This document shows, piece after piece, positions 1 to 64,000 of a stretch of 64,000 bases of DNA. The stretch is from contig OY997590.1 of the NCBI GenBank assembly GCA_963921825.1, positions 55,976,012-56,040,011 of the forward strand, given 5' to 3'. Numbering within the stretch: position 1 is the first letter of the stretch; every line of letters starts with the position of its first letter. The DNA is from Erodium maritimum (taxonomy: Eukaryota; Streptophyta; Magnoliopsida; Geraniales; Geraniaceae). Position numbers and translations under genes: made by a program. The notes below the pieces were generated by a model, which did not search any database, had not been told where the DNA came from, and worked only from the letters and a program-made list of their open reading frames with translations.

Positions 1-998
1 GGTTCGGGTCGTGGACGGTTCGGGTCGTGTTTGTTTGGGTCGTTGCTTGGTTCTGCCCCCTTTCTTTTGTGTTTGTTTCAGTTGTGTGGGCGGTGGCTCC
101 TTCGGCGTCAAGGATATTGAGTCTGGCTCTCCAGATCTCAGTGATGCTCGCTGGCTCCGGCATGGGACGCGCTTCCTCTTCGAGGATCGTAGCGGCTCTG
201 GTCCGTGGTTGCCGTTGGTGGGTCAGCTGCTCTATTTCGTGGCTTCGTGTGCAGATTGGTTACTTTGACTGTGACTCCTGAGGTAGTTGTTCTCTATTTA
301 TGACTGGTTTTCATCTCTCACCCTACTGCACTACTTTCTCGATTCATTTCCTTGTGCCCCCGTCCACATTCGTGGTGCGGAATCGTGGGTTTGGGTTGGC
401 CGTCGGCGATGGCATGGGGCTTTTTAGGCCTAGGAAATCAATTGGTTTAGTAGTTAGGTCTTGCGGGCTCCGGTGGACTTTCACCAGATTTGTCTCAGCC
501 AACCTTGGTGATGGCCACCGACATTTACAAGTACTCTGTCCAGGTTATGGCTTCATGGGACTTGTTGAGATGAGAGATGTTTTAAATCCTTAGGTGTTCG
601 CTGCTTTTTCAAAGTGCTTATTAGTGGACAAATCCGGTTTTACAGACCAGTTTATTTTTTCTTGGACTTCTTGGCACTCTCCCATCTTCTTACACAATCA
701 CTTGCTACTGGTTCCCGAAGGTTGCATTTGGAAGTTTGCTCACATTCACAAGGCTGCAAAATCACAAGGTTGTACAAGAAATCTCATAGATGCCTACACA
801 CAAGACTGCACAGGGGATTTTCCTCATGGTTTCATTTCACCTATTGGTTTGGGGGATGGGTAGTTTATTTTAGACGTCTTTCTTATCCGTTGTCTCTTTT
901 TGGCAATTTTTCTCGATCTTTAGCTGGGTTGGGATCTCTTGTCTTGTATCTTTTTTCTCCAAAGATAATTTCAAATTGCTTTCGCTGATCAAAAAAAA
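1..998 (+). mobile_element. Probable 3' part of a poly(A)-tailed retroposon
   Basis: No protein family is recognisable. The stretch ends in a pyrimidine-rich region followed by TGATC and a run of nine A, directly before a LINE reverse-transcriptase reading frame that begins abruptly in mid-domain. This is the picture expected of a LINE or SINE-like insertion whose 5' end and upstream target copy lie outside the window. Its 3' end resembles the RRM retroposons further on, which end in GAGCTTATC plus poly(A), but the resemblance is short. The first 30 bases contain a tandem doublet of GGTTCGGGTCGTG. An identity as a fourth RRM-type retroposon is possible but not shown. Confidence 0.35.
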
Positions 999-1010
999 AG
1001 AATCACGGAC

Positions 1011-1810
1011 ATGCAGCCAATCATTCTATGTAATGTAATCTTTAGGGTGTTATCAAAGGTATTAGCCAATTGCTTAAAACCTATGCCAGATCAACTTATT
1101 TTAAAAAAATCAGGGAGCATTCGTCCTAGGGAGATCGATTCAAGACAACATTTTTACGGCATTTGAAATTATTCATTTCCTCCGTCGTAAAACCCAAGGC
1201 AATAAGGGTCTCATGGCCATCAAGCTAGACATGATCAAAGGTTATGATCGGATCTAGTAGAAGTTCTTTGAATAGATGATAATTAAGCTAGGTTTCGGGG
1301 AACAATGGATTAGGCTTATGCAGGCGTGCATCTTATCAGTCCAATAAAGAGTATCCTCGGGGGGAGGGTGGTGGGGGGAGTCCACAGAGGTAAATACACC
1401 GGCTCGTGGGATACGGCAGTGGGATCCGTTATCTCAGTACCATTTTCTATTCATATGGAGGCCCTCTCATGTATGTTGAACAAAGCCCAAGCTCAAGTGG
1501 CTAGGGGAACGTCGTTTGCCTCTCATATGCTATTTACAGACGACTGTTACATATTTTGCATGGTGGATCAACGAGAAGCTACTTGTGTACAAAATATTCT
1601 CCATGCTTTTGTGGATATGTCGGGCCAATAGATAAATAAAGATAAAAGTTTGATTTTCTTTAGCTCTAATACGTCCCTAGAGGTCAGAAACTCTTGTTGC
1701 ACTACTATTAGAATCCCTACAATCTCGGAGGCCTTGACCTACCTGGGAGTCCCTAATCTTATAGGAAGAAATAGAATATAGTCCCTCTAATTCATTGCGG
1801 ACAAAATTTT
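1011..1810 (+). pseudogene. LINE reverse transcriptase domain, degenerate
   Basis: RT (RVT_1) would copy LINE RNA into DNA at the nicked target. The visible motifs are an opening PIILCNVIFRVLSKVLANCL, a diverged AIKLDM-type segment near 1215-1235, and FTDDCYIFC near 1530, which corresponds to the catalytic F/Y-A-D-D box with T in place of A. After that box the frame runs through TYLGVPNLIGRNR, the usual plant-LINE continuation. Stops occur throughout, for example after FVDMSGQ near 1630. The frame is broken at 1810 by the copia LTR. Confidence 0.75.
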
Positions 1811-1993
1811 TGTCAGTCTTAGTGCCTGTAGTTCAATCCAAAATGTCCAAATGTATATATCATCATTAGCAATAAAATTAAAGCAGCTTTATATTACTTA
1901 TGTGTTGGAGTAATATATCGATGTGTGATCTGATCTATGCCCACAATGTGAATAGAACCATAGATCGAGATAGATCACACTCGATGGGTCCCT

Positions 1994-4478
1994 TGTCACG
2001 CCCCGAATTCAGTATAACCGAACCCGGAACGCGAACGGTGAAGCAAGTAAAACAAAGTCTCAAATAGTTTAATGAACCGCTTTAAAAGCACCACTTGTAT
2101 TAATCAAAACAATATTTTTACAAACTGAGTTTTAATAAAAAAGCGAAAGAACACTAAAACATGAGTGTACGTCGCTAGACAACCCCGACAGCCCGGACTC
2201 TTGCTCCCAGCTCTTCAGCCTCGAGAGATCCTCTTATTCCGCCTCGCGAATGGTACCTATAGGAAAAGTAGCAAGGGGTGAGCGTTTCGCTCACCACCAC
2301 GGACACCAGACTGACTACGGCATACAACAGAAGTACCAGGAACACCGGCAACAAACAAAAATACAGGGGACTACTACCCCAAATCACATGTTAAACCCGT
2401 CTGTCACACAAATCACTGTCAATTTCCCCCTAACCATCCAAGACCCGTGCACGTAAAGGAGACCCCAAATCAGAGACCGAACAACCATTCCATTAGTCAC
2501 ACCGACAAGGTAAAGCACAGCCCTCACACGATCCTATGTGCATTTACTTGTAACTTTCCATAACCAAACCAGTATTCGCTACTCGTCCCTACCTCAAAGG
2601 CCTGTGGGAAAAGTAGTGAAGGGGATGAGCGTTCCGCTCACCTCCACGGATACTCGTTCGATTATGGCATACTAGTAAAGCATCAACAACTTACGAATCT
2701 AAACAGGGCAAACAACTACCTCAAAACCTGATACCAAACCGTCTCAACTGCTCACGATATCAATACCTCAAATACTCGCTCATGTAAGGGAAACCTCGAA
2801 TAAGGATCATATTCTCAACTAAGCAAAACACTATTGCTCACCATATCAACACCCCAATTACCCAATCACGTAGTGGAAACCTCAAAACGGGGATTATGTT
2901 CTCAACTAAGTAAATCACTATTGCTCACAACATCAATACCCCAACTACCCGATCACATAGGAGAAACCTCAAACAACCCACTCACGTGAGGGAAACCTCA
3001 AACCACCAAGTGTCACATGCATTTCTACTAATAACTTTCCCTAGTCAAGGCCGATATCCGGCTACTTTTCCCTACCTCGTAAAGTGTTCCAAGTCCGATG
3101 CTCACGCTCCGGCAATGCTCACGATCATTCGCTTAGCCTCCTCTTTCCACGGTTGGTGGCACGATCTAACATGATCAAAATAACACACTTTTTAAATATG
3201 CAGGCAAAACCGAATTTAATGAACTTAACACCCAAATGTCACCCCGACAATGTCGATCGCTCCCAAGCTTTCCAATTACTCGACATTGTCAACAATGGGC
3301 CCGGAAAGGCCCGATTCGCCCGGCTCGGAGAATCTGCCCGAGATCGGAAAACGCCCTTTCGGGGCTCCGAAAATTCCCATTTTCGTTTCTACAACCCTAA
3401 TATAATTCACGTGTTCCAAAATAATCGACAGAATCAATTTCTGATACCCGAGCAATTCAATTCCGCGTTTTAAGTTTCTAACCCAAATTTCCGAATTCTC
3501 ACAAATTAATTCCATAATTCGTTCCGGGTGTGAATTATCGACTCGGGGATCATCCAAGACCACCCAAAAACGAAAAACCCGAGGCCCGGCCAAGTGGGCC
3601 CCACACGACCACACCTGAAAACGCTCCTTTTCGCCCTAAAACGTTCCTAACGAATCCCAAACCTCAACCACTCATCTTTAAACCAATTCTAACCAAAACC
3701 CAAGAATTCAAACGTGTCAAAACGAGAAAAATACGGGTTCTTACCGTAGGGAACGTTGAGAGGATGACGATTTTGCGAGAAATGAGACGATCCGTCAGTC
3801 GGATCGTCGGGAAACGCCAAAAACTTACACTTTCTTTTCATTTTCTCTCCTTCCCCTTCTCTCTTTTCTTTTTCTCTCTTCTCCCTCTTTTTTTTCTGAA
3901 ATGGCCGAACCTCCTTCTCTCTTCTCTTTTTATTTTGTTTTAAAATCAACCACACACCAAAAAGACCAAAATACCACCATCCCTTGTCTTTTAGTTCAAA
4001 GTCCAAGGGCACATTAGTCCTTTCAAATCCCTTCCACCACTTTTATGACAAGTGTCAAGTGGGTCACATTAGTTAGAAAAACATCTTTGCAGAATTTTTC
4101 AGTCAGATTCGCGAAATTCGGCCATCTCGGGCCCCGTGCGGGCCCATTTTCCAAGAATTTATGAAATTTCGCGTGCTACAAGGAAACGGCCCAACTAAGA
4201 CTGATGTAACGACGGCTAAGCTTTTTGGATCCAAATCGACCTCGAACGGACCAAAACGTCGCTCGATTGACTTTTTGGGCAAATAGTCAACTTTTCCCAA
4301 ATTGGTCAAAAAGTTGCCCTGAGTCACCCAGAACTCACTTTGGTCGATATCGGGGTCAACTTAAGTCCGATATGACCCTCGGGGTCAATTTTAAGTTCAT
4401 TTAGGTGTATGTCCAAGAATTTTAAATTTTTCCGTTTTTCCGCCGATTGACCGGCGTTGACCAGGAGCGGTCCTTACA
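1994..4478 (-). mobile_element. Solo LTR of a Ty3/gypsy-type element, nested
   Basis: On the minus strand it runs TGTAAGGACCGC to GGGGCGTGACA, the same terminal pattern as the gypsy LTRs at 26175, 35636 and 54445. It is flanked by a perfect TCCCT duplication (1989-1993 and 4479-4483). The uninterrupted LTR copy at 27560 supplies the empty site GGGTCCCTAGTCAAC. The LTR holds two copies of a hairpin plus acceptor-like block (2247-2312 and 2600-2670) and a short tandem array at 2755-3001. Its internal region is absent. Confidence 0.88.
2755..3001. repeat. Tandem repeat inside the gypsy-type solo LTR
   Basis: Imperfect units of roughly 90 bp share 'TTCTCAACTAAG', 'CACTATTGCTCAC', 'ATCAATACCCCAA' and 'GGAAACCTC'. 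About two and a half units are visible. A related series in opposite orientation occurs at about 58549-58860. Confidence 0.65.
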
Positions 4479-6002
4479 TCCCTAGTCAACAAAGCTTCAC
4501 TAAAAGCGACTAGTATGAAAGATGGATCTTTATGGCTTACGTTCTATTAGTCGTTGGAATGGGATTCTGGAGTCTGATCATAGATATCATGTGGGACATG
4601 ATATTGGACGACTCGCCCTGAATATGTGCCATAGATTAAGTCATGAACATATTCAGTGTCGTAGCTTGTCAAGTATCCTTAGACCAAGGAGTCTTTGTGA
4701 TCGCTATGTAGTCAACAACTGAGTTTGACCTGAGCCTAACGCTGTCCATAACAGGGCTTCGATAACGGCCAGGATTGGCTTAGGGACGGGCTACATGAGT
4801 GACACGAAAGACGGCTAAGGGATTTATCCCTCATACTGAGGTATGGGAAATATATCGGTTCTCGGCCGCTTGATCGAGAATGAGTGAAAGAATAGCATGG
4901 CCATGCACATGATACTAGGTACCATATATTCAGTCATCTCACATATCAAGGAACAGTGATTGAGAATAATAAAGATGACGGCTTTATGCCTTATCTCAAT
5001 CAGGATATCGGAGATAAAAGGATAGTGACATAGACGACGGAAAGGTTAGAATCGACAGGGTCGATTCGTTATGCAGTGTCAGGAAATACTAAAGTCTCGT
5101 TAGTTGCCACTTAAATAGGATCAAGCAAAATGGGATTTTACGTTGATCTATTGACATGCATAAACCTAAGGGTCACACCGAAGGGTGAAACTCATTATAC
5201 ATTTATGGAGAATGGCCAAAAGGGAGTTGTCTCGGGACATAACCAAAACTGGGTTTTGGGTCATGCTCCCGTAAGTGAATAGGACATTACGGATAGAGAC
5301 AAAGCTTGGAGTCTTGGGATTGATCGCGTTAGATAATGTTGGACATTTCCGGTATGGAAGGCTTGGAGGCGATGAGCGAATCACGGGACCTCGTTGGAAA
5401 TGGCCACGGGCCATGTTCCAATAGGCCCATGAAAGGCCCATGCAACCAAGGCCCATGGAACTAATTAATCAAGTCTTGATTAATTAGTATTAAGTAAGCA
5501 TGACAAGGATTAAGGTGTTGGTGATTCACCACCTAACCCCATCTTATCTAGCCATACTTTTTCCTATTTACACCTTACATGTCACCATGCTTGTCCCATG
5601 TCTTTAGTTGGACAAGTATGGGGTTTGTTATGTTTAAGTCATCTTTTTTCAACATAACAAACACAAGACAAGAATAGAAAACACAACTTCTCTCTCTCTC
5701 TCCCTCTCTCCCTACAATTTCGGGTTTGGCAAGCTCCCACCTCCATTTTTGTGTTCTTGAGTCCTCAAAGAGAAGAACTATGTGGCTTTGATTCCCATGT
5801 GGATACGTAAGCGTCTTGGAGACTCAAGCCAATCATTCGTTAACCGGTGTTTTTGTTTTGGTAAGAAATAGTGCTGAATTTTTCTCTTGTGAATCCATTC
5901 TTTGTTAGTTGTTTCATGGTTTTAATCGTCTCTTGGTTTTCATTTATTTTCCGCTGCGAGTTGGTTCATCTCCAACCCTACCTCGAGACCCAACAGTTTT
6001 AT

Positions 6003-6968
6003 CTCGTATCAATATGTGGGACAATCAGCTGCATTCTCAGGGTGAGAAGGAAGACTTAATAAAGCCAGTCTTAATGGCCCTCCCAGTCTACACAATGGGT
6101 GTCTTTATGCTCCCCCAATCCCTTATATCAATTATTCAGGTTACCTTGGCTATATTTTCGTTGGGCTGGTTCGTCCCGCTCCCTACGTCCTATTATTTGG
6201 AAGTACTGTCAAAAACTGTGCAAACCAAAACTGAATGGTGGAATGGGCTTCTGTAACGTGGGAGATTTCAGTACTGCTCTGCTTGGGAAGATGGGGTGGA
6301 AATTCTTGACGTACCCGAATGCCCTAGTATCCAGGATTTTTAAGGCCCAATACTTTGCGGATGGAAATTTCTTGACAGTTGGCAAAGGAACAACCCCGAT
6401 TTTTTATGGACAAGCGTCCGGGAATCCGAAGCTCTTCTCACCCATGGGGTAGTAGGTCTATTGGCTTGGGAACAGCCACCAGGATTTTAGGTGACCCGTG
6501 GTTTACGAGTAACGTCCCATGGGTACAAACAGCTACGACTAAGGTGGCAGGCCTATGTGTTGACTCGTTTTTGATTCCTAACCATCGATCATGGAATGTG
6601 GAGGTGATTCGTAATAGCTTCTCTGAAGGGGGTCAAGAAATTTTTTGGGCATTCCTTTATCCATATCTCGGGTAGAAGATGGATGGTTTTGGAATGATGA
6701 TACTATAAAAAGGGGTTAATTTAAATGTCCAAACTATGAAAGGGGAATGGATCCCCAAAGAATCGGAATCTTTTTGGTCAGATTCTTGGAAAGTCAAAGC
6801 CTTTCACCGTGTGAAGATCTTTTTTTGGAGATGGATCACGTATTCATTACAGGTGACAGCAAATCTCCACATAAGGTGTGTTCCTATTTCACCATTATGC
6901 GCTATTTGTATGTCGGAGACCGAATCAACGGCCCACCTTCTTCTTCAATGCCCGTTTGCTAAGGAATG
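6003..6968 (+). pseudogene. LINE ORF2 thumb and zf-RVT region, degenerate
   Basis: Several overlapping frames together give the region downstream of plant LINE RT. They show LMALPVYTMGVFMLPQSL, then KMGWKFLTYPNALVSRIFKA, then GTATRILGDPWF, and finally a zinc-binding RT segment (zf-RVT) with WRWITYSLQVTANL and CAICMSETESTAHLLLQCPF. The zf-RVT cysteines and the HLLLQC pattern are preserved, but the frame shifts several times. The role in the family is nucleic-acid binding within the ORF2 protein. This copy cannot make a continuous product. Confidence 0.75.
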
Positions 6969-7114
6969 ATGGGATCTTTCGGACCTACCCCTCCTTTACT
7001 CCCTCAGAATGACATTCCAGGCGTGGTGGGAAAAAGTCCTTCAGTTATCTAGTACGTAATCAAAATCGGAAATTCTTATGTGGGTTTGGAGTATATCGAA
7101 GAAAAGAAACGATT

Positions 7115-7600
7115 TTGTATGGAATGATGAACACCTTCTTCCGGTTGCTATGGTCATTGCTACTAAGATTCACTTTCGGTCCTGGAAGGAAGCCAATGCC
7201 AAAACCTCCAAAAATGGAACCTGATATAAACCAACCCCTCCTGAGCTGGGCTATATACCCAACAAATTGGATCTTAGTGCATACCGATGGAGCAGTTTTC
7301 CCACCCGATAATCGGTCGTGGTGGGCGTTTATTTGCAGAGATATGTCAGGTACCGTCCCGGAAGGTCAAAATGGTATCAATATAGGTACACTCTCAACGC
7401 CTATGATTGAAGCTATGGCGATCATGCAAGCTCTCCAATGGGCACATCAAATCAACAAATCCAGGATCATTATCCACTCAATGCTCAGGTAGTAGTAAAC
7501 CTTATTGAGGCCAATATTGTGCTCACGCCCCCCTGGGAGTATTTTGCAAGATTGTAAGTTGCTTTTAGATTCGATTGAGGAATCTCAACTCTTGTTTGTT
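7115..7600 (+). pseudogene. LINE-type RNase H domain, degenerate
   Basis: The frame shows VHTDGAVFP (first catalytic Asp), then MIEAMAIMQALQWA (catalytic Glu helix), then a segment around IIIHSML followed in another frame by VVNLIEAN. This matches the RNase H-like RVT_3 domain at the C-terminus of many plant LINE polyproteins, which removes RNA from the RNA-DNA hybrid. A stop after HSMLR and later shifts break it. It sits just upstream of the element's poly(A) tail. Confidence 0.65.
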
Positions 7601-7757
7601 AAGAAAAAAACGAATGTTTCAGCCCACTAGCTTGTCATGGCCACAAATTCCTTGTCTGTTCTTACGTGTCAAGATTTATTCCCCTTGACGCACTTTCTTG
7701 TATTTTTGGTGAAAGACACCCTCAAAGTAATGAAAGCAGGTCCTTTTCAAAAAAAAG

Positions 7758-8470
7758 ATTGTGATGGAAAGTAAGGTAGGTTAAATAATAAGTTGAACTA
7801 GTTAGGAACTACTACATAGGATCGTATGCATATCCAAAATCCCTGGACAAAATAAACTGCCCTTTCCTTATGAGTTGAAGATTAAGACACGATTCATGTG
7901 TCTTGGAGTAGAAAACTGATGCATTGGAACCCACAAGAAAAAGATATAAAAACACATAAAAAAATATATGTATACATGGAATCAGAGGAGAAATCAAATA
8001 GAAACTCGCCCTTAAAGAAAAAACTATGAGAACTCATCTAACCCATCCATTTCATAAATGGATGGATGAGATGCAGTTGAGTTTTTGACTTGTTGACTGC
8101 AAAAACACATCACTTTTTGATAAGTTGTAAGGGTTTTTTTAGCAAAATTATCATATTACTTTTTTTACAAATTCACAAATTTAATCTTTCCGCTTCGTTT
8201 GAACTCCGATTGGCTTCAAACTTGTGCCAATATTTTTAGTTTTTCAAGGGCTTTCTACTAAGATCAATCATGAATATATTTTGAAGAACAAAAAAATAAT
8301 TATTTCATGGCTGATTTAAAAAAATATATATATGGGTAATTTTTATCAACACTTTACACTGATTTTATCAACATTGAACACTATTTTTATCACCTCATTT
8401 TCCAAAACTGAACACTAGTTTTATCAACACTGAACACTATTTTTATCACCTCATTTTCAAATTTTCCCAT
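7758..8470. other. AT-rich stretch with an old LARD-LTR relic and a short tandem repeat
   Basis: No gene is visible. Positions about 8150-8290 retain phrases of the LARD LTR at 34990-35120, including CTTCGTTTGAACTCCGAT and ATCATGAATATATTT, so an old diverged LTR fragment is likely. Positions about 8340-8470 hold a repeat of 'TTTTATCAACACTGAACACTATTTTTATCACCTCATTTTC', described separately. Confidence 0.5.
8340..8470. repeat. Short tandem repeat (about 57 bp unit)
   Basis: Two near-identical units contain TTTTATCAAC, TGAACACTA and TTTTATCACCTCATTTTC. A third partial unit precedes them. The block abuts the 3' end of the minus-strand LINE and may be the end of a small TIR element (it starts GGGTAATTTT and ends AAATTTTCCC), but I could not prove that. 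Confidence 0.6.
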
Positions 8471-8479
8471 AGGACACTT

Positions 8480-9090
8480 CGGATGTCTGCTGCCCAATTC
8501 TTAAGAATGCTAGTCATCAACGATACCCATTAAGTTTCAAAATCCACACCAGACCCACTTGGCGGGATGCCTCACAACTGCTCCCAGCATACTTTTGCAA
8601 ACCCACAATGAAGGAAGAGATGATTTAATGATTCAATATTCCTACCATAGATGGAACAAGTTGTTGGGATCAGGACGTACTTGCTAACAAGGTTAGTGGC
8701 CACCTGAAGAGTGCTGGTAAGGCATCTCCATAAAAAGACCTGTAGGTGTGGGGGTACACGAATATTCCAAAGGGTTGATCATGTCACTACTACCTTTTTT
8801 TTCTATATTTGATGGTGTGCCCAAGCGAGGGATAGATACCCTGCTTTCGTTGTGTAGAGACCATTCTTGTCAGATGCCCAATTCCATTCATCTTCTGGTC
8901 TGCTAGCGGAAAGTGGGATATGGAGGATACTAACCCTATCATTCTCATTAAAGAGTTGGTGAATAAGCCCCACATCCCACTGTTGTGTTCCCGGGATCAT
9001 GAGGCCGGTGATTGGGGCACCCACCAACGTAGGACCCGTAGATTCAATGGTAGCTATCGACCCAATATTCCATGTGGCACCCTGTATCAT
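8480..9090 (-). pseudogene. LINE zf-RVT region, degenerate
   Basis: The frame carries ATWNIGSIATIE, DVGLIHQLFNENDRVSIL, DEWNWASDKNGLYTTKAGYL and then AWAHHQI before a stop. The W-x8-YTTKAGY pattern precedes the zinc-binding RT domain in plant LINEs. Beyond it, shifted frames retain pieces such as SLWVCKSMLGAV. The RNase H domain seen in the other LINE is not visible here, so the 3' end seems lost near 8471. Confidence 0.65.
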
Positions 9091-9559
9091 GGTATCTCGC
9101 CAATTCCTGATGGTAACCCATAGGCCACTCCGTATTAGATATTAGGTTGAGAAAAGGATGGCCCATGTGAAGCTCGGATTACGACCAGTCGGTGCCTATT
9201 AAAAGTGTGTAGTAGGAAAGTAAAGCGCCTTTAGGAACCACGACACCAACGACTGGGGCTTGTGGATGAGGCCCAACACTTGTTTTCCCAATAAAGTATT
9301 AATGACGTCCTGTAGGTGACAAAAACCCATACCTCCACTATCTTTAGGCATGCATAATTTGTCCTAGTCCTGCCATACAATAGATCTCTCAAACTTACCC
9401 CCCCCCCCCCCAATAAAACCTGGCTAGGGCTACATGTATAGGATTCACTATCCGACAAGGGACCCGAAAGATTGACATAATATAGACTGGCAGGGAGGTG
9501 AGGACTGAGCGGATCATAATCTCTCTACCAGCTGGAGAAAGTAACTTTCCCTCCCATGA

Positions 9560-10782
9560 CCTGATCCGAGCCAGGATCTAGTCGCATAGATAAGCCATGG
9601 CCACATTCCGGTTTCTTCCTACCATATTGGGGGCGCCTAAATACGTGGAAGCAATTGAGGTCTCTGCTATGGACAATATATCACAACACTCTTGGCGCAA
9701 CGCTGCTGGGGTATTTGTGCTGAATAGGATTGAGGATTTGCCTATATTGAGGACTTGACCTGAGAGGGTTCCAAAGACTCCTTAAGTATCCTGAATATTC
9801 TACGCCTCAGAAGGGGTGGCCCTGTAGAAGATGTAGTAGTCATTAGCGAAAAACATATGAGATATCTCAAGAGCTCCCTTAGCAATCTGGATGCCATGGA
9901 TAGTGTCTGCGTCTCGGGTCATCTTCAGTAAATGGGATAATCTTTCCATGAAAAGGAGAAAAAAGTGGTAGATAGAGGATTGGCCTAGTGGATTCTCCTT
10001 GTCGGGGCGAGTTTAGGAGTTTCACGTCCCCTTGATGAGATTGAATACGACACCGTCCCCATGTAGTAGGACACTAATTCTATCCAATCAGGCAAAAACC
10101 CGAGTCTGACCATAATAGCGGTCAAGGAGGTCCACTCAACCCTGTCACGGGCCTTGCTCATATCCAATTTCAGATTCATATACTCTACCGCCTGTTGGCG
10201 TTTCCGTTTTAAGTAATGAATTACCTCAAAGGAGATTAGTACATTATCTTGGATGCAACGACCTAGAATAAAAGCTATTTGTGTCTTAGAGATGACATGA
10301 TGTAGCAGGGGTCGGAGTCTGTTCGCCAAAACTTTGGACATGATCCGGAATATTACGTTACAAAGAGTTATGGGCCGGAGATCAGTGACCACATCTGTGT
10401 CAGGCTTCTTCGGGATGAGGACGATCGAGGTTTCATTCAATACTAGATCAAACCCCTTCGTCCGGATGATATCCTGTATAAATCGAACCACCTCTTCTGC
10501 CACCATAGGCTAGTAGTGATGATAGAATCTCGGGTTGGGTCTATCCGGTCCTGGTGACTCTTCCGGTCCCTTCTAAAAAATACCATGGCGAATCTCCTGG
10601 TCAGTACCAAGCGAGAAGAGGGAGAGATTATGCTCAGGGACAATTCGAGTGGGTAACAAGATAGGGAAATCCATGAGGTCCGGATGGCTAGAGGTAAACA
10701 ATTGGCCGAAGTAATCCGTGATGAGCTCCTTCATACTTGACTCCAATGTAACCAATTTCCCCATCGTGATTTTGAGTGCCAC
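9560..10782 (-). pseudogene. LINE reverse transcriptase, degenerate; catalytic FADD box reads FAND
   Basis: A long frame (10506-9985) contains SIVLIPKKPDTDVV, DLRPITLCNVIFRIMSKVLA, QIAFILGRCIQDNVLISFEV and NLKLDMSKA, all typical of plant LINE RT palm and fingers. Further on, near 9840, the catalytic box reads FFANDYYIFY: the first Asp of the FADD motif has become Asn, which should abolish polymerase activity. TYLGAPNMVGRN follows near 9600. Upstream (10782-10573) the pre-RT segment LITDYFGQLF is visible. Stops separate the segments. Confidence 0.82.
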
Positions 10783-11186
10783 AACAACATTAATCCATCG
10801 TTGGTAAGTTGCTGAGGCTTGGAAAAATTCTGTGTTTTGTCCCTCTCAGTCAGCTAGTGCTGTTGTGCACAAAGAGCATTCTGATATTGGATTTGAATAG
10901 CTTCCCTTCGTTGAACCCCTGCCCAGTTTGTCCTTCCATTCAGTTCTGCGATGCGCCTCTATCACCACTTGATGTGGTTAACATTTTTCCAAAAGAAATG
11001 TCAACCCCAACGGGCCAAAGAGATACCCACACCTCGAATCACCTCTATAATTGATACGGAAGGGGATTTGTTCCAAGCCCCCTGAATTACTATACCACAA
11101 TCTGGGTCTCACATTCATTGGAACTAGAATCGGAACTTCGATCTGCCATGATCCTATACCTTATAAGCTAGGCATAACATAAAAGG

Positions 11187-12180
11187 TCAATGATCCGAGG
11201 TTGTGGTTTCCGTATTATAGAAATGCAGGTCCGATAGGGAAGAAAAAAATGGCTTTGAGATCAGAGCTCTGTCTAGCCTTGATTTAATGCGTCTGGTGTG
11301 AGTCCTCCCCCGAAACCAAGTGTATTGATGACTTGTTATTAAGACATCAATAAGATCCAGCTCCTCAATTACCTGGCCAAAATCATTCACAAGACTCAAT
11401 GGGTATGTGCTACTACCCGTGGTTTCATCCTTATATAAGATACCATTAAAGTCTCCAATTGGGTCTCAAGGGAGTATGTAGTCTCCTCAGAAGGTCCCAA
11501 GTCCAAGACTAGTGTCCCCTTTATGCCTCCCCATAGATGCTTGTAAGCCTGACATCATCAAAGCCTGGTGCCGAGATCTCTACATTAATATGATGCTCGT
11601 CCTGATCCTGAAGACCCACGTCAATACCCTCTACCCAAAAAAGAGTAAGGCTTCGTGTTGAATCCGACTTGGGTTCACAGTAGAAACCTTGGAATCCTAG
11701 GGACCTAGACATCATCAAGCATCGTTGGGCAGACTGAATAGTTTCTGAGAGAAAAAGGACATGGGGACAGTGCTCACGAAGGAGATGGCGTAATTGTTTC
11801 TTGTGAAGGCAATATCCCATCCCCTGAAAATTCCAAGCCAATGCTCTGAAATCCAGCCTCGCTAGGAAAGGGTTAGGGTTAGCGATTGCGCCAGACCCCG
11901 GGTCCACTCGCCATTGACATTGGGGCATGGGTGTTGGTTGAGAGAGGCCCGTCGGCTGAGAGGAAGTACCGTCGGGATCAATCGGGGAAAAGCAGTGGCA
12001 TACGAGGATCCACAAAGAACGATCTGGGAGGTACCTAGTGATGTTAGCGGCGTGGTCGTGGTACTGGTGGTATTGGGAACTAGTTAAATTGGGGAAATTG
12101 GAGAAAGTGTGAGGACCGATCTTGGGTAGTGGTGACTCTCGTGGGCACCGAATGAGCAAGAGAGGATGAAGGGGATGCAC
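11187..12180 (-). pseudogene. LINE apurinic-type endonuclease (EEP) domain, degenerate
   Basis: The domain nicks target DNA to prime reverse transcription. It reads ALAWNFQGMG at the start (the equivalent of 'WNxRG'), HVLFLSETI (catalytic Glu), LTSIYGE (the NxYG-type motif), then after a frame break DLIDVLITSHQYTWF and RIKSRLDRALIS near the C-terminal side. The final SDH survives as TTTSDH at 11187-11204. A stop and shift separate the two ORF pieces near 11400-11520. Confidence 0.78.
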
Positions 12181-12298
12181 GACATATCTACGGAGATGTA
12201 GTATCAGACTGAGGTCGGGAGGAGCGACGTCATCCCCGAGGAGAAACCACCACTTGGGTTAGAGGTTCTGAAACCCTAGTAGAGCGCATATATATATA

Positions 12299-12785
12299 TA
12301 TACATTTAATTGGTATACAAACCACCCCTTATCGTGCAAACTACAAACCAATCTGACGCATAGGATGCGTGCACGCTGACGTCATCAGAGCACAAAAGAT
12401 GTTGACACGTGTGCGCTTCGCTGCTGATGCGCACGCCAAGTACTGGTAGCTTACCTAACACGGTGCTGATACATACATACACAGTCCTGATACCCACATG
12501 CAGAGTGCTGATACTATGCAAAGTGATGGTAGCTTACCTAACACGATACTGGTACCTTACCTTACACGGTACTGGTACCATACAGAGTGATGATACTATA
12601 CAGAGTGTTGGTACCATGGGTGTTGCGCGCGTGGTCAACACGTGTTGCCCGCGTTCAAAGACGCGCGTGAAAAAGGCCACGTGTCAGCATCGTACGCGCT
12701 CTAATGATGTCATCTTGGCCGCATCCTGTGGCTCATATTGGTTTGTAGTTTTCACGATAAGATTGTTTTGTATTGGATATCATTT

Positions 12786-12789
<4 letters not shown>
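12299..12789. mobile_element. TIR element (MULE-like MITE) with about 100-bp inverted ends
   Basis: The left end (about 12311-12420) and the reverse complement of the right end (about 12670-12780) match over about 100 bp. Both contain TTATCGTG, AACTACAAACCAAT, AGGATGCG, a GACGTCATCA / GATGACATCA block and GACACGTG. No transposase is encoded. Flanks are TATACATTT and ATATCATTT, a possible eroded 9-bp duplication as in Mutator-like elements. The centre is a set of short tandem repeats. Confidence 0.72.
12436..12625. repeat. Degenerate tandem repeat inside the TIR element
   Basis: Units of roughly 20-30 bp are built on GTACTGGTACC, GTGCTGATACT, CATACAGAGTGATG and GGTAGCTTACCTAACACG. The last phrase occurs twice, near 12446 and 12530. 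It forms the entire centre of the element between its inverted ends. Confidence 0.6.

Positions 12790-12837
<48 letters not shown>
12787..12837. repeat. (TA)n microsatellite
   Basis: About 23-24 TA dinucleotides follow directly after the right end of the TIR element. A shorter AT run (12287-12301) lies at the left end, so the element may have inserted within or next to a TA repeat. Confidence 0.95.
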
Positions 12838-12841
<4 letters not shown>

Positions 12842-13463
12842 TTCATGGACAAATCAATCTTTAGGTGCGAAATACAAATTATTCTGGGTCATGGATTTAG
12901 GGGATCGGACGACTACCAAAATTCAGGGGGGTGAGGTGATTGATTACGAAATTTATTAAAAATATGTGCATTAATGATTTTGTCATTATTGATTTTTGTT
13001 TATATCTAGGTCTTTGATTTCACGATCTAAGGGCCCAGATTAATAGTTTGTAAGTTGTACGAAAGATACAAGTTTGTACCTAATAGTTATTGTATTTATA
13101 TATATAGGTTTCTCAAAAATCTAAGAATAAAATTATCAGTGTTCTAAAAATCCCGATTGGGTGCCACTTATGCGCCCTCCTAGGCCCCATTTTGTGTCTA
13201 GCCGACCCGACTATTCGCCTACAAAATCGAGGATCCCTTGAACAATTTTTGCATATTATAGTGACTAAATTAAAATAATTAGATATTTTAAATATTTTTA
13301 CCAGTTTTAATATAAGTAAGTTCATATTTTGTTTTTTTATATATAGTAATTTATCTATAAAAATTTTAAAAATAGAAAAATACAAATCTGATGAGTGCCC
13401 AATTAATCCCCTCCGATTAATCTCCGAAGATCATAGTCGTCCGACTAACGTCTAAAGACTTTT
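12838..13463. other. AT-rich stretch without recognisable gene
   Basis: No coding signal or repeat was recognised. The segment ends in the target site of the RRM retroposon. Confidence 0.5.
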
Positions 13464-13479
13464 AAAACCTTGAAAATTA

Positions 13480-15149
13480 TGCAAGTTTTGATCCGTGGAC
13501 ATTGATGGCTGGAGCTCTCAAGAACAAGCTCAACAAGGCCAGTTTCTGTGATGGTTGTGGGTTGTGTTTTGTCAGGGATATCTCTAAGTTTTGTGTAGCA
13601 TATGGCTTTTCTCGCTTGTTTGTGAAGGATGGCAGATTGGTGGATCTGGTACATGTTTTGGATCGGAAAAAACGTCCTCACAAGGGTGTTGCTCCCTCAA
13701 AATCGGACCTGGGTGCAAAAATAAAGGTTCGTAGACGGGTTCGTCGCACTAAAGCAATAGCGGGAACGTTAATGAATCATTAAGACGTTCAAGTTTTCTC
13801 TGAAAATTCCTCTTGTGCGATTCAGGCCAATGTTGCTCCTCCATCGACCAATTCTACTGCGGTGTTGGAAGCATCTACTTCCACGTTTTTAGGTACAAAA
13901 AATTTTGTGTATAATTTACCGTTTTATTCTTCGGATGATTGGGCTTGATCTACCTTTGGATATTTTGGCGTTATTGTCTCGGCTATTGTTCTTAAACGTC
14001 CCAATAGAAAAAGTAGGTACTTTGGGTTTGTGGATTTTCAGTCGAGTTCTGCGGCTCAGAAGGCCATTGAAGTGTTTAATAGGTTTACTTACGATGAGTT
14101 CAAGCTCTTTGTGGCCTTATCTCGGCTTGAATCGGATCCATTCCCAGTCAAAGGAAAGTTTGCTCCAAAACAGAGCTTCGGCCTACGTCCTCTTGTTCCA
14201 AAACAGAGCATGGTTGGTGTTCTGAATCGGTGTAAGGGATCCTCGATTTTATAGGAGAATGGCTAGTTGGGAAGGATGATGGTTTGGTTTCATGTCCCTT
14301 TTTGAATGAGGTTTCGTTGAAGCTCATGGTGAACATTCACCAGAGCTCTGTTTCAGTGGTTGATTGCTCGTCGGAGGTAGTTCGGGCGGAGATCGGTGAG
14401 TATCCCCGCAGATCTTTGTGTGATTCCCTTTCCCTCTTCTGTTCTAATTATGTTGCGTACGATTCGGCTGGTGTGACTGAGCCTCATGGCCTCGTTGAAG
14501 ACCTTGGCCATAGGGGATTTGTGGTTTGTCTGTTGCTTGACGCGTAAGCTATTCAACTTTTGAATACTTGCTCAGTTGATCGGGTGATTTCGGAAGTGAA
14601 TGAGTTTAAGGGCTTTACTGAAGCCCAAGTTAGTGGATCTTGGGGTTGTACTCATATACTTGAATCCCAAGCAGCTCCGCTTTGTTTTCCAAGTCCTTCA
14701 GTTCTTGAGGAAGGGGTCTTGGATGCTCTGGATGCTTCAGAAGTTGACCAGTTGGAAGTTGTGGACAAAGCTTTGGTGACGGAAGCTCTGATGGATGCGG
14801 AGAAGAAGGAAAGTAGTCCGTGGAAGAACGTCCTCCTCCAACCTTCATCTCGTCAAGGTTTCCCTTCCACTTACACCATTGTTACTAGATCGAAAAATCG
14901 CTCGTTGAGCCGGGAACTGTCATTCAGTCTGCGCCTCCTCTTTCGGTTTTGTGGAAAGCATCTCACAAGGCTTCCAAGAAAAATGGGGTATAGGTGTTGG
15001 ATCTTGACCTTCTTTTCGGTTTGTTTTTGTCCACTACGTTCGTTTTTTTTAAAGATTTTATCGTTTAAGTTTCTTTTGCTGGAGTTCTTTTAATCTTTTA
15101 TCCTGAAAACCACCTTTTTCTTAATAAATTTCTCGAGCTTAAAAAAAAA
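13480..15149 (+). mobile_element. RRM retroposon, copy 1 (poly(A), 16-bp target duplication)
   Basis: The element is bounded by AAAACCTTGAAAATTA at 13464-13479 and 15146-15161 (the leading A's overlap the tail). It ends CTCGAGCTT plus poly(A). This is the signature of LINE-driven target-primed insertion. It encodes an RRM-domain protein but no endonuclease or RT. Its coding part is related to the copies at 32847-34392 and 50674-52907, which share the RRM, a central acidic region and an SPWK-containing C-terminal motif. Confidence 0.88.
13505..15000 (+). pseudogene. RRM-domain protein of the retroposon, broken
   Basis: The first frame (13505-13783) starts MAGALKNKLNKASF and is basic at its end (KIKVRRRVRRTKA). 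After a stop the RRM reads GTKNFVYNLPFYSSDDW (RNP2-like), then a stop, then KRPNRKSRYFGFVDFQ (RNP1-like) and FKLFVALSRLES in the frames around 13890-14130. Downstream frames contain EKKESSPWKNVLLQPSS and YTIVTRSKNRSL (14808-14905). The same order occurs in the other two copies. RRM proteins bind single-stranded RNA, so by analogy with LINE ORF1 proteins a chaperone role is inferred. Several stops and shifts make this copy inactive. Confidence 0.75.
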
Positions 15150-15161
15150 CCTTGAAAATTA

Positions 15162-15604
15162 CTTCCATGGGTTGACTTAATGACTGTCATGTGAGCTAAT
15201 TTTAATAAAAATAGTTTGCCGTTTTGTTTTTTTAAATATCAAGCACAGACCAAAACTTATCATAATAACCCATATATGGAGCCCTAACATGAGCCACAAG
15301 AATTGGCATAATTGTTAAGACGCTGTGGTGAGTTTTGGAAAAGTTCTTGACGATATTGACAGTACTAATGAGTTATAATTAAAGCCTTGAAATCACTAGG
15401 TGCAGTGATCATAGCTCTATGGAGAACATCATGAAACAGTAGAGTCAAATGATGCATATACGTGAATATATACCGTGGATTGAATTAAGTATGGAAAAAC
15501 GTTAGGTATTAATTGGAGTTCTTTGAGATTGGGTATTATTTCTTGACCATATCAAGGATTTTTTTTATCGAGAAATTTTATAAATATAAGAGAAAACGTT
15601 GTTT
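15162..15604. other. Unassigned AT-rich stretch
   Basis: Nothing recognisable was seen. It ends in the CCTAA target copy of the small-LTR copia element. Confidence 0.45.
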
Positions 15605-15853
15605 CCTAATGTTGTGAATGATTTGTTGTCGTGTTTCATCGAACATATATAAGATTCTTAACAAACTGGGGGCATGAAGTACATTATTTAGAACTAAAGA
15701 TGGATTCGGGTGAGGTAAAATTGCACAACCTTGACCACGAATTGGAATTACGGAACTATTACCAACAATAATATTATGAGAATTGCTCGAATTAGTGTAG
15801 GACGTGAGCTTACCCGAATTAGAGGTCATGTGATTGGTTGCCCCCAAGTCCAT
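15578..15853 (-). pseudogene. Copia protease fragment fused to LTR remnant
   Basis: The frame begins MDLGATNHMTSNSGKL, the copia aspartic protease active-site region. The usual D-S-G-A is D-L-G-A here, so one catalytic-loop residue differs. It continues IIVGNSSVIPIRGQG and LNNVLHAPSLL, typical of the family, and then passes into the 3' LTR remnant at about 15641. The protease would cleave the Gag-Pol polyprotein. It lacks everything downstream. Confidence 0.75.
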
Positions 15854-15991
15854 ATGTCAAGTATCATCCGATGTATGCAAGGATAAATTCGCCATAGCAT
15901 GTGTAATGTCCGTTGGAACGTGTGAAGGTGCTGCTGTGGACATACTGGATGGGGCTGCTGCTAACAAATAAGCCTGGTGGTGCACATGGGC

Positions 15992-17065
15992 CTACTGTTG
16001 CTGCGCATGAGCCTCGTGTTGTGCATGGGCTGGGACCTGCTGTGGAGCTCGATTGCTGCTGGGCCATGACTGGCCCGGTTGAGGACTTGAAGCCCAAGGC
16101 GCACTTTGCGCGGGAAATGGGCAAGGAGGCGCTGACCAACCACCTTGCCAGACCTGTTGATGCAATGAATATCCCAGCCAGGTTTGTTGATGGAGGTGTG
16201 GTGAGGCCGGCGAAGACCATGGGTGAGGTCGCTGCTGCCGTGAATGGGTGGTGCTCCGGCCACCATTCTGGGACGATCTGATGGTGTTGCCTCGACTGCG
16301 AGAGTTTCCGCCACGAGGTCCTCTTTGTTGCCGGTGTTGGGGAGGATCCGAGGGCATGCCGGAGCGAAAATCCCGACCATCCTCCACTGAAGCTTGAAGA
16401 GCTGCGCCAGCAGCAGCAGAAGACGAGTAGGCTTGGCGAGCTTTCCGGGTCTCCTCGAGGATGAGTTTGGACCGAGCCTCATGAAATGGTGGAAGCGGGT
16501 TCATATGCTGAATGATGGTGGCGACACCGTCGTAGCTTTCCGAGAGACCCGTCAAAAGTTGGCTCACCAAACTTTCATTGGTGATAGGGGCACCGACATT
16601 CGCTACCTGATCAGCAAGCATTTTCAGCTCCTGGCAATAAGAGGAAACATTAGAAAGATCGTCCAAACGAACCAAAGAGAACTGATTTTCCAGTGAAACA
16701 ACTTGGGAGTTTTTGTTGTCCTGAAAAATATTCCGAAGTGCTTCCCAAGCTTGGAGAGCAGTGGCACCCAGGGTGATAATAGTTTGGAGGAGATCACCCG
16801 AGATTGTGTCGTATATCCATTGAAGGACAGCCGCATCGAGCCTTTTCCATAAGGCGTCCTTAGTAGTGGAGGTAGTGGCAGTGACGGGGACGGTTGCCGG
16901 AGGTGCAGCAGGTGGATCGATGTGATCCAGGACATCATAGAGCTGACAATGGACACAAAAAAGCGCTGCCCATAATACATAATGACCCTTCTCGAGCTCA
17001 AGAATCATAGGAAAATGAAGTTTGATGTTCGAAACCGTCAAAGCAGCATGGAATTTCTCAGCCAT
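15992..17065 (-). CDS. gag: Ty1/copia Gag (357 aa, uninterrupted)
   Basis: I chose the start at MAEKFHAALTVSNIKL because copia Gag proteins usually begin with a short 'N-I-K' segment; the longer upstream frame runs into the leader and PBS. Residues about 1-200 match the copia Gag (UBN2) capsid region: FPMILELEKGHYVLW, LWKRLDAAVLQWIYDTIS, AWEALRNIFQDNKNSQVVSL, SSYCQELKMLADQVANVG and LVSQLLTGLSESYDGVAT. Gag forms the particle that packages element RNA. The C-terminal part is Gln/Pro/His/Ser-rich with RGPRGGNSRSRG, and no CCHC knuckle is visible. The frame ends in a Gln run and the protease follows in another frame. Confidence 0.82.
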   Translation of the reverse strand: MAEKFHAALTVSNIKLHFPMILELEKGHYVLWAALFCVHCQLYDVLDHIDPPAAPPATVPVTATTSTTKDALWKRLDAAVLQWIYDTISGDLLQTIITLGATALQAWEALRNIFQDNKNSQVVSLENQFSLVRLDDLSNVSSYCQELKMLADQVANVGAPITNESLVSQLLTGLSESYDGVATIIQHMNPLPPFHEARSKLILEETRKARQAYSSSAAAGAALQASVEDGRDFRSGMPSDPPQHRQQRGPRGGNSRSRGNTIRSSQNGGRSTTHSRQQRPHPWSSPASPHLHQQTWLGYSLHQQVWQGGWSAPPCPFPAQSAPWASSPQPGQSWPSSNRAPQQVPAHAQHEAHAQQQ

Positions 17066-17279
17066 TGTTGTCCAACAAGTGATAAAGTACAACAGAACAA
17101 TGAAATTAACAAAGCTCAAGTAATAAAGGCTACCAGCAATGATGCGCAAGCAATAAAAGCTACCCAGCAATGATGTTTCAGCAAAATAAGGAAGCATCAA
17201 AATAAATCGAACGTAGGAGCAGAGTAGTGATATGCGCAGATCAAAAAAATAAAAGAAGAAGCAGAGTTGAATTAGAATT

Positions 17280-17291
17280 ACTCTGATACCA
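17280..17291 (-). promoter_or_regulatory. Primer-binding site (initiator tRNA-Met type)
   Basis: On the minus strand it reads TGGTATCAGAGT and starts directly after the LTR end. TGGTATCAGAG is the usual complement of the plant initiator tRNA-Met 3' end. Confidence 0.85.
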
Positions 17292-17428
17292 TGTTGTGAA
17301 TGATTTGTTGTCGTGTTTCATTGATTGAGTCATATCTTATACATGTGTGATAGTATCCTAGATATACATGGATACAATTTGAAATACAAATACAAATTCC
17401 AAATATACGATATTATCTTTATCTAACA
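17292..17428 (-). repeat. 5' LTR (137 bp) of the short-LTR copia element
   Basis: On the + strand it begins TGTTGTGAATGATTTG and ends ATCTAACA. The first about 32 bp recur at 15610-15641 as the remnant of the 3' LTR. LTRs this short are at the low end for copia elements. Confidence 0.85.
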
Positions 17429-17433
17429 CCTAA

Positions 17434-19416
17434 GAGCATCCACAACCATTTCGCCGGCTACTGGCAGGGAGGCGCTGGCGGGGACCATTAAAAAATGTGT
17501 TTTTTCTTTCCCAGCCACCTCATCGCCTGCGCAAGCTACAGTGGAGATTTTTGTGCCGGTGGGGAGCCGCTGACGGTATGGAAAAAAATAATATTTTATA
17601 TGTATATCATCAAATTATATACTATATGTAAAAAAACAAGTACTTAAATAAAAAAATGTTAAATAAAAAACAAAACAAGTCCGTAAATTAAAAAAGATAC
17701 ACTAAAGTAAACATAAACATCACAAATTATAATACCAATAATGAGTAGAAGAATTAGACTTGAAATTAAAACATAATGAACGATAATAGAAGCTAGGCGT
17801 CTCCAAATTTATTCCAAATGTGTTCGACGAGATCGTCCTTCAACCGATAATGTATGCGTTCATTTTGCATCCTCGCAGTGTTTTCAAGTATGACATGGGT
17901 CGGGACGAAGCCTCCTCGTGCAATATGTGGTTGACTTGGCCCACCTTCATTTGTTTGTTCAAGGTAATCGTCGTAGGTATGGCGTTCAGCCTCAACTATC
18001 ATATTGTGCAATATAATGCATGCATCCATTACCAAGCTGATGTACTGAGGTATCCACAAGCGGTTCGGTCGCTTGATAATGTGAAACCGAGATTGGAGTA
18101 CACCGAAAGCTCGTTCCACATCCTTCATGCACGCTTCTTGGACTTCAAAAAACTTCTTCTGTTTCGGGAGTTGAGGTAATGGAATTTTTTTCACGAACAC
18201 TGGCCGCCAAGGGTATATGTCATCAGCAAGATAATACAGGAGTTTGTAGTGGTTACCATTTATCGTATATTCAACCGGTGGTTTCCAACCGTTGATAACG
18301 TCCGGGAAAAGTTTGGAATGGTTGAGCACCGTCAAATTGTTGTTCGATCCTGCCATGCCAAAGAACGAGTGCCAAATCCATAAGTCATGAGTAGCAACTT
18401 CCTCGAGGACAACGGTTGGTCGAATACTGTGGTCCCTCCGGGAATGAGATCCTCGAAGTTCCATTGGGCAATTCTTCCACTCCTAGTGCATGCAGTCAAG
18501 ACTTCCAAGCATGCTCGGGAACCCTCGCGCTTCATTCACCGCCAAAATGTGGTTCATATAAGCCCGTGTACGCTTACGCCGGTATGTAGGACCAAATACT
18601 TTATTGATTCCACTACAAAATTTTCTCAAACATTCCAAAGACGTTGTTTCCCCTATCTTCAAGTACTCGTCCAACCCATCAGCTGGAATTCTGTAACATA
18701 ACTGCCTAATGGCGACAATACATTTCTTATAAGGAGAAAATGAAACTTGACTACATGCATATAACCTTAACATGAAGTAATCATCGTGTTGCTCCAATGC
18801 ATGTACGTTACGGAGGAACACAGCCTTTGGCATTCTGAACCGACGCCGGAAATGCACCTCCGTGTACGCAGGGTTCCTGTTGAAGTAGTCCTTCATTTAT
18901 CGTTCGTTTACGGCTACCCGGTCACGTGCAATGTATTTTCGCTTTCGTGGTGGAGAATCGACCAAAGCGTCTTCTAACAACCCCCCCCCCCAGGCAGTCT
19001 TCGAGTATCTCGTCCAAAATGGAATTGAAATCCACATCGTTGGGTAGGTTGGCCATATTGACGGACGAACAAGAATGCGGGTCGGGACGATGATTTATGA
19101 GAAGGATTAATAGTGAGAGTAGATAGCTTGCGATTTTAGTTGATTTAGGGTAGGTTTTTACAAGGTTTTAGAGATAAATGGTATTTATATTGTGTGTTAT
19201 TTTCAAAAACAAATTAGTGGGCCAAGATTATTCTTTAGGCCATTTAGATTTTAAGGTTAAAGTAGTCGTTGGCGCCGGCGAGGAGTGCCAGCGAGAAGCG
19301 CACAGCCAGCCATCCCCGCCAGCGACCTCCCCGCCAGCTCCCAGCCACCTTCCAGCTAGCTCCTCACCGACGTGTTCTCCCCGCCAGCAGCTCCTCGCCA
19401 ACGACTGTGGATGCTC
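17434..19416 (-). mobile_element. PIF/Harbinger DNA transposon, decayed
   Basis: The inverted ends are GAGCATCCACA at 17434-17444 and TGTGGATGCTC at 19406-19416. Both sides carry TAA (17431-17433 and 19417-19419), the 3-bp duplication typical of this superfamily. GC-rich subterminal regions on both sides repeat the core CCCCGCCAGC and its complement. It carries one transposase pseudogene. The second, Myb-like gene of complete Harbinger elements is not visible. Confidence 0.9.
17793..19056 (-). pseudogene. PIF/Harbinger DDE transposase (DDE_Tnp_4, ALP1-like), four visible lesions or fewer
   Basis: The start is MANLPNDVDFNSILDEILED at 19056. The frame is then lost at an 11-C run (18981-18991), resumes with PPRKRKYIARDRVAV, meets a stop just before MKDYFNRNPAYTEVHFRRRF, and continues through LRNVHALEQHDDYF, AIRQLCYRIPADGLDEYLKI and GFPSMLGSLDCMH. 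There the expected Trp codon is TAG, and EWKNCPMELRG follows in the same frame. The DDE core continues with FGMAGSNNNLTVLNHS, YYLADDIYPW and ACMKDVERAFGVLQSRFHII, ending in ILHNMIVEAER and a C-terminal tail. The DCMH, ADDIYP and DVERAFG segments hold the presumed catalytic acids. The protein is close to full length for the family. Confidence 0.9.
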
Positions 19417-19419
19417 TAA

Positions 19420-20127
19420 CCCTATGTGATATTTCACTAAAACTTCCTAACCGATCTCGACCTTTGTCATGCATCTTAATCTAAAGGTGGTGTTTTTTAC
19501 AAAATGTATACTAATGGGTGATTTTTTGTCACAAATCCTAACTCGGTTTTTCATAAATAACTTTACAAGTTTTGTAAAAAAAAACGACCTTTTGTGTTAG
19601 GGCGTGTCACAAAAGGTTGACCACAGTTAGGAATTGCTAATGAAAGGTCACATAGGTCCGGAATCAACGTTATCCCTAAAAACAAGACTATAAATTGTCA
19701 AATAGACACTCTAACAGAACTAGAAGACAAAAAACGATACGAAAATTAAATTACAAGTAAATAAGCTCTATTAAGTAAGTAGGCGCTAATAAGAATATAG
19801 TAAGAGACATAAAATCAAAAGGGTGAGATCTTGTTCTAACCTATAGATGTGAAACGTTCAACCCTATAACATAATACTCTATTAGACCAGGGTCTAAATT
19901 AAAGAGATCGGATCTTGTTGTTGGAGTGATGTGGAAAGACTTCAACGCATTTCCTGACTCGACCTAACATACGTGGAGATGGATTGGGGGAATTTTTGGA
20001 ATGCACGGGTAGTCAGGAACAACACCAGGGAATGGGGGGGTCAGAGTGTCGGGCTTTTGCCAAACATAGCAGGGCGAAGTGCGCATCCCCACACACACTC
20101 TGTTACACGGAGAGCCACTCATTTTCC
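19420..20127. other. Unassigned stretch; right part may be decayed element sequence
   Basis: No gene was recognised. The last 200 bp, read on the minus strand, may continue the unassigned open segments at 24246-25120, because the copia element at 20128-24240 interrupts them. Confidence 0.4.
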
Positions 20128-20536
20128 TGTTGGGTCTAGAGGTAGGGTTGGAGATGAACCAACTCGCAGCGGAAAATCAATACAAACCAAGAGACGATTA
20201 AAACCATGAAACAACTAACAAAGAATGGATTCATAAGAGAAAAATTCAGCACTATCTCTTACCAAAACAAGAACACCGGTTAACGAATGATTGGCTTGAG
20301 TCTCCAAGACGCCTACGTATCCACATGGGAATCAAAGCCACGTAGTTCTTCTCTTTGAGGACTCAAGAACACAAAAATGGAGGTGGGAGCTTGCCAAACC
20401 CGAAATTGCAAGGGAAGGGAGAGAGAAGTTGTATTTCCTATTCTTGTATTGTGTTTGTGATGTTGAAAAAAGATGACTTAAACATAACAAAACCCATACT
20501 TGTCCAACTAAAGGCATGGGACAAGTATGGTGTCAA
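20128..20536 (-). repeat. Truncated 3' LTR of the long-LTR copia element
   Basis: It is nearly identical to 22553-22961 of the 5' LTR, then diverges into gag-side sequence at GGTGTCAA. Only the last 409 bp of the LTR remain. Confidence 0.9.
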
Positions 20537-20996
20537 CTAAAGGCATGAAGGCGCAGTCCTACTGCCCTTCTTCAGATCATCCAGGCTATTTGATGAAGGC
20601 GTAGTCCCACTGCCCTTTTTCAGATCAGCCGTGAACTTCCTGTAATCCCGGTTCCAATGACCAGGCTGTTGGCAGTAGAAGCAGACATTCTCAGGTGTCT
20701 CATCTTTCCTGCCAAGTGCGCATGGGCCCAGCCCTTGCCACTTCCAATTCCCTTGTTGACCATCAGAATATCCTTGGATCCCAGATCCTTGAGATATTCT
20801 TCTCAGCAGCTGATGACACTTCATGTAACTCTGATATGGTCTTAGAGACAGCCTTGTCAAGGACATATTCTTTGCGTTCAGACTTGAGGACTATCCTCAA
20901 AATTCTGTTCCAGTCCAAATAGTTTGTCCCATTTAGCTTGACCCTGTCAAGAATGGTTTTTAATGACAAACTATTAATGTTCGCTGAATTTGCCAT
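20537..20996 (-). pseudogene. Copia Gag remnant with altered zinc knuckle
   Basis: The N-terminus reads MANSANINSLSLKTILD and then LNGTNYLDWNR, the classical copia Gag opening. After VLDKAVSKTISELHEVSSA the capsid core is missing. The frame then shifts to a tail with GNWKWQGLGPC and a CCHC-like knuckle, CFYCQQPGHWNRDY, whose last Cys is replaced by Tyr. A doublet DLKKGS...DLKKGS follows. The product would lack the particle-forming core. Confidence 0.75.
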
Positions 20997-22539
20997 TTGA
21001 TCTACAACAGATAAAATTCAATCAGTAAACTGAATAAATTTTATGAAGATCAAGCTTAAACACCAACAATCAATTCTAAACCTTTAGAATCTGAAACCAA
21101 GATCCTTGATTCACTCGATTAAGCTGAACTAATGCTCACCACTTAATCGAGCTATGTAGGTAGGACTCCATCCAATCACATCCAATGTGACTCTTGGCTA
21201 GGGTATGTACTTATGTACACGACTTACCCTATCTGTTACCCTAGCTCAACCTCAGGCCGAGAATCGTAGTCGGGTCCACCAATTTTCAACTATGGCTCGT
21301 CACTATGTAGGTGCTCCGCTAATGCGCACGACACCCACATATGTCGTCCAAACCTACTACCCCGCTTCCCCATGAATGCTCCGCTAATGCGCACGACAAC
21401 CATAGGACGGGGAGGTAGTAAGGTGTTGATGATTGGGAGGTATAAGACATGACCCGCTTTTACTTGTCCAGTTGTGTTCAAAACTTTGGCACATCCTAGA
21501 TGCGATGAGCACATCAACTACATTCCAAATGCAATGATGCCTCAAATTACATCCAATGTAATTCTTCCTTTGAACCCGTCAACTACATCCAATGCAATGA
21601 CGGTTCTAAGGGTTCACACACAAGGATTAAAATTCCAATTTTATCTTTGCATGTGAGGTGATATGCTCGGTAAATAAAGTTAAGCATGCAATTCTAAAAC
21701 ACATAGAATTAATCATGCATAAACTAAACCAAGCATAAAGCGATAAATGTGCACATAATAGCCCCCTAAACTAACTCCCACTAGCTTCTTGAGCTCCACC
21801 GACTCCAAGCCGATGCCAACACCCGAAAAGCCACCAAATGACCTTTTCGCCCTTTCTTCGTCTTGAGTAAAATATTACAATTTAATACACGACTCGCAGG
21901 TCGGGAATAAATAAATATTACAAACAAGTGGTTCGACGACCACACCTTGAAAGAATAATTACACGTTAACTCTAACGGCTCGCAGGCCGTGAAAAGCGAT
22001 AAATAATTAAATCGAGCTCGGGGCTATTATGTACACCATGCCAACATCACATCACACATCGTGTTATCAAACAAGCATGTTATCAAACATCATGTGATTT
22101 TCCGGTTTTAATTAATAGCCAAGTTTCGAAATTTTTTGATGCTCGGTTTATCGAAACCGTTCAAAAATGAAACTTTTGAACATTTGATCTTCGAGTTCAT
22201 CATGACGGTTCCAAACTCGTCATAACTAACAAAACGGTTTAGCCTTGGCATATCAACCATCTAATGGTCATGCTTGGCCTAGCTCCGTCCAACGGAGCCC
22301 CGTTCGGTCCCGGTTTCGGCTCCCCGAGAGTCCCGCTCCCGAGACCCGAAAAATCAATTTTTTTTCAAAATTTACAGATTTGAAATAATTTTCAAAAAAT
22401 CATTTTACATGCATTAAATCCATAAACAATAATTTAAAACATGTTATCAAACAATTTAGCAAAACAACATGCCAAAAACGAAACTTTCAAGCAAAACCGA
22501 AACTTTGAACACCGTCTTGTGAATCCCGAAGGTAGCACG
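20997..22539 (-). other. Long untranslated leader of the copia element
   Basis: No coding frame is convincing. It contains an inverted pair, CACATAATAGCCCC near 21750 and GGGGCTATTATGT near 22021, and a direct repeat of GCTCCGCTAATGCGCACGAC near 21313 and 21378. Both may belong to RNA packaging or dimerisation structures; that is inference. Confidence 0.6.
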
Positions 22540-22551
22540 GCTCTGATACCA
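22540..22551 (-). promoter_or_regulatory. Primer-binding site (initiator tRNA-Met type)
   Basis: On the minus strand it reads TGGTATCAGAGC, one base inside the 5' LTR. It is identical in type to the sites at 17280 and 57509. Confidence 0.88.
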
Positions 22552-22552
22552 C

Positions 22553-24240
22553 TGTTGGGTCTAGAGGTAGGGTTGGAGATGAACCAACTCGCAGCGGAAA
22601 ATCAATACAAACCAAGAGACGATTAAAACCATGAAACAACTAACAAAGAATGGATTCATAAGAGAAAAATTCAGCACTATCTCTTACCAAAACAAGAACA
22701 CCGGTTAACGAATGATTGGCTTGAGTCTCCAAGACGCCTACGTATCCACATGGGAATCAAAGCCACGTAGTTCTTCTCTTTGAGGACTCAAGAACACAAA
22801 AATGGAGGTGGGAGCTTGCCAAACCCGAAATTGCAAGGGAAGGGAGAGAGAAGTTGTATTTCCTATTCTTGTCTTGTGTTTGTGATGTTGAAAAAAGATG
22901 ACTTAAACATAACAAAACCCATACTTGTCCAACTAAAGGCATGGGACAAGTATGGTGTCAAGTAAGGTGTAAATAGGACAAAGTATGGCAAGATAAGATT
23001 GGGTTAGGTGGTGAATCACCAACACCTTAATCCTTGTCTTGCTTACTTAGTACTAATTAATCAAGACTTGATTAATTAGTTCCATGGGCCTTGGTTGCAT
23101 GGGCCTTTCATGGGCCTCTTGGAACATGGCCCGTGGCCATTTCGAACGAGGTCCCGTGATTCGCTCATCGCCTCCAAACCTTCCATACCGGAAATGTCCA
23201 ACATTATCCGACGCGATCAATCCCAAGACTCCAAGCCTTGTCTCGATCCGTAAAGTCCTATTCACTTACGGGCACATGACCCAAAACCCAGTTTTGGTCA
23301 TGTCCCGAGACAACTCCCTTTTGGCCATTCTCCATAAATGTGTCAATGAGTTTCATCCTCCGGTGTGACCCTTAGGTTTATGCATGTCAATAGATCAACG
23401 TAAAATCCCATTTTACTTGATCCTATTTAAGTGGCAACTAACGAGACTTTAGCATTGCCTGACACTACATAACGAATCGACCCTGTCGATTCTAACCTTT
23501 CCGTCGTCCCTGTCATTATCCTTTTATCTCCGATATCCTGATTGAGATAAGGCATAGAGCCGTCATCCTTATCATTCTCAATCACCGTTCCTTGATATGT
23601 GAGATGACTGAAGATATGATACCCAGTATCATGTGCATGGTCATGCTATTCTTCCAGTCACTCTCGATCAAGCGGCCGAGAACCGATATCTTTCCCATAC
23701 CTTAGTATGAGGGATAAATCCCTTAGCCGTCTTTCGTGTCACTCATGTAGCCCGTCCCCAAGCAAATCCTGGCCGTTATGGAAGCCCTGTTACGGACAAC
23801 GTTAGGCTCAGGTCAAACTCAGTTGTTGACTACATATCGATCACAAAGACTCCTTGGTCTAAGGATACATGACAAGCTACAACACTGAATATGTTCATGA
23901 CTTAATCTATGGCACATATTCAGGGCGGGTCGTCCAATATCATGTCCCACATGATATCTATGATCAGACTCCGGAATCTCATTCCAATGACTAACAGAAC
24001 GTAAGCCATAAAGAGCCATCTTTCATACTAGTCGCTTCTAGTGAAGCTTTGTTGACTAGGGACCCATCGAGTGTGATCTATCTCGATCTATGGTTCTATT
24101 CGCATGGTGGGCATAGATCAGAGCACACATCGATATATTACTCCAACACATAAGTAATATAAAGCCGCTTTAATTTTATTGCTAACGATGATATATACAT
24201 TTGGACATTTAGGATTGAACTACGGGCACTAAGACTAACA
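22553..24240 (-). repeat. 5' LTR (1688 bp) of the long-LTR copia element
   Basis: On the minus strand it begins TGTTAGTCTTAGTGCCCG and ends CCTACCTCTAGACCCAACA. Both ends recur exactly in the other family members listed in this table. Confidence 0.92.
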
Positions 24241-24245
24241 TTTCC

Positions 24246-25120
24246 TTGGCGAGGCTGCTCTACGACCTCACCTGGTTCTGCCCTGGGACAACTAGTCTTC
24301 CAGCCTTCATGTGTGAGGGCTCCTTTGGACGCCCTGTTATACGTCCCTCGTTGTCTGCTATAAACCTGATCGTGAGTGCTACCACCATCATCAGGGGTGT
24401 CGGGTATGATTCGAGGTCCTGAACCAGGGATCAAATGAGGAAATCGAGGGTGGTTGATGTTCTTCCTATCAATGAGTGTAGTCATTCCATCCACTAGGAT
24501 CCTGAGTCCTAGGACCTCCTGCGTAGATCCCTTGGTCAATCACGTCTTCAATTCTGGGCATTGATCCCATATCCCAAGGTACAAATCAGTAGGTTAGGGG
24601 GCTTCATGTCACAATTCTTAATCCTCATCGCTTTATTTGTCTCGTTTATTGGTATCACCCATCTAACGGATGTCCCATCTTCCCCCATGGTTGGCCATAT
24701 CCGTAGAGCCGACCATTTTTCTAGCTCCTCGAGGTATAGGTCAGAAGGTTGAGGCTGCCTCATGAGGAGATCATAATGAAGTTGGATCAGGTCGGGCTCA
24801 TTGTTGGAGCCCGTCTTATCCTCCCGGTGAGAATAGTTGCTCGTCGATCGAGAGTTGGTTCTTGTCAAGTTGAATAGATGGGGTGATGATTGGAGTGGTG
24901 GTGCGGAGATCATGGATCCAAGGGGCTATGAGGATGGTTTCCATTTGATCGAAAAGGGAGGCTGACTTAATGTTGGAGACAACGACGGAGGTACTGGTTG
25001 TGGGGGTGGTTCTGGTACGATGGGGATTGGGGTTGATTCCCGAGAGTCGTTTATCTGCCTCCAAATACGGTGGTTCCATCCCTTTAATTTAGCGGTAGAA
25101 GAGTTCAGATTCATTAGAAG
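24246..25120 (-). pseudogene. Unassigned broken open segments, possibly LINE ORF1
   Basis: Three overlapping minus-strand frames (25079-24816, 24913-24548, 24539-24246) read like one decayed protein of at least 270 residues: Pro/Thr-rich first, then SDLYLEELEKWSALRIWP, then EVLGLRILVDGMTTLIDR and a basic, Arg-rich tail. I see no zinc knuckle or certain domain. The position upstream of a copia insertion and the proline-rich start would fit a plant LINE ORF1, but this is a guess. Confidence 0.35.
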
Positions 25121-25132
25121 CGATCAAGTGGG

Positions 25133-25152
25133 GGGGGGCGGGGGGGGGGGGT
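25133..25152. repeat. Poly-G tract
   Basis: Two long G runs are separated by a single C. It lies at the upstream edge of the broken open segments. Confidence 0.95.
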
Positions 25153-25920
25153 CAAGTGGAATGGTTGCAGGGGGTAGAGAGACTGTGCGGCGCAAAGGAG
25201 AGAATCCTTACGACTTGCTATGGAACCCGTGGAGAGAGACATGCGGCAACTAAGACAAAGAGGACTTGCTCCCAGAAAAAACTTTGTTTTTAATTGAGAA
25301 CGGATAATAGACGGACTTATATTTTTTATCATCCATATATATATATAATAACTAACAAATGCAACAATACATTTCAACGAAGAAAAGAGGGGTAACTCCG
25401 TTTAGCTACACCTAATTATCACAGATTTTTACATAACTACACTTTTTTTCATCTGGAAAATTTTCTAACTTTCCAAAATTTTCAATTTTCCCATTTCTGT
25501 TAGTTTTGTGACGGAAAAGCGATCTTGTGCAAGGCACGTGACCATATTTCTCTGATATTGACTAAAATACCCTTTTCCCTCTGTCTCCTTTGTATTATAT
25601 ATTTTTGTATCCATTTTTCAGCCTCGGCCTCTTTTTCTTCTTACGCACCCATATTGCTCCAAATCACATACTATCTTCTCCAAATCATAAACCATTTTCT
25701 CTAAATCACAACATCAGATCACTTGCGCCAAATCACATAGTCGACCTTCTTTCCCATCGTAAACATCGTGATCAAGGGGTTTTTTTTCTTCCTTTCTTGG
25801 CCACAACTATCACTATCACGATTGAGGGTTTGTGATGGGTCTAGATGCAGATATAGGTTTTGAGAGTGGATGAAATTGAGGTTCGTCTGGGTTTAGAAAC
25901 TCATTTGGATTAGTTTTCTT
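25153..25920. other. Stretch without recognisable gene
   Basis: AT-rich sequence with a short TATATA run near 25335. No domain or clear element boundary was seen. Confidence 0.4.
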
Positions 25921-25924
25921 TGTT

Positions 25925-26174
25925 TCGTATCTTCATCTTCGTTGGATTATCATGATATGCACAAAATGTTCAGTACCCAATAGAGGGCAATCAGAGATGG
26001 TATCTGTGACTCAATTTCATACGTACATTAGACTTCTTAGTTGTTGCTTCAGGAGAAGAAGGCTATGGTCCCACCACTTTCTTTGATGTGCGAGGAATAG
26101 ACAAGATTTCATGTTTGAATGTAGGATGTCCTTCACTCTCACAAAAAAAACATGGATTAGTTAATAGGAAAGAC
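25925..26174 (-). pseudogene. Copia Gag zinc-knuckle remnant, left of the gypsy insertion
   Basis: Read on the minus strand from 26174, the frame passes through CFFCESEGHPTFKHEI, a zinc-knuckle-like segment lacking its last Cys, then KKVVGP and decayed sequence. Together with the capsid part at 48047-48600 it forms one Gag in the right order and orientation, separated by the gypsy element. It shows that the gypsy element landed within a copia gag. Confidence 0.55.
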
Positions 26175-29100
26175 TGTGGAGACCGTCTCGATAAAAAGAT
26201 TTAAAATAATTAAATTTGTTCGTTGGAACATCGTGGTAGGAAATCAAGTTAAAAACTTGAAACAAGTGCAAAAGAAAAAGAAAAACAAAAAAAGGGAAAG
26301 AAAAGGATTTGGAAGCAAACTGGGTCGGGCCAGATTGGGCTCAACCAACCAAGCCAGGCCCAAGCAGAGCTGAAGCCCGCACGCTCGAGCAGCGAGCCCA
26401 AGCCCGTGGCAACCCAAAAACCTTGCTCCCATCTCTTCTTCACGCAGCCGCGCACGAGAACCGAGGCAGTTCTCTCTCTCCCTCTCGCGTCATCTCTCCT
26501 TCTCGCTCTCTCTCGATACAACACCGTCGGCGACGCTGCAACTGTTCCCGGTCACAAAGCAAACCTCACCTACGAGAGACGACGCTGAAGCCCGTAGCCG
26601 AGCCGTGTCAGGAACGGAGCTACGCCGGCGAGACGGGATTCGCAAACCAGATCTGGTTCGCCATCGCCGCCGGAGATCTCGAGCTCGTTTTGCACCTCGA
26701 CGGCGTCAGGGAAGTCCACCCAAGGTGAGCGAGGCATCGACCGTCCCTCTCCGCTCGTCTTTTCCCTTTATCCGAGCTCCCCACCGCCGTCCGCCGCTGC
26801 AATCGAAGACCTAACCCTCACCGGCGTCGCCTCAACCACGACGGACTCGAGCTAGGACCGGAACTCGGCTAGACGGGCCTTGGGCCAGATCTGAACCACG
26901 CGGACTCGGGCCTTGGGCCTAGGTTGGACTTCGGGCATGACCAGGCCTCGGGTCAGGCCCAGGTTCTTGAACCGAGTCTGGACTCGGGTCCGGACCTGGG
27001 CAGGAGCCGGGTCTAGGTTGGGTCTGGGGCCAGGTTCGGGTCGGCTCCGGGTCTGGACGGGGTCGGATTCAGGTCCGGGTTTCGGACTCGGGGATCCGGG
27101 TCAGGCAGTTTTAATTAATGTTTTTTAATATTTTTAAATTAATTTAAATTGAAGAATCTAAACGGATTTAAAACGAAGGACTTAAAGGACTGAAAAGTTA
27201 ATTTAGAGGACTGGACCGGGACTGATTACCGTCCCTTTTTGTTAAACCCAGGCTTGGACCTCGTTTGTGGAAAGACCGGAGGTAGGCCCGGACGTCAGCA
27301 GCTAGGAGACGTAGCTGTTGGTTCTTCTTGAGGTAGGGAACGTAGCGAATACCAGTTTAATTATGGAAAGTTACTAGTATGATGTTAGTCTTAGTCCCCG
27401 TAGTTCAATCCTAAATGTCCAAATGTATATATCATTGTTAGCAATAAAATTAAAGCGGCTTTATATTACTTATATGTTGGAGTAATATATCGATGTGTGC
27501 TCTGATCTATTCCCACCATGCGAATAGAACCATAGATCGAGATAGATCACACTCTATGGGTCCCTAGTCAACAAAGCTTTACTAGAAGCGACTAGTATGA
27601 AAGATGGCTCTTTATGGCTTACGTTCTGTTAGTCATTGGAATGGGATTCCGGAGTCTGATCATAGATATCATGTGGGACATGATATTGGACGACCCGACA
27701 TTAATATGTGTCATAGATCAAGTCATGAACATATTCATTGTCGTAGCTTGTCATGTATCCTTAGACCAAGGAGTCTTTGTGATCGCTATGTAGTCAACAA
27801 CTGAGTTTGACCTGAGTCCAACGTTGTCCGTAACAGGGCTTCCACAACGGCCAGGATTGGCTTGTGGACAGGCTACATGAGTGACACGAAAGACGGCTAA
27901 GGGATTTATCCCTCATACTAAGGTATGAGAAAGATATCGGTTCTCGGCCGCTTGATCGAGAAAGACTGAAAGAATAGCATGGCCATGCACATGATACTGG
28001 GTATCATATATTCAGTCATCTCACATATCAAGGAACAGTGATTGAGAATAATAATGATTACGGCTCTATGCCTTATCTCAATCAGGATATCGGAGATAAA
28101 AGGATAATGACATGGACGACGGAAAGGTTAGAATCGACAGGGTCGATTCGTTATGCAGTGTAAGGCAATACTAAAGTCTCGTTAGTTGCCACTTAAATAG
28201 GATCAAGTAAAATGGGATTTTACGTTGATCTATTGACATGCATAAACCTAAGGGTCACACCGGAGGATGAAACTCATTGACACATTTATGGAGAATGGCC
28301 AAAAGGGAGTTGTCTAGGGACATGACCAAAACTGGGTTTTGGGTCATGTGCCCGTAAGTTAATAGGACTTTACGGATCGAGACAAGGCTTGGAGTCTTGG
28401 GATTGATCGCGTCGGATAATGTTGGACATTTCCGGTATGGAAGGCTTGGAGGCGATGGGCGAATCACGAGACCTCGTTGGAAATGGCCATGGACCATGTT
28501 CCAAGAGGCCCATGAAAGGCCCATGCAACCAAGGCCCATGGAACTAATTAATCAAGTCGTGATTAATTAGTACTAAGTAAGAAAGACAAGGATTAAGGTG
28601 TTGGTGATTCACCACCTAACCCAATCTTGTCTTGCCATACTTTGTCCTAATTACACCTTACTTGTCACCATGCTTGTCCCATGCTTTTAGTTGGACAAGT
28701 ATGGGGTTTTTTATATTTAAGTCATCTTTTTTCAACATAACAAACACAAGACACAAATGGGAATCAACTTTTTTCTCTCCCTCCTCCTACCATTTCGGGT
28801 TTGGCTAGTTTCCACCTCCATTTTTGTGTTCTTGAGTCCTCAAAGAGAAGAACTACGTGGCTTTGATTCCCATGTGGATACGTAGGCGTCTTGGAGACTC
28901 AAGCCAATCATTCGTTACCCGGTGTTCTTGTTTTGGTAAGAAATAGTGCTGAATTTTTCTCTTGTGAATCCATTCTTTGTTAGTTGTTTCATGGTTTAAT
29001 CGTCTCTTGGTTTTCATTGATTTTCCGCTGCGAGTTGGTTCATCTCCAATCCTACCTCGAGACCCAACATATGCATGCTAGGTAATAATAAAACTTGAAC

Positions 29101-30487
29101 GATCGTTTATATTATATAATAACCGGACGAGTCTTAGTAACATGTAGGATGTGATTCACTAGTGTTAGCCGCTTTCATTATTCTGGGAAATTGCCATGCT
29201 GGTAGAATGGCCATGTCGAGCCTTAGGTTGTGTGCTGATTGAAATGCCTGATCTTGTTTGAGATGCTTGTTGTGTGACTTAGTGTCGATAAGTTTAAGAG
29301 TCAAGCCATAGCGCTTTCGGTGTAACATGTTGTTGCTATGTGTGGGAAAGTGTGTCGTGATTGATATAGTGTGAATCATTGGTTGTGATATGGTCGGGTG
29401 TGTGATAGACAAACGTGACGTGTAATTGTGGTAATATTGTTGGGCTTATGAGCCGTGTTTGATCTGTGGCATTACGATGCGTGATATTATCTTGATGTGT
29501 GTTCCAAGAGGATTTGTATTCCGGTATGGTACCTACATCGAGGGAGCGTGCCGGTGTGGGGTAGTACCTAGGCCGATGATGTGGTCCCACGTATGCGCGG
29601 TCCCCTGGTGTGTTGTTCCGGTACGATGTCTACACCAAGGGGAGTATGTCGGTGTGGGACATCTAGGCCGACGGTTGTGTTGGGCCTACGGGTCGTATTG
29701 GGCCTACGGGTCGTGGTTGGGCATGTGGGTTGTGTGTTCCTACGGGTCATATTGGGCCTACGGGTCGTGTTGGGCACTAGGTGTCGTGTTTCTACCCGAT
29801 GATATGTGTCCCTTCGGGATGTTTCCGAGAACCCCGATGATCTATGGTCCTTTGAGGAAATTTCCGAGAGCTTCGACGATATGCGTTCCTAAGGAATGTT
29901 TCTGGTAGCCTCGACGAATGTTTCTCCTTTGGACCGAGGGGCAATACGAGATGATACAATGACTTTCCGGTATGATATGATGGAGTTCGGGGACTGCGGT
30001 ACGAGACTTGTGCTGGTTTCTTTTGTGTGTGATACTTTTTCTGTTTGGTTAATGTTTTATTGTGTGGAAGCAGTCGTTTGAGTGTGGTACGTTTGGCTAT
30101 GAAACCCGTTTTGGCAGTTAGTTGTGTTGTACTAGTATGCCATAATTGGACGATTACTCGTGGTGGTGAGCCGATGTTCATTACCTTAACTACTTTCTCT
30201 ACTGGGCGAAAGCTCACCCCTTACCTTGTTGTGTTTCAGGTGTTGAGCGAGTTTTGTGCTAGTAGGACACAGCTGAGCTTGGGAGCTGGCGAGGGTCTTG
30301 TCTAGTAGGTCTAGAGACGTGCATTTATTTCTGAACTAAATCTTGTGGACTGGTTTTATGAGCTCTTAACTATTCCGTTTTGATTTATTATCATATCTTG
30401 AGAATTACCTATTTTAATTTGTTCTTTTATTGTTTTATTTTAAGCTCGCGTCTCGAGTCCGGTCAAAACCAGATTTGGGGCGTGACA
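26175..30487 (+). repeat. 5' LTR of gypsy element A, interrupted by a solo copia LTR
   Basis: It matches 45440-48046 on both sides of the insertion at 27383-29069. A GC-rich block (26390-26830) ends in a donor-like CCAAGGTGAGC at about 26723, and the far end has TGTGTTTCAGGTG near 30228. Confidence 0.9.
27383..29069 (+). mobile_element. Solo LTR of the long-LTR copia family (1687 bp)
   Basis: It runs TGTTAGTCTTAGTCCCCG to CGAGACCCAACA. The flanks are TATGA and TATGC. The 3' LTR of the host gypsy element (46627-46650) preserves the empty site CTAGTATGCATGCTAGG, so the original duplication was TATGC with one later change. This is the most complete copy of the family in the window. Confidence 0.93.
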
Positions 30488-30490
30488 ATT

Positions 30491-30503
30491 TGGTATCAAA
30501 GCC
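30491..30503 (+). promoter_or_regulatory. Primer-binding site of gypsy element A
   Basis: TGGTATCAAAGCC lies three bases after the LTR end, one mismatch from the usual initiator tRNA-Met site. Confidence 0.8.
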
Positions 30504-31600
30504 TGGTTTTATTTTGAAATGATTTTTCAAAACCTCGGAATGTACGTCAATTAGGTGGGTAGAGTTAGATGGTTAAAGTTGTAGTGGTCGGTGACGCAAG
30601 TCGGAATTATTCTATGTGTAGAGTCGAAACGACAAAAGTCTCGATTGTTAAAGTGCGTTGTTTAAGTTTTACCTTACGTGATTTGTACCTTATTCTCTGT
30701 TGTTGTACACCTTAGTGGATCCATGATGCCGGCCGTTTGAGATCGAGGTTGGTTAACGAACGATGCTCGGGCTATTTACGACATGTTGATTGAATAATTG
30801 TTAAGTGGGTTGTCGCTTTGGTCGGCCGTTGGTTTATTGGTGAAACATCCGGCCTAAGTGCCGTGGAATTTTGGTGAACTTGTGTGGTTTGTGGTTATTG
30901 TTGGAGTTGAACTGTTTTCTAAGTATGGACTTGGCCGGACGGTAAGAGTGAAATTACCGAGACCCGAGGTGTGAAAGTTGAGATAAAGTGTTGTGTACTA
31001 TGTTAGTGATTGAGTACTGTGTATAGGTGGTAATTGGTTGTTCCTTATAAACGGATGGTTAAATTAACTTACAAACGGGTTATGCCCGATTTTCTACAGA
31101 AACTGAAGTGTATGTACCATCGCGATTCGGCTATAGGGGCCACTGTAGCCGGACGTGAATGGGGGATACCAAGTGGTTACAACGTAATTCGGGGACGCCT
31201 GAACCGGGTTGTAACGACGCGGTGTCAACATGAATGTTATGTTAGAAAGAGGACGTGTTAAGAAAATTGAAACTAATTTTATGTTGTACATGGTGGAATT
31301 GCGGCGTGGTGTAAACGTTGATCTGTGTGACGCACTAGTGTGCTATTGGGGGACTATACTACTGAGTATACTATTACTATAAGTATCGTTGTTGTGGACC
31401 GTGTGTGGCGTTAGTTAATCTAAGCGCGTTGTTCTTTTCAAGTTGGGAAACTGAGCTTCTGTGTTATCCGTGCAGAGGATTTACGACATGGCACGGACTT
31501 AAGTTCCGCGAGGCACGAGGGGACGGCCCGTTAAAGGCCGAGGGCGATCATCGACCGCTAGGTTGGCATGAGCGACTAGTTCCCAGAGTGCGCCCGCTGA
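30504..31600 (+). other. Leader of gypsy element A
   Basis: Untranslated sequence between the PBS and gag. No gene was recognised. Confidence 0.6.
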
Positions 31601-31979
31601 GGGGCACGAGAGGGCTGAGGCAGCCCATGCGGCAGCTCTGGAGGAGCTGACCCGCATTGTTCAGGATTTGGTGGCAGCCCTTGCACAAAGATAGGCTACA
31701 GCTCCGACACCAGAGGCTGTGCCCGCTGCCACTACAGCCGCGACCATGAGGCGTAGCCAGACCGATAGTCACATCGCTCAGGCACTGCGAGACTTCCGCA
31801 AGCTGGCCACAGCAGTATTCTCCGGTGAGCCCGACCCCGAGGCAGCCGAAAGGTGGCTGGAGCGGATAACCCGCAACTTGGACACTTCAGGATTTTGGAT
31901 GGCAGCATGAGAGTGTTCTTTGCAGCGTTTCAGCTGGAGGGGGATGCTTATCATTGGTGGCAGCGCGAGCAGGCAAGCA
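31601..31979 (+). pseudogene. Gypsy Gag, N-terminal part, broken
   Basis: The frame reads AALEELTRIVQDLVAAL, then a stop, then SHIAQALRDFRKLATAVFSG and EAAERWLERITRNLDTSGF. A one-base shift follows, leading to FAAFQLEGDAYHWW. This is the Retrotrans_gag capsid domain of Ty3/gypsy elements. The LARD insertion cuts it right after the WW motif; the rest resumes at 43290. Confidence 0.8.
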
Positions 31980-32846
31980 TAAAACTTGACGCCCTGCGTG
32001 TTTAAACGCAAACTTGAGCACGGCAAGTGCACCGGCCGTCAAGTAGTAACCGGAAGTAAATTCCGGGATATCGAGCCCAAGAGAGCAAAAGACAATCACT
32101 TGCTATTTATAGTTCGTAGCTAAACTGTTTCGGTAAAAATCGAGTTTTTATGTTTTGAAAATAAACCTATAACGACTAAAAAGCAAATACAGAATTTAAC
32201 AGAGAGTTTTCTTATCTTGAATCAAGTGAAGAGAGATCAAGGGCACGGGTTCATCGAGTTCATTCCATAAAATTGAATACGTTCGATTGTAGCGATGTCG
32301 ATTTATTTTAGAGGCAACGAGTTGTCTCTACTCTAGTCCTAACTTCTTTCGAACGATTCAGACCCTAATGGAATCTAACCACCGAGTTCTTTCGAATCAC
32401 GATGTAGGAAGACCCAAAGCGTTTAGTTCTATGACAACTTCTAACTTTTAACCAAACTAGTCTATAGGTATTGCAATTGTATTAACCCCGCTAGTTCTAG
32501 CTAGGATTTAAATCCAACCTATGATCGATTTTTGACTTAATTAGAATCCTCCTCTTTCGAGCGACGAATCCTAATTCAAAACAGTTACCAAGCCTACACG
32601 GGAGGTAAAGAATTAAGCACAAATCAATCATAGACACTAATACAAATCAACAACACCACAATCGAAACATTCAAAATATGGAAATCCCTACTCTAATCCC
32701 CCATAACCCTAGAAATTGGGGGTTTAGGTGTTCATGGTGAGAAAATGCAAGGATGAAAAAAAGCAAACAATTAAACTCATAATCAAGATGAAATTTGAGA
32801 TACAATCACCGAATTAGTTGTCCAAAGCTTGTTCTTCCACTCTTTC

Positions 32847-34392
32847 TTTTTTTTTGATAAGCTCGAAAAATTTTATTGATAAGAACGAATCCAAAAAAGA
32901 GACGGAATGCCCTGGTTCAAGAAGAAACAGGGTTAAAGAGTCACGCTTACAAAGGAGTTCTGCTATGGGGGAACTATAAGGACAGACCTTAACCCAAAAA
33001 CAGAGCAAGCCAAAACAAAAAACGAAAAGACAACAGTCACAACTAGATAGCGGATTTCTGGCGCGCCTTATGAGATGCCTTCCACAATGTTGAAACGGGG
33101 GGTGCTGTCTTCAAATTACGTTCCCGAGTCAACGAACGAGCTCTCGAACGAGTAACAACAGTATAAATAGAATGCCGGCTTTGCCGAGGTTGAAGGAGAG
33201 CGTCCTTCCAGGGACTACTCTCCTTCTCTTCTGCTTCCACCGGAACCTCCAATCCTTCAATAACCGCAGCTACCGAATCTGTCGCCACCTCCTTCGTAGA
33301 GCCCTTCTCAACTGGGCCTAACAAGACAGTACCGCCCAAATTATTGGCTACAAACGCCCCTTCAGACATTGCAGGCACAAGTGACACGATTGGAGCATCA
33401 ACCTTACAAGGTTGGGCTTCAACTAAGCCCAACACTGTAGCGCCGTCTTCCACGCGCGTCTCTGGTTCCAATTCCAGATTAGAGTGCGGTACAACACGCG
33501 ATTCCAAGGATGCCAAATCCTCAAGCGATTCTGTGCGATTTACATCAGATAATCCTGCCGAAAATACCTCACCAGAGTCGTAATTAGGACTCGAGATCTG
33601 ACGAGAATCGCGGAACGAAAGGAGTTGTGCTATCTGCGCGCGGATCTCCTCCGTCAGCCAATCAACCACCAACGTCGATCTCCGATCATCGGCCAGTAAT
33701 AGCTACAGCAGCTTCCCATCCTCCATTGGTGCCACAACCCTTTTAGCCGGTGACAGGACCTTTTCCGGTCGAGCTCCAGTACTCTGTTTTCGGAAACAAC
33801 CACTGGGCAAGCTTCGAATGGGATCAACAAGCCCTAAAGACTTTTGAGCCACACTACTCTCCGTCCCCAAAGAGTCCTGCTCCTGCGAGCCACACGAATC
33901 AAAAGCCAGAACAACAGATTTGTTCAGGCTCTGTTGAGAAAGCGTTGACTGCTTAATCGGAAACGGTTCTTTTTCTGGACGAGCCAGAGCTACAAAAAAG
34001 ATAAAACCTTTGTACTTGTGCCCATTGTAAGCAGCAATTGCCCCTTGAGCGTCGACCGGCGAAAAGAAGTCTACAAAACCAAAGCAACGACCTTTCCGGT
34101 TGGGTCTTTTTATCGCAATGGCTGATTTAATCGCTCCAAAAACCCCGAAGATTTCTCGGATCCAACCATCAGAGGAACCGAAAGGTATGTTGAAAACAAA
34201 GATCTTCGTACCTTGCACTGCCGAAGAACTCGCGTCTGTCACTGTCGTCTTCGTCGCCGGAGCAGAGGTGACAATCATGCCTTGATTCTTCTTCGTTGTT
34301 GCCGATGAAGTAGAGATCTGGTTCGGAACAGGATCAGAGACCCCAAATCGCACCACACTCTGATGCACCATACCTAAAGCCTGCATCAGTTC
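32847..34392 (-). mobile_element. RRM retroposon, copy 2, inserted in the LARD LTR
   Basis: It is bounded by TCTTCCACTCTTTC at 32833-32846 and 34393-34406. The other LARD LTR has a single TTCTTCCCCTCTTTCAATC at about 42363-42382, an exact empty site. On the minus strand the element ends CGAGCTTATC plus nine A. Size 1546 bp. It contains one RRM-protein frame and no RT or endonuclease. Confidence 0.93.
33043..34386 (-). pseudogene. RRM-domain protein of the retroposon, one in-frame stop
   Basis: The two visible open pieces (34386-33706 and 33702-33043) are in the same frame, separated by one TAG at 33703-33705, so a single change ends an otherwise about 446-residue protein. RNP2 reads KIFVFNIPFGSSDGWI at about residue 57 and RNP1 KGRCFGFVDFFS at about 91, followed by YKGFIFFVALARPE: one RRM of normal length. 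The middle is Ser/Pro-rich. The C-terminal part holds EEKESSPWKDALLQPRQ and TVVTRSRARSLTRERN, shared with the other copies. The start is close to the element's 5' end, so the N-terminus may be 5'-truncated. Confidence 0.85.
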
Positions 34393-34406
34393 TCTTCCAC
34401 TCTTTC

Positions 34407-35320
34407 AATCTCTAGCCTTAATGCTCTTAAAAATCCACCAAAAGAAACCCACTTGTGTAGCCAACAATGGAGTTTGTCTCCAAAAATCAACACCCAAATA
34501 AATCTCAAAAATGGTTCACTACCCACAAAATAGTGTTTCTCAACAAATAATAGAAGATAAGAAGCTTTTTATTTAATTCTAAAAAAAAGAAATAAAATCA
34601 AAACTATACAAAGGAGGCTCTCCCAGTTTCGTGTGCTCTAGTTCTGTGTACTCGCTGCTCAAAAAAAATGGTGAAATCCCTCATGGCTTGGTGCGGCGCT
34701 GAAACAAAAGGAAGGGAATAGGGCAACACTGTGGACACGCGTCAGGGAAAGAGAGGGCTGCTGGAGTGGACATGTGTCGAGAAGGGAGAGGGGAGTAGAT
34801 GGGGACAGGTGGCGAGCACTAGGGGAATGGCGGCTGGGTTGCCACGCAGGAGGAAAGGCGGGTCCAGCGCCACGTGTCGACAACAGGAAGGAGGCGGCTT
34901 GTCTGGCGGCTGGGGGACGACGCCACGTGGCGCGAGTTGGGGTGAGCGGCGGCTGGCCTGGGACTCGTGTCAGCTCCTGGTTTGTGGCTCTATTTTTCAT
35001 CCTTTTTCGCTATTTTGCTCGTTCCGGCTTCGTTTGAACTCCGATCGGTCTCGTTATTGCGCCAAAAAATTTCTCTTTTCAATACCTACAAAACAAGACC
35101 TATCATGAATATATTTCAAAGCGATCAAAATCGACCCTCTTGACGGTCCACAAGCACGAATCACCCAAAATACATCGGTTTTCCATTCAAAAAACACCGA
35201 AAAAATAGAGAAACACAATTATTCATGCTAAATCTAAATATATGATAGAGAATCGGGACCAAAAGCCTGTATAACTCGATATAATGTGGTCCTTTTACGT
35301 GTTAAAATGCACGTGCATCA
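34407..35320 (-). other. LARD LTR remainder
   Basis: Noncoding LTR sequence. Frames of 125 residues here and at 42703-43080 look alike only because the LTRs are copies. It includes the phrase CTTCGTTTGAACTCCGAT, also seen as a relic near 8195. Confidence 0.7.
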
Positions 35321-35336
35321 ACACCCCACACTTAGA
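35321..35336 (-). promoter_or_regulatory. Polypurine tract of the LARD element
   Basis: On the minus strand AAGTGTGGGGTGT directly precedes the 3' LTR start TGATGCAC. A second similar motif lies near 39838-39850 within the noncoding interior. Confidence 0.7.
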
Positions 35337-35635
35337 CTTTTCTCGTCCCGAGAAAACTAAACAAAAATAAATATAAACTAACTAAGATAAATGCCAAGAT
35401 AAACCCCGCGATACTATCTCCGTAGGAGGAGCTTGGCGACTCTGGGTTATTCAAAGCAGTAAATATGCATATGCTGACTCGACTAGACAAAAATTCTCGT
35501 GCAAATACACAAGCAAATTAAAGACCGAAAAATTAAGACTCAAAGAAGGTGTGTGCTTACACTTGGATTTTATCGGCAATTTGACCTAGAGCATGCATAA
35601 GGAATAAGATCTCTCATCATTCTTTTCTACTTTTC
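35321..35635 (-). other. LARD interior next to the 3' LTR
   Basis: Noncoding. It contains the purine tract and then sequence that is interrupted by the family C LTR at 35636. Confidence 0.6.
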
Positions 35636-35740
35636 TGTGAAGACCGCTTCAAAAAAAAAAAAAAAAACCCTGTTGGGTCGGACCGGACCCGACCAGCAAC
35701 CCGGCCAGGCCAGACCCGGCCCGGGCAGGCCGGCCACCCA

Positions 35741-35834
35741 CGTCTGGGCCGCGCGGCCCATCTCTGAGAAGCCCATGTGTGAGGCCCGTTTAAGGGCTCG
35801 AGTATAAAAGGGAAATTTTAGGTCTGAAACCCTA
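35741..35834 (+). promoter_or_regulatory. LTR promoter: GGCCCA boxes, TATA box, telo-box
   Basis: Visible are TGGGCC (35745), GGCCCA (35755), GCCCAT (35771), a TATAAAAG box (35803) and AAACCCTA (35827). Site II (TGGGCC/GGCCCA) plus telo-box is a known promoter arrangement of plant ribosomal-protein and cell-cycle genes. Its function in this LTR is inferred. Confidence 0.65.
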
Positions 35835-37595
35835 AAATTTCCCTCGATTCTCTTCGTCTTCTCCTGCAGCCTCACCCGTCCCTCTTCCCTCACTCCTTCT
35901 TCTTCGTCTTCTTCGAGCCTCTGCCGACCCAACTCCCTTCGTCGCCGTCTCCTCTCCGTCCAGCCACCACCGAGCCCCCATCTCCGCCCAACCGCGCCAC
36001 CACACCGCCGCCCTCGCCATCTCACCTCGCCGGAAACCGTCCTCTCCGACCTCCCCTTCGCCTCCGTCTTCTCCTTCATCCGATTCACGGCCACGCCACC
36101 ATCAAGCCGTCGCCCTCGTCCCCTTTCCCTCATCTCCGTCCAACCACGCCACCACCGAGCCCCTCTTCTCCGTCCAGCATCGACCGCCCCACCGCCGCCT
36201 CCTTCGTTCTCCGCCCCTCACGCTCGCCACCGTCCAGATCTAGCCAGCCGCCGCCCCGAGCCACCACCTCCGGCCAGCTCGGGTCCCCGACCATCCTCTC
36301 CCGTCTCCCTTCTCCTCTTCGCCGTCCGCACGGCCGGCAAGCTCAGTCGAGCCACCACTACCGCCGCTTCCACAGCCCGCCACCGTTCGTTCCCACGGTT
36401 AGGCTTCGACCAGCTACGCCCTTACCGGTGGTCAGCCGGTTTTGAAAACCGAGTCCCCGTTATTTTTTTCGTTACCGAGTTATTATTCCCTTTACCGCTA
36501 TTCTATGCTGTTCTGGATCTGGCTCGGTTTAAACCGTTGTCATTTTGAATCTAAATCGTAAAGAAATCAAAGAAAGTGAGAAGTTGTTGATATGTTTCAA
36601 AACTAATGAAAATTATCGGTTAAAAGGGAAAGTAATTAAAAACGACTTAGATCCGTTAAATGAGAAAACGAAGTTGTTTTAAACGGAAAGAAAATCAGAG
36701 TTTAATTAAAAAGGAACTTATTTGAAACGAAAAAAAATCGTCTAAGGGAAAAAGGGGAAAAAGGAAATCGGTTTCGAGTTCTTAAGAAAAAATGATAAAA
36801 CTAGGTCTGGTTAAATCAAACGGGTTTTTAAAACGAAAGTCGGTTAAGATTAAACTTGATTTAAGTTAAGTCGAAAGGGGAAAACGAACTCAGATCGGAT
36901 TTAGAAAGGCTTGGACCAAAATATCGAGTTTGGAAAAGAACAGGAAAGAATCGTTCTGTTTTAAAAAAATCAAAGACGGTTGAGTTAAAATTGGTTTTAG
37001 CTGGGTTTTGGATCAACCTGAGTTCGGTGCGCGGGTGCTCGAACTCGATTCGTCGTAATCCCACTTTTATCCCGCTCGAGTGGGAAAGAAAATTGTCGGA
37101 TTTAAACTGGACTAATCGTGACCTTTAACTTAACGGCGGAACCGTTATTAATCTATGGCTTTGTGTTTCCTTTAGCGTCCGGCTTAAATCAAAGTGGAGC
37201 CCGGAGGTAGCGAGCCAGAACGTCAGCAGCTAGGAAACATAGCGGTTGCTCTTCAGTTGAGGTAGGGAAAAGTAGCCGGATCTCGGCCCTGACTGGGGAA
37301 AGTTAACAATAGAATTGCATGTGACACCGGGGTGTCATGGGTTGAGTAGGTTTATTTAAATATCAGAAATGCATGATACGAAGTCGTAGCAATTATTAGA
37401 AAAGCATGATACGGGATTGTAGCGTTTAAGAGAAAAGCATGTGACACTTAGTAGTGTCGTAGGAACAGAGAACGTAGCGATAATTGATTTACTGGAGGCA
37501 TATGACCATGCCCGGAGGTTGTTGGTGAAACTAGTGATATTAGGACTGTTGGAGGCGTCGAGTATGCCGGAGGTTGTTGTGCGTTATTTGTTGTC

Positions 37596-37746
37596 GAGTT
37601 TGGGTGGCCTTGAGAGCCAGTGTTATTTGTTGTCGATTTTGGGTGGCCTTGAGAGCCCGTGTTATTTATTGTTGAGTTTGGGTGGCCTTGAGAGCCCGTG
37701 TTATTTGTTGTTGAGTTTGGGTGGCCTTGAGAGCCCGTGTATTTAA
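37596..37746 (+). repeat. Tandem repeat, about 36-bp unit
   Basis: Four units contain TTTGGGTGGCCTTGAGAGCC and TTATTTGTTGTTGAG. A related array occurs in gypsy LTR B at 56335-56540 and 63425-63640. Confidence 0.88.
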
Positions 37747-37998
37747 ATTGGTGTCTTGAGTGGCCGTGAGTGCCGTGGGGTTGTTGAACCCGATTCTTGA
37801 CCGTTGGTGTGTCTTGAGTGGCAGTGAGTGCCGTGGGGTTGTTGAACCCGAGCCTTGACCGTTAGTGTGTCTTGAGTGGCAGTGAGTGCCCGTGGGGTTG
37901 TTGAACCCGAGTCTTGACCGTTGGTGTGTCTTGAGTGGCAGTGAGTGCCCGTGGGGTTGTTGAACCCGAGTCTTGACTGTTGAGGTGTCTTGAATGGC
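37747..37998 (+). repeat. Tandem repeat, about 60-bp unit
   Basis: About four units contain GTGTCTTGAGTGGCAGTGAG, GTGGGGTTGTTGAACCCGAG and TCTTGACCGTTGG. Long minus-strand frames across it are translation artefacts of the repeat. Confidence 0.88.
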
Positions 37999-38049
37999 CT
38001 TGAGTGCCTGTGTGATTGAATTTTCTTGTAATTGTGATTGCGGATCCCG

Positions 38050-38225
38050 GTAGGTTGCAAGCATTCTTTGGCTGGCCTGACCAAATTTGAGTATCAACGG
38101 GTTGCAAGCATTCTTTGGCTGGCCTGACATGGTTTGAGTAACACAGGTTGCAAGCATTCTTTGGTTGGCCTGGTCCGAGTTGAGTATCACAGGTTGTAAG
38201 CATTCTTTGGCTAGCCTGATCCGTG
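38050..38225 (+). repeat. Tandem repeat, about 55-bp unit
   Basis: Four units contain GGTTGCAAGCATTCTTTGGC and TGGCCTGA, separated by GAGTATCA-like spacers. It differs from the two preceding arrays. Confidence 0.85.
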
Positions 38226-38505
38226 TTAGTATGAGTGGGAGAGGTTACTGAGCAGCTGGTATGCGATCCTTTGGGATCTTGTTTGGTGTGCGATCCTTTG
38301 TGATCTGTTTGGTGTTGTGTAGCTGTCGTTTGAGTCCTTGGGAGAGGTCGTCAATTGTTGTGTCGGGTCTACTTACGTGGTTGAGCGTCGAGTCGGTCGA
38401 GGAAGGTCAACGTGGGTGTTTGTCAGTCGGAGTACTTGAGTTGGGGACGGTGATCCCCGGAGTTGAGTTTGTTGTGGGTGTTATAGGCTTTGTCTGCTAA
38501 TTATG

Positions 38506-38578
38506 CCGTAGTCAGTCTGTTATCCGCGGTGGTGAGCGAACGCTCACCCCTAGCTTCTTTTCCTACAGGTACCGTTCG
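38506..38578 (+). promoter_or_regulatory. Conserved LTR hairpin plus acceptor-like site (family C)
   Basis: GTGAGCGAACGCTCAC can fold as a 7-bp stem with a 2-base loop. TAGCTTCTTTTCCTACAGG follows, which looks like a polypyrimidine tract and 3' splice site. The same block is present in families A, B and D. Its function is unknown. Confidence 0.7.
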
Positions 38579-38820
38579 TAGGCTGGACTAGGTGAGCTTC
38601 TGAAGCTTGAAGAGCTTGAAGCGGGTTTCTGGGTGTTTTGAGTCTAGCGACGGATACCATGTTTGTGCTCCACTTGTTGGGACGTGTTTTGAGTGTAATT
38701 ATTATTTTGTTGAACTAAACTGGTATTTTAAAGTGATTCAATGAAAACAGGTTTCAAGTGTTTGTATGTTTTTAAAACGTTCGCGTCCCGAGTTCGGTTT
38801 ACTGAAATTGGGGCGTGACA

Positions 38821-40288
38821 GCTCACCAACCAATTTTTACATGTTGTAGATTAAGAGTGTATGTGTAGTGGTTTACAAGATGAAGTGCAATAACTAGAAA
38901 GATTTCAAGCCTAATTATTGTCATTTAGCCATTTGCTCTCTCGATTCTACATAACATAGTACTAATCAAGAGAATAACATAATCTCATTCACAAATCTTA
39001 TGAGTGGGCGTTGTCATGCAATTACGTTGCCTTGGGACTACGCGAATGGTAAACTTATCTAGTTCCTTTACGAGTCAAGTGGTAGATCAAAGTTTTGCTT
39101 GGTTTTTTCGATTACGTGTCGAAACTTTGGATCATTAAGCTAGGCTGGGGGTTCACCTTTTATTACGCTATGATTAACTCAAGACATGAGGGTCTCACTC
39201 TGCATAGCGATCCGCCGCAGCCCCTCAAGCCTTTGTTAATACACAGATTTTATTGGATCCCTTTTCCCCGGGACCTATACTCAATTCCCCGTGCACAGTG
39301 TGTGTGATTTTGAAAAATTGGTACCACAAACGCACAATGAGACTAACCACTTGAACTCGACTAGATTTCTAATCTACCGAAACGCATAGTTCGATCCCAA
39401 GACAGCAAGCATGTGGGCTCAACCTCCTCTACATGCAACAAGTGAAATAAGACTAGTATCCCTTAACTAGGGCCACTATATGCAGAAATCAAGATAGAAT
39501 CAGGCCGGTGACAATAAAAAGAATTGAAACCTAACCACATCTAACATTTGGTGTGACCACCTTTTCGTGTTAAGGCATCTAGCATCACAAAATCATCATG
39601 AACCCAATAAGCAATATAGCACAAACACAAAATACAGCTCATTCATACTATCAACAGTAAAACATCCAAACATTCCTCACAAATCCTCAATCATGAAAGA
39701 TCTACTCCCGGCTTACTCATACAGGCCACAATTGCACATCCAAGGTTTACACACAAAATAAAGACCCAAAAAAAAAATTACACCAAAAATGCATGAAGTG
39801 CAGCATAGAATGTAAACATATAAATGCAAAGCATCACACCCCACACTTTAAACCTAAGCACTGTCCCCAGTGCGACTCTAAACACATATTTACAAATAAT
39901 TACACATGCACCCGATAGATGATAACAATAAACACCCACACTCAGAGTCAGGCAATATACAAGTCAAGAAATCCTATATGCACGGTCTGTCAACACAATA
40001 ATTCGGGTGCTCAGCACCCCCAGATAGCATATAAGAAATACAATAGCGGTAAACAATTGAAAATAGAAAGGGAAGAGATACTGCCCCTCGAAGAACCGCT
40101 ACTCGACTTGTAAGCCGCTGTGGGAATCCTAACGTGCATGGATGGACGGAAAGCTCCTCGCCCGTGAGAACTTCTCAGAAGCTCGGCGCCATGGCATGTG
40201 ACTAAACCGCTCATACTCTCCATCCATTGTTGGGGTGCCTCCCAACTAGCGCATTTGTTTAACGTCGTTAGCTCGACATGTAGGAGGC
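38821..40288 (-). other. Noncoding interior of the LARD element
   Basis: No coding frame. It includes a purine/pyrimidine motif like the PPT (CACACCCCACACTTTAA, about 39836) and, near 40228, TGGGGTGCCTCCCAACTAGC, a phrase common at the end of the pol region in Athila/Tat-like elements. Its right side touches the end of the LARD ORF. Confidence 0.6.
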
Positions 40289-41422
40289 TCAATCAGGAGG
40301 CCTCCCAAGAACCTCATACTTCCATTGCGTCCTCCTCTTCAAGTGTGGATGTGAAGGCGGGAGAAGGAGCACAATGAAATAAAAGAACCTCTTCCTTGAT
40401 TTCTGCACAAACTCCAAACTCAAGGCCAATATCATCAAGCTTGCTTTAACAGAATAATCATGATTAAAATCATCTTCGCATAGCTTGGGAGGGATTTGAA
40501 TCCCATGAATCGGAAAATACATATGCCCGAAAGGGTCAATAGAATCCACCGAAATAGAATAATAGCTCACAAACGGGGAATGAGAACTAGCAAATGAATC
40601 AAAAACTTTATGCTCAACATTAAATTTATAAATCAACGGAATAGGTTGAACATAAAGAATTGATTTGCTAGAATCTAAAAATGAATCTCCCACACTAAAT
40701 GGAATTTCGACATCATGCTCAATGTCTAACAATATAAAATCAATAGGAGATTCAAACATAACCCCTCTCTTGAGAGCATCTTCCATAGTACCCCTTGGAT
40801 ATCTAATAGATCTGTCAGCCAACTCTATGGATACTATGGGAAGATTTGGCTCAACAAGAGTTTGTGAACTATATTCTACAACTGTACACTCAGTATTTAC
40901 ATCTATAGAATCCAATGCATCAACACTACATAGAGAATCAATTGTCATAATAGAAGAGGGATAAGAACTTGGTACCTCACATTCCGCACTTACCTCTAAA
41001 CTCATGGGTGAATCACAAGTTTCTTCTTCTGTTGTGTCACATAAGTGCTCGGAATGATCATCCTCAATGTGGACTGCTTGATCATCAAAGTTTGTCTCAT
41101 TAATCAATTGCACGAGATCATTCATTTGAACTTGAAGCTCTTGGACCATGGACGCTTGTTCCTCTTGTTTCCTCATCATCTCGTCCATCTTGTCCATCTC
41201 ATCATGTCGCTTTTCCTCCTCAAATCGGTTTGGAAAAGCTAGACAAAAATCCTCTTCACTAGGCAATTCAAAAGTGGAAGCGTCGCCCCAATTTTGACTA
41301 TAGTCCCTTGAATGCAAAAGAACCTCGCAATTGTAAAAATAATGATCATTAGCTCCACATATATCACAATTCCCATTATTAGGGAACCAATTCTCCATAA
41401 AAGCTATGATGCAAAGAATCAA
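40289..41422 (-). CDS. LARD-encoded protein: zinc knuckle, coiled coil, protease-like remnant (377 aa)
   Basis: An uninterrupted frame of 377 residues lies between the PBS and the noncoding interior. A perfect CX2CX4HX4C knuckle, CDICGANDHYFYNC, occupies about residues 19-32. A charged, coiled-coil-like helix (EEEKRHDEMDKMDEMMRKQ) follows, with an acidic linker. Then comes LADRSIRYPRGTMEDALKR and IDFILLDIEHDVEIPFSVG, which corresponds to the second half of the retropepsin region of Athila/Tat polyproteins. The Asp-Ser/Thr-Gly active site is not visible and ILGRPF is changed to FSVGDSF. A capsid domain is missing. It may bind RNA; its function is unknown. The alternative start MENWFPNN is nine residues in. 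Confidence 0.75.
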   Translation of the reverse strand: MILCIIAFMENWFPNNGNCDICGANDHYFYNCEVLLHSRDYSQNWGDASTFELPSEEDFCLAFPNRFEEEKRHDEMDKMDEMMRKQEEQASMVQELQVQMNDLVQLINETNFDDQAVHIEDDHSEHLCDTTEEETCDSPMSLEVSAECEVPSSYPSSIMTIDSLCSVDALDSIDVNTECTVVEYSSQTLVEPNLPIVSIELADRSIRYPRGTMEDALKRGVMFESPIDFILLDIEHDVEIPFSVGDSFLDSSKSILYVQPIPLIYKFNVEHKVFDSFASSHSPFVSYYSISVDSIDPFGHMYFPIHGIQIPPKLCEDDFNHDYSVKASLMILALSLEFVQKSRKRFFYFIVLLLPPSHPHLKRRTQWKYEVLGRPPD

Positions 41423-41493
41423 CTAAAAGAAAAATATATACAAGAATGAAACAGACGTAGCACAAACTATATAGCAAGGGTCGCCTAATTGCT

Positions 41494-41510
41494 CCCCGGC
41501 AACGGCGCCA
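41494..41510 (-). promoter_or_regulatory. Primer-binding site of the LARD element
   Basis: On the minus strand it reads TGGCGCCGTTGCCGGGG, the site well known from Athila/Tat-like and LARD elements of plants. It differs from the initiator-Met type used by the other LTR elements here. Confidence 0.82.
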
Positions 41511-43289
41511 TAAAACTTGACGCCCTGCGGGTTTTAAACGCAAACTTGCGCACGGCAAGTGCACCTGCTGTCAAGTAGTAATCGGATTTGAAGTCCGGAA
41601 TATCGAGCCCAAAGGAGCAATAGACAATCACTCACTATTCAAAGCTTGTAGCTAAACTGTTTCGGTAAAAATCGAGTTTTTATGTTTTGAAAATAAACCT
41701 ATAACGAAGAAAAAGCAAATACAGAATTTAACAGAGAGTTTTCTTATCTTGAATCAAGTGAAGAGAGATCAAGGGCACGGGTTCATCGAGTTCATTCCAT
41801 AAAATTGAATACGTTCGATTGTAGCGATGTCGATTTATTTTAGTGGCAACGAGTTGTCTCTACTCTAGTCCTAACTTCTTTCGAATGATTCGGACCCTAA
41901 TGGAATCTAACCACCGAGTTCTTTCGAATCACGATGTAGGAAGACCCAAAGCGTTTAGTTCTATGACAACTTCTAACTTTCGACTAAACTAGTCTATAGG
42001 TATTGCAATTGTATTAACCCCGCTAGTTCTAGCTAGGATTTAAATCCAACCTATGATCGATTTTTGACTTAATTAGAATCCTCCTCTTTCGAGCGACGAA
42101 TCCTAATTCGAAACAATTACCAAGCCTACACGGGAGGTAAAACAGTAAGCACAAATCAATCATAGACACTAATACAAATCAACAACACCACAATCGAAAC
42201 ATTCAAAATATGGAAATCCCTACTCTAATCCCCCATAACCCTAGAAATTGGGGGTTTAGGTGTTCATGGTGAGAAAATGCAAGGATGAAAAAAAGCAAAC
42301 AATTAAACTCATAATAAAGTTGAAAGTTGAGATACAATCACCGAATTAGTTGTCCAAAGCTTGTTCTTCCCCTCTTTCAATCTCTAGCCTTGATGCTCTT
42401 GAAAATCCACCAAAAGAAACCCACTTGTGTAGCCAACAATGGAGTTTGTCTCCAAAAATCAACACCCAAATAAATCTCAAAAATGGTTCACTACCCACAA
42501 AATAATGTTTCTCAACAAATAATAGAAGATAAGAAGCTTTCTATTTAATTCTACAAAAAAGAAATAAAATCAAAACTATACAAAGGAGGCTCTCCCAGTT
42601 TCGTGTGCTCTGGTTCTGTGTGCTCGCTGCTCAAAAAAAATGGTGAAATCCACCATGGCTTGGTGCGGCGCTGAAACAAAAGGAAGGGAATAGGGCAGCA
42701 CTGTGGACACGCGTCAGGGAAAGAGAGGGCTGCTGGAGTGGACATGTGTCGAGAAAGGAGAGGGGAGTAGATGGGGACAGGTGGCGAGCACTAGGGGAAT
42801 GGCGGCTGGGTTGCCACGCAGGAGGAAAGGCGGGTCCAGCGCCACGTGTCGACAGCAGGAAGGAGGCGGCTTGTCTGGCGGCTGGGGGACGGCGTCACGT
42901 GGCGCGAGTTGGGGTGAGTGGCGGCTGGCCTGGGACACGTGTCAGCTCCTGGTTTGTGGCTCTATTTTTCATCCTTTTTCGCTATTTTGCTCGTTCCGGC
43001 TTCGTTTGAACTCCGATCGGTCTCGTTCTTACGCCAAAAAATTCCTCTTTACAATACCTACAAAACAAGACCAATCATGAATATATTTCAAACCAATCAA
43101 AATCGATCCTCTTGACAGTCCACAAGCACGAAACACCCAAAATACATCAGTTTTCCATTGAAACACCGAAAAAACAGAGAAACACAATTATTCATGCTAA
43201 ATCTAAATATATGATAGAGAATCGGGACCAAAATCCTGTATAACTTGATATAATGTGGTCCTTTTACGTGTTAAAATGCACCTGCATCA
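41511..43289 (-). repeat. 5' LTR of the LARD element
   Basis: About 1.78 kb. It is nearly the same as 31980-35320 without the inserted retroposon, and so provides the empty site for that insertion. Confidence 0.88.
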
Positions 43290-44172
43290 CGTGGGGGATG
43301 ATTTCTCGCTGTTTGGGCAGCGTTTCCTTAAGCAGTGTCTGCCACAGTCAGTATCGGATGACAGGCACCAGCAGTTCCTGGAGCTGCGCTTGGAGAGTCT
43401 GACAATCTCCGAGTACGAGTCGAGATTCACTTCCTTGTCTCGATTTGCTTGGGAGATGGTACAAACGGAGGTTCTTCGTTGCCGACGGTTTGAGGAAGGT
43501 CTTCATCCCGCTATAGCAGATCGACTCGCTGCTTTGAGGACTCAGGTTTATTCAGACCTAGTGGACTAGGCACTGGCCGTGGAGCGACGCCTCTGCTAGA
43601 CGGCTAGAGCTCGGGAGGTCAGGCAGAGGCCGAGCGGCTTCCTGAGGCCATCCGAGGGCCGTGACCCAAGGAGACAGAGGATCTCGGGATCATTCCAGTC
43701 CCATACACAGTTGAATGGGACGCGACAGGCCGGATCAGTGGTTTCCGTCGCACCTGCTCCGACAGAGCGAGCATGTTTTCGGTGTGGGCAGCAGGTCCAC
43801 ACGATTCGAGATTGTCCGAGGGACAGACCTGGTGGTAGGTAGAGTGCTGGGCCACCACTATGTAATCAGTGCGGATGGCCTGGACACTTTACGGCTAGGT
43901 GTCCTGATCGAGTTGAGGAGATGTTGGCTCCGCGACCACAGTAGTCGTCTCAGTTCCAACAGCGTCAGGCTCAGACGCCGAGAGCTCCGTGGCAGGCAGC
44001 GAGCGTGCCAGCGCCGAGGCAGAGAGCTGCGGGGCAGGTGGCATTTCCACCAGCTCCGAGAGGCGGGTCCCCGCCACGGCAGGGTCGGGTGTATGTTGTC
44101 GATGATTCACGAGCGGAGAGACAGGATTACGATCATGAGATCACTCATGGTTTCGAGCACGTGTTTGATTAG
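43290..44172 (+). pseudogene. Gypsy Gag, C-terminal part with two zinc knuckles, broken
   Basis: It continues the capsid domain cut at 31979: DDFSLFGQRFLKQC, LELRLESLTISEYESRF and RFEEGLHPAIADRLAAL, then a stop at 43567. The basic tail carries two in-frame CCHC knuckles 29 codons apart, CFRCGQQVHTIRDC (from 43774) and CNQCGWPGHFTARC (from 43861). Both fit CX2CX4HX4C and would bind element RNA. A Gln/Arg/Pro-rich end and HGRV-type sequence follow. Stops occur at 43567, near 43600 and later. No protease follows. Confidence 0.85.
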
Positions 44173-45424
44173 AGGACATCGCGGAACTTGGGACTAGCGA
44201 GAGTCCGGGAGTTGCTTTTGTTTTGGCTTTAAAAACGTAACTCTATTTTAAGACTTGTATTTGACTCGTTTTGGTTGTATTACTGTTAGTTATTTGAACA
44301 ACTTTTGAACGTTTACACTGTGTAAGTCGTTAATCTGTTATTTCTTAGTTCGTGCCCCAACTTCGGTCAAGTACGAATGTCGCGACGGAAGTTAGAATGG
44401 TTTACCTTGGCAAGCTAGCTGGGGGTGCAGCGGAGGACCGCAGAAATATCAGTACGCAGCAAGAACGACCAGGGGAGATGGCCGAGTGACGATGAAATCG
44501 GAGTGACGCAGCGGAAACTTGGTTTGCCCATAACCCACAGGCATCGCATTCTTCTGTTTTCTTTACACTGGATGAGACGTGGGGGTCTAAGAGTAGAACC
44601 TAGATGCGGTCCTGGCGTCTAGACACCCCGACTAAGTACATTGTGGTTTGATGAGTGTGTGCAGTGTATGGTAGAAGTGAGAGTACCTCACGAGGTATCC
44701 GGAAACAAATCGTCGAGTACGACTACCACAACGCTTTCAGGCCAGTAACATTATGGCACCGTAAGAAGCGTTGGATGGTAGGTCGGGTCAATTGCCCAAG
44801 CAGGGCACACTTGAGGATTAACAGTTGACCCTTGTGGTCCCGAGTTGCTAGAGAGGAGACTGAAGGGTCGCGTGAATTGTGAACGATTGAGAACCGCGTA
44901 GAGTCAACGCGGAAGCGCGACGATGAGGTACGCGCGAGGTATCCAAAGCCGTGCGGACCTTGAGGAAATGGTATTTGTGGTGTCTTTAGTTTTGAGGTGA
45001 CTTTGGGGGGGAACGACTTGGAAATTGATTGAGATGGCGTGTTATTTCCTTGTGACATCGTGTGTGGATGGTCGTGGCGTGACCACGTTTGGAGTCCGGT
45101 GTCGAGTGTCCGAGTAACGGGACGTGGGTTTTTTTTGTTGTGTTGTGTGCGCAATACTTGGTTAAATGGAGTGAGTGGTCGAGGAGAAGTTTCGGTGGGT
45201 TGAATCCGTTTTAAGTGCGATGTGAGTAGTGTTCCAGTATGATACCTATACCGACGGACGGTTCCGGTATAGGATATCTCAACCAAGCTGCGTGTGTCGG
45301 TATCGGCGAAGGTTTAAGTGTTTCCGTGTGCATGAGGGATAATGGACTGGAAGTTTTAATCGGACGTTCCCTGAGATAGGGTCAAGTGGAGCGCGTTCGT
45401 TTTAATTTTCGAGGACGAAATTCT
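44173..45424 (+). other. Remnant zone between gag and PPT in gypsy element A
   Basis: No protease, RT or integrase domain is present. Phrases such as GCCCATAACCCACAG (near 44527) and CCTCACGAGGTATCCGGAAAC (near 44690; 20 bp shared) recur in gypsy element B near 60755 and 60820. The two elements therefore share a 3' untranslated or post-integrase region after loss of pol. Confidence 0.6.
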
Positions 45425-45438
45425 TTTAAAGGGGTAGA
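45425..45438 (+). promoter_or_regulatory. Polypurine tract of gypsy element A
   Basis: TTTTAAAGGGGTAGA directly precedes the 3' LTR start TGTGAAGACC. The equivalent in element B is TTTAAGGGGGGTAGA at 61525-61538. Confidence 0.75.
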
Positions 45439-45439
45439 C

Positions 45440-48046
45440 TGTGAAGACCGCCTCAGTAAAAAGATTTAAAATAATTAAATTTGTTCGTTGGAACATCGTG
45501 GTTTGAAATCGAGTTAAAAACTTGAAACAAGTGCAAAAGAAAAAGAAAAACAAAAAAAAAAGGGGAAAGAAAAGGATTTGGAAGCAAACTGGGTCGGGCC
45601 TGATTGGGCTTAGCCAACCAAGCCAGGCCCAATCAGAGCTGAAGCCCGCACGCTCGAGCAGCGAGCCCAAGCCCGTGACGACCCAAAACCCTTGCTCCCA
45701 TCTCTTCTTCATGCAGCAGCGTCCTCTATCCCTCTTGCGTCCTCTCTCCCTCCCGCTCTCTCTCGATACAGCACCGCCGGCGACGCTGCAACCGTTCCCG
45801 GTCACAAAGAAAACCTCACCTACGAGAGACGGCGCTGAAGCACGAAACCGAGCCGTGCAAGAGCGGAGCTACGCCGGCGAGACGAGTTCGCCATTGTCGC
45901 CGGAGATCTCGAGCTGATTCTTCTCTCCTGAGCTCGTTTCGCACCTCGACGGTGTAAGGGAAGTCCACCCAAGGTGAGCGAGGCATCGTTCGTCCCTCTC
46001 CGCTCGTCTTTTCCCTTTATCCGAGCTCCCCGCCGCAGTCCTCCGTTGCAATCGAAGACCTAACCCTTGCCGGCGTCGCCTCAACCACGACGGACTCGAG
46101 CTAGGACCGGAACTCGGCAATACGGCCATTGGGCCAGATCTGAACCACGCGGACTCGGGCCTTGGGCCCAGGTTGGACTTTGGGAAAGGCCCAGGTTCTT
46201 AAACCGGGTCTGGACTCGGGTCCGGACCTGGGCCGGAGCCGGGTCTGGGTCGGGTCTGGGGCCGGGTTCGGGTCGGCTCCGGGTCTAGTCGGGTCAGGGT
46301 CTGGACCGGGTCGGATTCTGGTCCGGGTTTCGGACTCGGTTCGGATCCGGGTCAGGCAGTTTTAATTAATGTTTTTAATATTTTTAAATTAATTTAAATT
46401 GAAGAATCTAAACGGATTTAAATCGAAGGACTTAAAGGACTGAAAAGTTAATTTAGAGGACTGGACCGGGACTGATTACCGTCCTTTTTTGTTAAACCCA
46501 GGCTTGGACCTCGTTCGTGGAGAAGACCAGAGGTAGGCCCGGACGTCAGCAGCTAGGAGACGTAGATGTTGGTTCTTCTTGAGGTAGGGAACGTAGCGAA
46601 TACCGGTTTAATTACAGAAAGTTTCTAGTATGCATGCTAGGTAATAATAAAACTGGAACGATCGTTTATATTATATAATAACCGGATGAGTCTTAGTAAC
46701 ATGTAGGATGTGATTCACTAGTGTTAGCCGCTTTCATTATTCTGGGAAAACATCGTGCTGGTAGAATGGCCATGTCGAGTCTTAGGTTGTGTGCTGATTG
46801 AAATGCCTGATCTTGTTTGAGATGCCTGTTGTGTGACTTAGTGTCAATAAGTTTAAGAGTCAAACCATAGCGCTTTCGGTGTAACATGTTGTTGCTATGT
46901 GTGGGCAAATGAGCTGTGATTGATATAGTGTGAATCATTGGTTGTTATATGGTCGGGTGTGTGATAGACCGACGTGACGTGTAATTGTGGTAATATTGTT
47001 GGGCTTATGAGCCGTGTTTGATCTATGGCATTACGATGCGTGATATTATCTTGATGTGTGTTCCAAGAGGATTTGTATTTCGGTATGGTACCTACATCGA
47101 GGGAATGTGCCGGTGTGGGGTAATACCTAGGCCGATGATGTGGTCCCACGTATACGCGGTCCCCCGGTGTGTTATTCCGGTACGATGTCTACACTAAGGG
47201 GAGTATGTCGGTGTGGGACATCTAGACCGACGGTTGTGTTGGGCCTACGGGTCGTATTGGGCCTACGGGTCGTGGTTGGGCCTGCGGGTCGTGTGTTCCT
47301 ACGGGTCATATTGGGCCTACGGGTCGTGTTGGGCACTAGGTGTCGTGTTTCTACCCGATGATATGTGTCCCTTCGGGATGTTTCCGGGAACCCCGATGAT
47401 CTATGGTCCTTTGAGGACATTTCCGAGAGCTCCGACGATATGCGTTCCTAGGGAATGTTTCTGGTAGCCTCGACGCATGTGTCTCCTCTGGACCGAGGGG
47501 TAATACGAGATGATACAATGTCTTTCCGGTATGATATGATGGAGTTCGGGGACTGCGGTACGGGACTTGTGTTGGTTTCTTTTGTGTGTGATACGTTTGC
47601 TGTTTGGTTAATGTTTTATTGTGTCGAAGTAGTCGTTTGAGTGTGGTACGTTGAGCTATGAACCCCGTTTTGGCAGTTAGTTGTGTTGTACTAGTATGCC
47701 CTAATTGGACGGTTACTCGTGGTGGTGAGCCGATGTTCATTACCTTCACTACTTTCTCTACTTGGCGAAAGCTCACCCCTTACCTTGTTGTGTTTCAGGT
47801 GTTGAGCGGGTTTTGTGCTAGTAGGACACAGCTGAGCTTAGGAGCTGGCGAGGGTCTTGTCTAGTAGGTCTAGAGACGTGCATTTGTTTCTGAACTAAAC
47901 CTTGTGGACTGGTTTTATGAGCTGTTAACTATTCCGTTTTGATTTATTATCATATCTTGAGAATTACCTATTTTAATTTGTTCTTTGATTTATTTATTTT
48001 AAACTCGCGCCTCGAGTCCGGTCAAAACCGGATTTGGGGCGTGATT
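45440..48046 (+). repeat. 3' LTR of gypsy element A
   Basis: 2607 bp, uninterrupted. It shows the empty site for the solo LTR seen in the 5' LTR. Its last two bases read TT rather than CA. Confidence 0.88.
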
Positions 48047-48600
48047 GAGACTTTGGACTCTTCCATGTTGTGCATGTTGTAGTTCAGAATGAACCCATGA
48101 TACTCAAATGGAAGTGATTGGAGAATGATGTATGTATCAAGTTCTCGTGGAATGTTCAGACCTATTTCTTCGTTGTATTCAAAATATCCTTTCATCATTA
48201 GGATGTGACGCTCTACTTGATTCCCAGAATGCATCTTGCATGCCATGAAGCTCTTGATCGTGTTTTACCTCTCGGTCTTGGCTTTCTCTTGGAACATTTC
48301 CTTGAATTGTCCCATAACTTGATATGCATTTTCCCGTCCATCAAATTTTGAAGGTCGGCGTCCATGCTAGAAAGAATGATGCATTCAACGTCCATAGAGT
48401 CATTCAAGTGTTTCTAAAGCGTTTGTTTCTCAACTTTAGTAGTGTTAGCATGTGGTTCTTTGGGGATGGGTCCGCCGAGAATATACTCCCTACGCTCTTG
48501 CTTGAGACAATTCTTAGGGTCATGGACAAATTCATAAAGTTTGATCCATTGAGCTTCTACTTTATAAGGATATAGCGGACTAATATGATGTCAGTTGACA
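48047..48600 (-). pseudogene. Copia Gag remnant, right of the gypsy insertion
   Basis: On the minus strand, frames carry a decayed N-terminal segment with YILGGPIPKEP, then MDVECIILSSMDADLQNLMD, GNQVERHILMMKGYF and DTYIILQSLPFEYHGFILNY, which is the copia Gag capsid (Retrotran_gag_2/UBN2) pattern. The frame is cut at 48047 by the gypsy element, beyond which the zinc-knuckle part lies at 25925-26174. Several frameshifts are visible. Confidence 0.78.
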
Positions 48601-50661
48601 TGATTTCTACAACGAATATATACATAGAGTAGTTAATAATTTATTTTGGTTTAAGAAATCCTCAAATTTATCTTATAGATAAATGTTTCCAAGATCCATA
48701 TTTCCCATATTTAGAGTGGGGTTTTCCCCCATCGCCCTAAGTATGATATTTAGATAGGTTTCCCAATTACATCATGTATGTAATTCTTGGATAGAACACA
48801 CACATCATCATGTGTTGTTTGGAAATGTTCTATCTTGAAGATGCCAAGAGTGAAATCGTGTTTCCTACTCCGGTTAGGTTCAACCACATCGAGCTAATGG
48901 ATAACCATCTTCCCTCACTTCAGCGACTATATCTCCCAGACTTTGGCATACTAACATAAGCCCTTTGGTTCGGTAAATTCCAAATTTTTATCTTCATTAT
49001 TTTCTAAAATGGGTAACGTGCAATATATTATTCAGAGGGACTATGCTATACAAATAAGTAATAAGACAATGTAGTGTAAATTTTGTGAAAGTTTGAGATC
49101 TCTATCTCGTTTCCTTTGTATTACTTAAAATAAAACATTTATGTTAATATAATTAACATTTATGAGTATTTTATGTAATTTTGGATCACCTGTCTAATTT
49201 TTTTTTAAATAAACATTTAAACTTTTCTGTACAACCAAAACTAGGTTTTATGAAAAATTAAGATCCAATTTCAAAAATTCCAATTGTATATCTTTATAAA
49301 TAAAAATAAATCACATTTATTCCTATTCCAACATATTAGGATATTTCGAAATACACAGCATCCTTTATGAATTTCCAAAATTCATTGTACTCTATTGATT
49401 AGAGAAAAGTTAGGGTTTTTAGAAAACTAATGATCAAATTTCAAAATTTTCCAACTTTTTTATATTTTTATATATAAAATTAAGGAATACAGACGTATGC
49501 ATCATCCTCTATGAATTTCCAAAATTCAAATTTCTCTATCAATTGGAGCGAATTAGGGTTTTTAGAAAACCGATGATCCAAATTCTACAAGTTATATGAA
49601 TCAAACTCGCCCAACCTTATTCTGTTCTCGCATTCACTCTCGTAATGCACAATCTATTTGGTTTTCTTGGGGACCGTTTCCCATCAATGCCTCAAAAAAA
49701 ATGTTTTGGTGTTTTCTATCATCTTGTTTATCTTCAAAGCCTTTGCATATATCTAGTCATCAAACTGACAACTAGTGTGTCTATTTTGATACAACTTGAA
49801 AGGGAAAATATTATGTGTTATTTACTAAAAAATAGTGTAACAACTCCAAAAGGTAGATGTGAGGGTATTTTTTAGTAATTAATATAAAATTTATTTAAGC
49901 GCACAGGTCGGTTAACCGGCCATTACCCTACCTCTTACTACAAACTCCGGAACCAGTGGAAAATCTAACTAATTGACTAATCGATCGGTAACCGATTTAA
50001 ACCAACTAACCACAATTATGATGGGCCGCATATATGAGTCCAAATAGTTGGGCTTGAACTAGCCCAACTGCCTATCAATTCAAATTTTAGATGGAAAAAG
50101 ACTAAAAAGACATACACATTAAAACGATTTGTCATGTTCTTCACTAGAACTACTAGAAATGAAAATAAAAGTTTACGATATAATTACAAATAAAATATAA
50201 TAAAATTCATTTCACTTCTCTCTATTCTTCAAAAACGTACTTATAAACAAAATTTGAAGTCCATACAAAGTTAAGTATTGAAACTGAATGTTAGTTTCAC
50301 TAGTTTAAGCAATTAAAGTAAAGTTGTCCATCATTTATAAACTCATACAAACTTAAATTAAATATTTTAACATGTACCAAATTTGAAAATACTTAAACTT
50401 TTTATACTAATCTAAAAATATAATCAAGTTTAAACTAATTTAACCTATAAAATTGGACTTTATATAAAATTTTATTCTAAATAAAATAAATAAGGGTTGT
50501 ACCGAACAATCCATCTCGACATAATCTATGGTTCACATGATGTCACGTGTAAAATCATGTACATTATCGTCGATTGTTTTTTTGGATTTGACTTTTGAAG
50601 AACCAGAAAGACAAAACCCCTCGACACACTGCTCATCTTCATAAGTTTGGCTTTCAAATTA
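48601..50661. other. AT-rich stretch without recognisable gene
   Basis: About 2 kb with no domain found. It includes a tandem duplication at 49350-49600 and ends at the MITE boundary TTTCAAATTA. Confidence 0.5.
49350..49600. repeat. Diverged tandem duplication, about 140 bp
   Basis: The phrases CTATGAATTTCCAAAATTCA, TTAGGGTTTTTAGAAAAC and GATGATCCAAATT or close variants occur twice in the same order, near 49365 and 49508. A third, weaker unit may precede at about 49240. Confidence 0.65.
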
Positions 50662-50862
50662 GGGTTAATTGCCTTTTTTTATAAGCAAAAATTTATTAGT
50701 TATGTGCTTTCCAAGATGCAGGAAAACAAGAAAAGAAGACGACCTTAACAAGGGGTCTTCCCAAACCGACGCAAGCTCAAAGGAGCTACAAAAAGATAAA
50801 CAAAAACAAAAAACAAAAAAAAACAAGCGGGAGAGCAAACATCCCCTCCTAACCTATTTCAG

Positions 50863-52431
50863 TTACAGGTTCAGACAAGAAAAAGGATTCAAAACCGGGA
50901 CCGGACTTAGATTTCCCAGTTCAGGGTTATCCTCGTCAACGTCCTTCAACACTCGAGAATTAACTGCCTTTTTGACCTTTTTCGAACTGAAACTCCAATC
51001 GCCAGAACTATTTTTCTTTGCAATATCATTTGTAAACCTTCCGGGATCGCCTCCTTTATCAGCACAAGTCCTGGCTCTTGTCTGATAGAAGACGACTTGA
51101 GGAACAATTTTCTTCGGCTGACCTTTTTTTGGGCGTCCACGTTTCCTTGGTTCCACCTCGGGAATCGGGGATTTGTCCAAGGCTTCCTTCCAAGGGCTAA
51201 CTTGGATACCGCCCAAGTTAGGTTCATCCCGAGAAAAATTCTCCACAAGGGGACCGTCTTGATCCTGTGCACCAAGAACTTGGCCCACAACAGATGACGG
51301 GCCCAAGTCAGACCCAATTCGCTTAAAGATATCAGTCAAAAAGGGTTCACAAACCGACTGGGCTGGACCTGTATCAATAGAACTAATAACAGGCCCAACA
51401 ACCTGAAATGAGCCCAAATTTCCTGACCCAAACTCAAGCCCAAACGGGCCATCTGTATACACAACCGACCAACGCAGACCGGCTTCTTCCCCACGCGTTG
51501 CAGAAACCTGCCGCACATCTTCTCGCGTCTCCTCCAAAACAGGAAAGTGATTCGAACTAACATGAATCATGGGGGCGGGGATCATGGGCGTATGATCAAG
51601 AAATTCTGTAACAAGAGATTCCGAAGAATCAGGCGATGGATTGATTTCTTGAGGATTCACCAATCCCGGAAATCTCTCCTCCTGATTCGGTCTTGCAGGA
51701 GTTGCGCACGCAAGCTCGGATGCTCCACCGTCTGGCGAAGCTTGCTGGAGAAGTTTCGCCTCCATCGAGCCAGAAACTAAGCGTCCCGCGATGCTCTGTT
51801 TTGAAGGTATAGGAACACAGGCATTGGACAATGTCTGTGTACGCCCATGTTGTTCCGAATCCGGCCAAGCAAGTGCTACCAACAGATTATATCCGTTCAA
51901 CTTGAAACTGTTGAGTACCTCGATAGCCTGTAGAGCCAACTCAGTGGTTTTGAACTCTGCAAATTCGAAATAATGGCCTTTCCGGTCTGGTTTCTTTAGA
52001 ACATTGACTGACAAAACATCAACAAGCAATCCCAACGAGTTTCGTACCCAATCCGATGAGGTAGCATACGGAAGGTTGTAGAGAAATACCTTGCATCCTT
52101 TATCCTCATCCTCAACCGGTAGCACAGAAGAATGGTTCAGAACCGCCGGAATGGCGTCCAAAAACGCACGAGTCGTATCAATAGACCCCTGTTGTGGACG
52201 AAAGTTTGGATTGGACGAAACACCCGCAGCTCTAGTCTCCTGTTGTGGCTTCTCTAAGGCATAACAAAGCCATGCAGATCCACCCTCCAAAGGTGTGGCC
52301 TTATCCTTGCCCGGAGTCGTCCTGGTCCGAGATTTCTTGGCCATAGCCTTCTTGGCCAGAGACTTAACCTTTGCCTTTGCCGGAATATCACCATCTTGGG
52401 CCTTGAAGGACAACAGAACCTTCTTCCCCAC
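50863..52431 (-). CDS. RRM protein of the retroposon, intact 522 aa
   Basis: The frame starts MGKKVLLSFKAQ and has a Lys-rich N-terminus (KAKVKSLAKKAMAKKSRTRT). One RRM follows at about residues 112-190: CKVFLYNLPYATSSDWV (RNP2-like) and KKPDRKGHYFEFAEF (RNP1-like, with Glu in place of the usual Gly), then YNLLVALAWPDSEQ. The long middle is acidic and Pro/Ser-rich. Near residue 430 is VSPWKEALDKSP, then RKRGRPKKGQPKK, which looks like an AT-hook, and YQTRARTCADKG, matching the VTRSRARSLT of copy 2. No zinc knuckle is present. By position and style it resembles a LINE ORF1 product and may be an RNA chaperone; that is inference. This is the only copy with an unbroken frame. Confidence 0.8.
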   Translation of the reverse strand: MGKKVLLSFKAQDGDIPAKAKVKSLAKKAMAKKSRTRTTPGKDKATPLEGGSAWLCYALEKPQQETRAAGVSSNPNFRPQQGSIDTTRAFLDAIPAVLNHSSVLPVEDEDKGCKVFLYNLPYATSSDWVRNSLGLLVDVLSVNVLKKPDRKGHYFEFAEFKTTELALQAIEVLNSFKLNGYNLLVALAWPDSEQHGRTQTLSNACVPIPSKQSIAGRLVSGSMEAKLLQQASPDGGASELACATPARPNQEERFPGLVNPQEINPSPDSSESLVTEFLDHTPMIPAPMIHVSSNHFPVLEETREDVRQVSATRGEEAGLRWSVVYTDGPFGLEFGSGNLGSFQVVGPVISSIDTGPAQSVCEPFLTDIFKRIGSDLGPSSVVGQVLGAQDQDGPLVENFSRDEPNLGGIQVSPWKEALDKSPIPEVEPRKRGRPKKGQPKKIVPQVVFYQTRARTCADKGGDPGRFTNDIAKKNSSGDWSFSSKKVKKAVNSRVLKDVDEDNPELGNLSPVPVLNPFSCLNL

Positions 52432-52907
52432 AGAACGAGCTATGATTTTACAATAAGAATCATAACTTGTTAGTAGCGCCGAACAAAATTATGGAAAAGG
52501 ATTCGGCCTCAACTTCTTAGAGAGAAGCTTTTCCGTCATTATTAAATGAATTTTCAATTCTATCCTCAGTTACCAGATGCAGACTCAGATGAATATCAAT
52601 TCAAGAGGCAGAGCACAATCGGGACCAAGCCCTGAGATGGACTTGACGAGTCCTTCAGTTGCTGCTCAAAGACAATCTGGCCGGAGAGAATGGGCGTCCG
52701 GCAAAGGGTTGGACTTGACGAATTCGGGCAGAGGGAAAAGTAGGCGAAACTGTCACTGGAAACGGACTCTAGCGACTGGTTTCGTTCTCCACTGCCACAG
52801 ATCGGAACTCAGCAGCCCAGAAAACACCGAGACGAATCACCGGAGAGATTCCGAGACTATCGCCTACAAGAAACTCCTGCCACAGAGTGCCTCCTCCCGT
52901 CCGCCGG
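52432..52907 (-). other. 5' leader of RRM retroposon copy 3
   Basis: Noncoding between the upstream target copy and the start codon. If the element has an internal promoter, as LINEs do, it would lie here; no motif was certain. Confidence 0.55.
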
Positions 52908-53211
52908 GGGTTAATTGCCATTAGTACCCCTTATGTATTGATAACACTCCTTTTTCTACCTTGATGTACTGGTAACGCTTTGGACAAAATTTTGGTCACG
53001 TTTACGCCATTTTGATGATATATGATCAATTCATAAGGAGTATTAAATGTTCTGTTATCAATACATAAGGGGTATTAAATAATTTGTGACCAATTCATAA
53101 AAGATACTAAATGTATGTTACCAAAACGAAAGGGTTGTTTTCGAATGTTACCAAACGTAAGAATACTAAAAGTATGTTACTAATAAAAATGGGTACAAAA
53201 GGTAATTAACA
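52908..53211. mobile_element. MULE-like MITE split by the RRM retroposon
   Basis: The MITE's first 12 bp sit at 50662-50673 and were duplicated as the retroposon's target. The right end reads, reversed, TGTTAATTACCTTTTGTACC against the left GGGTTAATTGCCATTAGTACC, about 35 bp of similarity. The outer flanks TTTCAAATTA at 50652-50661 and 53212-53221 are a perfect 10-bp duplication, near the usual 9 bp of Mutator-like elements. Inside, phrases such as TACATAAGGGGTATTAAAT recur. Confidence 0.8.
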
Positions 53212-53221
53212 TTTCAAATTA

Positions 53222-53588
53222 TTTGAAGAAAATGACATAAGAAATAAGAGTATTGCGAAGTGTAGTGGCCTGTAAAATCCCTCAGCCCACCACTCATCTT
53301 CACCTTTTCACGATTGTCTCTTTTCGAATCCCATTTTAAGCAAATCAATACGAGACACAAGAGTTCTCAAGTCTGAACAATGACCTCCTGCGCCTCTGGG
53401 ATGGAGAAGAACCGTCAACACGCCACCGCCTCTACTGGCTTGGCCTTATCGAGAACCCTAAACCTAAGTCCACCGAAAACAAGCTCCAACAGACTATTGT
53501 TTTCAAGTAGAAATGTTAAATAAATTTAATCTCCTATCATTATCATGATGCTTCGGACAATTCCCAAGTGGAGTATGTTGTATTTTTA
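53222..53588. other. Stretch between two MITEs, possibly single-copy
   Basis: A 47-codon frame (53381-53524) and an overlapping frame with RLWDGEEPSTRHRLYWLGLI are visible, but I recognise neither. A short piece of a host gene is possible; evidence is weak. Confidence 0.35.
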
Positions 53589-54014
53589 GGGTAAATTACA
53601 AATACATACCCTAAACTTGTAGCGTTAACTGATACCTACTCCAAAGATTTTTTTTAACTGATACCTACTCATATGTTTAGTTATATAACAAATAGCCCAA
53701 GCCGTTAGCTAAAATGACGAAAATGCCCTTAGTGATTTTTAAATAATTTTTTAAAAATAAAACTTAAGTGGTTCTTTTAAATAAAACTAAAGTGATTTAA
53801 TAAGTAAATAAATATATATAACAAAAGTGATTTATTAAATATTTTTTGAAAATAATTATTGAAGTGTATTTGAGGGTATTTTCGTCATTTTAACTAACGG
53901 TTTAGGCTATTTGTTATATAACTTAACATATGAGTAGGTATCAGTTAAAAAAATACTTTACGATAAATATCAGTTAAACACTACAAATTTAGGGTATGTA
54001 TTTATAGTATACCC
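53589..54014. mobile_element. Foldback MITE with about 160-bp inverted ends
   Basis: Left: GGGTAAATTACAAATACATA; right, reversed: GGGTATACTATAAATACATA. The two arms then share TAACTGATACCTACTCATAT, TTATATAACAAATAGCC and AAATGACGAAAAT over about 160 bp. The flanks GTATTTTTA and GCATTTATA agree at 7 of 9 positions, a decayed 9-bp duplication. No coding capacity. Confidence 0.83.
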
Positions 54015-54116
54015 GCATTTATATATACACTATCTCGTGAACTATATTATTTTTCAACTCTTAATGCATAGCTTTTCAACAGTCCAGTGTCATTAATCAT
54101 TCAAAAAGTAGGTAGA

Positions 54117-54299
54117 TGTTAGTCTTAGTGCCCGTAGTTCAATCCTTAATGTTCAAATGTATATATCATCGTTAGCAATAAAATTAAAGCGACTTTATAT
54201 TACTTATGTGTTAGAGTAATATATCGATGTTTGCTCTGATCTATTCCCACCATGCGAATAGAACCATAGATCGAGATAGATCAGACTCGATGGGTCCCT
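54117..54299 (+). repeat. 5' fragment of the long-LTR copia family
   Basis: It begins TGTTAGTCTTAGTGCCCG and follows the family sequence to CGATGGGTCCCT, where it stops at the same base at which the copy at 1811 is interrupted. Confidence 0.88.
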
Positions 54300-54444
54300 T
54301 GTTGGGTCTCGAGGTAGGGTTGGAGATGGACCAACTCGCAGCGGAAAATCAATGAAAACCAAGAGACGATTAAAACCATTAAACAACTAACAAAGAATGG
54401 ATTCACAAGAGAAAAATTCAGCACTAGTTCTTACCAAAACAAGA
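54300..54444 (-). repeat. Inverted fragment of the same copia LTR family
   Basis: On + it begins TGTTGGGTCTCGAGGTAGGG, the reversed 3' end of the LTR, and continues to CCAAAACAAGA, where gypsy element B begins. It may be the end of a second copia-family element inserted in the first, with its remainder beyond the window. Confidence 0.82.
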
Positions 54445-54626
54445 TGTAAAGACCTGTTAATTTAAAATGTCTAAATTGACGGTTTCAAAACGAAGGGAGC
54501 GGAAAGCGGAGCGAAAAATTTAATCGAGTGCAAAAAAAAAAAGAAAAAAAAATAGAGGAAGCTGGACCAGGTCGAACCGGATCGGGCCGAGCAGACCCGT
54601 CCATTCCCTTCGGCCCGCCTCCTCCT

Positions 54627-54697
54627 TCTGGGCCGTGCAATTCAGAACAGTCTGAGGCCCATTTCCGGCCCGCGTATTTAAGACGCATTTAGGGTTC
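54627..54697 (+). promoter_or_regulatory. LTR promoter: GGCCCA boxes, TATA-like box, telo-box
   Basis: TGGGCC (54629), AGGCCCAT (54655), GTATTTAAG (54674) and TTTAGGGTTC (54688). The same block is at about 61722-61792 in the 3' LTR. The arrangement parallels family C at 35741-35834. Confidence 0.62.
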
Positions 54698-56334
54698 AGT
54701 GCGTCAGAACCCTCCTCCCTCGTCGAACTCGCGCAACCCTCTCACCAGATCTCTCCCGACCTCACCCACGCCTCCTTCTCTCTCTTCACGCACCACCACG
54801 TCTCCCTCTCTCATCACCACCACACGGCAGCCACACCTCCCTCCGTCCGATCTCTCCTTCCCTCGACGAGAGATCTTCGACCCTTGTTCCTTCTTCCCCG
54901 TTTTCGTCCAAGCCCGCCGCTCCGGCGAAGAAGCCCCGTGCTTCCTCCCTCTCCTTCACTTCTCAGTTGACCCGGGCCGCCATCGCCGGCGTCATCCCCG
55001 ACCGTCTCCTCTCCCCTCACGGTTGCCGCCGACAGTATCGTCTTCGAGCTTCCTTTGCCCCTCCGCGCCCGAGCGTCCCTGAGTCCCGCCGTCGCCGTGC
55101 ACGACCGAGTCGAGACGGACTCGCCGGCGCGGGCACAGATCCGGGACGGAATAGTTCGTTTTCGTCCGGATCTGAGGCGAATCTCCGCCGTGCTCAACCC
55201 TTACGCCTCTGTCGTCCCTTTCTTCCTCCTACGGTGAGAATCCGATCCTTAGAGCTTTGGTCGGAACCGGCGTCGCCTGTGGTCGGCCGGAGTTCAACCG
55301 AGCTCGCTCTTCTTTCTCTTTTCCGTTACTTTTGATCTGGAAAGTTCTGCTGGAATCTGAAAGTTTTGGTTGAGATTGTTATTAAAACAAAATGAAAAGA
55401 AAACTGAATTTAAAACGAAAATCAGATTTATTCAAAAAGGGTTAAGATCTGTTTTGATCAAAAGAACTGATTTTGGGCGTGTGGAATCGAAGTTGGAAAA
55501 TAAATGTGAAGAAAACAATTTTCAAAAGGAAAGTATAACAAAACCTAATTTAAGTAGAAAGGGGTTTAAAAATCAGATTCGATTTAATTTGGGTTTTGGG
55601 ACTGTTGTAATAAATCTGGAGCTTTGACTAAACATGATGTTTAAACTGAACGGTAATTTGGATCTTGAACGGGATAAAAGCGGAATGCTGAAACGGGTGC
55701 CTCGGGAATCATGCCATGAAACCCTTGCCTTGAGATCTGTGCATTGGAACCGTGCCTTGGAAACGTGCACCGGTTTCGGTGCTCGGGTACTCGAACCCGA
55801 TTCGTCGTAATCCCACTTTTAGCTCGCTCGAGTCAAAAAGAATTCTTTGAACTTAATCTAAATCGTCGTAACCTTTAAATTAAGTTGTGAAACCGGTTTA
55901 AATTGTAACTTTCTGTGTAAAGTAGAGTACGGCTTCGATCGAAGAGAAAACCGGAGTTACACCCAGACGCGGACTTCGCCCTAGAAGACGGCATTGGCCC
56001 GGTCGCCAGCAGCTAGGAGACGCTGCTGTGGTTTCGTCGTGAGGTAGGGAAAAGTAGCCGGATCTCGGCCCTGACTAGGGAAAGTTACCTGTAGAATTGC
56101 ATGTGACACTGGGGTGTCGTGGGTTATTTAGGTTATCGAATATTAGAAAAGCATGTTACGGGAACTTAGTAATTATTGGAAAGGCATGTGACACTTGGTA
56201 GTGTCGTAGGAGCAGAAAACTTAGCGATATTAGGAGTACTGGAGGCATATGACCATGCCCGGAGGTTGATTGTGAAACTGGTAATATTAGAACTGTTGGA
56301 GGCATTTGTTATGCCGGAGGTTGTTGTGTATATT

Positions 56335-56720
56335 TATTGTTGAGTTTTTGGTGGCCTTGAGAGCCCGTGTTATTTATTGTTGAGTTTTGGGTGGCCTTAA
56401 GAGCCCGTGTTATTATTGTTGAGTTTTGGGTGGCCATGAGAGCCCGTGTTGTTATTGTTGAGTTTTGGGTGTCCATGAGAGCCCGTGTACTATTGTTAAG
56501 TCTTCAGTGGCCATGAGCGCCCGGGTTATTATTACTGGTATTTTGGGTGGCCGTGAGTGCCCGTGGGGTTGTTGAGCCCGTGAGTTATGGTTGGTGTGTC
56601 TTGGGAGGCCGTGAGTGCCCGTGGGGTTGTTGAGTCCGTGTTTTTACTGTTGGTGTCTTGGTGGCCTTGAGTGCCTGTGGAGTTGTCACCGGTGTCGTCA
56701 CTGTCTGTTTGAACTTGTTT
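56335..56720 (+). repeat. Tandem array in gypsy LTR B, about 36- to 60-bp units
   Basis: Repeats of GAGTTTTGGGTGGCCTTGAG AGCCCGTG type are followed by GAGTGCCCGTGGGGTTGTTG units. It is related to the arrays of family C at 37596-37998. Confidence 0.85.
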
Positions 56721-56764
56721 GTGATTGTGTTTGTTACTTGATACTGGTGGAGGTTGTGTGGTGT

Positions 56765-56965
56765 AGCTAGCCTCCCGACTGGGATCGGGAGAAGCGGAGA
56801 GGTTGTGGGCTAGCTCCCCGACTGGGATCGGGGGAAGGACGCGTGGGTGTGGCTAACCACCCGACTGGGATCGGGTGAAGCGGAGAGGTTGTGGGTTAGC
56901 CTCCTGACTGGGATCGGGAGAAGTTGCGCGACAGGTCGACCGCCTGGCCCGACTGGGATCGGAAA
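56765..56965 (+). repeat. Tandem array in gypsy LTR B, about 60-bp unit
   Basis: Four to five units carry CGACTGGGATCGGGAGAAG and GCGGAGAGGTTGTGGGCTAG. Each CCCGACTGGGATCGGG can form a short stem. The same array is at 63860 to the window end. Confidence 0.87.
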
Positions 56966-57184
56966 GGGCGAGATACAGAGATTGGTTACTGAGCAGCTGG
57001 TTTGCGATCCTTTGTGATCTTGTTTGGTATTGTGTGGTTGTCTGTCGTGTCTTGGAGGAGGTCGTCAATCGTAGTGTGGGGTCTACATAACGTGTCCGAG
57101 TGTTGAGTCGGTTGAGGAAAGTATCTTTTTGGGTCGTGTGTGTGTCTTTTGAGTCGTTGTTGGTGTCACCGGCTTTGTCTGCTA

Positions 57185-57262
57185 AGTATGTCGTAGTCAG
57201 TCTGTTATCTGTGGTGGTGAGCGAACGCTCACCCCTAGCTGCTTTTCCTACAGGTACCGTTC
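57185..57262 (+). promoter_or_regulatory. Conserved LTR hairpin plus acceptor-like site (family B)
   Basis: GTGAGCGAACGCTCAC, then TAGCTGCTTTTCCTACAGG, about 245 bp before the LTR end. Almost identical to the family C block at 38506-38578. Confidence 0.7.
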
Positions 57263-57508
57263 GCAGTCTGGACTAGGTGAGCTTCTGAAGCTTGAAGAGC
57301 TTGAAGCGGGTTTCTGGGTGTTTTGAGTCTAGTGACGTGTACCTCGTTTTGTCCAAGTGTTGGAACTATATTTTGAGTTATAAATATTATTATTTTGTTG
57401 AACTAAACTGGCTTTTAAAGTGATTTAATGAAAACAGGCTTCAAGTTTCGTAACTTTTTAAACGTTCGCATCCCTAGTTCGGTTCGCTGAAATTGGGGCG
57501 TGACAGCT

Positions 57509-57520
57509 TGGTATCAGAGC
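57509..57520 (+). promoter_or_regulatory. Primer-binding site of gypsy element B
   Basis: TGGTATCAGAGC, three bases after the LTR end. Initiator tRNA-Met type. Confidence 0.9.
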
Positions 57521-58548
57521 ACGAGGTTTCATACCTCGGACTGCACGTCAATTAGGTGGGAGAGTCGAGTCAGTAAAGTCCCGTCGTGCGTTGGGTACGC
57601 AAGTCGGAACTCGTGTGTAGACCCGTTAGGACTTGAGTCATGTTTTTGTTATGTGCTTGTGCAGTACGGGGTTACTGGCACAGTGTTTGTGTGTTGCTGC
57701 GTGAAATGTTTTTAAACTGTCGCGACTCGACTCAGGGGCGCCCCTGTAGTCGAGCGTGACGGTGTTGATGTCAAGTGGGTACAATGTAGTTCGGGGACGC
57801 CTGGACCGGATTGTAACTACCTGATGTCAGGAAGTGAGGTTTTTTAATGAAGCGGAGAAAGTTTTAAAATTGGTTGGCCTAGTGAGCGCGTTTTAAAACT
57901 TGATTGGCCCGGTGGGCGTGTTTGATTTTGATTGGCCCTGGGGGCGGGTTTCGGTGTTGGTTAGCCCGGTGGGCGAGTGTTGTTGTGTTGTTGTTTGGCC
58001 GTGTCGGCTTGTGTTTTGGTTGAGGTTGAATGACTTGATTTGTCTGTGAGTCGTGGCGCGTGTGTGTCGTTCAAGGCAAATTTTTAGGATTAAAACGGGT
58101 TAAGATTCGAGTTGGAACCGAGTTTGGAAAACAGGTATGTGCGAGCGTCACGGATCCTGTCACGGATCCGTGACGGACCAGAGCATTTTGGCGAATTTTT
58201 AGTTTTTTTTTGTCACGGCACCGTGATCCCAACCGTGACGGGGTCTGTCACGGGTCCGTGTCCCCTGTCTTTTACACCGTCTTGATTACGCAGGTTAGTG
58301 TTGTGGTTGCGTGAATTGGTTCGCGTTCGTACAGTTTGAGTGCTGGTTTGGCGTAGTTGTGTCCACAGTTGTGGGTTGTAGGGGCCGAAAGTTCGATGTT
58401 AAGAGATGAGGTCTTGAGTTCGAGACTCATTGATGACCTACGGTGGTAATACAGCGTCTCGGTGTGAGAGTCTCGCCGGGTAGAGGTTAGGTTTGGTGCG
58501 ATGCGGCGCCGTACGAACTAGTTTCCCCTGTGAACGGGTTATTCGAGG
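57521..58548 (+). other. Leader of gypsy element B
   Basis: Noncoding. It includes a series of GGTTGGCCTAGTGAGCG-like phrases (57870-58000) and a cluster of GTCACGG/CCGTGAC palindromes (58148-58262). Confidence 0.6.
58148..58262. repeat. Cluster of GTCACGG ... CCGTGAC palindromes
   Basis: GTCACGGATCCTGTCACGG, ATCCGTGACGG, GTCACGGCACCGTGA, CCGTGACGGG and GTCACGGGTCCGTG lie within about 115 bp, able to form several alternative stems. Confidence 0.75.
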
Positions 58549-59092
58549 TTTTCCCTTGCGTGGACGGGTGGTTGGAGTTTTCCTTCACGTGAGTTGGTTG
58601 TTTGAGGTTCCCTACATGATCGAGTAACTAGGGTATCAAGGGTATGAGCAATAGTGGGTTGCTGAGTTGAAAGTAGGATCCCGTTGAGATTTCTCTACGT
58701 GATCGGGTAATTGGGGTATTGAGGTTGTAAGCAACAGTAGTTTCTGAATTGAGAACATAATCCCCGTTTCGAGGTTTCCCTTACATGAGAGAGTATTTGA
58801 GGTGTTAATGACTTGAGTAGTGTGACGTGTTGGTAGTAGGTTTTGGGGTGGTGCTTTGCCCTGGCTAGATTGGTAATTCTTTGGTGCTTTACTAGTATGC
58901 CATAATCGAACAGGTGTCCGTGGAGGTGAGCATAACGCTCATCCCCTTTACTACTTTTCCCGCAAGGGACGAGTAGCGAACACTGGTTTGGTTGCGGAAA
59001 GTTATAAGTAAATGCGTAGAGGACCGGGTGAGGGTTTGTGCTAGACTTCACCAGAGTAACTAATGGAGTGGTTTTTCGGTCTCTTCTTTGAA
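58549..59092 (+). repeat. Gypsy LTR-like segment occupying the gag position
   Basis: It matches, in opposite orientation, the solo LTR at 1994-4478 (its part around 2480-3000). This includes the second hairpin block (GGTGAGCATAACGCTCAT, then TACTTTTCCCGCAAGG) and GGACGAGTAGCGAA, GTTTGGTT and GGTTTTTCGGTCTC. The match ends directly before the protease. gag is absent. Confidence 0.72.
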
Positions 59093-59690
59093 CGTCATCT
59101 CTGTTGGATACCGGGGCGTCACACTCGTTTGTGTCGTCGAGTTGTGCTGAGAGGTTGGGGCTGAGTTTAGAGCCGTTGAGTCCACCCCTGCATCTGGACA
59201 CGCCGGTTGGTGGTGGTGTGGTATTGACTAAAGTATGTCGTGCCTGCGAAGTCAGAGAAGCGAAATGACACCGGAGGTTCGAGAGAAGGATCAAGAACCC
59301 TGAAGCTGGATCGAGTCCTCAACCCGAGGAGTGTGGTATGTTTGGAGTTGGTACGCACGACGATGGTAGTGGAGCGAGGTTTTAGAGAGACTGCGAGGGT
59401 CCGTGAGGATCGACAGCGACTGAGTTTGTGCGTGTATCCGTGGGAAGGATACTTACGAAATGACAACCTTTGACGTAAACTTGGGAATGGATTGGCTGGC
59501 GATGTACCGAGCAAATATCGACTGCTATAGGCGACGAGTGACAGTGTCAGCAAACAACACGAAGGTGTCGTGTGTGCTGGGTAGTAGTAGCAGGGTTCTC
59601 CTGTCGGCTTGTCCGCAGTAAAGGAAGTATCGGTCGTGCAGAGCTGAGAGTTACCGCAAGAAGCATGCGAGTTTCCCCGAGGTCTTCCTT
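59080..59690 (+). pseudogene. Gypsy aspartic protease, broken
   Basis: The active site is intact: VLDTGASHSFVSSSCAERLG with DTGA at 59107-59118. The frame continues to LHLDTPVGGGVVLTKVCRAC near 59250. The middle is decayed, and the end resumes near 59459 with MTTFDVNLGMDWLAMYRANI and RRRVTVS. This order is the standard retropepsin of Ty3/gypsy polyproteins, which frees Gag and Pol proteins. It begins immediately after the LTR-like segment, with no Gag upstream. Confidence 0.82.
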
Positions 59691-60235
59691 GAGGAATTGA
59701 GCGGGTCGCCACCAGTTCGTGAGGTGGAGTTCGGGATTGACCTGGTGCCGGGAACGGCAGCGATATCGATAGCGCCCTACAGGTTCGCGTCAGTCGAGTT
59801 GACAGAGCTGAAGAGTCAGCTCGAGGAACTTCGGGAGAAGGGGTTTATTCGTCCGAGCACATCGTCGTGGGGAGCGCCAACACTCTTCGTGAAGAAGAAG
59901 AGTGGAGAGCTTCGGATGTGCATGGATTACCGGAAACTGAATCGGGTTACGGTGAATGACCGATGCCCGATGCCAAAAATCGACGACTTGTTCGACCAGT
60001 TGAGAGGGTCGACGTATTTCTCGAAGATCGACCTGCGATCCGGATACTACCAGTGCGAGTCCGAGAGGGGGGCGTCGCAAGGATTGCATTCCGGACATGC
60101 TATGAACATTACGAGTTCTGGGTGATGACTTTGGACTGCCGAACGCACTTGCAGCGTTCAGGGATCTGATGAACAGTATATTCCGGTCGTTCTTAAATCG
60201 GTTTGTGGTGGTGTTTGTAGACGACCAAGATCCGG
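59691..60235 (+). pseudogene. Gypsy reverse transcriptase, partial
   Basis: A clean frame (59697-60066) gives [80 protein letters not shown] and [21 protein letters not shown], where FSKIDL holds the first catalytic Asp. A shift follows near 60055; then [14 protein letters not shown] and, near 60205, VVVFVDDQ, equivalent to the YxDD box. The remaining RT, the connection and the RNase H are missing. The enzyme would copy element RNA in the cytoplasmic particle. Confidence 0.88.
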
Positions 60236-60383
60236 GAGAGAGTTTCCGGCGGTGCTGACGCCGAGGGCTGGGATCGTTGTGCTAATTGGGAGTTTTGGTA
60301 TCGCGGAGGTTTGTACATATTGCGTGACAGCGGAGGCGACGAGCTGCGAGAGTCGCAGCATTTGCGTCTAACAGTGCACGTGA

Positions 60384-60706
60384 ATGACACTAAGAGGAGC
60401 GCGACATCTGGTGGCATGTTTAGTGGAGCGGTATGCGGAGAGCGGTCGCGGAGTTGTATCGCGATGTCTCACTCGTCGGCAGCTGAGAGCCGAACAACAG
60501 CGTCCCGCTGGATTATTGCAGCCACTGCGGGTTGCACAGTGGAAATGGGGGCACGTCACGATGGATTTCGTGAGCGGTTAGCCGAGTTCGTCTACAACAA
60601 CAGCTTTCAGGCTAGTATCAAGATGGCACCGTTCGGAGCGTTGTATGGTAGGCCGTGTCGGTCGCCCGTGTGCAAAGAGGAAGTGAGGAATAAGAGTCAG
60701 GAGAGG
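60384..60706 (+). pseudogene. Gypsy integrase, two fused pieces
   Basis: The first frame has [20 protein letters not shown] and [13 protein letters not shown], the end of the zinc-binding region and start of the catalytic core. At about 60581 it passes without the rest of the core into [20 protein letters not shown] and [11 protein letters not shown], which lies at the end of the core. About 100 residues with two catalytic acids are therefore missing. Integrase would insert the cDNA; this piece cannot. Confidence 0.85.
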
Positions 60707-60709
60707 TGA

Positions 60710-61524
60710 CCGAGCATGATGAGATCAGAGTGGCGCAGCGGAAGCGTGGTGAGCCCATAACCCACAGTCATCGTCTTGTTCTGTTGGTTGTGCACTTGTG
60801 TATGGAAGAAGTGGGAGTACCTCACGAGGTATCCGGAAACAAATCACCGAGTACGACTACCACAATGCTTTCAGGCCAGTAACACTATGGCACCGCACGA
60901 AGCATTGGATGGTAGGTCGGGCTTTTGCCCAAGCAGGGCACACTTGAGGTTTAATAGTAACCAGTGTGGTCCCGAGTTGCTCGAGAAGCAGCTGAAGAGT
61001 CGCGTGACCGTGGACGATTAAGAATCGCGCAGAGTTGACTCGGGAGCGCAAGGATGAGGTACGCGCAAGGTATCCAAGACGGTCGGAACCTGAGAGTTTG
61101 GTATTGGTAGTGTTTCAGTTCGTGGTATTGTGGGTGGTTCGACTTGTAATGTGGCTCTTTAACGGTGTGGGTTTGAGTTGCGGTACGTGAGTTCTTTGGT
61201 TCTGTTGGGTGCGCGATACTTGGTTAAGTGAAGGGACTAGTCGAGGAGAAGTGACGGTGGGCTGGATTCGTTTCAAGTGCGAGTTGAGAAAATTTCTTTT
61301 CATGTGTGACACCTATACCGGCGGATGGTTACGATTTAGAGTATCGCGACCAAGTTGCGTGTGTTGGTGTGACGCCTCTGCAGACAAAGGATTTTGGTAT
61401 CGACTAACGGACTTAAGTGTTGTCCGTGTGCTGAAGGGGCAGTAGACTGTGAGTTTTAATCGGACGTTCCCTGAGATAGGGTCAAGTGAACACGTTCGTT
61501 TTAAATTTCGGGGACGAAATTCCT
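60710..61524 (+). other. Post-integrase region of gypsy element B
   Basis: Noncoding, decayed. It shares phrases with the same position of element A (44470-45420), such as GCCCATAACCCACAG, CCTCACGAGGTATCCGGAAA and TTTTAATCGGACGTTCCCTG. Confidence 0.65.
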
Positions 61525-61538
61525 TTAAGGGGGGTAGA
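61525..61538 (+). promoter_or_regulatory. Polypurine tract of gypsy element B
   Basis: TTTAAGGGGGGTAGA directly precedes the 3' LTR start. Confidence 0.8.
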
Positions 61539-61539
61539 C

Positions 61540-64000
61540 TGTAAAGACCTGTTAATTTAAAATGTCTAAATTGACGGTTTCAAAACGAAGGGAGCGGAAA
61601 GCGGAGCGAAAAATTTAATCGAGTGCAACAAAAAAAGAAAAAAAAGGTAGATGAAGCTGGACCAGGTCGAACCGGATCGGGCCGAGCAGACCCGTCCATT
61701 CCCTTCGGCCCGCCTCCTCCTTCTGGGCCGTGCAACTCAGAACAGTCTGAGGCCCATTTCCGGCCCGCGTATTTAAGACGCGTTTAGGGTTCAGTGCGTC
61801 AGAACCCTCCTCCCTCGTCGAACTCGCGCAGCCCTCTCACCAGATCTCTCCCGACCTCACCCACGCCTCCTTCTCTCTCTTCGCGCACCACCACGCCTCC
61901 CTCTCTCATCACCACCACACGGCAGCCACACCTCCCTCCGTCCGATCTCTCCTTCCCTCGACGAGAGATCTCCGACCCTTGTTCCTTCTTCCCCGTTTCC
62001 GTCCAAGCCCGCCGCTCCTGCGAAGAAACCCCGTGCTTCATCCCTCTCCTTCACTTCTCAGTTGACCCGGGCCGCCATCGTCGGCGTCATCCCCGACCGT
62101 CTCCTCTCCCCTCACGGCTGCCGCCGCCAGTATCGTCTTCGAGCTTCCTTTGCCCCTCCACGCCCGAGCGTCCCTGAGTCCCGCCGTCGCTGTGCACGGC
62201 CGAGCCGAGACGGACTCGCCGGCGCGGGCACAGATCCGGGACGGAACAGTCCGTTTTCGTCCGGATTTGAGGCGAATCTCCGTCGTGCTCAACCCTTACG
62301 CCTCCGTCGTCCCTTTCTTCCTCCTACGGTGAGAATCCGATCCGTAGAGCTTCGGTCGGCAACGGCGTCGCCGGTGGTCGGCCGGAGTTCAACCGAGATC
62401 GCTCTTCTTTCTCTTTTCCGTTACTTTTGATCTGGAGAGTTCTGCTGGAACCTGAAAGTTTTGGTTGAGATTGTTATTAAAAGAAAATGAAAAGAAAACT
62501 GAATTTAAAACAAAAATCAGATTTATTCAAAAAGGTTAAGATCTGTTTTGATCAAAAGAACTGATTTTGGGCGTGTGGAATCGAAGTTGGAAAATAAATG
62601 TGAAAAGAAAACAATTTTCAAAAGGAAAGTATAACAAAACCTAATTTAAATAGAAAGGGGTTTAAAAATCAGATTCGATTTAATTTGGGTTTTGGGACTG
62701 TTGTCATAAATCTGGAGCTTTGACTAAACATGACGTTTAAACTGAACGGTAATTTGGATCTTGAACGGGATAAAAGCGGAACGCTGAAACGGGTGCCTCG
62801 GGAATCATTCCACGAAACCCTTGCCTCGAGATCTGTGCATTGGAACCGTGCCTTGGAAACGTGCACCGATTTCGGTGCTCGAGTACTCGAACCCGATTCG
62901 TCGTAATCCCACTTTTAGCTCGCTCGAGTCAAAAAGAATTCTTTGAACTTAATCTAAATCGTCGTAACCTTTAAATTAAGTTGCGAAACCGGTTTTAATT
63001 GTAACTTTCTGTGTAAAGTAGAGTACGGCTTCGATCGAAGAGAAAACCGGAGTTACACCCAGACGCGGACTTCGCCCTAGAAGACGGCGTTGGCCCGGTC
63101 GCCAGCAGCTAGGAGACGCTGATGTGGTTTCATCGTGAGGTAGGGAAAAGTAGCCGGATCTCGGCCCTGACTAGGGAAAGTTACCTATAGAATTGCATGT
63201 GACACTGGGGTGTCGTGGGTTATTTAGGTTATCGAATATTAGAAAAGCATGTTACGGGAACTTAGTAATTATTGGAAAGGCATGTGACACTTGGTAGTGT
63301 CGTAGGAGCAGAAAACTTAGCGATATTAGGAGTACTGGAGGCATATGACCATGCCCGGAGATTGATTGTGAAACTGGTAATATTAGAACTGTTGGAGGCA
63401 TTGGTTATGTCGGAGGTTGTTGTGTATATTTATTGTTGAGTTTTGGGTGGCCTTGAGAGCCCGTGTTATTTATTGTTGAGGTTTGGGTGGCCTTGAGAGC
63501 CCGTGTTATTATTGTTGAGTTTTGGGTGGCCATGAGAGCCCGTGTTGTTATTGTTGAGTTTTGGGTGGCCATGAGAGCCTGTGTACTATTGTTGAGTCTT
63601 GGGTGGCCATGAGCGCCCGGGTTATTAATACTGGTATTTTGGGTGGCCGTGAGTGCCCGTGGGGTTGTTGAGCCCGTGAGTTATGGTTGGTGTGTCTTGG
63701 GAGGCCGTGAGTGCCCGTGGGGTTGTTGAGTCCTTGTTTTTACTGTTGGTGTCTTGGTGGCCTTGAGTGCCTGTGGAGTTGTCACCGGTGTCGTCACTGT
63801 CTGTTTGAACTTGTTTGTGATTGTGTTTGGTTACTTGATACTGGTGGAGGTTGTGTGGTGTAGCTAGCCTCCCGACTGGGATCGGGAGAAGCGGAGAGGT
63901 TGTGGGCTAGCTCCCCGACTGGGATCGGGGGAAGGACGCGTGGGTGTGGCTAACCACCCAACTGGGATCGGGTGAAGCGGAGAGGTTGTGGGTTAGCCTC
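61540..64000 (+). repeat. 3' LTR of gypsy element B, first 2461 bp
   Basis: Matches 54445-56900 almost throughout, including the promoter block (61722-61792), the GC-rich leader with donor-like CTACGGTGAG (62327), and the arrays from 63425. It continues beyond the window. Confidence 0.93.

Follow-up and report, generated by a model that had tools for sequence, protein, structure and literature searches.

The 'half-L1' elements of mammals (HAL1) were reportedly treated by Bao and Jurka in 2010, and BNR-type plant L1 LINEs, which are said to carry an RRM in ORF1, by Heitkam and Schmidt in 2009. HAL1 elements code for ORF1 only, are poly(A)-tailed, are flanked by target duplications and depend on LINE RT/EN, as set out in a portion of PMC5322556. 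A passage of PMC3627910 argues that their long-kept coding capacity means that ORF1 protein in cis and ORF2 protein in trans are both needed, and HAL1 is also treated in part of PMC4859970. In plants, one L1 lineage has a conserved 3′ stem-loop, a variable stem near the tail and stringent 3′ recognition (excerpt of PMC3747384), and the Sadhu retroposons of Arabidopsis are non-coding, non-autonomous elements with poly(A) and target duplications, which fits mobilisation by LINEs (section of PMC2848041). No coding ORF1-only (half-LINE) family in plants was found in the open-access literature, subscription journals being mostly outside it.

Here we describe three insertions (E1, E2 and E3) in a 64,000-nucleotide stretch of Erodium maritimum DNA, the window, and their relatives in the 763 Mb assembly (40 contigs) that was searched. 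E1, E2 and E3 are very probably old copies of numerous non-autonomous L1-type retroposons, whose sole RRM protein is homologous to the ORF1 of RRM-type plant L1s and which would be moved by LINE ORF2 in trans. The parts with direct support are the mRNA-like copies with one ORF and no EN/RT, their large number, selection on the RRM, and a 3′ end of the E3 lineage like that of RRM LINEs. That the copies are mobilised in trans, and that the protein acts in cis, is what we infer from these sequences.

Three poly(A) retroposons in the window

All three insertions are confirmed as poly(A) retroposons, E1 being flanked by an exact target duplication of 16 bp, E2 by one of 14 bp and E3 by one of 12 bp (Table 1), in agreement with a first-pass annotation that had proposed three insertions with duplications of 12-16 bp and poly(A) tails. 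AATAAA begins 24-31 nt ahead of the end of each copy. The window contains 55 A-runs of at least 7 (33 on the + strand, 22 on the −), and four of these have an exact repeat of at least 12 bp within 8 kb. Three of the four pairs are E1-E3 and the fourth spans 34680-42632, while five simulated backgrounds gave 0, 0, 0, 1 and 0 pairs. The target of E1, CTTTT/AAAA, is consistent with an L1-type endonuclease site when compared with the LINE preference given in part of PMC2848041; the sites of E2 and E3 are less typical.

The same annotation held that the insertions lack RT and endonuclease. Indeed, four ORF2 queries gave no match to LINE ORF2 inside E1-E3, and the same queries did match other parts of the window. 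An L1 of the window at about 8.46-12.2 kb (− strand) was considered as a partner; it has EN and RT pieces but no RRM by tblastx, and was therefore rejected. No RRM was found by tblastx with E1-E3 elsewhere in the window, and IMG/VR viral contigs yielded no confirmed relative of the E2 piece or the E3 protein.

Each insertion had also been credited with one RRM protein of the same domain order. An RRM is found in all three, through Pfam RRM_1 in E2 and E3 and, for the broken frame of E1, through a profile built from the RRM-only family; the frames of E1 and E2 are broken, however, and the start of E3 is cut off. As for the order, E1-E3 have in common the RRM, the acidic middle, SPWK and a TR(S)RAR-like segment, but the C-terminus of E3 (KRGRPKKG...YQTRAR) is unlike that of E1/E2 and its RRM region is only 36-41% identical to theirs. 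In the RRM tree described below, E3 and E1/E2 are two separate, deeply divided lineages.

Within the E1/E2 lineage, the two copies share 70% nucleotide identity over 193 nt of the C-terminal region and 51% amino acid identity over 115 aa around the RRM. The E1 frame contains several stops and also changes of frame. The putative RNA-contact motifs of E2, IFVFNI and KGRCFGFVDF, look canonical against the RNP consensus.

In the particular case of E3, the description as an intact 522-codon member has to be withdrawn, since its frame opens at GTG. The start codon common to its relatives maps to E3 52539-52537, 36 codons upstream of this GTG, and the stretch holds an in-frame stop (52491-52489) downstream of that start position which cuts it off; E3 is therefore a broken copy. 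The common start codon and shared N-terminus, in variants of M...LLSKTLRPIPFPEFCSVLLSSYDSYVKIIACSLGKEV, were located in 14 of 20 fetched loci (see below). E3 is also a mosaic, since its positions 2-293 match the pre-ORF sequence of another RRM-only element (L014) at 81% identity and the rest matches E3-type copies. A similarity break near E3 position 365-384 was considered as a shared 5′ end and rejected, as it falls both at the joint of the E3 mosaic and at the point where other copies have their start codon.

Table 1. Positions of the three insertions and their features in the window
Feature	Position	Strand	Basis or remark
E1, RRM-only retroposon, E1/E2 lineage, degraded frame	13480..15145	+	Exact target duplication, poly(A), similarity to E2
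E1 5′ target duplication, AAAACCTTGAAAATTA	13464..13479; second copy 15146-15161	.	Exact repeat; flank ...CTTTT/AAAA
RRM of E1, one internal stop	13898..14125	+	E 1.7e-25, family-built profile
E2, RRM-only retroposon, E1/E2 lineage	32847..34392	-	Frame open from 5′ end to ORF stop bar one stop
E2 target duplication, 14 bp	34393..34406; second copy 32833-32846	.	Exact repeat
E2 N-terminal ORF piece with RRM (RRM 33976-34209)	33703..34386	-	Pfam RRM_1 1.4e-12; family profile
E2 C-terminal ORF piece: acidic, SSPWK, VVTRSRARS	33043..33672	-	Open frame; no Pfam match at 0.1
E2 3′ end, AATAAAATTTTTCGAGCTTATC(A)n	32856..32930	-	Similar pattern at 839 genome places, up to 2 mismatches
E3, RRM-only retroposon, E3 lineage	50674..52907	-	Exact target duplication; genome relatives
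E3 target duplication, 12 bp	52908..52919; second copy 50662-50673	.	Exact repeat
E3 522-codon frame, starts GTG	50863..52431	-	First in-frame ATG is codon 30 (52344-52342; 493 aa)
RRM of E3	51862..52095	-	Pfam 2.8e-5; family profile 1.9e-34
E3 5′ leader	52615..52906	-	81% identity to pre-ORF sequence of divergent RRM-only element L014
E3 3′ hairpin and AATAAA...TTTGCTTAT ahead of tail	50681..50735	-	Tail scan, folding

Copies across the genome and the search for a downstream ORF2

The copy count that had been suggested as a check returned many copies. With the E3 protein as query, 108 stretches matched and were merged into at least 81 loci (from the best 83 of 10,400 first-look candidates), and among the matches listed at least nine loci besides E3 match at least 470 of the 522 residues with no stop. 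At least 151 matches were obtained for the E2 RRM piece (best 150 of 9,679 first-look candidates). Additionally, the E3-type tail pattern TAATAAANTTTTCGCTTATCAAAAA occurs at 782 places in the genome and the E2-type tail AATAAATTTTTCGAGCTTATCAAAA at 839, each with up to two mismatches and each against 0 for the reversed control.

A decisive outcome against the proposal would have been that most copies continue into an ORF2 downstream. Twenty loci, taken mostly as the best-scoring among 54 matches to the 5′ half of E3, were fetched with about 7 kb of downstream sequence, and none of them continues into an ORF2 on its own strand. By tblastn with the window's L1 pieces, ORF2 was found at one of the 20 (L017), where a 20-bp repeat of its own (one mismatch) ends the RRM element ahead of the neighbouring LINE; lying beyond the target duplication of the element, this LINE was rejected as evidence that the element has an ORF2. 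Stronger queries (the ORF2 of L029, L031 and L032 and the EN part of LF) revealed ORF2 pieces at three more loci, downstream of the element in L023 and L028 and upstream in L027. In each case the ORF2 piece and the RRM element lie on opposite strands, and these pieces were therefore rejected as a continuation of the element. Among the LINE ORF2 loci listed (at least 43), none has an E3-type copy (0/81) or an E1/E2-type copy (0/149) within 8 kb upstream, a weaker test than the direct reading of 20 loci because it covers just the LINE loci listed.

The copies have defined 3′ ends. The family tail follows 172-211 nt past the last ORF match in 16 of the 20 fetched loci, and tail scans did not see it in L014, L015, L016 and L025. 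Strict target duplications flank six of 18 fetched tailed copies, compared with one of 108 swapped pairings. A looser alignment, run without a control, places a 5′ repeat shortly ahead of the start in 11 of 16 copies (score of at least 22; L025, whose tail is not the family's, is omitted, and the starts of L012, L013 and L020 are estimated). The leaders implied by these repeats are 7-196 nt long, nine of them below 75 nt. The start codon was located in 15 copies, and in 10 of them the 5′-most match to another copy starts within 9 nt of it; matches of L016, L017, L025 and L026 extend further upstream and resemble dispersed repeats, and that of E3 is to the L014 leader. Given these repeat positions and copy-to-copy matches, the comparison of 5′ ends that the first-pass annotation called for indicates leaders that are short or not common between copies.

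For the E1/E2 type, RRM and tail are collinear within 8 kb in 17 pairs (among 100 listed tail places and 149 listed hits), with a mean of 0.1 for the shifted control. Two of these 17 RRMs, in the spans C6:3351332-3355272 and C9:4132322-4137955, stand 3.9 and 5.6 kb before the matching tail, a LINE-like distance, and could be full LINEs or interrupted copies. They would fit E1/E2-type copies belonging to a full LINE family with RRM ORF1 and ORF2, whose ORF1-only look is limited to the window. The other 15 listed gaps are below 2 kb, too short for ORF2, and the distance from RRM to tail is about 1.3-1.4 kb or less in E1, E2 and the L021 copy, which makes such a family rather improbable.

Candidate partner LINEs, shared 3′ ends and selection

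The zf-RVT domain is a mark of plant LINEs, and a search with it found at least 150 loci (best 150 of 12,902 first-look candidates). The 3′ ends of four that have long frames were compared: L029, L030 and L031 have no RRM ORF1 and 3′ ends of other kinds, and L032 combines an RT ORF2 and an E3-type 3′ end with an ORF1 whose RRM is spread over two frames. With the ORF2 of L032 as query at least 43 loci were found, and six more LINEs were read at both ends. In all seven of these L1-type LINEs (L032 and the six), an RRM ORF1 precedes ORF2, and the 3′ hairpin and tail are of the kind found in the E3 lineage; the tails of LE and LF end GCCTATC in place of GCTTATC. The ORF2 of the homologous LINE carries RVT_1 and zf-RVT; among the six added LINEs, an open frame at the start of ORF2 was observed in five, the exception being LD. 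ORF1 or ORF2 is frame-broken in several of the seven, and none of the seven was demonstrated to be fully intact. A candidate for the full LINE with the same ORF1 and 3′ end, which the first-pass annotation had proposed to look for, was thus found for the E3 lineage only, where all seven LINEs read have a homologous RRM ORF1 and a like 3′ end; no partner with the E1/E2 tail CGAGCTTATC was found among the LINEs read. We regard the RRM-ORF1 L1 LINEs as candidate partners of the E3 lineage.

The homology of the two kinds of protein is confined to two segments. The ORF1s of LB, LC, LE and LF align mutually over long stretches at about 36-53% identity, whereas the alignment of RRM-only ORFs to these proteins is limited to the RRM and a block at the C-terminus (RGRPKKG, YYQTR, DIA, W.....KK), and that of E2 to the RRM. 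For example, the 605-aa frame of L024 matches the LC ORF1 at 2e-15 in the RRM and 2e-13 at the C-terminus, and a C-terminal profile built from RRM-only copies detects all seven LINEs. The middle shared among LINE ORF1s does not align to the RRM-only ORFs, whose N-terminus is also different. DUF4283 was suspected by eye in this middle but has no Pfam match at E 0.01 in LC, so we speak just of a shared middle segment.

The structured 3′ end was followed through individual tails. A hairpin precedes AATAAA in 43 tails (36 RRM-only, 7 LINE) with a mean z of -3.88, and 39 of the 43 fall below the 5th percentile of 200 shuffles each. This set is the 49 tails found minus six (L018, the second tail of L012, the E2-type tail of L021, L046, E1 and E2). 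Folds are weak in E1 (-1.1), E2 (-5.5) and L046 (-3.3), and E1 and E2 are without the hairpin. Between groups the stems vary by paired changes, with C-G, U-A or U-G at one position and A-U or C-G at the next. MAFFT columns were rejected for counting covariation: the LINE stems, which have a one-base bulge, slip by one in them, and each tail was therefore folded alone. Folding in this way yields canonical pair types by construction, so the z-scores against shuffles serve as the control.

Sampling of the E3-type tail gave a first view of which elements carry it. Every second entry was taken from the top of the list of exact matches, 23 places in all (20 newly fetched, three from loci read before). 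Of these, 21 have a coding end of RRM-only type (L013, L024 and 19 of those newly fetched), one is the LINE LD, and one (L046) was unassigned. The ratio of 21 half-elements to 1 LINE is biased, since the pattern was drawn from RRM-only copies and the sample covers part of the exact matches.

Two E3-lineage copies join both kinds of sequence. Through the coding end and into the beginning of the 3′ UTR, L050 and L058 are 78% identical to the RRM-only L048 (330 and 374 nt). From there on they match the 3′ UTR of the LINE LB, with identities of 93.5% (139 nt) and 90.6% (170 nt), as against 73-74% to L048 in this part. The two may derive from one event. Such chimaeras are the most direct sign that half-element and LINE RNAs met the same reverse transcriptase, and lend indirect support to mobilisation in trans by LINE ORF2.

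In a tree of 29 RRM sequences, six LINE RRMs form one clade (100%) on a long branch, E1, E2 and the L021 copy group at 92%, and 18 E3-type copies are set apart at 90%. The deep branch order is unresolved, so the RRM-only elements may have one origin or more. This tree bears on repeated internal deletion of present RRM LINEs, with ORF2 lost by deletion or splicing, as the source of the elements. RRM, C-terminal block and 3′ end are indeed common to both, and the two chimaeric copies have a LINE 3′ UTR at 91-94% identity, but the separate clade of LINE RRMs and the differing middle and N-terminus leave repeated deletion with only a slight chance of being correct. The elements do not appear to be simple deletions of the LINEs read.

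Another possible source is one or a few cellular RRM genes, with E1-E3 as processed retrogenes copied by any LINE. Their mRNA-like build, poly(A), target duplications and seemingly short 5′ leaders would agree with it, and so would the resemblance of the E2 RRM piece to cellular RRM proteins, its best match among proteins of known structure being PABP, followed by Nop4, HuD and CELF2. Against it, the E3 lineage has the 3′ hairpin and tail of a LINE and a C-terminus homologous to LINE ORF1, and the copies fall in several deep lineages with chimaeras that have a LINE 3′ UTR. Moreover, no exon-like split was seen by eye at the 81 listed E3-type loci (best 83 of 10,400 candidates), which are single stretches or near-collinear pieces. 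An origin as retrogenes is, on balance, very improbable.

Selection was measured by Nei-Gojobori with stop codons skipped, and dN/dS among copies, another check suggested at the outset, is well below 1. The RRM of RRM-only copies has a median of 0.155 (22 sequences, 141 usable of 231 pairs, all usable ones below 1) and the C-terminal block one of 0.318 (21 sequences, 142 usable of 210 pairs, with 4% of pairs at 1 or above, some involving L009). Since pairs are not independent, and old insertions decay neutrally, these values speak of constraint on the source ORFs and not of its cause. They indicate that the RRM evolves under purifying selection, which may act on source copies for reasons unrelated to the mobility of those copies. 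One such case would be LINE machinery that moves the elements without a role for their protein, the frame surviving via young sources or host use; Sadhu elements and SINEs, both non-coding, are presumed in part of PMC2848041 to owe their movement to LINEs. With the RRM ratio below 1 in every usable pair and stop-free copies at many loci, a protein without a role is unlikely.

Proposed two-part system and comparison with known elements

We propose that LINE ORF2 protein recognises the E3-lineage 3′ hairpin and tail in trans and would use target-primed reverse transcription to insert half-element copies. The RRM protein that a half-element encodes would bind its own RNA with cis preference and form a particle that the LINE enzyme enters, and it is this proposed binding and particle formation that could account for the conservation of the RRM frame. 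Elements may further evolve by swapping ends, as suggested by the two E3-lineage copies with a LINE 3′ UTR and by E3 with the leader of another RRM-only element. Together these steps would make up a HAL1-like two-part system, in which the LINE gives ORF2 in trans and the half-element gives an ORF1-like protein in cis. The core of the first-pass annotation, ORF1-only non-autonomous LINE relatives using a partner's RT, gains support from the copy number, the lack of an own ORF2 in 20 loci, the homologous RRM ORF1 and like 3′ end of all seven LINEs and the low dN/dS; the mobilisation in trans is itself what we infer.

A broader reading has, in our judgement, about an even chance of being right. 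Several long-lived plant RRM-only lineages would exist beside RRM-type L1s, each with an ORF1-like protein selected for binding its own RNA, and would keep being recognised by matching the hairpin and tail at the LINE 3′ end, in some cases through outright capture of a LINE 3′ UTR. They would form a natural cis-ORF1/trans-ORF2 system that outnumbers LINEs at the sampled tail (21 to 1 of 23, with a pattern from half-elements). If true, ORF1-only retrotransposons would extend from mammals to plants with a selected protein of their own, and one lineage would have a structured 3′ end in common with its candidate partner LINE. The cis need for ORF1 protein, and what plant L1 reverse transcriptase recognises, would then be testable in one genome. 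Some plant gene models annotated as 'RRM domain protein' may be half-LINEs.

Among described plant elements, Sadhu as outlined in part of PMC2848041 is likewise non-autonomous with poly(A) and target duplications, but is non-coding; a SINE- or Sadhu-like identity is ruled out by the stop-free frames and dN/dS. Much like the L1 lineage in the excerpt of PMC3747384, the present tails have a variable stem with compensatory changes beside the tail, and CGAG is also present in the E1/E2 tail. That lineage is reported there for monocot LINEs and SINEs, however, and the CGAG of E1/E2 does not adjoin a hairpin. BNR LINEs and LINEs of this genome both have an RRM in ORF1, and L032 and L033-L044 are of this general kind (BNR sub-clade placement aside), whereas E1-E3 have no ORF2 and so lack the combination of RRM ORF1 and EN-RT ORF2.

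HAL1 is the closest comparison. HAL1, in the portions of the sources cited above, and E1-E3 are alike in an ORF1-type protein only, poly(A), target duplications, long-kept coding capacity and dependence on RT/EN, which for E1-E3 is presumed. Homology of the protein to a co-resident LINE ORF1 covers RRM and C-terminus in the E3 lineage and the RRM only in E1/E2, and a 3′ end in common with a LINE is found in the E3 lineage, with no partner for E1/E2 among the LINEs read. HAL1 proper, derived from mammalian L1, was rejected as an identity, the homologous LINE having an ORF2 with RVT_1 and plant-LINE-type zf-RVT. E1-E3 further differ from HAL1 in their plant host, a canonical-looking RRM, the RGRPKK/YQTRAR C-terminus of the E3 lineage and the presence of at least two lineages; their RRM-only ORF is far diverged from the LINE ORF1s read, and the E3 lineage and LINEs share a structured 3′ end. 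By these comparisons the E3 lineage is a case of HAL1-like biology in a plant, in which copies would be mobilised in trans.

Neighbouring copies and a stop-free frame

Second RRM-only copies stand close to the first at three genomic loci outside the window (L011, L026 and L021), and the insertions therefore cluster. At another genomic locus, L024, the RRM lies in a stop-free frame whose first ATG does not appear before residue about 300, reflecting either a lost start codon or a non-AUG start.

Features of the RRM-only loci and of the window
Feature	Location	Strand	Remarks
Second RRM-only copy	L011:4694-5919
Second RRM-only copy	L026:4900-6373
Second RRM-only copy	L021:2221-3609
605-aa stop-free frame with RRM	L024 oriented 808-2622
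Poly(A) retroposon, 3' part	window 1-998	+	no long ORF; end ...TTGCTTTCGCTGATC(A)n
Decayed L1 ORF2 pieces	window about 6000-7700	+
Decayed L1 ORF2 pieces	window about 8460-12200	-
Inverted match	window 13213-13239 vs 14234-14260		27 bp, 92.6%; E1 against own 5' flank
Poly(A) run, fourth with exact upstream repeat	window 34680-42632	+	repeat 19 bp, 8 kb away

Other repeats in the window

The retroposon at the window start begins upstream of the first base and is inserted in an L1 RT fragment (about 1000-1810); its tail is similar to those of the RRM-only retroposons E1-E3. The 19-bp repeat begins with eight A, and the inverted match at E1 may be due to chance or be a piece of another repeat.

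L1 elements

The minus-strand ORF2 pieces were tested as the partner LINE of E1-E3 and rejected. L1 types other than the RRM LINEs are co-resident in the genome (L029, L030, L031), with 3' ends, including TTTGCATTTCTCTC(A)n and CCCTCATTTTCGTC(A)n, that differ from the RRM LINE tail.
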